This document shows positions 1 through 64,000 of a stretch of 64,000 bases of DNA, one piece after another. The DNA is from Sabellastarte sp. h YS-2021. Lineage: Eukaryota; Annelida; Polychaeta; Sabellida; Sabellidae. Under the pieces are notes generated by a model. That model had not been told where the DNA came from. It made no database searches and saw only the letters and a program-made list of their open reading frames with translations. The stretch covers positions 137,146,033-137,210,032 of the forward strand of contig OZ024931.1 in the NCBI GenBank assembly GCA_964017235.1, read 5' to 3'. Each line of letters opens with the position of its first letter. The first letter of the stretch is position 1. Made by a program: the position numbers and the translations under genes.

Positions 1-106
1 GAACTTTCTATACCTTACGGTTTCTGAGATACAGCCCGGACAAACTTTTTCCTGCTGCCCACCCACCCGCCCATCCCTACACCATGGGCAAAAACAATAC
101 CCCAAG

Positions 107-120
107 AGCCCTTAAGGGCT
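107..120. repeat. Perfect 14-bp palindrome
   Basis: AGCCCTTAAGGGCT is a perfect palindrome. It sits inside a longer imperfect one, because CCCCA at 100-104 pairs with TGGGG at 122-126. The surrounding 1-150 segment has no coding potential and looks like dispersed repeat DNA. No function is assigned. Confidence 0.6.
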
Positions 121-150
121 GTGGGGTAAAAACTGTTTTTCTCTAGTTTT

Positions 151-462
151 ACCATGTTGAATATATATCATACTCATATCTGCACATTTTATGCTGACAT
201 CAACCTGATAACTGTTTACTTTTATAACACCATTTTAAAAACAATAATTTTATGCAATATTAGATACTGGAAAAATGAATACTGAATCAACAATATTAAT
301 ATGCCAACACTGTTGTTCTGTATTTTTTACCATGTTGAATATATATCAGACTCATATCTACACAGTTTATACTGACATCGACCCGATAACTATTTACTTT
401 ATTAACACCATTTTAAAAACAATATTATTATGCAATATTACATATTGGAAAAATAAAACAAA
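151..462. repeat. Two-copy tandem repeat, period 178 bp
   Basis: A segment of about 130 bp starting ACCATGTTGAATATATATCA at 151 recurs at 329 with scattered substitutions. Both copies contain a run near AACACCATTTTAAAAACAAT and end near a TGGAAAAAT motif. The second copy lies in a spurious AT-rich open frame that has no protein-like features. Confidence 0.75.
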
Positions 463-1097
463 AATGCACGGTTGTTTTTTTTCCAGATATCCTAAATCTT
501 GCAAACTACTACTAACCAATTTATACAATATTTTTATGCAAAATTACTATAATTTTTTTTTTAATTTTTGCCATTTTACTTTTGTAAGTTTTCAAAAAAA
601 AATGTGCTGCTATATATGGTTCTTCTTTGTAAATTACTACAAATACTACATTCAATTAATGGTTTGGCTTTTTAAAAATAATGTCTTATAGCCTAAACCT
701 GTCATAAAACATTAAAATAAGAAATATTTAACCAATTAACACTGTAAACAAAATGCTATGTTAACCAAAACCATGTCTTTAACCTAAAGTACTTTTTCTC
801 TATTATTCAAAATTTTAGCATTTCCTTTTTGTACATCTTCATAAAATTGAAGTTTATTACTATTATAAATGTTTTTCTTCAAATGCTATACTTGATGGCA
901 TTGTACAACTAGAGATAGTAATTTCAAGATAGCAACTTTTAGCCTTTTTTGTTTACTTATGCTAAATATCTTTGTCACACTTACTGATGGGCAGTCTTAT
1001 TTCATTGAAAGCAATGTACAGTCCTGTTTGAAAAAATTAGACTCTACAATAATTTTTAACTGGTTCAATGGTTCTTCTGTTTTTTGAGCATATTGAA
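463..1097. other. AT-rich flank, no gene seen
   Basis: This is AT-rich DNA with homopolymer runs and no open frame of protein-like composition. It is the left genomic flank of the Polinton, and its last six bases (1098-1103, GTTCTC) are the target-site duplication. Confidence 0.6.
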
Positions 1098-1103
1098 GTT
1101 CTC
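1098..1103. repeat. Polinton target-site duplication, left copy
   Basis: GTTCTC lies immediately outside the left terminal repeat and is repeated exactly at 20706-20711 outside the right one. Six base pairs is the duplication length known for Polinton/Maverick integrases. Confidence 0.9.
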
Positions 1104-1198
1104 AGTAGTAATAGATGTAGTGGAGTCGCTCCACGGATATGACAGGGAATTGATCTTTAATGTAGTTTCTCAACTAAGGTCAATGCAGATCCCAATCA
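1104..1198 (+). repeat. Polinton left terminal inverted repeat
   Basis: The repeat starts AGTAGTAATAGATGTAG and is the reverse complement of 20611-20705 with five mismatches in 95 positions. It contains a small stem, TGGAG-tcg-CTCCA. Homology beyond 1198 is only patchy. The interval 1199-1834 up to the first polymerase frame holds subterminal AT-rich sequence without a gene. Confidence 0.92.
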
Positions 1199-1834
1199 GT
1201 GACTACTACCTCGATAATGTGTTAATAGGTTAGGCACTATGTATCACCTCACTCATGCATATGGATATATATTTATTGAAAATATGTTAATAGGATAACA
1301 TACCACATTGAGTTATTGTTAGATCTTTCCATATGGCTATATATATGCATGTGTATATGCTTTGTGAGACTGTAAACGTATGTATATACTTTTAGATGAC
1401 AACAACAACCAACAACAGCTGTAATCTTCAACAATATAAAAATATTTAAAATATGGAATCAAGAATTAACACATATAATATTTATCTCCATGTGAAGAAA
1501 ATGAACCTAAAATAGCCAGATGTATTCCTTACTCTTGTTTTAAAAGAATCTGAAATTACAAATTTAGGACAATTTTTATGTGTTTGTTTCATGTAACCTG
1601 TTATCTGTGGCATTAGCCATGTCATGGTGTATCAATTTTGAAAGCAGTTTGTGATGTTATTTCTTTTAAAATAAGAAATTTTTTCAACAGATGGAAGGAA
1701 TCATGGTGCACATATTCAGCATATGCTGAAAGAATGAGAACTCGAATTCACTCAGATCTAGATTAAAATTGATCTCCAAATCTATAAATTCCACAATAAG
1801 ATGATAGCATATCAGAAATCTTGTAACTTTAAGA

Positions 1835-4800
1835 ATGAATTATAATTGTTATTACAATAATTTTTATATGCTTAGAGCTACTAACTTGGCTAAGCATGAG
1901 AAGATATGTATTTTCAATACTAAAAATAAAAAGAAATGTGTCACATGCGATAAAGTGTTTTATTCATACGATGAATTATTTAAACATTCAAGGACATGTG
2001 GAGAGTTTATGTGTTTTCAATGTTCCATTTTTGTCTACAAAAGCATTGGATTACCATATTTTAACAAGACATAGGCATCTAGAAGTTCCAAAGAAGTCAT
2101 ACAAATGTGCAATATGTAACAAAATCTGTAAAGATAGGAAAGAATTGTATTCTCACAGACTAAACCAGCATTGGGGAAATGACAATATTCAGAATATACC
2201 CCCAGTTATTCGAGATCATGGAAATAATGAACTATTAGAGGTTTATAATACTAACAGGTAATATATTTTTGTGGAAGACGAAAATGGAGAACTTAAGAAA
2301 ATGTATATAACTTTACTACCAATGATCTTCACAGGGGATACAGAGAAATTAAAGGACATCTTACAGAAATATATAACAAGCAAATGAATGCTTATAGAAT
2401 CAATTTTTCACTTGGAATGATATTGCAGAACACTAAAGTGTTATATTTTCCATTTACAATATCTAATAGAAATAGTATAAATTTTTTATCCATAAATTAA
2501 CTAGAATTGATGTTATTTAACAAGCAAGAGCAGTAAGACCTTCCACTAACTAGATTTTGGTTGTCATAACTAATGTGCAATATACAATATTTTTGACGGA
2601 TTTCCCACTTGGAGGTGCAGAAGATCTACCCACCTACCTGAAGATTAATAAACATTTGAAAACTTTATTTATTAATAAAGGATCAATAAACCTTATAAAG
2701 ATAATTTATATTTCTTTAGATGTTTGAAATTTCATTTTAAGAATCTTAATAATGTACTATATTATTTGAATAGATGGAGAACATTTAATTATTTACCTAT
2801 ATTTTCAAATAATAATATTAACTTTAATGGTGTAACATTGGATGATATCTTTAAACTTGAAGAATGTTTCAACATTAAAATTTATATCTTTAATATGAAT
2901 CCTAATGGTGCTGTGAATCTCATTTTCGATTCTATTAATGAAAATAATGATATAATGTATCTTAATATTTTTGATAATCATTTAAGTTATATAACAGATT
3001 TTAAAAACTTTATAAAGATGTATGAATGTGAAAAATGTAGTAAAATGTTTAAAAATGAATGGAATCTGAAGAGACACTATGGATCATGTTATGAAAGGAT
3101 TAAATATATATTTTCTGGTGCTTTTCACAAAAATGAGCAGACCATATTTGAAAAATTTGAGCATTTAGATATTTTTGTGCCTTTGAATGAAAGATTTTAT
3201 CACAAATTTTCTGGAAGCATTAAATTAGATCAAAATGTGACAGAAAAACTACATTGGATCTCAAGACATAAACTGTTAAGCATGAGTATTGCCTCAAATA
3301 TAGAGGGGTATAATAACCCAAATGTTTTGTTGATACATCTAAAAATTTAATAACAAAAATGGTGGTATACCTAAATCAAATAAGTGAACTAAATGCTAAT
3401 AACCAAAAAATTAAATACAAATACGTTTTTGATGCCCTTGACCAATTAATTGAAAGATATTCTGATACAAATGAATATGAGCAAAATCAGGAAACTACTG
3501 AAACAGATATGACTGAAAATATTCATCCTAAAATTTTCATGTATTAATGATATCAGAAAGAAATTTGAGCATTATTTATCTCAATTACCTGTTGTAGGTT
3601 TTAATTCTGGAAAATGTGACATAAATTTAATAAAAAGGGAAATTATGCTTTTTATTTCTGAAATTACAAAGATAACAAAATTTTCACCATTAAGAAAGAC
3701 AATTCTTACATATCTATAACCACACCTCACCCGAAATTTTTAGATATATCCAATTTTATAGCACCTGGATGTTCTTACAGTCAATTTTTAAACGCATATG
3801 GATCCGAACTTAATAAAGGTGTTTTTTCACACGAATGGTTTGATTCTCATGAAAATTATCATTTCCTTCACTACCTTCACCCCACGATTTTTATTCAAAA
3901 GTTTCTAACTCAAACCCTATCAAATGTGATGAGGACTACTCAAAACTAAAACAAATATGGGAAAAGAAGGCATGCAAACATTTAAGGACTACTTAATTTA
4001 TTATAATAACTTAGATACAGGTCCTTTCTGCATTGCCCTCAAGAATTTTATCAACATATATACATCTCAAGAGACAGACATTTTTAAAGACTTTGTCACT
4101 CTACCAGGAGTGGCTAGAAAAATGTTATATAACTCATCAAAAAAAAATTTTGCTAATTAATTCAGATAATGCTGATCTGTATTATACCCTAAGGAGAAAT
4201 ATTGTAGAAGGTCCTAGTATTATTTTTTGAAGATATCACTAAAAGAAATGTGACGAATATTAAAGGAATAGAAGGTAATAAGTGTAAAGCTATTGTCGGT
4301 TATGATTGTAACGGTCTATATTCATACGCAATTAAACAAGAAATGCCTACAGGTGTATATGTCAGGAGATTAAGTTCTACAAACTTCAAACCAAAAGTAA
4401 GCGAAAAATACATCGATTTGTACGTTTGGATGGACTTCATAATGAAAATGAAAAATAATTAAGACTTTGCATGAACTGAACAATAAAAAAGAAATAAGAA
4501 TAGGAAATTATTTGTTAGATGGATATTGTATTCAAAATAAAACTGTCTATGAATATCATCAATGTTGTTATCATTATTGTAGCGAAGATTGTCCGACTGT
4601 AAAGAAAATTAAATTTCATAAATGGCTCCAAAAAAAATTAAGAAGGTACAAAAGAAAGATATAAAAAAGAAGAATTTTTATTATCTCTAAGTTATAAGTA
4701 TGTATCTATCAAAGAATGTATTTTTAAGTGTGATATCAAAGAAAAATGCAATGATTTATATGATTCATATTTGCCCTCATATTTTAAAATGAACAGATCA

Positions 4801-5991
4801 ATACTAACATATGAAAAAATTATTAAAGATATTAAGAATGGAACGTTATTTGGTGCTGTGGAGGTAGATATCAATGTTCAATCAGAGTACATTCAAAAAT
4901 TTTAAGAATTCCCTGCTTTTTTGTACTTGTAGCGTTCCAATGGAGGTCATTGGAAAATACATGTTAGAATACTCTTTAAAAATGATATTTCATTCGATTA
5001 TAAGAGACTTCTAATTAGTACTAATCAAGCTGAAAGAATTTTAATTGCTACTCCATTATTGAGATGGTATTTGAAGAATAATACAGAAATTTCCAAATTA
5101 TATCAAATAATTGAATATCAACCTAAGAAATGTTTTAAAAATTTTATTGATAAGGTTACCAAGTTTAGAATTGAAGGAGATAAGAACCTAGATAAGGATA
5201 TCATAGGTGATACATGTAAGTTATTAAGTAATAGTTCTTATGGTTCAGTTTTAATGGATAAAACACATTAATGTGAGATAACAAGTAAATCTAAAATGTC
5301 TAAAATTAGAAATTCCTCCAAATTCAAGGCTATGGAAGAATTAAATCATGATATTTTTGAAGTAGAAACTTGTAAAAGTCGCTTAGCCTTAGACACCCGC
5401 GTTCAAGTTGGATTTTTTATCTTACAATACACCAAATTAAGGATGTTAGAATTCTATCATGACTCTATGGTGAAATACTTCAATCCTAACTCTTTTGAAT
5501 TAACCGAAACCGATACTGACGGTATTTACATGGCAAGTAATTAAGAAAACATAGACGAATGCATAAATAAAATGTATAAAAAATTTGAAAAAGAAATTTT
5601 TGGCTCTTGTCGTGATCTTAACTATACTCAATGGTTTCTGAGTAGATGCTGTCCTACTCATATTGTTTCATGAAAGTGTGAGGTTGGAAGGTTTAAGCTT
5701 GAATTTGAAGGTACAAAAATGATATCTTTATGTTCAAAATCCTACATAATCAAAAATGAAGAAGGAAAACAAAAAATTTCCTGTAAGGGTGTTTCAAAGA
5801 AGGCACTTACCAACGCAATGGAAATATTTGAGGTAACTTTAATGTCAAAAAATGTCATCAGCTCTAAGAATATCAGCTTCAGAATTAACAAATCTGTTAT
5901 ACAGACATATTCCCAAGAAAAAATAGGTTTCTACGGAACATCTGGATATCACGGTGTCACCATGGGACGAAAAAATTGTACTTTTAGATGA
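1835..5991 (+). pseudogene. Polinton protein-primed DNA polymerase B (broken)
   Basis: This is a family B, viral/organellar-type DNA polymerase expected to replicate the element. From the N terminus there are C2H2-like fingers (1835-2261), a linker, a further finger with CEKCSKMF at about 3020-3080, then exonuclease-like sequence, including a GFNSGK motif near 3598. The palm follows: a DCNGLYSYA motif near 4300, a KLLSNSSYG motif near 5220 and a TDTDG metal-binding motif near 5515. A C-terminal SKxYxxK-type region lies at 5719-5991. Reading requires many frame changes and passes several stops, for example at 2262, 3350, 4462, 5271 and 5544, so no full-length protein can be made. Family identity is firm. 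Function in this copy is lost. Confidence 0.9.
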
Positions 5992-6429
5992 CATTCATAA
6001 TCCCCTTTCAAATTTACATCAATGCAAACTGACATATGATGGCTTTGGCTTTTGTTCCTCAGAACACCTTACTTTTTAATATCTAAAGATGTAAAAAAAT
6101 ATGAATTGAGTAATCAAATTTTACATGAAACAGATCCCTTTCAATTAGAAATTCTTATGGATGATTTGAATAAAAACTATCAAAAAGATGACAGAGAAAG
6201 AATTATGAGATTTGCAATTCTCCAGAAATTTACTCAAAATCAAGAATTCAGAGAAAAAGTGAAGGAATGTTCCAATAGCTACATAGCCTATAAACAAAAC
6301 ACATTAAGTAAACAATATCTTTCATTTTGGGGTGTAAGCACATCCTCAAATCTTGTTCTTGTATTGAAGCCATCATCTTTATCACTTAATCTACTGGGAA
6401 AAATTTTGATGGATTATTCAAAAAAGTAG
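5981..6429 (+). pseudogene. NADAR (YbiA-like) domain downstream of or fused to polymerase B
   Basis: In the frame beginning at 5981 the sequence continues from the polymerase tail into an NPLSN motif and an SSEH motif (up to the stop at 6077-6079). In the frame from 6052 it continues with RIMRFAILQKFTQN, a FWG motif and a closing LNLLGKIL. This order is the NADAR/YbiA signature (NPLSN, SSEH, KFxQN, WG). NADAR enzymes are glycosidases acting on ADP-ribose-linked or related N-glycosides. One frameshift separates the polymerase frame from the domain, and a second break lies near 6077. Whether it was a C-terminal domain of the polymerase or a separate gene cannot be settled here. Convergent AATAAA-rich spacer follows at 6430-6620. 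Confidence 0.72.
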
Positions 6430-6625
6430 ACTCCCTAATGTAATTTTTTTGTTTTTTCTTGGGTAATAAAACATTGAAATATAAATAAATTTTATTCTAT
6501 ACTTTATACAATCTTTTTGTTAGAAGCATATATTCATTGAATATCATGTAACAATATCATTGTTAAAATAACCTGTTAGAAAATTTAAAAAAATAAAAAA
6601 AAGTTTTGTTTTTTTTTCCACATTG

Positions 6626-7021
6626 CTACAGTGTTGAAACCTGCTGTATATAGTCATCATAAAATTTTACTACAATAAATTCATTTTCCTTGTATGTATT
6701 ACCAACTCGATGAAGTATTCTAACCATGCCCTCATTACATGAACTGTAGTAGCTGTAAAACAAACAGAATAATCCATAGGTATTAGAATACAAAGACTGT
6801 AATCTTTTGTTATTATATTTATATGCTAAAATCTGTCTGAATAAAATGTTCTTTATGTATTCATCTGGTTTTCTTCCTATCGAATCAAAATGTTCCACAA
6901 TATGATTTGAAATATAATGTAACACAATCCAGTGACTTCCTTTCTTCTCAGAACTGTCTAAATTTACTACTATCAGGGATGGATAATCTAAATTTTCAGG
7001 AATTAAATCTATCGGATGCAC
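6626..7021 (-). CDS. Adenain-like cysteine protease (PRO), catalytic Cys replaced
   Basis: At about 131 aa the length and motif order match the C5 (adenovirus-type) maturation protease found in Polintons, which processes capsid proteins. A GSHWIVLHY histidine motif, an EHFDSIG acidic motif and LQSLYS (oxyanion Gln) are visible. The usual SxxCGxFC motif here reads SNTYGLFC: the catalytic cysteine is tyrosine (codon at 6776-6778), one G-to-A change from Cys. The frame is otherwise open, and translation may start further upstream than the first Met. As written the enzyme should be inactive. It lies next to the capsid gene, as in other Polintons. Confidence 0.85.
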   Translation of the reverse strand: MHPIDLIPENLDYPSLIVVNLDSSEKKGSHWIVLHYISNHIVEHFDSIGRKPDEYIKNILFRQILAYKYNNKRLQSLYSNTYGLFCLFYSYYSSCNEGMVRILHRVGNTYKENEFIVVKFYDDYIQQVSTL

Positions 7022-7092
7022 ACCTTTGACATTTTTTTAAACTTTTTGATCTTTCATCATAAGATCTTTTATTTCATTATTATCAATGAGTC

Positions 7093-8383
7093 TTACTGAA
7101 TATTGACGTTTCTTGTGTGATTGATTGTCAATGTCTCTGGATACTTTGCATATACTAAAACATTTATAGTTTCAGCTAATGCCTTTGAAAATCTCATGTT
7201 TACTTTATGATGTCTATTCATCGACTTGCTCATAATCTTTCCACTTAGATAACTTTGAATATCAAACAGGAATAATGTAAATCCCTTATATTCTAGTAAA
7301 TTAATTACCAATCCTTTCTTCTTATTGCATTCATTATCTGATAAGCTAAGATGAGACGAAACAAAATCCCCACCCTCGAAATTTGGACTTAAGGCTCTAT
7401 TTGGGACTGATTGACCATCTACTGCAACCTCTAGGTAATTTAAATTTATATGTTTAAAAAGGGTTTTATCATAACTTCCAGAATAAGATGAATTTAAAAC
7501 TATTGCTATAATTAATTCACTAGGAATTTTACCATGATATATATTATCTGTCATGTGACTTAATGAGCCTGATGCCACAGTAAATTTTTTGATATCGCTT
7601 CTCCAGAAGGGGTACAATGCAGGACTTATTTTTAAAGCCTCGTTATGTGCAACTATCATTTTTGGGTCTAATGAAATATGACATACCTTTAGAATCGCAT
7701 CCGTAATTTTAAGTTTATAAGCTTTATTATCATTTCTCAATAATCCGAAAGGATTTGTAGATTGAAAAAAATTGAAATTAATGGATACCCCATTCAATAT
7801 TGCCCTGTTTTGACCATTTGAAAAGTCTGAGAAAAGAACGCCCTCAATATGCATCTCCTCCCCATCTTTTGTAGGTCTAGGTCTTTCAGAAAATCCAGAA
7901 TTTACACCTATATATGTTACAACATCAAAATAGCCTGGTAAATCTTTAAAATAGAATGCAGCCTGAGCCGGTGAATTTAACATATCGATATTCGACTGTA
8001 GAAATAAATCTATCATAGCTTTATATGGATAATTGACTGCTACATCAGCAGAAACTATTTTTTAGTTTAAAGATAAACCAATTTGTCAAAAAATGGAATG
8101 TGAAGTAAAATTTACAGGCCCTACTTGTTCACTTTCAGCAGTTGGTTTGCCATTTATATCTCGTTCATCCTTAATTTTTTCTCCATCAGATCCTGTAATT
8201 ACATATGCAATATGAATTTTACTTGTTGCAAATTAATATAATCCAATGATGTGCCTGGTATACTAAATTCTATTATTCTGAAATCGCGGCCACAGGATTG
8301 AACTCTATCCGGTACTCTTTTTTTATCGAGTTATCAATTGGAGGTGGAGCTAAAATAGATACAGAAGTTTGAACTACATCCAT
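7093..8383 (-). pseudogene. Polinton major capsid protein (hexon-like), broken near N terminus
   Basis: The C-terminal 307 codons (7093-8016) are open and match the long conserved mollusc Polinton capsid family. Visible blocks include YKLKITDAILKV, FKHINLNYLEVAVDGQ and FTLFLFDIQSYLSG. The N-terminal part is readable upstream. It begins with an MDVVQT start at 8383 followed by a PPPIDNSIKKEY block and an IEFSIPGTSLDY block near 8255-8285, but it is divided by at least two frameshifts and a stop at 8017-8260. The family forms the double-jelly-roll major capsid protein. Assignment as major rather than minor capsid rests on family resemblance and on position between the protease and the penton-like gene. 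Confidence 0.75.
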
Positions 8384-8424
8384 ATTGCTTTGTACGAGGG
8401 TGAAATTTTTGGCTTCCCCTTTTC

Positions 8425-8778
8425 TTATGTTTTTGCTATTTTACCTATTCTCTTTTTTTGTTTTGCTCTTTGTAATTTCTTTTCAAGTTTCTTTATTCTT
8501 CTTAACCTTCTTTTTTATTCTTATTCAGATCTCCCCTACCCCCAGTTTCATCAATTTTTATTTTTAGCTCTATTTATAGATAATTCATGCCTAACCTTGT
8601 TTTTAGCTTGCTCTACAGCTTGTTGAGTAGGAGTAACAACAGTTACATCTAAATTCTTATCCTTGCTATCATTCGAAATATTAAGCCTATTATCTAATAC
8701 ATAAAATTTCCTCTGATAAGGTATTTCACCTTGTATACATTTTTTACAGAAATCCAAATAGTTGTTCATTATCTTCAT
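8425..8778 (-). pseudogene. Small Polinton protein with basic tail
   Basis: The first 75 codons contain IQGEIPYQRKFYVLDN and a VVTPTQQAVEQAK block, a pattern I associate with a small conserved protein beside the capsid genes in mollusc Polintons. After a frameshift near 8550 the next stretch, down to a stop at 8425-8427, encodes a Lys/Arg-rich tail (LRRIKKLEKKLQRAKQKKR). Such a basic tail could bind or condense DNA in the particle, but that is inference. The start codon overlaps the stop of the preceding gene in an ATGA arrangement (8775-8778), which suggests coupled expression. Confidence 0.55.
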
Positions 8779-9176
8779 TTCCTGAAATGTAGTGTAACAG
8801 ACACGGGTGCAGTAAGAGTTGATAACAGTCTTAGCTGGTTATCCTTTACATATACTCTTATTCGGTTTAAACTATTAACTTTTATTGGAAAATAAAAAAT
8901 ATAACTAGATGAACTGTTTAATCGCATTAAGGTATGTAAAATTGGTTCTAGAGAATTTCTGATGTAACTGTAGTCGACTATATCTGAGAATATGTAACAT
9001 TTTTCTGATATAGTTTCTGAACAGAAGAAATCACACATACCAATTTCCCAATCACCTGTTAACTGAAGTCTTTCTTTAAGTTCAACAATAAAATTAGAAG
9101 GGCCATTGTCCTGATGGCACAACAAGGAATCCTCTGAAGACAAGAATATGAAGAAACTCGTCTGTTCTATCGTCAA
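8775..9176 (-). CDS. Polinton minor capsid (penton-like) protein
   Basis: This 133-aa open frame has the conserved block LTGDWEIGMCDFF early on and ends in a VSVTLHFRK block. Both are hallmarks of the small Polinton structural protein usually called penton or minor capsid. The frame has no internal stop. It may be shortened, because homologues I recall are longer in the middle. It overlaps the next gene (8425-8778) by four bases. Structural role is inferred from family resemblance and neighbours. Confidence 0.6.
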   Translation of the reverse strand: MTIEQTSFFIFLSSEDSLLCHQDNGPSNFIVELKERLQLTGDWEIGMCDFFCSETISEKCYIFSDIVDYSYIRNSLEPILHTLMRLNSSSSYIFYFPIKVNSLNRIRVYVKDNQLRLLSTLTAPVSVTLHFRK

Positions 9177-10050
9177 GAATTTATGTATAATTTAATTTTC
9201 GATATATTCTACACTCTCCTCTAAAATCCAAGAGTTAAATTTTTTGGCCAACCTTTCTACTTAACAAATAATTCTTTTTTTCTTATTTCTTGTTATTTTT
9301 AAGATCTTTTTTATTTTATATATCATATTATTATCAAGATATGCTATTTAAAGTTCTCATTTATAGAAATAACCATCTATAATATCATTATTATAATCCT
9401 TCAATTGGTACATAGGTTGATTCTGGTTAATTTTTCAGAGTATTCACGATCAAAGGTTTTTTTCATATAAGGAATTTTAACTCTATCTGATACGTTATAT
9501 TTAAATTTCTTTCATCCATGTACGCCAGTGATCAAATTTTTAAAAAATTTTTGTGCTGAGAAGTAGGACTTAGGATAAGCTACATTCGCATAATGATTTG
9601 ACCAAACTTTATAAGGAATGGAATTTTGTGCATCCTGAGGTGACATCTTAATAGATCTATGTATTGAATTATTGTATCCACTTGTTAAATCTGATAATAT
9701 ATCTATCTATCAAAAAGTTTCTCTGTTTGTAAAATGTTTAAATATTTTTAATTTAATTGTTTTCGTAACTCGTTCTGCAAAGTTTGCTTTAGTTTCATAA
9801 TAGGTGAAGATATGATCGATAGTTTCTTCTTCCAATAAGTTTCAAACGGTTTATTTTATATTTACTTCCCTGGTCAGTCCTCAATTTTTTGGGTTTAACT
9901 CATTTGTCATTTATTAATCTTTCAAAAAATTTTATCATCTCAGATCCTGAAAGAGTTTTTAATGGATAAGTGTATAAAAATCTTGAAAAAATATCAATGG
10001 AAACCATGAAGTAACTATAACCATAATTTATATCTTTATATTTTACCATA

Positions 10051-10672
10051 CGGGGGGCAGCGATTCGCGGGGACAGTGATTTGCCAATTTGTATTGTACC
10101 TCATTTAAAACTAACATCAGTGTTGCTGCTGAAGGAGCCTTATCATAGAAGAGCATAGAAAAGTGTGCAACATGTCTTGATACTTTTCTAAGATTTTAGA
10201 ACTGACAGCATGCAGGATTATAAAGATGAATAAAAAAGTTTAAATGACACTGAAAAATAAGACTAACAAACTGCATCTGACTGATGCAAAGAGCTGTATG
10301 TTCTCTAAACTGTGTCTGGGGTCAATATAAATACTATTTTTAATTCATTAAGTGCTACAATACATTAGGAAGAATTGATTTTTACCTTTAATTATTGTTT
10401 GCAAAATGTTTAACAGTCTTTGTAATTTTTTTGGAACATTATAAAATAATCTGCGATATCCTGTCCACTTTCTAACAGCCCTAATCTTAATGTCATGGGA
10501 CAAGTTCTATTGGTGTATTTATACTTATCTCAAAATATATTTTATGATGCTACTATCATTTTACAGTTTGAAGAACCTCTTTTCATTGTGATAACTTTTA
10601 TAAAACCACACTGCATATTTGTTCTCAAGAAACTGCATTTTGTCGTTTTTATGGGCAAATCGCTGCCCCCCG
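10051..10672. mobile_element. 622-bp MITE with TA target duplication, inside the integrase
   Basis: The ends are inverted copies of CGGGGGGCAGCGATT (left from 10051, right ending at 10672), flanked by TA at 10049-10050 and 10673-10674. TA duplications point to a Tc1/mariner-superfamily source. No coding capacity is seen. Removing the insert with one TA rejoins the flanking integrase codons in the same frame, which confirms both boundaries to the base. Confidence 0.85.
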
Positions 10673-10774
10673 TATTAGCTGTATCACTGTCCCACTGGTA
10701 GTTCAAGTAAAAAGCAAGTACTCTAGAATGTCTAAAACTTCAGACAACTGGATGGTGTGTTGTATGAGATTCTT

Positions 10775-11002
10775 CGGGGGCCACGGTGGCAGAGTGGTAA
10801 CACTCTCGCCTCCCACCTCTGAGGCCGGGGATCGATCCCCGTACGGGCTCAAGTGGGAAAGCTGGTAGTTGCTTACCGTTGGTCGGCAGTTTACAGTACA
10901 CAACCCTAGCGAACTCTATGTACTGGTTTCCTCTGCCCTTCCAACTACCCGTCGTGATATGACCTGTACAGTGTTGAAAGCGACGTTAAACCCCAAATAA
11001 CA
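10775..11002 (+). mobile_element. tRNA-derived SINE, copy 1, inside the integrase
   Basis: An A-box-like TGGCAGAGTGG lies at 10787-10797 and a B-box-like GGATCGATCC at 10829-10838. These are the RNA polymerase III promoter elements of a tRNA-derived head. The tail ends CGACGTTAAACCCCAAATAA. The 14-bp duplication TGTATGAGATTCTT flanks it at 10761-10774 and 11003-11016. Three other copies occur at 25642, 45101 and 53464. A central GTTTCCTCTGC segment suggests the V-SINE group known in molluscs (RUDI-like), by memory only. Confidence 0.88.
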
Positions 11003-11221
11003 TGTATGAGATTCTTGCATACTTAGCCATTTCTTCAGGTATTTAGGAGTGACTTTAAATAATCCATCTTTCTTTATTTTGTTATATAATTTATAGAAAC
11101 CACTAAATGATACAGGACTTCTGAGATCTTAGTAGAGATTATGTAAGTAGCTATTCACTTCCTCATTTTTAGAATTTTCTTTCCCACTTTCATAAGCATT
11201 CTGGTTTAATTCCTTTTCCTT

Positions 11222-11416
11222 TTATTTATTTTTGAGTAAATGTTCTTTTTTTATCTTTATCAGAATCTTTTTCCTCAGAAAAATCATCAGCAATGTTGTT
11301 ATCATCTCAGAATCTTGCCTTGAATCATTTTTATCTTTAATTTTTTCATTACTAGACTTCATGAATCCTTTATACCTTTCATATTGCTTGACAGGAATCA
11401 TAACATACTTATTCAT
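11222..11416 (-). CDS. Small Polinton-associated protein remnant
   Basis: This 64-codon frame begins NKYVMIPVKQYERYKGF and becomes Lys-rich. The KYVMIPxxxYERY start resembles a conserved short protein located between integrase and ATPase in animal Polintons, whose function I do not know. The downstream (lower-coordinate) and upstream frames are degraded, so this is probably the N-terminal piece of a longer product. No catalytic motif is visible. The region 11417-11767 holds further minus-strand AT-rich sequence without a supportable frame. Confidence 0.4.
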   Translation of the reverse strand: MNKYVMIPVKQYERYKGFMKSSNEKIKDKNDSRQDSEMITTLLMIFLRKKILIKIKKEHLLKNK

Positions 11417-11767
11417 TTCAAAATTTTGTTTAAGTATTTCCTAAGAGTGGATAATAGTTCACTTATTTCAATATGATGTATTCTTGCTAATCTTTTTCGT
11501 TTCCCCTTGAATTTAACAAATTTTTTAAAAATTTTAACTTCTCAAGAAATAGCTCTCTTTTACTCTTTCCTAAAGGTAAACAAAATACATTATAAAAAAT
11601 TTCTGCTATAGCCTGTAAATTTTGATCACTTCCGTTAGCTAGTAAATGTCTGTTTAAAGATAGATTTTTTCAAGCAATAAATTAATGAAATGCCTAGATT
11701 TCAATAGATTTCTAGACATAATGCTCCTCTCTCAAATGATAAAATATGAAATGATCTTTGCCAAATG

Positions 11768-12436
11768 TTATTTATATATTACTGTATCCTCAAATGGAAA
11801 TATATGAGATCTTAACATATAAGTAATCTCGCTCTTTGGAGACAAATCATTCATTAGATAAGAAAAAGGTAATAATGTGGCATCTTCATACACAGACATG
11901 AGTTTTTTCCTAATTCCTAATTGAGTTCCTAGATATCTTATTTGTTGAGAATCTCTAGGATTCTTGAAAACAATAAAATAATGACTATTCAGAGAGATAT
12001 CCCTTGAATATTTCCCTTGATGAAATAAATTTTGTAATAATAAAAACACTGATACATTTTTATGATGAGATTCGCGACAGAAAAGGTTAGCAATAAATGG
12101 ATCATTGAGTGCTGTTATCTGCATGTTGTCTAAAATAACTAAATTATGGTCACCATTTGTTAAAGAATTTATTCTTTCATCGGTAGGTAATTCTGCAAAC
12201 TAAACTAATTTATCTCCTGTAAAACTTTCAAAAGAACTCTGCCAAACTCCATAGAAGTAATATATTTTAATTATTGGTTTACTAAACATTTCATCTAAAT
12301 AGCTTAATAAATTAAGTGTAAATGTAGTTTTTTCAGATCCAGTAGGTCCTGAAATAATGGCTGTACATGGTGTATTGAAACATAAACCATCCATCTGAAG
12401 GACTAATTGATTTATAGGTGTGCTTGATGACTTCAA
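11768..12436 (-). pseudogene. Polinton genome-packaging ATPase (A32/FtsK-HerA type) with nonsense codon
   Basis: One continuous frame of about 220 codons is broken only by an in-frame TAG at 12200-12202. The P-loop reads GPTGSEKTTF, where the usual second Gly before Lys is Glu (12332-12334). The Walker B segment reads LVILDN, with Asn (12125-12127) where Asp is expected. Conserved downstream blocks LLLQNLFHQGK and FIVFKNPRDSQQ identify the Polinton packaging ATPase, which pumps DNA into capsids. Both nucleotide-binding motifs are damaged, so the copy is inactive. A better preserved relative is at 36275-37996. Confidence 0.88.
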
Positions 12437-12632
12437 TATCTTTACTACCCTGTTTCCAAAATAAACATTCAGCAGCCAAACAGTTGCCAGTATATATACC
12501 CATTCATTGCCTCATGACCAAAGCTCTTATCACAAGACATAGGTGTTATCGAGAGGTAGACGGATTCAATAGTAGATTTTATAAATTTTTTTTTGAATAT
12601 TTTGATATAGGATTTCAAACATCATACCAGAA

Positions 12633-13633
12633 ATGGGGATCATAAACATTTTCATTTCTATCAATGCATTTCTAGGAAATGTTAAAAGGGATAGCTGTGA
12701 ACAGGGACAATGTTATTGCTTTGACAATAGGATAACGTGTATTGATATGATTGGTCCAAAATTCAGATACAGAATCAATGTAAATTTTCTACACATGGTC
12801 CAGGTTCAAATCTTGGACTTTGATTCAATTTTTAAGAAACTGCCAAATCTGAAACATCTCACAATGATGAATATGAGATATTTTAGATGTGAATTGTTAA
12901 AAAACATACCATCAGGAATTAATGTACATACAAATATGTGTGTATCCTATTCAACCTATTCAAAGACTACAAGCTATATGACCAGTACCGGTGAGTTTTC
13001 ATTTTGAATATTTTCTTTTTGAATAGTAAAATAAAAAATTTTGTGTTACAGAGTACGCTTTGATATTCTGAATTCGTACCTTATGATAACCAATTTTTTT
13101 GCACTTATTCTGACCATATGATATCTTTAATAAATTTATTTCACCTCAGACACTTCACTATTAATCTTATTTATTTCATATTTTAGAGGGAATGAATAGT
13201 TTAAAATGGACTACAGCAATTCAAAATAGGATTATTCATCAAGTCTAGGTTTCAGCACAGAAACTAAGGATTCTAGAGAAGGACAAACAAGCAAGGGTTA
13301 TAATAATCCAGAAGAAAAGACAATGTCATTCCTCTCCACATATTCAGATAACACATTAGCTCAGTTAGATCAGATTCATTCTACATTATCAGATCCTACT
13401 GATCATGATCATCAAAACAAAAAAGAAAATTTTTGGGGGTGCTAATCTTACTTCCCTCCTCTTCGGTAATTCTAATCATAACAGCACTACTTGCCTGGAG
13501 GTGTGAAAAAATGATAAAGAAAAGAAGATCCTCACCTGAAAATCGAGTGAACATTAACTTTAATGAGGATTTTGAAATGGCAAGCATAACTAATGAAAAT
13601 TTTCAAGAGACATCTTTTGATGGAAGGAGGTAA
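12633..13633 (+). pseudogene. Cargo gene A: type I membrane protein with LRR-like ectodomain
   Basis: I do not recognise a named family. Exon 1 (12633-12990) starts with a hydrophobic leader (IINIFISINAFLG), then a cysteine cluster (CEQGQCYCFDNRITC) and a leucine-rich segment (LPNLKHLTMMNM). It ends at a consensus donor GTGAGT at 12991. An acceptor TTTTAG at 13181-13186 opens exon 2, which encodes a Ser/Thr-rich stalk. After a frameshift near 13430 comes a membrane span (SVILIITALLAW) followed by the stop-transfer RCEKMIKKRR and an acidic tail. A donor GTAAGA follows at 13631. The cysteine-plus-leucine head resembles an N-terminal LRR cap, and a receptor or glycoprotein role is inferred. Its neighbour at 14046-15432 has the same layout. 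Confidence 0.5.
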
Positions 13634-14045
13634 GATTAACTATGATTTTCTTAAAAATTCCAGATTTATTTTTTCATATCCAAAAAAAAAGATGCTCACC
13701 CTTTACGTATAAAAACTGTAATGCGATGTCATTTATCACACAAAGGTTAAAGTTGAATTTCTCTGTGTGCTTATATTTTTGTAGCTATTACATGGTACCT
13801 CAATATTGTCCAAGAATTTTTTCTATTTTTTTCCTTGAATAAAAACATTGCGACCTCATCCATTAATATCCGATATCTTTCAATAATATTGATTTTCTTT
13901 GCTTCAGGTAGTATTCCATACATACATTTCCCGAATCTGAGGTTTCTCTCTCCCTCTCTCTCTCTCTTTAACATTATATTATTATTGTTTTATTATGATG
14001 ACTTCAAGGTAAAATGAAAACATTGGAATACTTGTTTTTATTTTT

Positions 14046-14471
14046 TTGATTAAATATCTCATGATGTATGAACTCAGTAGGTTGATAATAATGATAGCGC
14101 TGTGTGTGGGTATATGCTTTGATTCAAATAATTGTTTTAATGTTATATGTGAAAAGGATAATACAAATGGTAGTGCGATTAAAGAATTTCAAGGTGAAAT
14201 GAATCTGAGGAAAAATTTCGGATTTTGTTCGAATAAAAATGCAATCGCGTTGACTTTCAAGTACTGTAAGGAGGAGCAATTTACCGTAACAAAAGATATG
14301 TTAAGGATATATTACCCAAATGTTAGAACAATAGTATGGCAGTGTGTCGGAAAATGTCTCATAGAAGAAAATAAAAAAATAGTAAACTTATATGGATGTG
14401 AAAAAGGTAACCTTTTATTGTTCATTCATATATTTTCTTGTTTTGTTTGTATAGTAATTACAAGGTTCTAG
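14046..14471 (+). CDS. Cargo gene B, ectodomain exon
   Basis: The frame opens with a likely signal peptide (LSRLIIMIALCVGICF, from about residue 12). It continues as a cysteine-rich segment containing CFNVICEKD, a TFKYC motif and YYPNVRTIVWQC. That last motif parallels the leucine-rich LPNLKHLTMMNM segment of cargo gene A. A probable donor GTAACC at about 14406 would end the exon after YGCEK; the final hydrophobic residues of the open frame are then intron read-through. Not recognised as a named family. Probably joined by splicing to 14685-15432, although the phases do not match cleanly in this copy. Confidence 0.42.
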   Translation: MIKYLMMYELSRLIIMIALCVGICFDSNNCFNVICEKDNTNGSAIKEFQGEMNLRKNFGFCSNKNAIALTFKYCKEEQFTVTKDMLRIYYPNVRTIVWQCVGKCLIEENKKIVNLYGCEKGNLLLFIHIFSCFVCIVITRF

Positions 14472-14684
14472 TTTCGAGGATGAGAACTTATATGAAGACA
14501 TTATGATAACTTCATCCCATGAGATCTTTAAAGAAAACCACATTGTATGTAGTATTTGCTGATTAAAATCAGATTATGCAACGTGATATATATAAGAAAA
14601 TGTACATTTATTCATTTTTTTGGGCAAAATTTAAATGAAATATATATTTATTTAAATAAATAAATTTTATTTTCAGTCTAGAAG

Positions 14685-15432
14685 ATGGAGCCTGTGACTG
14701 CTGAACTTAACGATGAGCAAAGTACCAACAAACACACTACCATCTTTGAAAAATCAAAGGATAGACCATATTCATCCAAATCGATGCACCAATTGTTCAG
14801 TCTTTTAGTGATTCAAATTTTGGCTATTTTTATCGGTGCTCTCATAGGATTATTGAGGAAATATGGATGTACTTTGATGGTGAATTTGGTCAGAAGAATT
14901 TCCAACTATGTTCTGGATATAAATAATATGAATGACTACCCATCAGTTCATACTCCAAGTGCAGTAAATGAAATTCTTGATGGAATAAGCACTGAAAGGA
15001 GGTATGGTTCATCCAGCATATCCAGTCTCAGTTGGGATCCAAGGTTTACAACAGAGGCAGAGATTATTTCTCAAAATATTAAAGCTATGAATAATCAGAA
15101 GACCCAAACACCAGATCATTCATCATCCATTCCTAATCAATCAAATGATAGCATCATAGACATTGACCTTTGCTCCTATGTCTCCAATGAAGTTAAACCC
15201 TTCCTTTACAGCCAGGATTCATCCGGATTCAGATATTGATGAAGACATTACAAAAGTTAAATCAATGATTGATTCAGAAAGTATTCACAATTCGAATTCG
15301 AGTTTTACAAGAGGTGATAACAATAACAATATGAATATATCTTCCAGCATAGCACTTTCTGAGGAAGATTCTTTGGAAGAGAATATCATCAGTCAAAGCT
15401 GTACCAGATCAGTGTTAGTGTACAGGAGGTGA
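14685..15432 (+). pseudogene. Cargo gene B, membrane and cytoplasmic exon
   Basis: A pyrimidine tract with TTTTCAG precedes the exon at 14676. The protein has a polar stalk, a membrane span of about 21 residues (LLVIQILAIFIGALIGLL), and then RKYGCTLMVNLVRR. A long Ser/Asn/Asp-rich cytoplasmic tail follows. The frame shifts near 15230, and the acidic, Ser-rich tail continues in another frame to 15432 (SSSIALSEEDSLEEN). A stop codon at 14679-14681 lies just inside the acceptor in the Met frame, so the present copy cannot be spliced in frame by the obvious route. Similar order of domains to gene A suggests a duplicated cargo pair. Function is unknown. Confidence 0.42.
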
Positions 15433-15856
15433 ATACAAACTCCAAAGCACAATATACTTTGTTTAGTGAAAACAATAATAAATACTGTAAGATACTTTAT
15501 TGTATACATATACTATGACTTTATTATATATCATAATTACAAATATGTTACTTGCAAATTTGACAAATGTTGTATGTTCATCAGAGTTAATAGATAAATG
15601 ATAATATGTTATAACACATTAATTGACATGTAAGACATTTGGCATTTGATATTTGTCGTAGAAGAAAGTTACAGAATGTAATTTCTCAGTTTTTCTTTTA
15701 ATAAATATTAGATGCAGAATAGATATACAGATTAATTTAATATTTACTAACATTGTACATATAAATCTTGCACAAAAGATTGTTTTGTTTTTGCAGAAGT
15801 TTCATTTATAGAATATCACTGAATAAACATAAGGTTATAAAAGCTCTGTCTATTAA

Positions 15857-16284
15857 CCCTTTTGCTACCATGTGTGTCGACTAGCAGTCGACATCAATGT
15901 CTATTGCAAGGGACCATGTCTGTCAACCAAGGGTCGACGGCAATAGTATTGATTTCTTCTTTTCCTTAAGTATATTTTTATACGTTTTCTTTGATGTATC
16001 AGTATTAAAACGATATTTTAGGTAGCTTATATGTAAGTAATGCTGTATTTTAAAAAAAATTCACCATTTTTAGCAATTTTAACTGGTTTAGATATTGCCG
16101 TATTTATGGCATATAACTGCATATTGTTTACTTGTGATTATATTTATTTGGGGAATTCCCTGGGGTTTTTCATTAGACATTTCATCAATTCCTAATGAAA
16201 TATGCCGAAAAATACCACAAATTAAGTGTATAAGGTGGTAAGTTAATAATTAAGTGGAATAATGTTCCTTCAGTAGCAAAAGGG
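15857..16284. mobile_element. 428-bp piggyBac-type MITE (TTAA target)
   Basis: The ends are CCCTTTTGCTAC and its inverse GTAGCAAAAGGG, flanked by TTAA at 15853-15856 and 16285-16288. This matches the piggyBac superfamily in both the TTAA duplication and the CCCTTT-type terminus. Just inside the left end is a perfect hairpin, GTCGACT-agc-AGTCGAC (15876-15892). No coding frame is present, so it depends on a transposase elsewhere. Confidence 0.87.
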
Positions 16285-16537
16285 TTAACTGAGACAAACT
16301 ATAACTAATATGAGTTTCAAAGTACGAATCCTATTTCGATATTTTTTTCATATTATTTAAATATTCCACCTTTGTAGACAATATGCCATCAAATTACGAT
16401 TACATAGCAAGATTTATTATCAATCGAAAAAATCAGAATGCACTCCTAGGTATTATCTAATCATTATATTCATTGTGGCCTCATGAATATTAGCTCATTA
16501 ATGTCTGTTTCTATTATTTCATCACATTCAATACATT

Positions 16538-17112
16538 TCATTGGTGAGTTTCTTGGCTTATTTTAAAGGAAGGATGAGCAAATGGTACACAAAAATGCCC
16601 ACATGAACTCATAAAAAGCTGATCATTTAGAAAGGAGGCCTGACAGGAGCAGCACCTGAAGGTGGCAATTCTAGTGTTATAATAATCCTTCCATTCAGCA
16701 CAAATTATACTTTGGGCATCTGTAGGAGGAGATTTTAACATGAAGGCACATTTAAAGGCCTCTGCTAGGTCATTATTAGGCAAAACCAAAACAAGATCAT
16801 TTTCGTAGTCCTTTTTTAGGTACACAACAATTGGTACCCAAACAAATAATGATGTTTTTGAATGTGAGGACATATTAACATTATAAGGTTTAGTGAATAA
16901 AATCTGAATAAGTAATACTCTACAGCATGGACATTTTTTTCTTGTCCTTTCCCTCATCCTTCCATATTCTATGCAATTTTCCAGAGCATTGAGAAAATAA
17001 CATATATGAACATGAGTTTGTGACAACTATATCCTCCCTTTCAAGTCCTTCTTTACACACACAACACTGTGCATATGCTAATTCCTCAACCATATAGCTC
17101 ACAAACTGGGGG
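16538..17112 (-). pseudogene. Cargo gene C, RING-containing 3' exons (degenerate)
   Basis: An acceptor (pyrimidine tract then TATAG, reading minus) near 17125 leads into an exon with CCVCKEGLERED. The central part reads CSYMLFSQC, where a RING-H2/C3HC4 finger would need His/Cys at the second and third ligands. Both are replaced (Tyr and Phe). CPCCRVLL supplies the last ligand pair after a frame change near 16930. Near the C terminus a second zinc-finger-like block reads FRCCSCQASF then SSCGHFC, and a further frameshift spoils its last ligands. RING domains act as E3 ubiquitin ligases. This is probably the 3' end of the BIR gene at 18782-19255. Confidence 0.55.
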
Positions 17113-17389
17113 AATTTGTTCCTATAAAAAGGATAATTATTCTTTAGACATTTTCTTAAGATGATTATTACTTTACATGACTATTATAATGAATTTTTTA
17201 AAAGTTCAGTCATAATTAACCTAATTTCATTTAAGACTGGATTGATTCATGAGAGCTAACATTGAGTAAGTTTCTTACACTTTTCAATGGTTGCAAATAT
17301 ATTTTTGTTTAACTATTCAAACTCATATTAGTGACAGGAAAACCTTAGGATATTTAAAAATAAATATAATTGAGTACTTACACTATGTA

Positions 17390-18598
17390 GATTGGTAAAA
17401 CATCATTGAGAAGTATCAGCATCATCCCCTCACAAAACGATCCTTCTTCAACCAAGGTTACTAAATTCAACAATGTGGCTGTAGTTGAAACTATAAGCTT
17501 GGGATAGTAAACCAAGAATTTCCTCCCAAGAAAAGCGTTGATAAAAGCATCCATTGTTTTATAATCCTAATGCACTTTTTGAGTTTTTTTTAAAAAGTAT
17601 TTTTTCTCATTAAAGAAATACGATATTAAAGCATGTAAAGGTAACTGATTTTATAGAATCTTCTACGTATTAAATATAGGGCAAACAATGTGCAATATGT
17701 TATGATTATTCTGCTAGATTGCTAAACTACCTTACATATTTCCATTAATTTAATTGAATCTAGGACACTAGTAAGGGTTGATATCTGTTATTTTATATTT
17801 TTAAAGTGGTATTACTATATCTACCTGGCCTAAAGCTGGCATATCCATGCTGATACATTCTTCACATTTAGATAAATCATGATTAGGGTTATCTTTATCT
17901 AAAAGGCAGGAGGTAGCGGTGTAAATCTCTTGATGAGTTGAAAAATTTTTGTGAAAAACTCTCAGTAATTCAGTCCACTCTGGTAATTTGAAAGAAATTC
18001 TCTTTTGAGTGGGAAAATTTTTTCCACTCACTGATTTTTCCCAACATTCTTATAAGAACTGTTACAGGATATGTGGAAACCTGTTCCAATGTGGTGTCTA
18101 ATATTAATATCTTTTAATAATGATGTAGGATAACTAGCATTTTATAAATATTTAAATGTACACCCTCATTTATGACCTTTCCATTTGCAAATTCTTTAAT
18201 ATAAATATCCGTAATAAAACTTTATTTCAACACAATATTACATATTTACATATTTTTGTCCGCCTTTTGCTTGCAACCTCACCTACAGCCTGTTGAGGAA
18301 CACTAGTCTCCTGGTTTGAGATTGGGTTTCCTGATGGCTGATTCGACATTGATGAACTCGTAGCAGTATAGGTAGTAGGTGAAGTAGAAAACTGTGCAGT
18401 AGAGGAGTGTTCAACAGCTTTCAGTATAGATGACTGTGAGGAGTTGGATGCTGTGGTAGACATCGGAACTGCAAGTATTTGTGTGACATTAGGCCTCTTC
18501 AACCTTGTAGATGATGTTGCCTCATTCTTGGTTAAACTTGATGTTGTTACTGATGTTACTTGAATTTTGTTATTAAGATAAGCTTCTGCCATTTTCAA
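17390..18598 (-). CDS. Cargo gene C, middle exons (linker of BIR/RING gene)
   Basis: Three minus-strand exon candidates fit between the BIR and RING parts. The first (18598-18227) encodes a Ser/Thr-rich linker (VTSVTTSSLTKNEATSST) and ends near a GTAAAT donor. The second (about 18045-17811) encodes KLPEWTELLRVFHKNF and DLSKCEECISM and ends at a GTAGAT donor. The third (about 17576-17391) encodes a hydrophobic alpha/beta-like segment (LVTLVEEGSFCEGMMLILL) and ends at an excellent GTAAGT donor. A long unstructured linker between BIR and RING is normal for inhibitor-of-apoptosis proteins. The exon joins are inferred, not demonstrated. Confidence 0.4.
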
Positions 18599-18781
18599 AA
18601 TGTGGTTCTGTGTCCAATTACTCAGAGTAGTTTCTTTTGATGATTTAATGAATGATTAATAAGAATTATGAGTTTATATTGAGTAAAATTGAGCCAGATT
18701 TCATGCTTTGATGTGACACTACAATATGTTAAATTATATTTATATTATATCACATTCTTATTATATTATAGGTCAATCTTT

Positions 18782-19255
18782 TCACTGCAGCATTGGAAAA
18801 AGCATTAAAATAAAGTCACAATATGGTGAATGCCTCTTATGTTCATCTATTGCTAAATAGAAGGCTTCCCATTCATTTAAACATATATTACACTGAGGAC
18901 ATATGACCTTGTCTCCTTCTCCAGCACAAAAGAATCCTACCCTGGCTAGTTGATCGCTTCTAACAGGATGAGCTTTTGGCCATAATTTAAATGTTGCATA
19001 TCTATCATCATACTTCCTATATGAATTAGCATCTATTGATTTATGTAGAGGTCTTTGTAGATTAGACCTTTGGGAGGATTGGTGAGGCTTATCTGTAGAT
19101 AATGCGAAACCAGCTTGATAAGGATGAGCATTACCATCCTTTGGTCTCGAAAATCCACTTAATGATATCCCATATGATGGCTTTGAGGCAGCAGTACATG
19201 TTCTTTCATTAGAATCAGTATATTCTTTCTTATCAGTACAATTGTTGGCAAACAT
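18782..19255 (-). CDS. Cargo gene C, BIR exon (inhibitor-of-apoptosis-like)
   Basis: The exon starts at Met with about 80 polar residues and then encodes a BIR zinc domain: RYATFKLWPK, LARVGFFCAGEGDKVICPQC, and EHKRHSPYCDF. The ligand pattern C-x2-C then H-x6-C is complete, and the Trp of the WPK and LNEW positions is present. BIR domains bind caspases or IAP-binding motifs and block apoptosis. Large DNA viruses of invertebrates carry such genes. A GTGAAA donor after the codons for LFPMLQ would end the exon near 18786. It lies entirely within the Polinton terminal repeats, so it is element cargo rather than a flanking host gene. Which spliced form was made is not visible. Confidence 0.78.
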   Translation of the reverse strand: MFANNCTDKKEYTDSNERTCTAASKPSYGISLSGFSRPKDGNAHPYQAGFALSTDKPHQSSQRSNLQRPLHKSIDANSYRKYDDRYATFKLWPKAHPVRSDQLARVGFFCAGEGDKVICPQCNICLNEWEAFYLAIDEHKRHSPYCDFILMLFPMLQ

Positions 19256-19267
19256 TGTTATTATATA

Positions 19268-19335
19268 ATTGGATGAATGGTATCAGTGAGGCTTGCTTGT
19301 GATTGGATGAATGGTATCAGTGAGGCTTGCTTGTG
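19268..19335. repeat. 34-bp tandem duplication upstream of the BIR gene
   Basis: ATTGGATGAATGGTATCAGT and the 14 bases after it (ending TGCTTGTG) occur twice in succession with period 34 and no mismatch. The repeat lies just 5' of the BIR start on its strand, so it could touch its promoter, but nothing else supports that. The stretch 19336-20610 up to the right terminal repeat has no gene; it includes a 19-bp tandem pair near 20511-20550. Confidence 0.8.
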
Positions 19336-20610
19336 ATTTTTTTAGCTATTTGGAGGTTAATTGTTTGCTGAAACATTAATTCCATTTCTAGTTGATTAAT
19401 TATACATGTTTGGACATGTTTATGATACATTGATTGGGTGTAAATAATTTTGTGTAATTTTTTACATGTCCAGACCTGTTTTGTGAGATAACATAAAAAA
19501 TTAAGTGATAATAACATAAAATTGTCATTTATGTGTGATTTAATATGGTGGAGAAAAGATTAGTTCACAGAGTACAAAAAGGTACATATTCAGTGTAGCC
19601 TTTGTACACATATGTTCAACATATGGGTGAAAAAGACACGTGGAGTTGATCATATGATTCTGTTGATTTAAATATTTCAGTTACATTAAATTATTTATTT
19701 AATAGGGACTTATGGTAACCCTCATGTGAGGTGAAGTAAACATATGGAGCCTCCATGTATAGATTAGTTTACATTAAGTAGGATGACTTTTTGTGTGGAC
19801 TAATTTAAGGCATATGTATCAATATCCTTATTCTGTCTATGAACTTATACATGTGGGCAGCATACTTGAGGTAGAGACTTTGAAGTGTTTCATTATACTT
19901 AAGATGCAACTAGTTCATATTCTATTAGGTAAGCACTTTAGATATCTATTAACAAGTAAATATACTGTGATATGTAAGCATATATAGAGATGAAACGTGG
20001 ACTAGTGCATTATAAGTTGAACATATATATTTAACTATTCCTACAGTTAATTATTCTCATAATTGACAATTTAAAAAGTTGGCTATTTTGAAGACTATAT
20101 TTTATGACTATTTGATGATAACATTTTGAAAAATGTAAGCTATTTCTTCATTTTATAAACCATTCACTATCTTTATAATAATATTTGCATTAGTTTGGTG
20201 TAGTTTACAGTTATTCTATGGCACGACCTTATCAAAGGAATTAGGTACATTAGTCCGCCCATATGTATGGTGTTTTGATCTACATTGATCTTAGTTGAGA
20301 GCTAGTGTATATGTAATTTAATCTGTGCCAGTTTAACAAGGTCTTTGTTATAGACCATATGAATGTGAGCCTTATAATCCATGTGTAGGCATACTCTATG
20401 CTACTTTATCAATGAGAGACATTAGCTGTAGACCATATGCAAGCCTTAGAATATGCTAGTTCACGTGTCAGATCTAGGCATACATATGTTTACAATATCA
20501 TTGTATATTTACACATACAAATGTATACTACACATACAAATGTATACTACTTTACATATGCTAGATTTTATGTGACCTCACTGCTACAGCTTATTTGGTC
20601 CATATGGAGG

Positions 20611-20705
20611 TGATTGGGATCTGCATTGACCTTAGTTGAGAGACTACATTAAAGATCAATTCCCTATCACATCCGTGGAGTGATTCCACTACATCTATTA
20701 CTACT
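20611..20705 (-). repeat. Polinton right terminal inverted repeat
   Basis: It ends CTATTACTACT and is the inverse of 1104-1198 at 90 of 95 positions. A partial extra copy of its inner part (GATCTACATTGATCTTAG) lies at 20278-20302, so the right subterminal region contains an internal repeat. The target duplication GTTCTC follows at 20706-20711. Confidence 0.92.
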
Positions 20706-21061
20706 GTTCTCTACGCAGATTCATCAAAAGTCTCCAAAGAAGGTTTTCTCCTCTCTCCTGCTTTTTGTCCCAAATCTTGTTATCAAAGAGACCAATTCCA
20801 CTGGACCAGACTGTGTCATGGGGGTTGGCTTCTACCAATTCTTTATCATTCTAGAGGCTCAGTCAGGAGTGTAGGGTGCCCGTGAGTCACCCACGGGACG
20901 GAATTAGAGTGGACAACTGTGTGACATAGTAACCAACTTAGAATTAAGGCATACTGGTGTTACTCCTCACGGTCCTGTTCTTAGTTTATGGGACTGGAGT
21001 GCAATGACTACCATCCGCTGGATGTTTCTCTTACTGTTGTTTTGGAGAAAGTCCGGATGCA

Positions 21062-24042
21062 GTGATCCCATTGTGTTTATTTTGTTCATTACCATGCCCC
21101 TACAGACTCCATAGCTATGTCCTGAATACACATCATATCCCTTGTGTGGCTAAGTATCATGGCCTTGTGACCTTACTGTTGCTTTGGGGTGATATCTCCC
21201 TTAATCCTGGACCAATCTTGTTTGGAGTAGTAAATTGCCGATCTGTAAGAAACAAGGGACCCTGCATCAGTGACACTGTAACAGTACATTCTGTCGACAT
21301 TGTTGCTGTCACTGAAACACATATTTGCTGTGAGGATACGGACAGCCTTCTACATTCCATCACCCTGACAGGTTTCAAATTCTGCCACAAACCCCATATT
21401 CATGGCCATGATGGTTGATTTTTTATGAACAAAGCTATACAATTTAGATCTGTGGATACACCTACTTTCAGTTCCTTTGCAAATATTAGCATTGCAATTG
21501 TTTCTGCAGCTCAACCGCTTGTGTTGACTTGTGTTTCTCATTCACCTGGCTCATGCTCTGAAAGTTTCCTGGACCAATTTCTCAATCTTTTAGAATACTT
21601 ATCCTCAGTTTCTCCCTCTATCCTAATTTATGGGGATTTCAATATTCATGTGGATACTTCTTCAAATAACAGTATCAAATTCCAGAACTGTTTAGAATCA
21701 TGCAATATAACACAAAATGTTCCAACGGCTACCCATCTTTATGGTCATATCCTAGACCTTGTTCTCACTCCTACTGATGCCAGTGTCATCTCCAATGTAT
21801 GAGTTGCTGAATTTATTTCTGATCATGCTCTTTTCCTTGCTCAGCTTCATTCATTAAATCCTCCTGCACATAAGGCTAAAGTTGTCACCTTTAGGAGGTA
21901 TCATGAAATTGACTTGAACAGTTTCCGTAAGGATTTGGGAAATTGCACATTCATAACACACCCTGGTCATACAGTCAGTGTTCTGTGTGAACAATACTTA
22001 AATGATTTGAGCAAATTGCTTGACAAGCATGCACCATTGGTTACTCATACCTACCAGCTGGCAAAAACCATCAGGCGACAGCTGGAACGAATCTGGCGTA
22101 AAGATAAATCCGCCTACAATCGAGCTAGACTTCGAAGACAGATTGTTCAGTGCAATTCACTGGTCAACAAAGATAAGGCAAATTACTTTAGAAACCTGGT
22201 CAGAGAAAATGCTAACAACTCCAAGAAGCTATGGCAGGTCTTGCGTTCTGCACTGCATTCTAGTTCTGAAGCAGTACTCCCTTCTCATGAATCTAAGAAA
22301 GGTCTTGCTGACCGGTTTGTCACTTTCTTCAGTGACAAAATAACTAAAATCAGAAACTCATTTTCCTCTAGTGACTCATTCACTCTGCCTCCTCCACCTG
22401 ATGTAGCCAATTTCAGCTGCTTTAAACAAGTTTCTCAAGAGGAAATTAGAAAAATTATCATGAAGTCTCCCACTAAATCTTGTTTGCTCGATCCATGGCC
22501 TACATTTCTTGTTAAGGAATGTATAGACATTTTACTGCCCTCTATCACTTGGCTTGTTAACTGCTCATTGTCAGAAGGTGTTGTACCTGATGAGTTCAAG
22601 AAGGCTATTGTAACCCAATTGATTAAAAGTCATCACTACCACCCAATGACTTAAAAACTACAGACCTGTTGGGTTGGGGTTGGGCTTCATATCCAAAATT
22701 GTTGAACGTGTTATTGCTTCTCAATTGAATGACCATGTCAGTTTGAATGGACTAGAGAATGTCAGGCAATCTGCCTATAAACTAGGTCACTCAAGTGAAT
22801 CTGCATTGCTTTCAATTAAGAATGATGTTCATCTGGCTTTTGCTAAAGGTGAGGCTACTGCTGTCGTTCTCTTGGATCAATCAGCAGCGTTTGATACTAT
22901 TGATCATGATGCTATTGATACTATTGATCATGATACGCTACTTGATTCTCTTAGCTCCTGATTTGGTGTCAGCGGGGTTGTCCTCGATTGGTTTAAGTCT
23001 TATCTCTCTGACCGTTTTCAATGCATTAAGATTGGGTCAATTTTATCTGATGTCAAAAAGTTATTGTATGGTGTGTCTCAAGGCTCTGTCCTGGGGCCAA
23101 TCCTTTTTTCACTCTATACTTCTCCACTGAGTAAAATCATACAGAATCATCCAGGTATTAGTTTCCAGTTCTACGCTGATGACACACAATTGTATGTGCA
23201 TCTCACACATAAAAATGTTGCCTCGGCCCTTGAAAAGCTGTCACACTGCCTTGAAGATGTAAAGATATGACTCTCTACATATAAGCTCAAGCTAAATCCT
23301 TATAAGACTGAATTCATTGTGTTTGGCTCAAAGTCTCATTGCAAAAAAACTTAATCACTCCTTCCCGGTCAACATACTTGGTAATCTTATATCACCAATA
23401 GATGCAGTTAGGAACCTTGGTGTCTGGTTTGATTCAGATTTTTCATTCTCTTGCCATGTTATGAAGGTCTGCAAGGCTTGTTTTGCTCATGTCCGGGATC
23501 TTAAGCGACTCCGAAGACATCTGACACATGAAGCTGCTCTGATGGCTGCCAATGCTCTAGTGGGAAGTCGACTTGATTACTGTAACTCTCTGTTTAGAGG
23601 TCTCTCAGCTCTAGATCTGCGCAAACTTCAATGTTTTAAGAACAACCTTGCCAGAATTGTTGCCAACACCACCAAATACTCACACATCATTCCAGTTAGA
23701 AAAACACTACATTGGTTGCCAATTAAGTACCGTTCTATCTTTAAGACTGCCATCATGGTATATAAGTTTCTACACAATGGTAACCCCAAATACTTTGAAC
23801 CCTTCATGATTCCCAGACATAGTGCATATAACACTAGTCGAAGTCAATCTGATGGCATATTTCTTGAGGTTCCCCACTTTGTTTCAGTTTTCAAGTCTCG
23901 AAAGCATTTTGGACTCAGTTTTGTGTATGACGCACCTATGATTTGGAATGACCTTCCTGATGAGGTCCGCTCTGCAAACTCACTTGCCTCTTTCAGGTCA
24001 AAGTTGAAGTCATACCTCTTTGGAAAAGCATATCCACCCTAA
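21062..24042 (+). pseudogene. LINE ORF2: endonuclease plus reverse transcriptase (broken)
   Basis: The order of motifs is clear. A GDISLNPGP 2A-like motif is followed at once by the endonuclease start (FGVVNCRSVRNK, a TETHI motif). Then come IYGDFNIHVD near 21640, a LYGHILDLVLTP motif and SDHALF near 21820. The reverse transcriptase has DPWPTFLVKE near 22490, KNYRPVG, an LLDQSAAFDTIDHD motif near 22875, YGVSQGSVLGPILF at 23067 and the catalytic FYADDTQLY at 23170. The C-terminal region 23317-24042 includes NLGVWFDSDF and HWLPIKYR. Breaks occur at about 21418, 21801, 22654, 22961, 23270 and 23330-23380. These proteins cut target DNA and prime reverse transcription at the nick. Confidence 0.88.
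21188..21214 (+). other. 2A-like ribosome-skipping motif
   Basis: The encoded GDISLNPGP closely follows the 2A consensus D-x-E-x-NPGP with Ser in place of Glu. It is preceded by a leucine-rich stretch (VTLLLLW) that resembles other 2A upstream contexts. In several CR1/L2-type elements such a motif separates an N-terminal signal-like peptide from the endonuclease. Here it stands just before the endonuclease start. Confidence 0.65.
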
Positions 24043-24480
24043 ATTTCCAATCTCCTCCTGCTTTCTCCGCGGTGCTCACCCCTGCAATGTCTCTGGTTTA
24101 TGAATATTGAACAATGTTTTTGTGTGATGCGCCTTAGAATCTGTCTTTTGACAGAGAATAAGCACTATAAAAGTGCTATTAGAATTAGAATTGCTGAGTG
24201 GTGAGTACTTTGAGAAGAAGGCCACTTTATCCTTTTTGGTCCTGGTAAATATATTTGCTGGCTGCGGCTCTTCAGGCAGTATGTGAAGTTTATATACTGT
24301 ATAAATACATCCATTTAGTATTAAGCTGTCGTCCTTAAGCCACACGTATTCTTATTTTCAGGATTAGTTTCAGATTGTTTCTTTGCTTCAAACATAATCG
24401 GCTTTAAAACTTTTTTTAGCTTGAAACACATTTGCTGGCACATCGTTTTCAAGCCTTATGTTGAATCTTGCCCTCAATTG

Positions 24481-25140
24481 CTAACTACATTTCCACATTC
24501 TACTTTTAACATCTCGATTGGTGACCTGTAATATTATAGGACTTGGTTTTGATTTTGTCACAATGCGATGCACCTGTGACATTTCTGACAGCTCAATGTT
24601 GGTTCCCACCAAGAGAAACAAATCAGCAATCACCATTTTACAGTTCTCATTCTTTTCCTGATTGACCCCTAAAACTTTTATGTTGTTTTTATGAGAGTAC
24701 ATTTCCAGTTTATTGAGTCTTACTTTTAAGTCTCCGTTTTTCTTTTCAAGTGATATTACTTTTTGTTTCAAATCAGATTGATTCACTTTGAAATCCTCCA
24801 GGTCTTCATGGTAATGCTGACATCTTTTTATGTCAAACTGCAGGCCTTTCAAATGTTCGTCTATACTTTTCTCAATACAATCCTTTACAGAAACCTGTAA
24901 TGCTTGTTTTAGGAGTTTTTCAATCTCCTTTTCTATTGAGTCAGCAATAATGCTCTGTATTTTGGATTTCTTGTCTTCTAGTGCAGGGTTGCCAAAGTGG
25001 GGGACTTTCAGTTGAAAACATGGTCATTTACTTGGAGTCTCACAGGTGTCCTCCACTTCTGTGTATGGTCTTACCAGTGAGAACTTCAGTGCTTCATCAG
25101 GAGATCTCATCAAACTCATATTAGTTAACCAGTCATCCAT
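24481..25140 (-). pseudogene. L1-type ORF1 (coiled coil plus RRM-like) remnant
   Basis: The best frame (24481-24852) has a coiled coil with heptad spacing (LKQKVISLEKKNGDLKVRLNKLE). It continues as MYSHKNNIKVLGV and HRIVTKSKPSPIILQV, the start and core of the RNA-binding domain of L1-type ORF1 proteins (Transposase_22). Upstream codons from a Met at 25140 (MDDWLTNMSLMRSPDEALKF) look like the N terminus but need frame changes. ORF1 proteins package element RNA. No adjacent ORF2 is seen on this strand, so the piece is truncated. The plus-strand open frame at 25180 is probably the antisense of its leader. Confidence 0.7.
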
Positions 25141-25641
25141 TTTCCGTTAAAATACAAACTTATCTTTATTCCACCAGTAATGAGTTCAATGAAAATTACC
25201 TTTTTTGGTACCACTTGTATTACAGTCTTAAATTTTGATCTTGTAATCCTGTTTACAGTTGCACGGTCCTGCCTTCAGTTTTTGGAAAGATCAGTCTGCA
25301 TCATTTTTATCACTTCCATTCTGTTTATGGTTACAAATACCTTACAATCCCCTGATTTCCTTCTTTTTAAAGATGAATTTCTAAAACACCCGATCATCCG
25401 ATATGCCTATGTACATGTATCAGGCTAAGATTTCTTCCGTGTATAGGTATTATTATCATCAAGCTTTGTGTACACACCATTAATTTCATGTTTACTTTTA
25501 TACAAAATTTTGTTTCTGGAAAGGTTTAGTAGGTTTTTTACGATTATAATAGAAGGTTGTGTGAGATTTATTATTATAATTTGGGATGAATCTGGATCCA
25601 ATACAGCATGATCAAGCTTTGACTCTGTGTCTGTTGCTTTG

Positions 25642-25879
25642 TTTATCTATTTATTTGGGATTTTACATCCCTTTCATCACTGTACAGATCATATCACAAC
25701 GGGTAGTTGGAAGGGTAGAGGAAACCAGTACATAGAGTTCATTAGGGTTCTATACTGTAAACTGCCGACCAACGGCAAGCAACTACCAGCTTTCCCACTT
25801 GAGGCCGTGATGGGGATCGAACCCCGGCCTCAGACGAGGGAAGCAAGAGTGTTACCACTGTGCCAGAGTGGCCCCCGTT
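25642..25879 (-). mobile_element. tRNA-derived SINE, copy 2
   Basis: Reverse orientation copy of the SINE at 10775. The B box and A box lie near 25813-25870 on the minus strand, and the tail faces left. The flanking duplication is TGTTGCTTTG at 25632-25641 and TGTTACTTTG at 25880-25889, with one difference, which indicates an older insertion. Confidence 0.87.
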
Positions 25880-25889
25880 TGTTACTTTG

Positions 25890-27881
25890 GGTCCACTCTC
25901 TAACCTCCTACAAGGAGGATTCGAAATCCCTGAACCCCCTTTTTGGATGCGCTAGTGAGAGTTTTAGTGGATTCAGAGTATGTTTTAAATGGTAATTTTT
26001 CAGAAAAACCCCTAAAAATGTATAAAAAGATATGACACCAATGTGAAAGTGTGATGCATATGAAGTGTCATTTAATTTAAACTGCCATTCTTCACTTAAA
26101 CTGGAGGCAAGTTTTTTAGCTTAAAATTTACATTCACCACCTAGCTTTCTCAGTAAAATACTGAGAACTACCAAAAGGTGTTGGTAAAACAATGTCAATT
26201 TGTCTTAAGTAAAAAGTGTTCTAAAAATTATTACTGACATCCATAAGTTAATTATATATTTATCTGAATATTTAAATGTTCACTATCTTAATATGTTGTC
26301 TATAATTTTAACATGTTGGATGGAAAATAAAATTTGAGATATCTCTGTGATTAAATCTGAACAGATAGCTTACTATTTTTAAAGTATATTTCTAAAATTA
26401 ACGGATTGTTGGGAAAGAGCCCCAACTTTAAGGTTGGGAGTGAATTAGGGGAAAAGATAAAAAAACAACAAATTCATACAGATGAAAAAAAAATCATACA
26501 GATCAAATGATTCATAGGCGAAATCGTCCTGATATAGCCCTAGTGTACTAGCAGTACACCCTGATTTCGTGCTGGTCTGCCTAATCTGGAGAGAGTGTGA
26601 CATAAAACAACATTTTTAGTATCTACCCTAATGCTATCAGATAGGTTGTAACGGCAATATGACTGGGCGGATTCACATCCAAGCACTACCTACAATTCTA
26701 GAGTAAAATTGCAAGTTGGAGCTGCTGTGGAAATGATCAATTAGTTGCCCAAGCATGTGTAAGCCCAACTATGTAATCAGAGCAAACGTGGGTGATAAAT
26801 TGTTTCAGAAGAAATACAGTGATATCTTTTTCTTTTGATTCAGAGTCATTTCTAGTCATGACTAAGGTTACATAAAGGAGAAGAAATCGCATAACGTAAT
26901 ATCCAAAGCCAGAAGTCCCCACCACACTCGCTTTCCCTATACAAGGGACAGAGTAAGTGCTGGCAAGGAGGAAATCACCTGTCCATTTGTTACACCTTTG
27001 CATTCATCAGAGAGACAGCCATGGAAGCCACCACCTTAGTGACCTAGGATGAATGGTCTACAGTAAATATCTCAGAATGAGCAAGAGGAACAGCCCAAAC
27101 ACTGTGGTCTCTGTAGATGGAAGGCATGCAACAAACAAGAAACCACCTCATGCACGGAGTGTATGATTCAGTTACAAAGGGTTCCAATCCCTTGTGTTGC
27201 CTGCCCTGGTGGATGGACATTGGAAATTTATTTGGGTTAATAAGCACCGCAGTGGCTTCTGCACCAACACATAGGAGTTCTGGGTTTGCTGGTGTGTTTG
27301 GATAGTTGACACCAAGGCATAGGTCTTGATGTGTGACTAAAAAATTCAGCCTTAGTCAGTTCTTTGCGGTGTGTCAACAGTGGTGTTTTGGAGATTACGC
27401 CTTGTTAGTCTCTCACCTTGGGGAAGTGTGTTGGTAACTTAAGCAAATTCGTGGAAAAGGGGGGCAGCCTCTTTAGGGTTATAGTTCAGTGGTTGGTGGG
27501 AAACCTTTGCTATACTACCAACCAGTACTTATTCGCCTGTTTTTGGCTTACAGGGGCATTGAAGGCTGAGAGGGTTTAGGATATTGGTGATATTTGAATT
27601 TTACAACTGGGACTGGACAGTGAAATTTTGCTCTAGTGGAGAATTATGATTTTTTATGTGTTTTTGCTAAAGATTTTAGTGACTAAAGTTTAGCCTGCAC
27701 ACTTCGCAGAAAAGAGCCAAATTTAGACTGATATTATCAAAAAAGAAGTTTTTGTGTGTTTATCAGATTAACTCTGACAGTGAATTTATGATATAATTTG
27801 ACTTAAAATATGACGGAACACAAAAGTTATTGTTAGATGTGTTAGAAGAGACACTTCCCCCCTACAAGCAAGAAGTGCTAG
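25890..27881. other. Repeat-like DNA, no gene supported
   Basis: No frame has recognisable domain content. The segment includes a perfect 17-nt hairpin GTGTACT-agc-AGTACAC at 26543-26559, and a CCCAAC/GTTGGG small stem near 26420-26440. GC content rises between 26.5 and 28.7 kb compared with its flanks, which suggests a single inserted repeat of unknown type. Confidence 0.5.
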
Positions 27882-28145
27882 ATGGCGTGGGTGAGCTCTA
27901 GGAAGGAAGCACAGGAAGCCAGCACTTCACAAGCAGTTAGTGGAGGTCAGGACTCTCTGTCAAGTAAATCAGTATCTGCTAGAAGGACTCGGCCTAGGTG
28001 CAGGCATCTCTCTGTCGCTGCTGAGAAGGACTCACAAGTTAAGAGAGTTTCGACCCTTGGCCAGGATGACCTCAGCAACTCAGAAGCGTGCAGCTACTTG
28101 AAAGATGAGACAGTGGAAGACGCGCAGCAGAAAGTACTGGCTTAA
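27882..28145 (+). CDS. Unrecognised 87-aa frame, possible gag-like N terminus
   Basis: The frame is Ser/Lys/Gln-rich (RKEAQEASTSQAVSGGQDS) and ends in EDAQQKVLA. After one stop the same frame continues with KINTRLDVVEDQVAASRSE, a coiled-coil-like run. Composition and the coiled coil recall N-terminal gag segments of LTR elements, but there is no zinc knuckle, protease or polymerase nearby to support it. It may be chance in a GC-richer repeat. Confidence 0.22.
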   Translation: MAWVSSRKEAQEASTSQAVSGGQDSLSSKSVSARRTRPRCRHLSVAAEKDSQVKRVSTLGQDDLSNSEACSYLKDETVEDAQQKVLA

Positions 28146-29877
28146 CTGAGAAAGATCAACACCAGACTGGATGTGGTAGAGGATCAAGTGGCAGCTTCAA
28201 GAAGTGAAGTCAGGAAACCAAGGACTGATATCATAAAAGTTAAGCAGGTTTTTCCTACATAGTTCCAGGCTTGTCTGTTGTGTAACCACCTTGTCAGTTC
28301 AGCGTTTATGGCTTGTCTGTATGTGTTCCTGGCTTGTCCTGCTGAGATATCACCGACTCAACAGCTGAAGACTTTGTGACTTCCTGTCCTGGTTAGTGAC
28401 CAAAGTCAGCTTAGTTATGTTTATGACAGGCGGGTTTGTTTATGGTCTTTTAGTGTTTACTGACTGTCTGAAGCAGGACAGCAAGATTTTCAAAACAAGA
28501 TGGTAACTGTCTAGGACAGGATGGGAAGTGTCACCGACAGGCCATAGAGATCTACAACAGGATGGTTTCCAGGTGGGCAGAGCCACAGTCTGGATGCAGA
28601 GTCATAGAGGGTTGGCGAAATATCAAACATGTTTAATATTTTGCCGATCCATCACAACAGTCCGTGAAACTACAACTGACCTTAACTGACTCTGTAAATA
28701 TTGCTCACAGTAATAGCTCCCGACCCTAGAACCTAGTTACCAACAAGTCGGCTCTAGTGAAGCACCCCCATTACAAAATGAAGGAGTGAAAATTATGAAA
28801 ATTTTCTGTAGGAGTAATTTTAGTGAGGATGGGATCCCCAACTATTCCAAACTGTCAAATTTTGATAAAGATGTCATACAAAACTGGAAATTATCAATTG
28901 CAATTGTTTTGGTAGAATTAAAGATTGCTTGAAGATAACTTCTCACAATTCTTTATTGTCTCTCTATTTCAAGTGGATTTGTGGTATATAAAATATATAT
29001 TTTCTGAATATGAAAAAATTTAGTATCATTCCATTCAACATCTGTTTGAAGAGGGCCACCAATGAGAGATTATTTGATGTGGAGAAAAGTGATTTAGATA
29101 AACAACAAGAAGAGTAACACGATGACAGCACAGAAAATGTTATTTGTATTCTTGTACTAGAATGTAAAATTATAAAATGGACACCTGTGCAGTCAACGAA
29201 TATGCGTCTCTGCGCATTTCCTGAGAATACTTAATAGAAAAAATAATGTACGCTGTTCCAATCTACGAACATGGTTGCGCAACATAATCTTGAAAATAAA
29301 ATTGAAAACAAACAAAATCAGTGAACATTGGATAAAACATCATTAATCGTTTTATAATAGAAGTAAACTACTTTTGCTTGGACTTTATTGGCGATTCAAT
29401 CACAAAAATATCCTCTAAATAAAGGATGAGAATCTGTTTGTGCATGAAGTGTTAAAAGTACTTAAAAAACGGAACGATATAAAATATTTACTAATACAAT
29501 TTATATTTTTTTAAGTACCTAATACAGAATGGGAAACTAGTGGAAAACTCGGTCAAAGCTCCTGTCTGTAATTATGGGATGCATTATATATAGCTTTTCA
29601 AGGGGCTATCCATGTATAAATATAAGAGACGTTTTTCATACTGCATTCAAAACATATTTCATGTGCTAGATACATTAATAATATCTAAATATGATACATT
29701 TTTCTAATTATTTGATTTAAGTTATATTTTGTATTTCCAGACACAGCTGAAAGGTACAAGAAATTAAACAATTTTTCAGATGATAAAAAGATGTAATAAA
29801 TATATTACAGTCTTAATTTGTTTGTTATATTGCTTTCCATTGGCCACTTATAGTGTAAATAGAGGAACATGTCACAG
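28146..29877. other. No gene seen
   Basis: The GC-richer repeat continues to about 28.75 kb with scattered short duplications (for example GGCTTGTC at several places between 28.25 and 28.35 kb). It then gives way to AT-rich DNA without protein-like frames. Confidence 0.5.
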
Positions 29878-30415
29878 TGTTGGTAGAATATAAATGTATA
29901 TTATTATAAGCTGGCGTGTTCTTGGCTCATCTGGCTCCAGTTGGACCAGTGGCCAATTATTCTTGTTAATTAATTGAAAAACAAAACTCCAGTAGTTCAC
30001 AAATTAAGTTTATTTTATTCTTTCCTTTTATTTGATCACTCTTGCCACGCGTTACTTATTTTTATAAACAATAAAACAATTCAATTTCATTAAATTTCCA
30101 TATAATTTTGAAGGTGTTACATTTTTAGAATTGTATGTCCAAAGATTTCAAAAAACAAACGAAGTCACTTAAGTAATTAACTTGCTCTGCAGAAATGCTG
30201 GACTCTCCAGATGTTTTCCGTAGACACATACCTTATCTTTGTTTGGACACAGAGGAAAGTAGGAAGGGGTCACTAATCACCTTTGACAAAAAATGTTTAA
30301 TGAAACCTAAACATGAGCCCCCTTCTTGATAAGACCATAACTGAGTGTATTTGAGTAGCCCTTCTTACGGCTCAATTTTGCATATCTTCATTTAATAATT
30401 AGCTGTCATGTTACA
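29878..30415 (-). repeat. Possible 3' LTR of the envelope-bearing element
   Basis: On the minus strand, after the envelope gene, a polypurine-like AAGGAGGGGCG (about 30418-30430) is followed by TGTAACATGACAGC at 30415. This is what is expected of a polypurine tract and LTR start. AATAAA-type signals occur near 30010-30030. The other end (CTACCAACA, near 29878) is a guess from the TG...CA rule. No second LTR was found, so this rests on one boundary. Confidence 0.35.
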
Positions 30416-30868
30416 TACGCCCCTCCTTAAAACAAAAGTTACCCCTGATATTTTTGTAGCCAAAATAAACAAGAAGACATGACATTCTGAATGGTGAGAG
30501 TCAAACAAGTCTACCTTTCACATTTAAGTAATTACTAATTCAAAGAAATAAATTGATCAATTCATTAATTACTAGTGTTCAACGGAAATATAGATCACAT
30601 ATAGATTATGTAATGAATCCACATCTTAGACTATATGAAACAATGTCTAAGAATTTCACTCAATTATAACAGCATATATAGCATCATAACACTGTTACAA
30701 ACCATATTCAAAACATTATTAAAGGAAAAAACATTAATTGATTAATTAAGATAAATTGAAAACTAATACTAGCTGGGTTAGAATACTAACCACCAAAATA
30801 CACAACTGTGTACACGCAAACATGCACTTCAATATTCAAGTCATTAGAGAACAATTATATTTACACAT

Positions 30869-32682
30869 CTACGTTAGTACCACTGCAGGCTCATCATTAC
30901 TTTGTTTAGTAACTGTTTGTACTCTTGTAAACCAAACTTTGCACAGCACAATCACTGACACTATCAAAATTGTAATTATCACTGCACACAATACACCCAG
31001 GGATACACTGAAGTGTGTCTTACTGGTGTAATTAGCCCCTAGATTAACAGAGTGGCCTTGCTGAGAAGCTGTTTGCAATAGAGCTTTTATCTTATCCAAA
31101 TATTTAGCTGGTTTTAAACTGTCATTGTACATCTGAGGCTCAGGGATTAGATCTAGGAACTGTCAGACTTGAAAAGGAATTTACTCATTTCAATTTCACC
31201 CTCAAAATGGGTCTTAGCAGAAGTATTTGTTTTGCCTTCCTGGGACAAGCGAGTGGCAATCATAAAATATTTTGACAAAATATGACATCCCTGTTCCTGT
31301 TTGAAAATTTGAACTCCCTGATGTATTTGTACTTTGGTAACTTTTTCCTGACAAGTGGTCACTATGCAAAATGGAACAGAAGTGGACAAAAGCTAATTAT
31401 TTTCAAAAAGATGCTTCTCAGTGTAAGCCTTTGCACACTTTTCCTTTATCCTTATTTCATCTTTCAATATAAAGCTATGACACATGTTGGTAAATTTAAC
31501 ACAAAATAAATAGGAACTTTCAATTTACAGATAATTTCTGAACTACACCTTTCAAAATCTGAGATGAGAGCAAATTGATTTTTATCTGATGAGACTGCAA
31601 TAAGATCTGATTCTGTGTGATATTTAACTGACATTGAACTCTGAACTTCCGGTTCCGGCACTGAGACAAGCTTATACACATTATAGCGTGATTCATGATC
31701 CACAAGTGGTAGCACCATTACAATGTGAAATGAATTTCCATTTGGAATAATTAATGGATGTAGAAATCTATAATAATGCAAAAGTGACTTTCCTGACATA
31801 GGATATGGCAGTGCCATGCAACCATCTAACCGTTTCTTAATGTTACCCAGCAAAGATGCCAACTCTGATGGTTTTATCATACTCAGTGACAAATCCCCAT
31901 TAGCTGTCTCACTGATCTGATGTAGTAAAGCACTAAGTGACCTCCTAGTTCCTAGTATTGCTCTAGACATTATGTGAAACAGCTCTCTCATTTGTATGTT
32001 GAGTTCAACATAGTCCAGCTCTGTTCTTAATTTTTCATTCTCTACATGCACTAACTGAACTCTATCTTCAAGCATATTTGTGAAATTGACAAGGAAATTA
32101 ATTGCCTCCCTATTTTCTTTTATTTGTGAGTGAGTTTTATCCACCCGTGATATACTCTCTGACACAACATGAATAGTTTTGGCTTGAGAGTCCCTAAGTG
32201 ATGACAGTGCTAATCTCAGTTGTTTCAAATTTCCCTCTGTAGCTGTGTCCAATAGGTAGGACAATGCAGTACCAACAAATGGCAGAACTGGTCTGCTAGG
32301 GCGATTTTTAGATGCCTCCGTTAACTCTTTTATGGCCTGTATCATATCACTGACATGTACATATTGAGCCTTTAAGTAGTTCTCTTCTCATTGAATGGCC
32401 AATAACATGTTATTTCTCAATCTCATCACATGAGAGTTTTCCTTGTTTTGGTGAGGGGCATTGGAGGACAGCACTTTCAAACAGTCGCTTCAGATTAATT
32501 TGGAACTGTCCCAACAACTCACGGGCATGTCCCACATGCTGGTTGAATGGTTCTACGTTGATTGTATTAGTCACCAACCAACTACTATATTCCGAATAAA
32601 TTTCCCCCTGATGGATAAAGTATGGGTTGCATGTGACTGCCTGAATAATGGAGCACAACAGCAGTACTTCCAACTTCTTCAT
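30869..32682 (-). pseudogene. Envelope fusion protein, baculovirus-F / errantivirus Env-like (broken)
   Basis: The order is a signal peptide (LEVLLLCSIIQAVTC) at 32682, an ectodomain, a basic candidate protease-cleavage site (KNRPSRP) and a glycine-containing fusion-peptide-like run (LPFVGTALSYLLDTATEGN). A long heptad-rich region and a Cys-containing distal part follow. It ends in a C-terminal membrane span (GVLCAVIITILIVSVIVL) with a short tail. That is the layout of Baculo_F-type class I fusion proteins, also captured by insect and mollusc LTR elements. The gene is split at about 32410, 31464 and 31150 by stops or frameshifts, so no functional protein is made. About 400 bp upstream (32930-33345, minus) is a readable polar stretch that could be the end of a pol gene. 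Confidence 0.72.
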
Positions 32683-33345
32683 TTTTCTGAAATCACAAAA
32701 ATACGGGACTATTTACACACTGTGAATTTCAGAATCTCTTTACAAGTCCCACTATTGAACAACAACATAAATGATTTAAACAGTACTAACCTTACAGTCA
32801 ACCTAGTAGCTACAAAACCCAATGTGACAATGAACTTGGCATAAGACATACAAGTTAACAGTTAGCATAAAACAGCTTTCTGTCTTACATCTATGGGTTT
32901 AAATAATACCGCATCCAAGTCTAAAATTTGACCCGGTGTGGGGTTTTAATACCACTTCTAACACATCTCTTGGCCTCTTTTAGCCATCTTCACAAGAAGG
33001 TGACATCTCCAGCCTTCTCTTTCTCATTCCATTTCCTTCATCCATTGGGCAATGAGAACTTCCTGACATTCCTGGATCAGGATTTTCTCTATCTTCCTGA
33101 TTTCCAACTACGCCTTCTTCCTCCAGAGTTTCATCTAATGCTGAGGCATCATCATCCATGTCCTCATAGACTCACTTTCTTTGCTTCAGTGCGGGTTCTG
33201 TGGGCATGACTTTGGTTCGTGGGTTCAGTGAAAAGTCATGCTTAATTTCACCTATATCATCTGGGCAAGCCAGTCGGGTTTTTCGAATAGGGAGAAACCT
33301 CCTCCCTGTCTGCTCAGACTCAGGACTCACCTCTTGTGGAGAATC

Positions 33346-33840
33346 CTCTCAAGAATAAACGTGTAATATATTCCTTTATAATGTGAAACATATACCCTTG
33401 GAACATAAAAAAAGAATTGTACTGCTGTAATATGGCCACATAAAGGAATTTCATCCTGTTAAAATCTTCTAAGGCTGTTAATTCTGCTTTGATTACAATA
33501 CACACACATGTTAAATAACACTTTACTGTTTTAGTGAAAGGTGAACTGAATACTTTTCACAGTTGTTTTCATTCACACTTTTATTTCTGTTTGTAAAATT
33601 TATGGAAAATCCAAAAACTGAAAAGATCTGATTCATTCTACATTTTTTTCCGTTTACTGTAATTTGACAAGGGATATACACATTCAGAGGTAAGAGACAA
33701 GACATACAGTCGGTATGTACAGTTCAGTGCAACTTAGCCTGGTCCAACTCTACTTTTGTACATCTATTTTTATTGGCATGAAATTATAAGTATTTTTGTT
33801 TATACCTTTAGAAATATGTGTTACTTATATGACATATATT
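33346..33840. other. AT-rich spacer, no gene seen
   Basis: Short unrelated frames only. It separates the envelope remnant from the outer inverted-repeat transposon. Confidence 0.5.
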
Positions 33841-33947
33841 TATATATGTTACAGTCAATCTGTGAAACCAGTCATTATGCGTAATGACTGAAACTTTCAG
33901 TCATTTCGTGTAATGACTGAAATGGCCAGTCATTATGTGTAATGGCT
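33841..33947 (+). repeat. Outer transposon left inverted repeat
   Basis: Contains GTTACAGTCAATCTGTGAAA and three nested CAGTCATT...AATGACTG palindromes. A further related unit continues to about 33980 and has no partner on the right. Confidence 0.85.
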
Positions 33948-34128
33948 AAAATTTTCAGTCATTTCACGTAATGACTGAAATCTATGGTTCATTTTTACAC
34001 AGATTGCCTGAAAAGATTTCAATCAATCCGTGTAATTGATTTAGAGTTGTTTTTCATCAAAACCTTTGTATTATTCAAACCCTTTGTGCATTGTTCCCCT
34101 GAACATTTATGTGTTTGAGAACTTTATT

Positions 34129-35975
34129 AGTAGTAAGGGGGATACTATAGTCACGCAAGGGAGCATTATAGTCACACAATCTACGTGGTCCCCCCCTGTG
34201 GGGGGCTGTATAGATTTTGTGACCAGTCACCAGAGTTCAAATAACGGACCATCTGTGTGAGGGGGGATATGGGGAGGGGAGGTTTGGGGTTTACTTAATG
34301 CAGGGGGGTGTTAATTATCTGTGAAGATTAGGTTGAAATGAAATACATTTATTGGAATGAAGTACATAAAATATTCATAGCATCACCAACAACTACACAA
34401 CATTTAAAGCAACATAAAGGCAAATAAAATCATGCAAACAGCTAAAGGTAAAATAAAACCAGTAAACATCCAAGGACCTTTAAAAACTAGTAAACAACTT
34501 TGGAATATTTAAGCATCTACATATTTATAGCAACAAATAAGGGACATTTACAGCTATGTACAGATCTATCATAACACTAAAGAAATGAAACACAATTAGG
34601 ACATACAAATTTCTAAGGTATAACTATACAACATTTAAAGCTACATTAAAAAAAATCATGCAAACAGCTAAAGGCAAATTAAAACCAGCAAACATCCAAG
34701 GACCTTTAAAAACTAGTAAACAACTTTGGGATATTTAATCATCTACACATTCATAGCAACAAATAAGGGACATTTAAAACTACATACAAAATTTATCACA
34801 GCACTGAAGAAAAAATATGAAACATGCAAAAAATTAAGACATTTAAACCCCTAAAAATTTGTAAGGACATTTAAAAACACGTAACTTGGAATTATTTAAG
34901 CATCTACAAATTCAAAGCAACAAGAAAATTAAAAATACACACACATGTAATAGTCAAGCTTTTTTCCCACAATTTTTTTCCTTTAAAAAGCCAGTTAAAG
35001 GGACCCAGTTTCACATTGGCACAGTAGCCTTTCATTAGACGTCACGTATAATTCAGACCCATCCCCTTTAATTTAAACCAAACCCCTGTACATTATTACC
35101 TTTATTTTAAAGTAATTACCTTATTTTAAAGTTTTTTTCAATGTCTGTTATTTAATTATACTGGAATAAGTAAGAATCCCTCAAATATATCAAAGTCCAA
35201 AAATTGAAATATAATATACTAGAGTTCAATGGAAAGGCTATTATCCCCCCATTGACAAAGCTATTCACACAGCTGGTGTCATTCATTTGTAAAAAGGTCT
35301 TGTTGAGGAATTATAATGTATAAGTTTCAAATGCTCATAACTTTTTGAGGAATAGTCCGATTTTAAAAATTCAAAAAGGACCTCGATCCATATCTCCAGA
35401 CGAAAATTTTGATACCTAATACTATAACCCCGAATAATAAATGCACAATATTTTGAAATCCAGCACATTAAAAAAAGTCCCACTGTAAAAGCCTATTATC
35501 ACCTATTGACAATGCCATTCGCACAGCTGGTGTCTTTAATCATTAAAAAGGTCTTTTTAAGGAATTATAATGTAGAATTTTCAAATACTCATAACTTTTT
35601 GAGGAATAGTCCAATTTTAAAAATTAAAAAAGCGTCTTAATCAGTGAGTCCAGACGAACGTGTTGATATGAAACATGCTCCTGTTAAACCATTGATAAAA
35701 ATTTGAAAAAAATATTCATTAATTATGTTAAGAGACACATAATTTGCATTTTTCAAACGGCCCCAACTCTGCGACGGATAGTCGGATTTTAAAAATTCGA
35801 AAAGCATCTTAATCAGTGAGTCCCGGCGAATGTTTTGATATCAAACTTAACCTTATATGAGAAATAACGGGAAATTTTAACTATGCCAAAACGTTCATTA
35901 TAATATAACACAATGTGCGCACATTTAACGCATGTGACCCTCACAATCCACATATGTAACACATGTAACACAATG
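34129..35975 (+). repeat. Left inverted arm of the ATPase element
   Basis: It pairs with 38845-40283 over nearly its whole length. It is longer because it contains extra tandem copies. A unit of about 240 bp beginning near 34390 (ACAACATTTAAAGC) is repeated at about 34630. A unit with CACAGCTGGTGTC and GAGGAATAGTCC recurs at about 35250 and 35500. The right arm has one copy of each. Confidence 0.82.
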
Positions 35976-36274
35976 TGCACACATGTGATACAATCAATCT
36001 TATACTACGCACCTTGGATTTGTTTGTTTCTACAGTCTTTTATAAACTTTTCAAATATTTTTGAGCCACCTAGCCACTTGCTTTCATTAAGGTACAAAAG
36101 TTAAGGCTATGGTTTGGCTAAGGCCTTTTACAAATCTGGGTATTTAGGTCAAATACATTGTTTGTTGGGTAATAAATTTAACTAAAAATCCTATGCATCG
36201 AGTGGGCAAATTTATAAAAGATGGCAGTTACATTTAGATGAAGACGTTTTATTCCTAGACACTGAAGAGTCACC

Positions 36275-37996
36275 ATGAATAAAACATGCGAAAAGTGCTC
36301 AAAGGGTTTTGCTACACCTTATTCATTCAGGAGACATATGTTTACACAGCACAAAAGGGGTGCAATGTCGGGTTGGAATGAGAAAAGAATTGTAAATCCA
36401 TCGTCGGCTGATCTTGCACACGCAATGCCAAATGTTACACGCGTCTCAAATATAAACCCTAATGTGGCACACATAGCACCCGATGTCACACACGTGCCCA
36501 TTGTAACACCCGAGACACCACAAGAAAAGTTTTTATCATCCGAAGCATTACACGGATTGAGACAAATTTATCTTCCGCGATTGAAAGTATCGTCAAAACA
36601 GGAGAATGCCTTTGTGTTTAGGCACCCATTTACAATGTTATTGGCAGGACCGACCTCTTGCGGAAAAACAACCTGGATGAAACATTTACTGCAACAGGCT
36701 GAATCAATGATAACACCTCCTCCTGAAAAAATCTTATGGTTTTACAAAAGATGGCAGCCTGCTTACACTGATTTACAAGAAAATGTTCCTCATATAGAAT
36801 TCGTGCAGGGTATCGAACAGCGGACTCCCGATGGTCAGCCTACCTTGTACATTTACGATGACCTTATGAAAGATACCACAAAAAATGTAGACGTATGCGA
36901 AATGTTTACCGAAGGCTCTCACCATTGTAGCTTGAGCGTCATTTGCTTGCTACAAAATTTGTACCACCATGGCAAAGAAAACAGAACCATAAACTTAAAT
37001 ACGCAATATATCGTACTTTTTAAAAATCCACGCGACCAGCAACAGGTGGCACATTTGGCAAGGCAGATGTACCCGAATAATTCTCAGTCGTTTTTAGATG
37101 CATTTCATTATGCTACCAAGGAGCCCTACGGCTATTTACTAGTCGACCTCAAACAAGATACAGCCGATGAAGACAGGCTTAGGACTAATATTATAAAAGG
37201 GGTTGGAAAGCGTAAGATGCATCACTTAACATCTGACAGTCAGCAGGGAAACAGTGTGAAAAAGAGAGTTGAAGATATATATAAAATGGATAAAAGCCAA
37301 TGGTCTTGCATCGATTGCGGTATTATTTTTGCATCTACAATGGACCTACAGAAACACGTTAAAAGAGGGTGTCTCGAAAATGATGAGCCCCCTATGAAAA
37401 GACTGTGTGATGAAAATACAGATGAACCCGATGAATCTGGATGGGATAACATAGTGCAAAGAGTGTATAGAAAGTACGATGACCAATACTCCGAAAAGGT
37501 TGAATCCTACGAGAAAGAGGGTTATTCTGAAGTAAAATTGAGACAAAAGGCCACAGAAGACTTATTTTGGAAGTATAGAAAGGGTATTATGAAAAGTTAT
37601 GACGATATTTTGACAACTGTGCATCATTTGAAAAGGAGTACGATACACCAAGAAGTGATGGAAGAGATCCAGACCTTAATGAATGAAAAACATTACAGAT
37701 TCATCCAGGCTTTGAAAATAGTTCTTCGTCGAAACTCATCTTTGTTCGATGAACTTATTGACAGTGAAGAAGAAAACGATGATGATAGTACAGATGATGA
37801 ATCCGATTCGCATACAGAGGAAGAAAGCTCTGAAACGGATGGGGAATCCGATTCGCATACAGAGGAAGAAAGCTCTGAAACGGATGGGGAATCCGATCAG
37901 CATGCACAGGATGACAGCTATGAAACGGATGGGGAATCCGATCCGCATGCACAGGATGAAAGCTCTGTAGAAAGTTACAAGACCCCTTACAATTAG
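36275..37996 (+). CDS. Intact packaging ATPase (Polinton A32/FtsK-HerA type) with zinc fingers and acidic repeat tail
   Basis: A 573-codon uninterrupted frame. Residues 1-30 hold a C2H2 finger (CEKCSKGFATPYSFRRHMFTQH with a short remainder). A polar linker follows. The ATPase core begins near residue 115 with the P-loop LLAGPTSCGKTTW (around residue 129), a Walker B YIYDDLM near residue 195, CLLQNLYHHGK near 228 and FKNPRDQQQ near 250. A second finger (CIDCGIIFASTMDLQKHVK) lies near 350. A charged helical region follows, then four copies of a 20-residue acidic unit (ESDSHTEEESSETDG type). All nucleotide-binding residues are intact, unlike the copy at 11768. In Polintons this enzyme packages DNA into capsids; here it is the only large gene of its element. 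Start chosen at the Met before the finger. Confidence 0.9.
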   Translation: MNKTCEKCSKGFATPYSFRRHMFTQHKRGAMSGWNEKRIVNPSSADLAHAMPNVTRVSNINPNVAHIAPDVTHVPIVTPETPQEKFLSSEALHGLRQIYLPRLKVSSKQENAFVFRHPFTMLLAGPTSCGKTTWMKHLLQQAESMITPPPEKILWFYKRWQPAYTDLQENVPHIEFVQGIEQRTPDGQPTLYIYDDLMKDTTKNVDVCEMFTEGSHHCSLSVICLLQNLYHHGKENRTINLNTQYIVLFKNPRDQQQVAHLARQMYPNNSQSFLDAFHYATKEPYGYLLVDLKQDTADEDRLRTNIIKGVGKRKMHHLTSDSQQGNSVKKRVEDIYKMDKSQWSCIDCGIIFASTMDLQKHVKRGCLENDEPPMKRLCDENTDEPDESGWDNIVQRVYRKYDDQYSEKVESYEKEGYSEVKLRQKATEDLFWKYRKGIMKSYDDILTTVHHLKRSTIHQEVMEEIQTLMNEKHYRFIQALKIVLRRNSSLFDELIDSEEENDDDSTDDESDSHTEEESSETDGESDSHTEEESSETDGESDQHAQDDSYETDGESDPHAQDESSVESYKTPYN

Positions 37997-38089
37997 ACAG
38001 TTCCTGCGTCAATTTTATCGAACATCCGAATTTTTAATGAATAAAAAATATAAAAAAATTTTAAAAATTAAATAAATAAAAACAAAATA

Positions 38090-38242
38090 ATGGAGCATGT
38101 AAGAAATAACCCCAGTATCGCAAAGTATACTTATAGGATCGAATACTTGGAAAAAACTGCTGAGCAAGAAGAACTACGCAAATACCAGAGTACCCCATGG
38201 CGGCTTTACACTACGGGGAACCCAGATTCGGTAACAACCTAA
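38090..38242 (+). CDS. 50-aa frame downstream of the ATPase
   Basis: It begins MEHVRNNPSIAKYTYRIEYL and continues with a charged run (EKTAEQEELRKY). Composition is protein-like and the region is the only unique DNA between the ATPase stop and the right arm. A second frame (38197-38295, MAALHYGEPRFGNNLINVRV start) overlaps it in another phase, so one of the two may reflect a frameshift in a once longer gene. Not recognised. Confidence 0.35.
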   Translation: MEHVRNNPSIAKYTYRIEYLEKTAEQEELRKYQSTPWRLYTTGNPDSVTT

Positions 38243-38410
38243 TAAACGTGAGAGTCTTAAAAGACGGTAAAGTCGTAGAATCCTGGCAACAATGAGCCTC
38301 GGTTGGGGTCCCGAGGCGACACCCTCGTCTTTGAGCGAATAATACCTTCCGATTATCAAAAAGAAGGGGGGACCAGGAAACCCTGAGATGGATTACGTTT
38401 GATGAGCCTC

Positions 38411-38935
38411 ATGTGTGATGCACATTATGTTATGTGTGCGGTACAGATTGTGTTACATGTGTTACATGTGCGCACATTGTGCTACACGTGCAGTTTGTGC
38501 AGTGCACATTGTGTTACATGTGCGGTTTGTGTGGGTCACATGCGTTACATGTGCGGTGCACATTGTGTTACATGTGCGGTTTGTGAGGGTGACACGCGTT
38601 ACATGTGCGGTGCACATTGTGTTACATGTGCGGTTTGTGAGGGTCACATGCATTACATGTGCGCACATTGTGTTACATGTGCGGTGCACATTGTGTTACA
38701 TGTGTTACATATGCGGATTGTGAGGGTCACATGCGTTAAATGTGCACACATTGTGTTACACGTGCAGTGCACATTGTGTTACATGTGACACATATGCGGA
38801 TTGTGAGGGTCACATGCGTTAAATGTGCGCACATTGTGTTACATGTGCGGTGGACATTGTGTTACATGTGTTACATATGCAGAATGTGAGGGTCACATGC
38901 GTTAAATGTGCGCACATTGTGTTATATCATAATGA
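38411..38935. repeat. Minisatellite of TGTTACATGTGCG-type units
   Basis: Units of about 55-60 bp containing CACATTGTGTTACATGTGCGG and GGGTCACATGCGTTA are repeated about nine times with variation. A short counterpart (about 90 bp) lies in the left arm at 35909-36000 in inverse orientation, so the array expanded only on the right side. It generates several long but meaningless open frames. Confidence 0.88.
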
Positions 38936-40222
38936 ACGCTTTGGTATAGTTAAAATTTCCCGTTATTTCTCATATAAGGTTAAGTTTGATATCAAAACGT
39001 TCGCCGGGACTCACTGATTAAGATGCTTTTCGAATTTTTAAAATCCGACTATCCCTCGCGGAGTTGGGGCCGTTTGAAAAATGCAAATTATGTGTCTCTT
39101 AACATAATTAATGAATATTTTTTTCAAATTTTTATCGATGGTTTAACAGGAGCGTGTTTCATATCAACACGTTCGTCTGGACTCACTGATTAAGACGCTT
39201 TTTTAATTTTTAAAATCGGACTATTCCTCAAAAAGTTATGAGTATTTGAAAATTCTACATTATAATTCCTTAAAAAGACTTTTTTAATGATTAAAGACAC
39301 CAGCTGTGCGAATGGCATTGTCAATAGGTGATAATAGGCTTTTACAATGGGACTTTTTTTAATGTGCTGGATTTCAAAATATTGTGCATTTATTATTCGG
39401 GGTTATAGTATTAGGTATCAAAATTTTTGTCTGGAGAGGGATTCTTACTTATTCCAGTATTATTAAATAACAGTTATTGAGAAAGCTTTAAAATAAGGTA
39501 ATTACTTAAAAATAAAGGTAATAATGTACAGGGGTTGGTTTAAATTAAAGGGGATGGGTCTGAATTATACGTGACGTCTAATGAAAGGCTACTGTGCCAA
39601 TGTGAAACTGGGTCCCTTTAACTGGCTTTTTAAAGGAAAAAAATTGTGGGAAAAAAGCTTGACTATTACATGTGTGTGTAGTTTTAATTTTCTTGTTGCT
39701 TTGAATTTGTAGATGCTTAAATAATTCCAAGTTACGTGTTTTTAAATGTCCTTACAAATTTTTAGGGGTTTAAATGTCTTAATTTTTTGCATGTTTCATA
39801 TTTTTTCTTCAGTGCTGTGATAAATTTTGTATGTAGTTTTAAATGTCCCTTATTTGTTGCTATGAATGTGTAGATGATTAAATATCCCAAAGTTGTTTAC
39901 TAGTTTTTAAAGGTCCTTGGATGTTTGCTGGTTTTAATTTGCCTTTAGCTGTTTGCATGATTTTATTTAATGTAGCTTTAAATGTTGTATAGTTGTTGGT
40001 GATGCTATGAATATTTTATGTACTTCATTCAATAAATGTATTCCATTTCAACCTCATTTTCACAGATAATTAACACCCCTGGCATTAAGTAAAGTAAACC
40101 CCCCAACTCCCCCCAACTCCCCCCCTCCCAGTGTGACTATAATCCTGCACGATGAATTACATTGACAGGTGGTCCATGTTTCCAACTCTGGGGAGATTAT
40201 AGGGACACTTGTTTTCCCCCTG

Positions 40223-40254
<32 letters not shown>

Positions 40255-40283
40255 AGTGTCCCTATAGTATCCCCCTTACTACT
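38845..40283 (-). repeat. Right inverted arm of the ATPase element
   Basis: It is the inverse of the left arm, sharing for example the TATTTCTCATATAAGGTTAA segment and the GGTCCTTGGATGTTTGC segment in opposite orientation. Near its outer end lies a stem GGGACACTT...AAGTGTCCC (40202-40263) enclosing a 30-base G run at 40224-40253. Confidence 0.82.
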
Positions 40284-40968
40284 TTTATGTGTTTGAGTGT
40301 TTATGTGTTTGAGAACTTTTAAAATAGTTTAATCAAATTAATAACTTGGGAATTCTTACATGCTTTCTGAATTTATATTCAGTATTTTCAAAACTAAACG
40401 ACTCTATTGCCATTTTCAAGAATATTATTAAAATATTGATTGGTGAAAGGAGACTATATTATTATGTTGAAAAAAGACAATCACAACAATATTTTAAGTT
40501 TTTAAAACAAAATTCACCTTTTTGTTATAGAATATACAATCTATGTAAAACATGCAACTTGTAAAGCTTAATATATTTAGTTTGTATTTTTATGAAGACT
40601 AATCCTTCTTTATACTGCAATTTGACTTTTAATGCTTTTATGCTATTAACTAAACACCTAGTTCTATTGTTCAGGTTGTTTAAGGGAAGCTGGAATGCAT
40701 AAAGTCTTTGAAGTGAATCTTGTCCACAGCTACTTGTGTTAATTGCAATACAGCTCTTTTAATGTAAATATATGCTTTAACTGTTAAATACCTCTCCACA
40801 CAGTAGGCCAAGTTATCAAACTTTAAGGTAGAGCTATCTTTAATGTTGTAAGATAACAGAAACAGTTTAATCCATACTCACAATATATTTTAAAGCCTGA
40901 GTAGGCTCATTTCTGAGCTGTAACTCAAGCCTGGGTAACCTTGTGAGTATAAATAATCCCCAAGATAC

Positions 40969-41202
40969 ATGCTATACATTATATTCTTCAGTTACACATA
41001 TATGATACATATAAGTTTCAATGTTATGATGGATCAGTCTAATGAGGATCAATTTAAAGCAGAGCTTTACAGAAAATATGATGCATGTAAAAAGATTTTG
41101 ATTCCAAAGGACCAGTACATCAGTATGAAAGAGGACCTGAAAGTTGCTGCAAGCAACAATCAAGCCAAAAGTAGGCATGGATACTACTTGTTGTCCAAGT
41201 AA
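40969..41202 (+). CDS. Short frame of the outer transposon
   Basis: From an internal Met it reads MMDQSNEDQFKAELYRKYDA and continues KKILIPKDQYISMKEDLK, ending LLSK next to a stop. The pattern loosely recalls N-terminal segments of integrase-like transposases of the Ginger/KRBA2 type, but this is a weak impression. No catalytic domain follows in the remaining 230 bp before the right inverted repeat, so if real it is a truncated piece. Confidence 0.25.
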   Translation: MLYIIFFSYTYMIHISFNVMMDQSNEDQFKAELYRKYDACKKILIPKDQYISMKEDLKVAASNNQAKSRHGYYLLSK

Positions 41203-41429
41203 GCGGTGATGATCTTCTCACACAACATAATGTAATCTTATACAATATTATGGAGTATTGTGCTTATATGTGTGATAGTATTTTTATTGACCCTTAATTA
41301 GAATAGTGCAGCACATATACAATATAATGTTACTGATATACACCTATTTCAATGTTTTATGGATTTAAATTGTCATTTGTTGTAGATAAAATTTTTTGGT
41401 ATATGTATATTCTTTATCTATCTTAATTC

Positions 41430-41536
41430 AGCCATTATGTGTAATGACTGGCCATTTCAGTCATTACGCGAAATGACTGAAAGTTTCAGTCATTACACGT
41501 AATGACTGGTTTCACAGATTGACTGTAACATATATA
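41430..41536 (-). repeat. Outer transposon right inverted repeat
   Basis: Inverse of 33841-33947, ending GATTGACTGTAAC followed by TATATATA. Its three internal palindromes keep the CAGTCATT/AATGACTG arms while their central bases differ from the left copy. Confidence 0.85.
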
Positions 41537-42129
41537 TATACTTAAGGTCATCTATGACACACTGAACGATATGACATCAGTATCAAATTACATAAATATT
41601 ACCAATGTAACAAAATCTGCTCAAGACATTTGCAAAATAAACATGAACTTGTACCTGTACTTGTAGCTTACAAGTACATGTTGGTGTACAAGTGGCCTTG
41701 CTCAAGGTCTTTATTGTAAATCTCTGAAGTAATAAGTCAAGCATAATATTTTTTCCCAAAATAGACCCATACACTGATCACAGGGTTTTCAGCAATAAGA
41801 GACAAAGAAGACGTGTTTAATATTTCTACAAATATTTGTAAATGACATCTGGTACAATGATAAAGGGATAATATCTCTGCTATCGCTATGAAAACAAATG
41901 AAAACTTGATGTATTATTAAGGTTTGAACTAATAAAGATACCAAACTTAGACCCATGCACTGATCACTACTTCCACAAAAACACTTCATATTCTAGAAAT
42001 ATAAACATGAAGAGACAGTACTTCGCATTTGAAATTGGTAAAAACAGGCTCTTTATTTGATTACTGACTACATATAATATGCCATATATGGTGCACTTTA
42101 TATAGTTTAAGTATTCATTCTGTGTTAAC
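41537..42129. other. Repeat DNA with AGACCCA-x-ACTGATCA motifs, no gene
   Basis: The segments AAAATAGACCCATACACTGA at 41758 and TTAGACCCATGCACTGATCA at 41947 resemble sequence at 46725-46755 and 46925-46945. A dispersed repeat therefore flanks the LTR element on both sides. Confidence 0.55.
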
Positions 42130-42275
42130 TGTAATGTTTTTAACTATTTTGTGTGGAGAGAAACACTGATCCCCAAAGCACTACTTTATTCTATAAACTC
42201 AGACAAACAACTGACTGGTGCAATAGCAAAAGAGTATTGTTCAGAAGGTGCACTAGGAACCATAATTATGTTACA
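42130..42275 (-). repeat. 3' LTR of the Gypsy element
   Basis: Starts TGTAATGTTTTTAACTATTT and ends ATAATTATGTTACA. It matches 46565-46712 with about a dozen differences. The 750 bp between it and the end of pol (42276-43025) has no supportable gene. Confidence 0.88.
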
Positions 42276-43025
42276 TGTCCCCTATTAAAGATTAATTAAT
42301 AAATTAATTAAGTGGTAAAATTTATCAATTACTCAATTGAATTTAACACATATGTATGTGACACACAGCTCACCAAGAAGCCCTGAAATTGATGTACTTT
42401 GCATGAGGGCATTATGATTCTCTGTTACACTTAAAAGTTACAAAAACTTGAAACAACAACTTATACAAAACAGTGTAATTTTCTCACATATTTTGCATGA
42501 TTTATATTTTGACTTTACTTCTGTAACTGTTTCCTGTGATCCCCTATGACTATTCCCCCATTATCTGTTGTACACACAAACCTCCTGGACTGTGATATAA
42601 ACAATTGTGTGATTTACATCAAACCTGACTCTTTTAACTACACTAGAGATTATGTCTCCACACACATATATAAACCACATAAACATAGCTCAAATTTTGG
42701 TTTGATATTGTTTTGCTTTACACATTTTTCTGTCTAGTATGAAAAGTGATGATAAACCTTTATGAACCTCTACATTTTTACATGTTTGGAAATTATATTT
42801 TGGGAAGTTGTTTTTGACTCACATTTTTAGTCTACACTATGCTCCAAAATATTTTACTCACTGCATGCTTCAGTGCAAGTCTATGGACTTACTTATTTTC
42901 AACTAAACAATGTGCTTGCCTAGTAACTTATTTCTAATCTATGAGAACTAATAATAAATATAAATATATGAACTAATCAAAATAAAAATACACAATATTA
43001 TATGTCTTAAGTGCCAAGTGTTACT

Positions 43026-44343
43026 TTACTGATTGCGACCATATCTCTGAACAGGTTTGACTTCTCTTCCATATCTTGTAATGTACATATTATTAGTTTT
43101 ATCCTTTATTTTGACAGAGTGATTTTCCCCACTGTTTTGCTCTGGTGTATTGGTCACATTGCTATCCATTTTTTCAGCCCAGGCATTCTCATTAGATATG
43201 AGGATGAGAATGTGTAATCGGGTGCATCTGTATTGACTACCACAAGGTGTTTCCAGTATAAATGAACATAGCTGGTTGCCATTTCTGTTATTGAAGTATC
43301 CAAACTCTTTCCCCATGTGTAGTGTCCTTTAGGGACTTTGTCTGCCATAGTACTGTTTTTGCTTTTTCTGCTTCCTTAGCATTCTAGGTCGGGCAACTTG
43401 CTGTGGCTGTGGTGTAGGTCTCAGCTTTTGTGTTGTCTGAAGAAGGGAATGTAACTTCCTGCTCATCAGCAGTTCAGCGGGGGGACCAATGTCATCAATT
43501 GGTGTGTTTCTATACTCCATGATGGCAAGAAATGTATCTTGATTACTGAGGAGTATTTTGGTTAAAATGTTCTTCACTGTGTGTACTGTGTGTTCAGCTA
43601 GTCCATTGCTGTGAGGATGGTATTTTTGAAGAAGTCACATGTTCAAATCCTCACTGCTGGACAAAATCTGCAAATTCAGATGAACTATACTGAGGTCCAC
43701 CAGCTGACATGAGTTTCAGTGGAATGCCATGTCTTGCAAACATAGCTTTAACGTTGTTGATAACTGTGGTATTTTTTGTACCGTTCAGTTGTGCTACCTG
43801 AAAGTATCGACTGTAATAGTCTACAGCTAGGACATAACCTTTTCCATTCCATCGGAATAGATCTGTTGCTACTTTTTGCCAAGGACCAACTGGAATTTCA
43901 TGCTGTAGCAATGGTCCCCTCTGTTGATTGGCACATCTATGTGAGAGGTATGTATCACACTTCAAAATCATATCCTTGATCTGAGAATCAATGCTAGGCC
44001 AATACACTGCTCATTTTGCTTTCCTGGTTGTCTTTTCAACACCAAAATGTCTAAAATGTAGTAGCCTTAGCATGTTTGAGCGCTATTCCCGTGGAATGAC
44101 AATTCTGTCTCCTCTCAATATGAGACCATATGCTACTGATAACTCATCCCTACAGCTCCAATACTCATGTAGTTCCAATAGTACATTTGATTTATTGTCA
44201 GGCCACCCATTCAGAATTATGTTTTGCAACTGACATAGATCCTCATCTCTAGTGGTTGCAGTTTTGACACTCTGAAGTCTGCTGGCTTCAACTGGGATGT
44301 TCTCTACCACTGTAAGCATATGTTGTTTGACATATTCTTCCAT
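43026..44343 (-). pseudogene. Gypsy integrase with C-terminal tail (broken)
   Basis: Reading minus from 44343: a linker, the zinc-binding HFRHFGVEKTTRKAK with ILKCDTY, then the catalytic core with KVATDLFRWNGKGYVLAVD. The second catalytic position reads LKLMSAGGPQYSS, with Ala where Asp is expected. The later core shows AIMEYRNTPIDDIG. The polypeptide ends near 43026 with KPVQRYGRNQ. Stops and frameshifts occur at about 44083, 43650 and 43329. It would integrate the element cDNA but cannot in this state. Clade resembles mag/SURL-type Gypsy elements by the core motifs. Confidence 0.85.
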
Positions 44344-44781
44344 TGTACTGTCAGAGTCTCATGTATAAGCACTGGACAATGTGTCTGTTATGATTAATTC
44401 CTTTCCTGGTTTGTACCTCCATGAGAACTTTACTGTTGTAGTCTTAACAGCATCCTTTGTAATCTGGGAGATGCTGCACTCAGGCTTTTCTTCATTGTCA
44501 TTTCCAGTGGATGGTGGTCACCTTCAACTGTCACACTTGCAGACATGTGAACTAGTGGAATCTTTCCATGGCAAAAACTACAGCAACAGTTCTTTGTCTA
44601 TTTGGGCATATCTAACTTCTGAATAAGTCATTGACCTGGATGCGAATGCAATGGGCTTATCATATTGAAGAAGGACTGCCAAGCCCGGATTTTGAAGCAT
44701 CACAACTTATAGTTACTGGTTTTTTCACATCATAATATGTGAGAACTGGTTCCTTGCTTAATATGCCCACAATCTGAATGC

Positions 44782-45711
44782 TCACTCTTGTGGTTCCATC
44801 CACACGAACTCTACATCTTTCTTCAGCAGTTTTCGTATGGGTTCTGTGATGGAAGACATGTTTGGCAGGAATTTTGCGAAGTAGCTTATAGTTCCCAAGA
44901 GTCTTTCAACTCCTTTTCTGTCAATGGGTGCAGGCATATCTCTGATTGCTCTGGTCTTTTCTGGATCAGACTTTACTCCCTCACATGATATAATGTGACC
45001 TAGGTAGCCTACTTCTGGAAGTTTGAACACACACTTATCCTTATTCAGTGTTATGTTTAGTTCTGTGCACTCCTGGAGAACTTGTTCTAACCTCTGGTCA
45101 GGGGGCCTCGGTGGTGTAGTGGTTAGAGTTCTTCCCTCAAACCTCTGAGGCCGCCAGTTGGAATCTTGGGCCAGGCACTTCATGTTGGACAGTTGATAGT
45201 TGCTTGCCGATGCCTGGTGGTTTACAGTGCAGTATTCACTGGTTTCCTCTCTCTGTAAACTACATGTCACAATATGACCTTGGCTGTTGAACTCGACGTA
45301 AAACAACAAATAAATCTAAATCTAATCTCTGGTCATGCTCAATTTCAGACTTTCCCCATATTAGAATGTCACCTATTTCTGTTTCTATGACTGGAATGTG
45401 TCAAACTGCTGTGATATTCATTTCTGGAACACTTCCTGTGCACTTTTGATTCCAAAGGGAAGTCTCTTATGGCAGTAGCGTCCGAAAGGCATGTTGAATG
45501 TAGTCAGTAGCTGACTCTCATCATCTAATGCTTGTTGCCAGTAGTCAGGATTTTGGCCAATCTTTGAAAAGACCTTTGCTCTAGTCATCCTTGATGTAAT
45601 TTCTTCTACTGTAGGCAATTCTAAGTGTTCTCCCATGATTGCATGGTTCAAATCTTTAGGGTCATGACACAGCCTCAATTTATTTGACTTTGGTTTTTCC
45701 ACCACAAACAT
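44782..45711 (-). pseudogene. Gypsy reverse transcriptase (broken, split by SINE)
   Basis: The upstream half (45418-45711) has VVEKPKSNKLRLCHDPKDLN and FGRYCHKRLPFGIKSAQEVF. Between 45336 and 45417 the catalytic box reads TEIGDILIWG, where the usual DD pair is GD. After the SINE (45101-45326) the frame resumes with LGHIISCEGVKSDPEKTRAI and LLGTISYFAKFLPNMSS at 44782-45100. Several frame changes occur, and the RNase H region (44350-44780) is barely readable. A deletion between gag and this point seems to have removed the protease. Confidence 0.85.
45101..45326 (+). mobile_element. tRNA-derived SINE, copy 3 (divergent), inside the Gypsy polymerase
   Basis: The head GGGGGCCTCGGTGGTGTAGT and the GGTTTCCTCTCTCTGTAAAC core match the family, but it diverges from copies 1, 2 and 4. 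The tail is AAATAAATCTAAATCTAAT. The duplication CTCTGGTCA flanks it at 45092-45100 and 45327-45335. Confidence 0.85.
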
Positions 45712-45845
45712 GGAGCTGGACCCTCTGTGAAACTCTTGTCACGGTCATCATTATGCATCAGGTGAACTGATTTCTGGCTTTTACACACTGCAGCAAAATG
45801 ATTTCTCTTGTGGAATTTCAAACACGTCTTGCCATATGCAGGGCA

Positions 45846-46299
45846 TTATCCCTTGCTATGATGATTGCCACACTTGTCACAATTGCTACTGCTGTTTGCT
45901 TGGTTTTGAGGCTGTTTCATCTTCCTAGAGGTGTTTCTCACAGCATGTGCTGTGTGGTCTGATTTTGAACCCTCTATTCCTTTTATGATTTTTAGAGTAG
46001 TGTCTAAAGTTAAGTCACTCTCTTGTAGTAATTTTTCTTTCATTTCTTCTGAATGAACACCAACTACAAGGAGATTCCTGATCATCTCATCTCTTAAGGT
46101 CCCACACTGAGAGTCCAGTGACAGTATCTTTAAGTCTGTGATGAAACCATCTGCTCACTCTGTTTTCGATTGCACACGACTGTTGCATTTGTGCTGTAAT
46201 ACAGAGTTTTCTTTGGTTTACAATAGTCACCAAACTTTTCAAAAGTGATGTTTTACTCTTCTTCAGATAATGTCTAAGTGTTGAACACATCTCGTGCAT
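45846..46299 (-). pseudogene. Gypsy gag remnant with zinc-knuckle half
   Basis: The C-terminal frame (45846-46085) has MIRNLLVVGVHSEEMKEKLL and LTLDTTLKIIKGIE, the end of the capsid domain in this clade. It is followed by CDKCGNHHSKG, a CCHC-type knuckle that lacks its last Cys in frame. The upstream frame 46087-46299 carries the start of the same domain. Gag forms the particle. A deletion or frame change separates it from the polymerase. Confidence 0.72.
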
Positions 46300-46564
46300 C
46301 CTGATTAATGTATAGAAAAAAGTAGGAGTACTTTATGTTGTCAGATTTCCCAGAAAGAGGTCCATCCAAACATAAGTTCATTGTCTGTGATCATCTTCTA
46401 AATCCTTCAGACAGGTTACTACTGTGTAGATCTAGTGGTTTTGGGTTGGTATTATCCAATGTATTTAATCCAGTATGTTTAAACTATAGTTCACAAAAAA
46501 GTATAATCATCCAACTGGATCAATGTAGCTCATTATTTTTTTGGATCTGGCACTTCTGACACCA

Positions 46565-46712
46565 TGTAATGTTTTTAACTATTTTGTGTGGATAGAAACA
46601 CTGATCCTCAAAGCTTTACTTTATTTTATAAGCTCAGACAAACAACTGACTAGTGTAACAGTATTAAAGAGTATTGTTCATAAGTTACACTAGGAACCAT
46701 AATTATGTTACA
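46565..46712 (-). repeat. 5' LTR of the Gypsy element
   Basis: 148 bp, TG...CA, matching 42130-42275. The primer-binding site lies at 46551-46564 just inside it. Confidence 0.88.
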
Positions 46713-46773
46713 TTTACATTTTATCAAAATAGACCCAAAAACTGATCAGAGTTTTGGTCAATTAAAGAAAGGA

Positions 46774-49627
46774 AAAATAATAATTTTAATATTTGCATAC
46801 ATATTAGGAGATTAATATTTGGCACAGTAATAAAAGGAAAACACAACTATTATATGAGGTATTAACATTAAAATTTTATGAAATACTCTTTGTGTTATTC
46901 AGGTTCAAAGTCAAAAATTCACCAAAATTAGACCCATAAACTGATTCATGTTTCTATGTCATTCATTTCATTGGTTGGTAATTTTTCAAGTCTGAACGAT
47001 CTTCAGTGCAAAGTTCACTCTCTAATATATAAGTGAGTATTGCTTTGTCTTGGTACTAGCTGCATAAAGATTTATCATAAGTCAGTTGTTATTGCATACA
47101 TTGTTTGAACTTGGAAACACCAAACCATGTCTAAGGAGATGGAAACATATACAAGTAAGGGAAAGTAATAAACATAAATGTTGGGGTGCTGCGTATGTAA
47201 TGTAATAGCACACCATATCAGTTTGATGGGTGAAAAATAAAATTGCCTCCAACTGCCTCAAAAAAGTTACAAACTTTTATCATTTCAAAAAATAGTTTTG
47301 TTACCACAACGCACATAATGATGCTACATGCAGCAAATAGGAAATTAGCATTAATATTTCAGCTAATCTGTTACAGATCAAAAGTTGCTGATTGTCCCTT
47401 GTGATAAAACTGTAGTTGCACAAAAGAAAAATGTATGTTTTACCACTATAGAAATGTTCAAGAAAAGAGCTGTTCACTTTTGGAACATTGAAATATTTAA
47501 AACACAATTAAAACATTCATAGATTAATAATACTTAGTATGAAATAAGTATTTTATAAAATAAGGAACTACAGTTGTATCACTATGGACAATGATCAACT
47601 TTTGATCTGTAACAGATTAGCTGAAATATTAATACTGATTCAAAATCACTACATATAATATTTTTATCATTTTATATTTTCCATTTGCTGCATGTAACAT
47701 TATTATGTGCGTTGTGGTAACAAAACCTTTTTTTTGAAATGATGAAAGTTTGTAACTTTTCAAGTGTGAACAACGTTCACTGCACAGTTCACTCCCTAAT
47801 ATATAAGTGAGTATTGCTTTGTCTTGATAGTAGCTGCATAAAGATTTATCATAAGTCAATTGTTATTGCATATATTCTTTGAACTTGGAAACACCAAACC
47901 ATGTCTAAGGAAATGGAAACATATAAAAATAAGGGTAAGTAATAAATATAAATGTTGGGGTGCTGCGTATGTAATGTAATAGCACACCATATCAGTTTGA
48001 TGGGTGAAAAATAAAATTGCCTCAAACTGCCTCAAAAATAGCTACAAACTTTTATCACTTCAAAAAATAGTTTTGTTACCACAATGCACATAATACTATT
48101 ACATGCAGCAAATGGGAAAAATAAAATGATAAAAATATTATATGTAGTGATTTTGAATTACTATTAATATTTCAGCTAATCTGTTACAGATCAAAAGTTG
48201 CTGATTGTCCCTAGTGATACAACTGTACTTGCACTAAAGAAAAATATATGTTTTACCCCTAAAGAAATGTTCAAGAAAAGAGCTGTTCACTTTTGCAACA
48301 TTGAAATATTTAAAACACAATTAAAACATTCATAGATTAATAACACAGTATAAAATAAGTAATTTATACTAAGAAAAATATATGTTTTACCACTAAAGAA
48401 ATGTTCAAGAAAAGAGCTGTTCACTTTTGCAACATTGAAATATTTAAAACACAATTAAAACATTCATAGATTAATAATACTTTGCATCAAATAAGTAATA
48501 TATACTAAGAAAAATATATGTTTTACCACTAAAGAAATGTTCAAGAAAAGAGCTGTTCACTTTTGCAAAGTTGAAATATTTAAAAAACACAATTAAAACA
48601 TTCATAGATTAATAATACTTAGTATTATTAAACTTTGAATGTTTTAATTGTGTTTTACATATCTCAAAAAAATAGTTTTGTTACCACAACGCACATAATA
48701 ATGTTACATGCAGCAAATGGAAAATATAAAATGATAAAAATATTATATGTAGTGATTTTGAATCAGTATTAATATTTCAGCTAATCTGTTACAGATCAAA
48801 AGTTGATCATTGTCCATAGTGATACAACTGTAGTTCCTTATTTTATAAAATACTTATTTCATACTAAGTATTATTAATCTATGAATGTTTTAATTGTGTT
48901 TTAAATATTTCAATGTTCCAAAAGTGAACAGCTCTTTTCTTGAACATTTCTATAGTGGTAAAACATACATTTTTCTTTTGTGCAACTACAGTTTTATCAC
49001 AAGGGACAATCAGCAACTTTTGATCTGTAACAGATTAGCTGAAATATTAATGCTAATTTCCTATTTGCTGCATGTAGCATCATTATGTGCGTTGTGGTAA
49101 CAAAACTATTTTTTGAAATGATAAAAGTTTGTAACTTTTTTGAGGCAGTTGGAGGCAATTTTATTTTTCACCCATCAAACTGATATGGTGTGCTATTACA
49201 TTACATACGCAGCACCCCAACATTTATGTTTATTACTTTCCCTTACTTGCATATGTTTCCATCTCCTTAGACATGGTTTGGTGTTTCCAAGTTCAAACAA
49301 TGTATGCAATAACAACTGACTTATGATAAATCTTTATGCAGCTAGTACCAAGACAAAGCAATACTCGCTTATATATTAGAGAGTGAACTGTGCACTGAAG
49401 ATCGTTCAGACTTGAAAAATTACCAACCAATGAAATGAATGACATAGAAACATGAATCAGTTTATGGGTCTAATTTTGGTGAATTTTGACTTTGAACCTG
49501 AATAACACAAAGAGTATTTCATAAAATTTTAATGTTAATACCTCATATAATAGTTGTGTTTTCCTTTTATTACTGTGCCAAATATTAATCTCCTAATATG
49601 TATGCAAATATTAAAATTATTATTTGG
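46774..49627. repeat. 2.85-kb near-perfect palindrome
   Basis: Arms 46774-47740 and 48661-49627 (967 bp each) are inverted copies with few differences and the same centre of symmetry near 48200; coordinates of paired bases sum to 96401. The 920-bp loop contains a third, direct copy of part of the arm (47762-48070, like 46990-47300) and a short tandem array. It encodes nothing; identical 68-codon frames in both arms (47301-47507 and 48894-49100) are a by-product. Confidence 0.9.
48230..48625. repeat. Three-unit tandem repeat in the palindrome loop
   Basis: A unit of about 130-140 bp beginning AAGAAAAATATATGTTTTAC and including AAGAGCTGTTCACTTTTGCA occurs at about 48237, 48371 and 48509. A related single copy lies in each arm. 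Confidence 0.8.
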
Positions 49628-50189
49628 ATCTAAATTGTTACAAATCAGTAGGTTCGTCTTTTTAGAGCTTATTCAAAGTCAGCTGAGATTGTAATAATAG
49701 ATTTTCATTACAATGCAAAAATCGATCTATCTATCAACCATTAATCTGCGGTTTTTTCTAAGAAATTTTCCCTCCATGTGCTTAATATAACCTGGATGAA
49801 TCATTATTCTCAGTTCTTCGAGTACCAGGTCAATAGATAAAGATACATGAGATTAGATGTAAGGAATTAAGGCTGTATTGTGAGATATAAATTTTAATTT
49901 ATATTTAACAACTTTCTATTCTACATGTATTTACAAATCATACGAATAAGTCAAGACCATATGAATATAGGGTCACCTTAGGTAGGGCACAATTTAAGGC
50001 AAACTTAACATGAAAAGAACAACGAGGGAAATTAGCCATAGATTTAATCTCAGGATATTTTAGAAGAAATGTGTACGAGTGCCTTATGGAAAGAGAGTCT
50101 TTGAAAAGACAATAATAACTTAAAATATTTCCAGTATTGACCGAGTACATAATAGTTTAAATTTAAAGTATTTTAATTTTAAAATATCA
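49628..50189. other. No gene seen
   Basis: AT-rich DNA with short frames that lack domain features, lying between the palindrome and the DIRS remnant. Confidence 0.5.
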
Positions 50190-50196
50190 ATTTTTT

Positions 50197-50469
50197 TCAC
50201 CCACACACAGTCCGATGTCCAGGTGCTATGTTTCTGGATGTTTTGCAAAGTTTCACAATTACTGAAAGCAATTTTGAAAGGATCAAAGTAAAATAATGCC
50301 TGACCCTGTTGTCAGTTAAAGAAAGCCATGTTCCAGCCAGTTTAAACTGAAAAATGGGTACGTTTCCACCTTTAGGGGTTAAAGCAAAAATATTAACCAA
50401 AGCAGTCACTGGACAAATATTCGAATTTGGAATAATAATAAGCTCTGTAACTGTATTGTTTTGGACCAC
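50197..50469 (-). pseudogene. Tyrosine recombinase fragment of the DIRS element
   Basis: The fragment has NSNICPVTALVNIFALTPKG, PIFQFKLAGTWLSL and NIAPGHRTVCG. This resembles the middle and the H-x-x-R region of DIRS recombinases, where a CPV-type motif and a later HxFRRSG block occur. The catalytic Arg/Tyr are not clearly present. About 90 residues of an expected 300 remain. Recognition is moderate and depends on its position downstream of the reverse transcriptase. Confidence 0.45.
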
Positions 50470-51087
50470 TTTAACAAAATGATCACTTTGATAGAGTGAA
50501 AAATAACGTCACCTCTAGCCGAATGCAGAAAATGGGAAACCAGATTAAAAATGAGTAAAAACTAAGCAAATACAAAGCTTTGAAAACCTGAACAATTTAT
50601 TTCAATAAGGGTATATCAATAACTTTTTAAAACTTTATTTGCAATGGTGAATGCATTTGCACTGCTTTTTGATAATACTTTAAAGCAAAGCAAGCAACAT
50701 CCAATCCTTATATTGTAAACTTGAAACAGAGGGATAATTTGTTTTCTGAGAGGCCCAAATGGCATTATATTGGAGGTATTCGAGAATACGAAGTAACTGA
50801 ATAACTGTCACCTAATGGATGTCCCAGGACGTGAAAATCACAAATGCCACAAAAGTCTTAAATATGGTGGTATAAGCCCTCTTGGTGAACTCGGCAAAAG
50901 CTTGTTGACATCTGGATGTTTTCAGCTGAACCACTGATTAAGCTCTTGCAATATAATCAAATTGACTTTTCAACATTCAACAACTCCTGAGAAAAATTGA
51001 CCCAAACAACAGGGTGGACTAATTGTTGCAATCTCTGTAATGTAGGTAGTGTTGATTTTCGAAGGAAGGGAAACACATAAAATATCA

Positions 51088-51710
51088 TCAGTATGATTCG
51101 AGATACCATAACCCTCCTGCTTCATGATGAAGCGTAACATGAATGAATTCTCTAAAAAATGGACAACCTGTGTTTAAACCCAAATGGGACAGAAAAATCA
51201 ATGAAGTAATCATCCCAATGAAGGCCCAAAAGATTAAGATATCCAGGATCAATAGGGACATGGTGAAAAGCCCCACTGATATCAACTTTGAAAACTTTGC
51301 ATTCCTTGCAAACTTTCTAACTTCTTGAGTAATATTATCAACAGATGGGCAGGTGAGAACAAAATTAGTATCTAGATATATGTCAGTGGGAACCCCTGCA
51401 TTAACCGACCCACCAAGGAGCGAGATCAAATTGATAATCACCCTTCTCTTATCTGAATTCGGCTTGCCTTGTGTCATAAAAGGACTGGTGTGCAGGTTTT
51501 TAATAGGATTGTCCTTATAAGGACCCAATATAACATTGTTATCAATCTCCTCTTGATGATAAGTCTTCATATGATCCGGATGATTGAGGGCAGTCTGGTG
51601 GGTTGATTTTATCAATGGTAACAATGCTGTCCCAGCTGTCAAAGTCAAGAGGGAATCCGAATTGTACAAGGAGGGACAACTGCCAGTTTCAATAATCCAT
51701 CAGATAGTTA
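51088..51710 (-). pseudogene. DIRS-like reverse transcriptase fragment
   Basis: The visible blocks are ALNHPDHMKTYHQEEID then NNVILGPYKDNPI, a HTSPFMTQGKPNSDKRRVII block, and SVNAGVPTDIYLDTNFVLT with VDNITQEVRKF. These are fingers-domain motifs of the DIRS family. The next segment, which should carry the first catalytic Asp, reads KFSKLISVGLF, so that Asp is lost. The YxDD region is not in frame. Only the N-terminal half of the polymerase is present. Confidence 0.68.
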
Positions 51711-51759
51711 GCCCATTTTTATGTCCCACCAGCAGCCGAAAGCCGTGGTTGGGAGATTA

Positions 51760-52640
51760 TAAAACGCCTTCCGTATGTGTGTCCGTGAATCCATGCATCC
51801 ATCCATGTGTCTGTTCATCACATTTTCACATAAACTTTAATATCTCATTCATTTATAAAGATATCTTCACCAAATTTGCAGGGAATGTTTATGGCTATGA
51901 AAACCTGTCTGCTCTATATATTGAAATATTAATGCTAGCTTAATCAAATTTGGACAAAAGATATATGGCTAGAAAAGCTACCCTGGTAGCAATTGTGGCC
52001 TAGTTCAAAAAACAAAAATGGCTGCCATATCACATGTTTAATGTCAAATGGGATAATCGTATTAAAAGGGCCTTATATCTCGTATAATATTGCTCCTAAT
52101 GGTTTGGAATGTGAAAACAAATTTTAGGAATCATGGCCTGGGAATCTTTTCCAGGTGTTCAATTTGACTTTTGATCCCTTCTTCAAGGTTAAATGGGGCA
52201 ATCGCAATAAAACATCCTTATTTCTCCCTTATTGTTGTTGCTGTGGCTTCAGAATGTAAAGACAGATCATGTAAGTCCTGGTCTGCAAATGTTTTACCTG
52301 AGAAAAAGCCAATTACTTCAAAATCATTAAGATGCTCTAAAACATGAAATATTGTAGCTAGGTTCATCAAATTTGCACAAAAGATATATGGCTAGGAGCC
52401 TGATAATAATTTGGCCTAGTTTTGAAAACAAAATGACCATAGTAACACTTGTTTACTGTTAAATGCGATTATCCTATTAAAAAGGCCTCATAACCCTCTT
52501 ATCATTGCTACTAGGGATTCCAAATGTGAAAACAACTTATAGGAAGTCATGGCCTGAGACTGTTTTCCAATTGCTGACTTTTACCTTTGACCCCTTCTTT
52601 AATTGTCAAGTGGGGTTATTTGGTATTTGTAATTCAACAA
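51760..52640. repeat. Dispersed repeat with an internal 410-bp duplication
   Basis: The block starting ATCAAATTTGGACAAAAGAT near 51942 is repeated in diverged form near 52370 (ATCAAATTTGCACAAAAGAT). The two share ordered landmarks: GGCCTAGTT, GGAATCATGGCCTG against GGAAGTCATGGCCTG, and a CCTTGACCCCTTCTT-like end. The head (TGTGTGTCCGTGAATCCATG) is of a type common in mollusc intergenic repeats. No coding frame. Confidence 0.65.
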
Positions 52641-53463
52641 AATTATGCCATCTGTCAGTCCTGAGTTTTCTATGAAGTGATAATAAATGAGTGCATTTTG
52701 CATTATCTCTGATATCATAGACCCAACATTTTAGTCTATAAATAGGTATGAAGCCGAATAATGATCTATTCTATCACTTTTTCCGATGATGCATGAATTT
52801 CAAGCGTATATTTGTCCTTGTTAGTGTCATAAGAACTATGGCAGTCATTGTTACATTGTTACGTTTTATCTGACAATTTTCTCTCAAAAGGGGATACATC
52901 TTTGCCTAAAGAAACACCAGTTACATTACTGCGACTATCAGAAGGAACACTTGCACTCCCCAATTGCTGTTCAAGCAAAGAATCGATCGGAATGTTAATG
53001 AGGGACACCTGGGGGTTGATTTTTTTCTGTACTTTAACTCTTTCATCCGTCCCAATGGAGGATTAGCGCTCTCCAAGTTTTCCCCTAGTCAGGTCAGGAA
53101 AAACACTCTTTTTGGAAAGTTAATTTTCTTTCCCATATTTCACAAAAACAGATGTCTCTAACAACATACTGACAGTTCCTATTAACATGGTTATGAATAT
53201 GACTCACCACCAAAGGTTGGAATCTGTTCACAGGAATAAACTGATTATTCACATTATCACCAACCTGTTTACTCTGCTTGACTGCACTCTGGTAACATTT
53301 AATGACCTTGCTACGTCTATATACAACATCTTGGTTTCCATCAAACATTTTGTTGTCATTATGAACTAAAGCATGAATGACTTCTTTCCACATTGTGATT
53401 GAATTTTGCTCCCGTAATTTTTTACCTTACTGATTCAAGCAATGAGGCTCCATCAAAACAGTA

Positions 53464-53693
53464 CATTTATTTATTTGGGGTTTTAGGTCACTTTCAACCC
53501 TGTAAGGTCATATCATGACGGGTAGCTGGAAGGGCAGAGGAAACAAGTAACTAGAGTTCGTTAGGGTTCTGTACTGTAAACTGCCGACCAACAGCAAGCA
53601 ACTACCAGCTTTCCCACTTGAGGCCATGGTGGGGATCGAACCCCGGCCTCAGAGGTGGGAGGCCAGAGTGTTACCACTCTGCCACTGTGACCC
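53464..53693 (-). mobile_element. tRNA-derived SINE, copy 4
   Basis: Reverse orientation and close to copies 1 and 2. The duplication CATCAAAACAGTA (53451-53463) and CATCAAACCAGTA (53694-53706) flank it with one difference. Confidence 0.88.
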
Positions 53694-53975
53694 CATCAAA
53701 CCAGTAGAAGTACAATGTTTTCGTTTAGGAACATTAGCAAAAGACACATTAGGTTTAACATACCTACAGACAGAAAACATGCTTTTAACAAACTTAGCTT
53801 GCAACAATTCTCTATTTACAAAATTATTGCTGAAAAAATATCTATCACTGTATATTCTGTTAACCTAATCTGAACCTAAGACCACTGCATCTCTGCTGGC
53901 TATTCAGTTTTTTACCCATATTTCTGAGTACACTAACGAGTAACATGAAGGCCCTCATAATTTTTGCAAACATGT

Positions 53976-54800
53976 CTATAATACTGTCCAACTGACCTCA
54001 GATGCAAACTTGCATGTGCAAATAGACCAGTTTTGGGCCCATTTTCTTTTATTTTTAGCCAAAGGTGACCGGGAACCTGTATTTTGACCTACACCTACAT
54101 GTCTGGGCATAATCCCTACGGATCTGCTCCATTTTTTTGTATTTGTCCACTGTAATTGAGAAATCTGAGGCATCCTCCCTGAAGTTACCCAAATAGTCAA
54201 GCATACAAGCACTGGCTGCCTCTGACTTTTCCTGAATACACCTAACAAAACCGGCAACCCATTGAGTAAGTATCAGGTTATCAAAAGTGGGCCTTTTATG
54301 GCTTCCGTCAAAATAAAATTTTGACACCAATAAACCAGACATCCTATGGATCCCCTTTTTGAGATTAATTCTACCTTTGTTAGTAGTTTTATTTATTCTT
54401 TCTAAATCAACCAGTCATTTGTCAACCTGAGATTGGAGAGATTCATTACTCCCCAGAAAGCCAATAGACGGGACCACACTCTCAGTAACGTTATTTCATG
54501 CACTATTGCCGTGGGTTACAGCTTTGTTTGAAGCATTTTGAGGGGTAGTAAGAACAGAACTTGCCTGTGAGGGTCTCTGACTCAGCGCTGCTTTGGTATT
54601 CTGCACCTTCTTGTCGATGGAGTCCATCTTGTCTCGCAATTCCTGCAGTCGTAACAATATCTGGTCAAAAACCAGAGCAAAACCACAGGCAGAAGGCAGG
54701 AGGGGGTGCAGGGACCTCTACATCACCAGCCAAAGACTCATCTTCAAGCTAACATTTCTTGCTCATGACATGGATGGTGTAAAACCCTTTTTGAACAGTA
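53976..54800 (-). pseudogene. DIRS-like ORF1 (gag-like) remnant
   Basis: The clearest frame (54055-54342) has SKFYFDGSHKRPTFDNLILT, then WVAGFVRCIQ and MEQIRRDYAQT. The ending matches the 'IRRxYAQ' block that I associate with ORF1 of DIRS elements from bivalves. Upstream frames carry a coiled-coil-like LQELRDKMDSIDKKV and Ser/Thr-rich linker but contain stops and frameshifts. Another minus frame at 53094-53393 may belong to the same product. No zinc knuckle is visible. Confidence 0.5.
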
Positions 54801-56215
54801 AAACACTTTAGGCATAATGATCTGAGCAATACATGTTAAAATTAACAAAATAAAATGCACAAATGTGATCTCAAATATAAAACAAAGACAAAATAAACTC
54901 AGTACAATTTGTGTTCTGTTGAAATCTGAAAGATTGTGGCACCAAATTCAAATCAAACAAGGTTTTTATAGTTAAATGCAGTGAAGGAGAATCTACCCAC
55001 AATGAGGCATTTTAGACTGCTACTAGGACTGAAAGTTATGTCCCTTTTGTGGACATATCCCCCACATTGCTTGCTGTAGATTATATAAAAAATTTTAAGC
55101 TGACCAAAGATACCAAGAAGTTATGCCACAATTTTGATATTTTTGAGGAACAAGACGTACCTGTGTACAGACCTAACTTTAAAGGACAAAGTTACATATA
55201 TTATTCAAGAAAAATATTATAAAAACACTTGGTAGCCCATCTACTCTCTAGGTCTTCAACAGCTTTAATGATTTCATCTTTAGAGAATTTACTTTCACAT
55301 AAAGTTCTGCTATCTTCATAATATATATGAAAGTCTTCATAATTGTTAGATATAAAGTTTGTACTTCCTCATTGTTGTTCGAATTAATACCCAGTGCATG
55401 GATTCTGATGTAACGAAGAAAAGTTAAGAAATCAGAAAAAACTTTCAATGCTTCAGTGATTATTCTCAGTAATTTTGGAAGAAGCAAAAATGCAATAATC
55501 TAAAAACATTACAGCAAAAAAGACAAAACAAATGTTGTTTAAAAGAAATATTTTCCATGGTGGTAAAATATAGTTACGTTTAGTGGAGTGGAAACCCCAG
55601 TCTATGGTGTCTTATGAGGTTTTCCGCTTACTGTTCCCCACTTTTTTCCCTCATACACTCCAAGGCATAACCAACTGTGATGCTTCAGACACTAAACTGG
55701 TAGTCACATTCTTTCTTGTTTTTCCCTGGCAGATCTGTGAGGCAGAACTTAGTGAAGGGGCCTTAAATTTAACAGGGACAGGCTTGCATAGTTTGAAATA
55801 AGGTCCCAAAAGCCACAAATATTCTGGCAGCATAGGCCATTGCTCCCATAATGTCCATATCTGCACTATCTACCTTAGAGTAGCAAAATTGTATAGTTTT
55901 TCAGTCCGAGTATGGAAATAAGCCCAGTTATCTAAAATGTAATATGTATCATTTTGTTTTTCTGACACTATGTTTGGAAATTTGTCCATTTAGATGTTTT
56001 AATAACTATGGCGAGCCACAGAGGTGTAGCAATTCTTTTTTGCAGCCTCTGCAAATTCTTAGAGCATTGAACATATAGATAACCAACATGGATATTGAGG
56101 CATGCTAGATTGACATGGTAATAGTTATTTCGTACTGAGTAGGGATATGTACAGGCAGTTTCCTGTTTCAGACAGGGCATCTGGATGAATCGGTCTTACC
56201 AAAATCAGCCCTCTG
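54801..56215. other. No gene supported
   Basis: Minus frame 55248-55487 and plus frame 55583-55801 have ordinary codon content but no domain, signal or conserved motif that I recognise. Confidence 0.45.
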
Positions 56216-57145
56216 CAAATGGGCCCCCTAAAAAATGATCTTCGGCAAATCGGCCCCCAGCAAATTAAAAGCACATTTATAGACAGGCAGAGAAAATTTA
56301 ATACAAATATTTTCATCTATTTTAAAGGGGGGGGTCCTCTTCTCATATATAAATTTTATTTCTGTTTTATAAATGTAAGTGATTTGTTAGCATTTTGGCT
56401 TGGTATAAGTAGATGAGATCAGAAAGATGAATGCTTGACACACATTAAAGATGTTTAGATTCTGCAATCAATCCATTTTAATCTATCCTAGATATAGGTT
56501 CATATAGGAATTATTAAAAATGCAACTGTTATTTTTGATATTTAATTCAAGACAATTCACATGCTTGGACAACAAAGAGAATAATCAGCTTTTAATGCCT
56601 GTTACTGTTTCATTAATATTTGAGCTAGTAACCTAACCGTCCTGTTTGGAAATCAATGTGAACAATGAGCCTTTTATTCCACTTTTAAAATGTATAAAAA
56701 CATGAATAAAAATTTCTTTTTAGCAGTCATGAATGTTACCACAATTATGATATATCTATTTCATTTCTATGTGAAATTAATACCTACATGTTAATCTTTT
56801 CCATTGCTGTTCTTTATATTTTATTGTAAATATTATTTATAGCAATGAATAAAAATGGATAAAAATTTCATATTATCACAGTTTGGTAAGTTTAGTTTAT
56901 TGTCCTTACTTCGGTTTTCGAAGTCTATTTTGAAATTATAATTTCATATTTTTATATTATTTCATTATTAGTATTTATAACCATTATTAATTTTACATTA
57001 TAAGGTTATGGTTTATAAGTATATTTTAGATAAGAGATTATTATTTTTCATACTGGTACCAATTTGTCCGTGTTATATTATTTCATAGAGAGTTGTTTGA
57101 GCAGGTGATATAATTCTAGGGGCCGATTTGGCAAAGGGTCCATTT
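56216..57145. mobile_element. MITE candidate with GGCCGATTT-type inverted ends
   Basis: The left part carries AAATGGGCCC and GGCAAATCGGCCCC (56216-56265). The right part carries the inverse, GGGGCCGATTTGGC followed by GGGTCCATTT (57118-57145). The interval is AT-rich and non-coding. The target duplication could not be determined and the ends are imperfect. Confidence 0.45.
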
Positions 57146-57932
57146 ATCTATGATTCTCCTACAGAACTCTCCTCAATGTGCATATCTGTTCCCTGGCATG
57201 GGGGTATTTACCTTGTAGCATGTATTAAGGGTTTAACCTGCATTCTCTGTGTAGCATCCTTCTCATTCCTTGTGACTGATGTGTCCAGAGGCATTGGATA
57301 TATTTCCAGTGAGTTTAAGATTGAAAAAAGGTCACACATGAATCCTGCCCAGTCTCATCTTCTCCTCTATTAATACAATCAGTCCAATTGTGTACATACA
57401 AATCTTTACACTGACACCATCTTTGAGGTGAGGCATGTTTCATCAGCCTGTCTTGTGTGAGCTTCACAGGAGCCAAATAAAGCAAAAAGTGGTATTTTTT
57501 AAGTCAAACATCTTGAAAGGATGAGGATGTGACCTGAGATTTACAACAAAGCCTAAATTATACACAATCTTTAGTTTTGGAGGAAAGAGAGTTTCGGACT
57601 TTTCAAATGAGTCGGGTAAACTTTTCCCAGAGATGGTTAGGCCCAGACAGTATGGATACCAGCATTAATTCTGACACAACACACTGTAGTAATACATTGA
57701 AGCACTGCCAGTATGAGTGCAGTGGCCAAGTCTTTATCATTCAATGAACAAATCTTGGATGAGTTCGTCCAGGTAAAGTCTATGCTCACGTTTTTCCTTA
57801 GGCCAAGACAGGAGAGCACCAGAACAGCCTTCTGCAACTACCTTGCATCCAAAGTATAAAAACTTGAAGGAAAGAGAGTTAAACTTTTTAAAAATGAGAC
57901 AGTTAAACTTTTAAGTGGGGTACAGAGGACCT

Positions 57933-57948
57933 GGTCTTTTTCAGGACC
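57933..57948 (+). other. Histone-3'-stem-loop-like motif
   Basis: GGTCTTTTTCAGGACC satisfies the 16-nt histone mRNA 3' stem-loop consensus GGYYYUUHUHARRRCC. No histone frame lies upstream. Flank CACTGCT is shared with the minus-strand motif at 60897-60912, so both belong to one repeat. Confidence 0.4.
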
Positions 57949-60510
57949 ACTGCTAATTAAAAGATCCTTCCAAGGGCCATCTGAATCTTAAAAAAATTAA
58001 AAAGTGGAGTGTTTAAAATCCCCAACACAAAAACATAACCCAACATATACATAAAAAAACTAAGTCAGTGAGTGGGTGAATGAATGAGTGAGTGAAATGT
58101 TTAATTCCAATTATTTTTATAAAATAAATTGGCAGAACTTGAAAACATTTTGACGTTTGAAAAAATTTTGACCTTAAGAAAATTTGTTGAAAATTACAAA
58201 AAAAATTTAACCTATGAGAACGCTTAAAAAGTTTCTGAATTTTTTTTAACTTTAAGAATCTCTGCAAATTTTTGGAAAAAATCTGATCTTTGAGATTTTG
58301 CAAAAATTTAAGACTTTCACCTTTGATAAACCTAAAAAACTGACATGATTTTGACCTTTCAGACACTTCTAATTTTGAAATGTATTTGATGTTTGATAAA
58401 CTCTGACAATTAAAAGAAATGATTCTTCACAAATGTATAATGTTTGAAATATTTTTGAAACACTTTCTTACAAAAATTAAAGCTGTAAATTTTTAAACGT
58501 TAAACCATTTGAAAGATAAACAAAATCTGGCATTTCACAAACTAAAAAAAATGTTTTGGCATTGTTTTGACAATTGCAATTTATTTAAGAACTTGATAGC
58601 TATTTGACAGAAATTTGTGGGACATTGGTGCAATACTAGGTTAAATGTACAGTTCTTGGAATTATTTGGCAGTCCTAAGAATGACTGATAGATCCTGCCC
58701 CCGAAGGGGATGTGTTCATGTCACATCTTCAGTTACCTCCATGCTATTCTCTCTTCTCTAGGGGGAGCAGTTTTCTGTTGTAGGGTTTACTAGCCATGGT
58801 TTGATGGCAACGTCGTCATCACCCAGCAAGAAATAATTCACAGCAGGCCGCTCTCCCCCTAGGGGTTCAGGTGGAGGAAGTCCCAAGGTGAAATTCTCTA
58901 TCTTTTTCTTTAATTTACAGTTACTAAATTTTGTGAATCTGATAATGATCCACTTGATCCAACATCTTCCCAAATGAATCTGTCTTTGGCATCAATCAAG
59001 ACTAACTGAATCAGAGAAAAAAAGTCCTTATGATTTAAAAAAATCACTCCCAGATTTCATTCTTCATGGCAACATGCTTCCCATCTAGTGCCCGAACAAA
59101 GTGTAGACATTCAATCTGGTTCTGAAATTGTCAATCTGTTTCAAGTCTTGTGGAGCGATAGAGCAGATCAAACAATCTTCCTGAAATTCAGCAAGGATGA
59201 CCCTCCATTCAATTTACATGTTGTGGTTTGCCTAACCAGTCAGTTTTCTGTTATACATTTCTGCTGTTGCCAGTGTATCAGTGTTATTGTTAGTTTAAGT
59301 CAACTTCTAAGGGCTTCCGAAAATTGATGACATCTTACATGATGTATGCTGGGTGACGATGTTTTTGCCTTGACATTATGGCTAGTGAAACAATACAGCA
59401 GAAGACAACTGACTGAAAAGCAAGAATAACTAACTACAGGACCACCAGAGCCAGGGGGTAATGGAGAAGAATGCATTTCGAATTTTTTTTGCACCCAAAT
59501 CTTTATTTGATTTTCTACAATAAATGTATAAGTGTCACAAATCAGCTTATGAAAATTTAATAAATACAGATACATTTCGTTTAGTACTAAACATGTTATT
59601 TCGGTGTAACTTGATTTATATACCAGCAGCAACAACCTTTTTGAAAAAAACTTAAATTCATTAATAATTCAAACTACTGCTCAATATGTCTTGATGATGT
59701 GAGGGTGACAAGTTACATAGAATAAAGAAAATAATTTTAATAATGAAAATAATAATAAAAATAAACAAAAGGTGCAATAAAAGGAACAAAAGAACATAGG
59801 TCACATCTAAATTTTACAAGGGAATTGAGGTTATTATTCTAAATGTCTGAAAAGTTGAACAAACACTGACCACTTTCTGTCAAACTTATCTGCTTGCATA
59901 TTTAGTATACTAAGATATTCATGCTCAAGAAACGTTTTTCTGAGAAATGATTTGTAATTAGAGATGTTCAAATTGAGTTTTTTCTAAAACAGTTGAAAAA
60001 AGATCAGGTTCATTGTGAATGGACACTGATTCAGCACATATTGGCCAAAGACTATAAATTTTGGACTGATGTTTATATTGATATCTGTAATTTATCCAGG
60101 ATTTTATATTATTCAAAAATTGTTCAGTCTTTTTACACAGAACAAATAGGTGCACTATACTTTCATCATCATCAGTGCAAAAAAATTACAAACTGAGAAT
60201 ATTAGTGAGCAGATTCAGGGTCCAACTCAGCACAATGGAGGAAAGGTCAGAGTTTGTCACTATGGACATAGTGTATGTTGTTTTAGCTTACCCAAAATAG
60301 ACCGCAGGATGACCTGCCAGCCATAAATGAACAGTTAGTATATAGTGGAGATAAAAAACTGCAGGAATCCATCAAGGTGGCAAAGCCACAGAGAGACCTA
60401 CTGAAGGATTACTTCAACTGTGTTACTGAAAAGCCATGACCGAATGAGAGGATCTGAAGATGTGACATGAGAAGGACTTACTCTGGAGAAAGAAACAGCT
60501 CGCATCTCTT

Positions 60511-60526
60511 AGTCCTTTTCAGGACC
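60511..60526 (+). other. Histone-3'-stem-loop-like motif (one mismatch)
   Basis: AGTCCTTTTCAGGACC fits the histone stem-loop consensus except for the first G. No histone gene is adjacent and no clear purine-rich downstream element follows. Confidence 0.35.
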
Positions 60527-60896
60527 AATCAAAAGTTTAAAGAACCTTTAATTAAGCAACTGTTGGACCTATTTCCAATAAATTCTAAACAATCTTCTAC
60601 ATATTCCCCAGGAAGTTTTAAAAAGTTTCTCAGGAATTTCTAGCATGTTTTGAAATTTTTTTTAAAAAATCCCAGAGTGAAAACACCTTAAAAATAATTC
60701 ACTGCAATAACACTCGCAAAAAATTAAAAATATACAACCAATTGTGAAAATCATATTTGTATTCATGTGCATTAAGGATATAAGTTTGGTGTGGAAAGGT
60801 GTTACCTTTTGTTGTTTTGGGTTTTTAAACATGCAGCTGAATAATTAATTTTTAGAGTATATGTCTGGTCCTGTGAATGACCTTCAAATCAGCAGT

Positions 60897-60912
60897 GGTC
60901 CTGAAAAGGACC
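60897..60912 (-). other. Histone-3'-stem-loop-like motif, minus strand
   Basis: On the minus strand the sequence is GGTCCTTTTCAGGACC, an exact fit to the consensus. It is an inverted relative of the motif at 57933. Confidence 0.4.
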
Positions 60913-63566
60913 TTAAACAGCACTGGTACTGGCAGTGAAAGCATACTGTGGCTGCTGTTAGTGCTGTGGTGACTACTGTGGTCGTTTTTGCTTTTAGCTA
61001 GTGAGAGTTGAAGTGGTCTGTAGTTGCTGTTGGTCGACTGATGTGTAAAGTTGTGGTGTGTTGATCAGCTGGTAGCTTATGGCTCGCTTTATCTAAAAAG
61101 GGTTGACAGCCTTGAGGTGCTATGTGTTTCTTCATCTCTCATGATTGAGGTGTCAGATGGTGAGTTGAAGTTCTTGGTTGGGCTGATCTGGAATAAAATA
61201 CATGTGTAGTGTCAGAATGAAACGTGGTCTCTATGCTGTATGTGGTTGTAGAAGCCTGTGATAATTTATGTGCGGATCCCTCTCTGTTGTCACTGGAACC
61301 CTAAAGACTTGCTGGTGCCCTTTCGTTTGATTTGTGTGTTGAGAAACTAAAATTTGTCATGTATCCAGTGCTGTCAGTCAGTTCATTTGGGATGTGGCCA
61401 TACGTGGACTCTGAGCTTGCAGTACTGAATCATTTGGGACTTGAACCACATCTATTACACCTGGAAAGAGATCTTGCATGCCTTTTCAAAGCTTCCCAGA
61501 AGCTGTCCTTCCTCGTGTTCCTCTTGAAGGGCTCATTGTTGTAGTCATACGGTCCTCGTGGTCCTTTATTAAGTTGACTATCACCTCAGCATCAGAATCA
61601 TTTAGATAAAGTTTCATTCTTTTCCCTCTCCCTTTCTTCCCTATCCTCTATTTTCTCTGTTTCCTCTTCCTCTGGATGCCAGCAGCTGTATCCCCAAATG
61701 AAATTCTGTAGTTGTTTCTGGATCGACTTCTTTCTGCCTTTGATTCTTCCTTGCCTTCTTAGGAGCCCATTGTGTTATTTCACTTGTTTGATTTTATGTG
61801 GGAGAAAAAGTTGTAAAAACAAGATACACTCTTTCAATTTGCTTAATTATGGAACTTTGTCATAACATCTAAGGGAGCAAATGACATATATTAAAATAAA
61901 TGTCTTTCTTTTATACACAAATATATATGTTTTTACAATTATTAAAAAAAACAAGCTGAAACTTTATGCATTCCATAAAACCAAAACAAAATATGTTGTA
62001 TGATAATCCAAGTTAGTTTAAAATAAAATTAAGTTTAAACTTATGACAATTAATTTTCAATTTTGTGAAGCATGCATTTTACATGTAAATTATCTAGAAT
62101 GTGAGGGCAGTTCAATGGTACCAATTTCATTGCTGTTTATTTTCATACAGAGACTTAAATCCCAGTAAGAAGAAGCATGGTAAATACTATCAAATCTAAA
62201 ATCACTGCTAGTCACTGAAAAAAACTGTCTGAAGTTTTGAGAAGTGTGGCCAAAACTACAATTGTATCCTATAATTTTGAGTGGTGAGTGAAACTATATT
62301 CTACTAGCCTAGAGTAAAAAATGAAAAGTTACCTTTCATCACTTTCTCTATCTCTTTGTCTAAAATTATACCCAGAGGCAAGTCTATACATTCACAAGGT
62401 AAAATATATGATAATGAAATGCTACTTTGATTTATTCAGAAGAAATTAATAGTTGGCTTATATTGATAATATATATATAATTCAATATTAGCAGGTCCAT
62501 TAAAGATCACAGAAGTGGTTCCATTGAGAGTTACATTTTTAAAATATTCATTTTCTTTCTTATTAGGGACGGTTTGTATGGCGGGATTAGTCAATTTATG
62601 GTGCTCTGTCATTGCATGTAATAATTTTTGTGTAAAATGTTTGATGTGGTACATTTATTGATGTATCCTCTTAAACTCTATGTGATGGATTCTCCCCCTT
62701 GTTCTCAATGAAGATCTATTCCAAAATCCCATTTAGTCGATGACACAGTTTTGCAGGAAGTAAGGTTTTTGGGATAAGGAAATTTGGAAAGCACTGAAAT
62801 ATTAATATATTTTTCATTTGGAGTTTTGGTAACAAGTAGCATATTTTATCAATGTGAGCCACTTGATTGTGATTAGCTGAGAAAAGCTGAACAAAATTAT
62901 GATGTTTAGTGTGGCCTGTACAGCTGCCACAACAGGATAAGACTGGACTATAAATGATGGTTTGCAGTGTCCAGTATATCAAAACAAACTTGCAGATTCT
63001 TTTCTTCTTTCTCAGTCAAGTTACTTGTTTCTTCACCTCTTTTATTTCTGAAGTAGCCAAATGAATTTAGTGGTACTTTTTTTTCTCTTACTGTTTTAAT
63101 ATATTGATGCAAGAGTGAGTTATCCAGTTTTGCCCTTGACAAATATATGTTCACTGCTGTTTTGACACCCAAGCCATTTTAAATGCACATACATCCACTA
63201 GGTTTATATAACGGGTTGTAAATGGCCGAGCCATTTAAAATGGTGGACTCTAGGTCCCAGCCATTTAACCTTATCAGCCCAACTTAAAATAACAAAATTC
63301 AAGAATGCTTTTGTGTGCTGAACATAATATAAACTATTTACAAGGAAATTATTTTTCATGAAAAGGGTTACATTAACATTGTATAGAAGTACTTTGTACT
63401 CCTTTTTTATTTTATATAAATATGTTAATCTTATCTCACCTCAACAAAAAGTGTTTAATAATCTAAAATGAATTGTGTTTCCTGAGTCTTTATATACATT
63501 AAAATTATCCTTTGATGTTGATTTCTTTGCCTTTCATTGGAATGATTTCTTAATCGGATTTGTGCC

Positions 63567-63716
63567 TATTGTTTCAACATTCTATTGATGTTGATTTGTT
63601 TCACTTGGGTGGGTGAAGTACACAATAGGAAATACCCCAAATCATAAAGTGAAACAAATCAACATCAAACACATAGTCAAACAAATAAACTTAAAAGGAA
63701 CGTTGAAACAATAGAT
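63567..63716. repeat. Foldback repeat (about 150 bp)
   Basis: TTGATGTTGATTTGTTTCACTT (63585-63606 region) pairs with AAGTGAAACAAATCAACATCAA (63647-63668 region). The outer CTATTGTTTCAAC pairs with GTTGAAACAATAG near 63704-63716. A third partial copy (AAGTGAAACAAATCAAG) follows at about 63756. This is the form of a small foldback element. No target duplication is evident. Confidence 0.7.
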
Positions 63717-64000
63717 ATATCATGGTCTAATCCAGCTTCATAATCACTAGCCACAAGTGAAACAAATCAAGTTGAAAGCAGTGGCTGAACAATAGACACC
63801 TTATGACTTAATGACCCCCCAATTGTCAGATTAACTAAGACAGAGTCTTGGAGCAATAAATGAATTGAGACTAATCCTATTAATGCATAATTAGGTAAAG
63901 AAAAAATAAGCAGAAAAATAAGTAATAATGTCATTTCAATTTCAGAAATAAAAACTATGTGTGCAAATTATCACTTGTGCTAATACATGTTATCAAATAC

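Follow-up and report, generated by a model that had tools for sequence, protein, structure and literature searches.

A putative Polinton satellite family with a packaging ATPase of its own in the genome of the sabellid annelid Sabellastarte sp.

The inserted element, its gene and a neighbouring Polinton

The window, i.e., the whole stretch of 64,000 nucleotides analysed here (Sabellastarte sp. h YS-2021, contig OZ024931.1, positions 137,146,033 to 137,210,032), contains an inserted element at positions 34129-40283, in which one large gene is flanked by inverted arms of 1.45-1.87 kb. The very long inverted arms described in a first-pass annotation, made from the letters alone, are borne out, with the following bounds, tips and flanks:

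34123-34128, no strand: left copy of the target duplication, TTTATT
34129-34150, + strand: left tip of the terminal inverted repeat, AGTAGTAAGGGGGATACTATAG, perfect 22-bp inverted match
34129-35994, + strand: left inverted arm, with blocks of 87-97% identity to the right arm
34171-34223, no strand: weak subterminal hairpin-forming stretch of the left tip (DNA fold of 34129-34270, z -1.63)
38833-40283, - strand: right inverted arm, with blocks of 87-97% identity to the left arm
40190-40275, no strand: subterminal hairpin with a long C/G tract at the right tip (DNA fold, z -2.95)
40262-40283, - strand: right tip of the terminal inverted repeat, perfect 22-bp inverted match
40284-40289, no strand: right copy of the target duplication, TTTATG

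By shuffling, the number of 22-bp inverted termini expected by chance is 0, and the tip is present, at one mismatch or fewer, at 27 sites genome-wide. Between the arms, complementarity reaches 99% over 34622-35085 and 97% over 35393-35980; their outermost ~130 bp match poorly except for the 22-bp tip, and the left arm has additional stretches of ~230 and ~210 bp. The insertion site lies within a run of ~17-bp tandem units and the target duplication is imperfect, five of the six bases being the same. Respective to the subterminal hairpins, the right one was equalled by none of 200 shuffles and is the sole tip of this copy to go beyond them, the left one was equalled by 13 of 200, and most of the copies inspected have a stretch resembling the latter at their tips. 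No special role is assigned to these structures, because the left tip is weak and the tips of the neighbouring Polinton fold comparably (z -2.97 and -2.41).

The sole large gene had been read as an intact 573-aa packaging ATPase with undamaged Walker motifs, which holds, the frame running over 573 codons without a stop and matching Pox_A32 at 27.4 bits (cut-off 22.8):

36275-37996, + strand: packaging ATPase of 573 aa, comprising two C2H2 zinc fingers, a helical domain and an acidic repeat tail
36284-36352, + strand: N-terminal C2H2 finger, residues 4-26 (C2H2 motif)
36647-36670, + strand: Walker A, GPTSCGKT, residues 125-132 (motif, alignment)
36845-36862, + strand: LYIYDD stretch, residues 191-196 (DD invariant in the alignment)
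37307-37372, + strand: second C2H2/C2HC finger (Cys345, Cys348, His361 and Cys366; motif at residues 342-363)

The LYIYDD stretch is presumably Walker B. The solved folds closest to this protein are those of virus packaging ATPases, the top one being B204 of STIV (E 1e-5).

The complete Polinton annotated 14 kb away is real and occupies 1104-20705, with a terminal inverted repeat of about 96 bp (94.8% identity) and a perfect target duplication, GTTCTC. The termini that both elements were said to share are common over the first 8 bp and not beyond. Alone, this 8-mer carries little weight, since (AGT)2 is reported as an end motif of vertebrate Mavericks in a passage of PMC8097293. With so short a terminus in common, this Polinton was ruled out as helper of the element.

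A family of copies and a class of same-termini Polintons

The element belongs to a family of which 21 copies were read, the window copy included, 16 of them with perfect 6-bp target duplications; members of the family measure 6-8 kb and their arms reach about 2.7 kb. Dispersed copies with target duplications rule out domestication of the ATPase as a host gene. Neither integrase nor PolB was matched inside any of the 21 copies, including with the proteins of the Polinton at C18:45857693-45880094 (hereafter the C18 Polinton) as queries, the single PolB match, at L017, being outside the element boundaries, and no whole capsid-type or protease gene was found within them. A non-autonomous element with Polinton-type ends, as first proposed, is supported, as is its multicopy state; the family has 6-bp duplications and the termini of complete Polintons, of which one was read.

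With the terminus pattern, 43 same-termini pairs were built from 100 of 268 sites, namely 24 of 4.7-9.8 kb and 19 of 20.4-22.5 kb, with none of 9.9-20.3 kb. Among the matches listed, integrase was found in 17 of the 19 large and one of the 24 small elements, the MCP-type gene likewise in 17/19 and 1/24, and the long ATPase in 0/19 and 13/24; 11 of the 24 small elements had no ATPase match among those listed, and neither had a small same-termini element of 3.1 kb (L038). The 19 large elements are characterised by such matches, and the sole large copy read, in pieces and from outside the 19, is the C18 Polinton, whose termini are the same as those of the small elements. Its left end (1.28 kb) is 98.2-98.8% identical to both arms of three copies (L020, L021 and L022) and its right end (2.2 kb) is 98.2% identical to one arm of another (L033); the arms of the window copy are only 80-84% alike to its ends. 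The flanks of the C18 Polinton, GAGGTG and ACAGTG, form no matching target duplication, and its MCP-type gene is split over two frames, other copies of that gene being open over 433 aa. Three stretches of the window element are homologous to it:

34730-35376, + strand: left-arm stretch, homologue of the C18 Polinton's left end (83.9%)
38040-38385, + strand: stretch directly downstream of the ATPase gene, homologue of an inner segment of the C18 Polinton's right end (80.3%)
39155-39886, - strand: right-arm stretch, likewise a homologue of the C18 Polinton's left end (79.8%)

In each of the 21 copies read, a segment of this inner right-end type comes after the ATPase gene. In most copies, both arms of one copy are nearly identical, and copies with near-identical ATPase genes (3 of 1,674 bases differing) have arms that are 15% different.

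That the ATPase is the only gene stands for the window copy and not for the family. Besides the small elements without an ATPase match, 20 of the 21 copies retain the C-terminal ~30-47 residues of an mCP-like ORF together with the N-terminal 18-29 residues of an MCP-type gene, both fragments being absent from the window copy, unlike the others. We assume these mCP and MCP labels, and a Pfam or PDB sequence search returned no confirmation of the capsid-type label. A BIR (IAP-like) ORF occurs in four of the 21 copies, with its end alone in one further copy, and a 336-337-aa ORF, whole or broken, in five; a BIR gene lies at the right end of the C18 Polinton, and some small copies retain that end with it.

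Lineage of the ATPase and selection upon it

The packaging ATPase of autonomous Polintons/Mavericks is present in the family, but its lineage differs from that of the same-ends Polinton. The C18 Polinton has an ATPase of 255 aa, with an uninterrupted frame and a P-loop, about 40% identical to the long two-finger ATPase, and the two are in different parts of the tree. In other Polintons, relatives of the two-finger ATPase have an integrase, PolB or capsid gene as neighbour, and relatives from other species may be part of complete Polintons; 11 gene models of Mya arenaria fuse this ATPase with integrase and one of Pinctada has both in reverse order. In the source genome, integrase lies directly upstream of the long ATPase at L041 and L042, the same adjacency was obtained at C14:88.12M and C4:3.86M by comparing two match lists, and a capsid-type gene adjoins the long ATPase at at least eight loci. 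Such integrase- and capsid-adjacent loci, along with the gene fragments in the copies, rule out an ATPase-only class that never occurs with other Polinton genes. In the viral contigs scanned, no relative was found; among genome contigs, five bacterial MAG contigs have Polinton genes, with ATPases lacking fingers in the frames read. The joining of ATPase and integrase in the bivalve models and at the loci above favours a function in transposing, replicating or otherwise handling the DNA of the element rather than in filling capsids, but this is quite improbable in view of the virus packaging ATPases as closest solved folds and of the eight capsid-adjacent loci.

Selection on the ATPase had been made conditional on a non-neutral dN/dS, and the neutral outcome was not obtained, the ratio being 0.15-0.29 for the window ATPase against 19 copies, which as best matches to the window protein tilt it towards low dN. 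Fisher tests gave p values of 1.4e-5 to 5e-3, the 31 silent vs. 35 replacement columns gave 4.8e-7 (4.4e-5 with transitions weighted two-fold), and 35 of 39 long ATPase rows are free of stops. The ATPase is kept by purifying selection among copies sharing the satellite layout. The family has a selected gene of its own that is not derived from its counterpart in the one helper read.

Full-length relatives between the same arms, which according to the first-pass annotation would reduce the element to a deletion product, do exist in the form of the C18 Polinton, but that conclusion does not follow, because the ATPase of this Polinton is a different, short one. As plain deletion derivatives, the small elements would have lost the Polinton core and spread via their retained ends only, with the ATPase as a passenger. 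Although a same-ends Polinton exists along with an entire class of its size, small elements occur for which no ATPase match is listed, and all 20 fetched copies retain fragments of two Polinton genes, a sign of past deletion, this origin is unlikely considering the separate position of the C18 ATPase in the tree, the absence of the long ATPase from the large elements among the matches listed, and the purifying selection.

A probable satellite: a packaging motor between borrowed ends

Judged from its sequence, the element is a chimera, with ends from one Polinton and an ATPase from another lineage. It is probably a copy of a Polinton satellite family with borrowed ends and machinery and a packaging motor of its own, which would move in trans and for which we infer packaging. 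The helper is likely the class of 20-22 kb same-termini elements, not the neighbouring Polinton. Polinton PolB and integrase would recognise the common ends, replicating and inserting satellite copies in trans, while linear-DNA replication would copy the sequence of one arm onto the opposite end and recombination with different Polintons would re-supply the ends. The ATPase would be retained as it favours the DNA of its own element; most likely, it would pump satellite DNA into Polinton capsids, competing there with the motor that the Polinton itself encodes, and the zinc fingers may help it to select DNA. In cis, it may be dispensable for spread, since the 11 small pairs and L038 have no ATPase match among those listed. 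A two-part system, where the satellite-encoded motor serves the complete Polinton without parasitism, would agree with the termini common to both size classes, the Polinton right end and BIR gene retained in some copies and the selection on the ATPase, but is quite unlikely as the C18 Polinton has an apparently intact ATPase of its own. Pushing the satellite reading further, one might tentatively, and with some doubt, see a capsid pirate of animal genomes, i.e., an old bivalve satellite lineage with a zinc-finger motor that swaps arms to fit the active Polinton and diverts its capsids, the ATPase-capsid loci and capsid stubs being stages with a larger packaging module.

The family resembles Polintons/Mavericks (endogenous polintoviruses, adintoviruses) by its (AGT)2-type ends, terminal inverted repeats, 6-bp duplications and FtsK/HerA-type packaging ATPase, but differs in that none of the PolB, integrase, protease and capsid-type genes is present whole, and by a size of 6-8 kb, arms of up to about 2.7 kb and the long two-finger ATPase. 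Foldback and Galileo are non-autonomous DNA transposons with long inverted repeats, usually read as moved in trans; the likeness lies in the arms and this usual reading of movement, and the difference in a selected packaging-motor gene and arms matching the ends of a virus-like element. Virophages keep capsid genes, and defective-interfering linear DNA genomes have duplicated ends, a foreign selected gene not being usual; hyperparasitism and end duplication in protein-primed replication are the respective likenesses, but the family has no whole capsid gene, unlike the former, and carries a foreign selected gene, unlike the latter. P4 is a phage satellite redirecting capsids, and the packaging gene of PICIs is a small terminase, their genes including an integrase and capsid-size genes. 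Redirection of capsids by PICI/SaPI is likewise described in a passage of PMC6431247. With PICI/SaPI and P4, the proposed likeness is functional only, i.e., a small element that depends on a helper and brings a packaging gene of its own, here on an animal chromosome, with a Polinton as helper and an ATPase in place of the small terminase.

Among the matches listed from the open-access literature, no description of an ATPase-only Polinton satellite was found, and Maverick/Polinton particles had not been observed according to the abstract of PMC8097293. A satellite whose sole whole conserved gene is a selected packaging motor, apart from any whole capsid gene, would be indirect genomic evidence that Polinton packaging occurs and is worth parasitising. 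It would offer a direct test of this packaging, namely satellite DNA in particles, and the family would provide a natural experiment on the terminal sequences recognised by Polinton proteins.

The proposed satellite family and its contents

The element that the first-pass annotation had placed at 34129-40283 is real, as borne out by its tips, its inverted arms and its single large ORF:

Both ends of 34129-40283, inverted orientation: 22-bp tip, perfect match
Within 34129-40283: inverted arms, the left reaching to 35994, the right down to 38833
36275-37996: ATPase ORF, the sole large one, 573 aa, stop-free

In the predicted fold of this ATPase, the ATPase and C-terminal helical parts are confident (mean pLDDT 73.4; 248 residues at 90 or above), the closest solved structures being those of the STIV packaging ATPase B204 (best E 1e-5), and zinc-finger motifs occur on both sides of the ATPase domain. 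Protein matches were found in Mytilus, Pinctada, Mya, Solemya and scallops. Just beyond the element, 33837-33950 and 41427-41540 form an inverted 114-bp pair (92%), and an older element bearing CAGTCATTA...TAATGACTG-type repeats may have been the satellite's insertion target. At 46775-49625 there is another long inverted repeat (966 nt, 99% identity), within which no ORF of at least 120 aa is listed. The window further contains:

1104-20705: neighbouring Polinton, degraded, with matches to polymerase (PolB), integrase, ATPase, MCP-type gene and protease
6040-6429: NADAR match within that Polinton, slightly below cut-off
18782-19282: BIR-domain ORF within that Polinton
31464-32387, minus strand: Baculovirus F-like envelope ORF (PF12259, E 3.5e-10)

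The further copies that the annotation had proposed to seek do exist as a family in the source genome (1.786 Gb, 647 contigs searched), where at least 90 ATPase matches were found, 76 of 2250 candidates being scored; of the 39 listed matches that span roughly 500 residues or more and reach ≥88% identity, 35 are stop-free. A total of 21 copies were read, i.e., the window copy and the 20 best-scoring other ATPase copies. AGTAGTA ends flanked by a perfect 6-bp duplication are present in 16 of the 21, the flanking 6-mers of the window copy agreeing at 5 of 6 bases, one base being different; copy L027 has the ends without duplication. The scripted end search recovered no ends in L015, L030 and L033, the last being flanked by gtaatt on both sides if a variant left end is allowed for it. 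Element length is 6.2-8.2 kb in the 18 copies with resolved ends.

As for the proposed check of whether all copies hold only the ATPase gene, one part of that reading stood: PolB, integrase, mCP, MCP and protease queries from Polinton contig L001 gave zero matches within any of the 21 copies (the lone PolB match of L017 lies outside the element bounds), and a repeat search adding the proteins of a complete Polinton on contig C18 again found integrase and PolB absent inside them. The other part did not, five copies carrying additional ORFs and all 20 fetched copies carrying stubs. Absent from the window copy, these stubs are found 5' of the ATPase gene, on the opposite strand, and comprise the last ~30-47 residues of an mCP-like ORF together with the opening 18-29 of an MCP-type gene. 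A BIR-type ORF occurs in one arm of 4/21 copies (L015, L017, L019 and L033), L016 keeping just its last 51 residues, and a 336-337-aa ORF is found in L015, L016, L017, L019 and L033, broken in L015 and L017; the BIR assignment was made in the homologous ORF that the C18 Polinton carries. The names PolB, integrase, BIR and ATPase come from Pfam, the protease label from a weak Peptidase_C5 match below cut-off, and the labels MCP, mCP and PY are presumptive, following the usual Polinton gene order. Pfam gave no name to the MCP, mCP or PY proteins, and a PDB sequence search with the L001 MCP-type protein returned no match.

A complete Polinton with the same ends, and two size classes

Allowing at most one mismatch, the 22-base tip occurs 27 times in the source genome, with one head-to-head pair 22.4 kb apart (C18:45857693-45880094). 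This C18 Polinton, read as three separate pieces, contains PolB, integrase and an mCP-like ORF, a 255-aa ATPase whose N terminus bears a single C2H2 finger, and an MCP-type gene that reads in two frames; BIR and 336-aa ORFs lie close to its right end. Both arms of L020, L021 and L022 match its leftmost 1.28 kb at 98.2-98.8% identity. The right arm of L033 matches its right 2.2 kb at 98.2% and the left arm its left end at 95.3%. In 21/21 copies, the ATPase gene is followed by a stretch homologous to the inner right end of this Polinton, and one or more arm segments are homologous to its left end. Both arms are of left-end type in 16/21, which gives rise to the long inverted repeats; the other small copies keep a left and a right Polinton end.

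A degenerate tip pattern hit 268 sites (reversed control, 1). The first 100 of these (C1-C4) form 43 head-to-head pairs plus 14 unpaired sites, 24 pairs measuring 4.7-9.8 kb, 19 measuring 20.4-22.5 kb and zero falling between. In gene counts where absences are soft because the lists hold best candidates only, a C18-like integrase was found in 17/19 large and 1/24 small pairs, an MCP-type gene likewise in 17/19 and 1/24 (the lone small pair being the same for both, C3:126002770, 9.8 kb), and the long ATPase in 0/19 and 13/24. Eleven of the 24 small pairs are without a match among the ATPase matches listed. Among the roughly half of the 100 sites with letters shown, several tip subtypes are common to both size classes, e.g., ...GGGGGCTATTTAGTC at C1:54756324 (21.4 kb) and L026, or ...GGAGTTAGTATGGTC at C1:22984171 (20.5 kb), L028 and L031. 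Two integrase and two MCP-type matches fall within the 22.0-kb pair at C4:60934585, a Polinton of another type (L034, C7:34624600-34634400) is a near-perfect palindrome (arms 4.87 kb, 98.4%), and C8:101522286-101535344 holds four tandem MCP-type genes with identical scores, spaced exactly 4,010 bp.

Origin and evolution of the ATPase gene

The window and C18 Polinton ATPases share 40.5% identity over 200 columns. In a tree of 65 domains (of 66 submitted, P0127 had no domain match and was left out), one supported group (96/88) unites 54 long ATPases. Outside it fall seven ATPases from Polinton DNA (C18, L034, L001-L004 and the window Polinton), rotifer P0168 and likewise the long ATPases P0160, P0165 and P0166, some tree rows being long-branched. 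Judged by sequence, the ATPase is foreign to the ends that the satellites carry. Where context is known, i.e., for a minority of database members, the long ATPase also occurs in fuller elements, being fused with integrase in 11 gene models of Mya arenaria and, in reverse order, in one of Pinctada; five of these models lie inside the 54-member group. Within the source genome, (i) L041 and L042 have integrase directly upstream of the long ATPase, and L042 has PolB farther along as well, (ii) at L039 its neighbours are an integrase remnant, an MCP-type gene and an mCP-like ORF, and (iii) at eight loci, picked by eye from match lists, it is divergent from an MCP-type gene 1.6-2.3 kb away, the MCP-type gene at one of them (C7:10.40M) being 91% like that of the C18 Polinton. 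The gene thus placed probably derived from another Polinton lineage and may have been joined to the present ends via an ATPase-plus-capsid stage, which the capsid-gene stubs of all fetched copies fit.

Since the layout after the ATPase gene is common to all 21 copies, their divergence presumably arose after its capture. The dN/dS proposed as a test proved not neutral, at 0.15-0.29 against 19 intact copies (broken L015 omitted), these being best matches to the window protein, a choice that favours low dN. Pooled pN/pS is 0.233, and Fisher p ranges from 1.4e-5 to 5e-3 in a simpler count. By codon column, silent changes number 31 and replacement changes 35 (ratio 0.275, p 4.8e-7, or 4.4e-5 with transitions weighted two-fold), and changes private to single copies are likewise tilted towards silent ones, at 23 to 24 (ratio 0.33).

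Within a copy, the two arms are 0-1.1% apart over a ~500-bp segment in 14 of the 15 copies with both arms found, the window copy not being among them; the exception is L018 (15.9%). Between copies, the median difference of this segment is 11.9%. The ATPase genes of L020, L021 and L022 are 3/1,674 bases apart from those of L026 and L028, versus 15% for the arm segments, and L016 equals L026 and L028 at every aligned ATPase codon, bar a length difference of 15 codons, its arms being 12-13% different, which indicates that arms turn over apart from the gene. In protein-primed linear replication, as in adenoviruses, annealed ends could allow one end to be copied onto the other, and satellite arms may be copied onto the opposite end in this manner.

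Proposed way of life

The shared ends, the integrase of the large class, absent from the copies read, and the 6-bp duplications of satellites and neighbouring Polinton together suggest that satellites would be mobilised in trans. A need for the ATPase in cis is counted against by the 11/24 small pairs without a listed match and by L038, a 3.1-kb derivative without ATPase and with matching CAAAAC flanks. In agreement with the earlier remark that no element of this content had been described, none was found in the open-access literature searched, the nearest text there being the statement that some adintoviruses have zinc-finger genes (PMC11071296). Selection on the ATPase suggests that the motor would benefit the satellite itself, for which preferential packaging into Polinton capsids would be the simplest account, a reading that in its full form is rather less likely than not.
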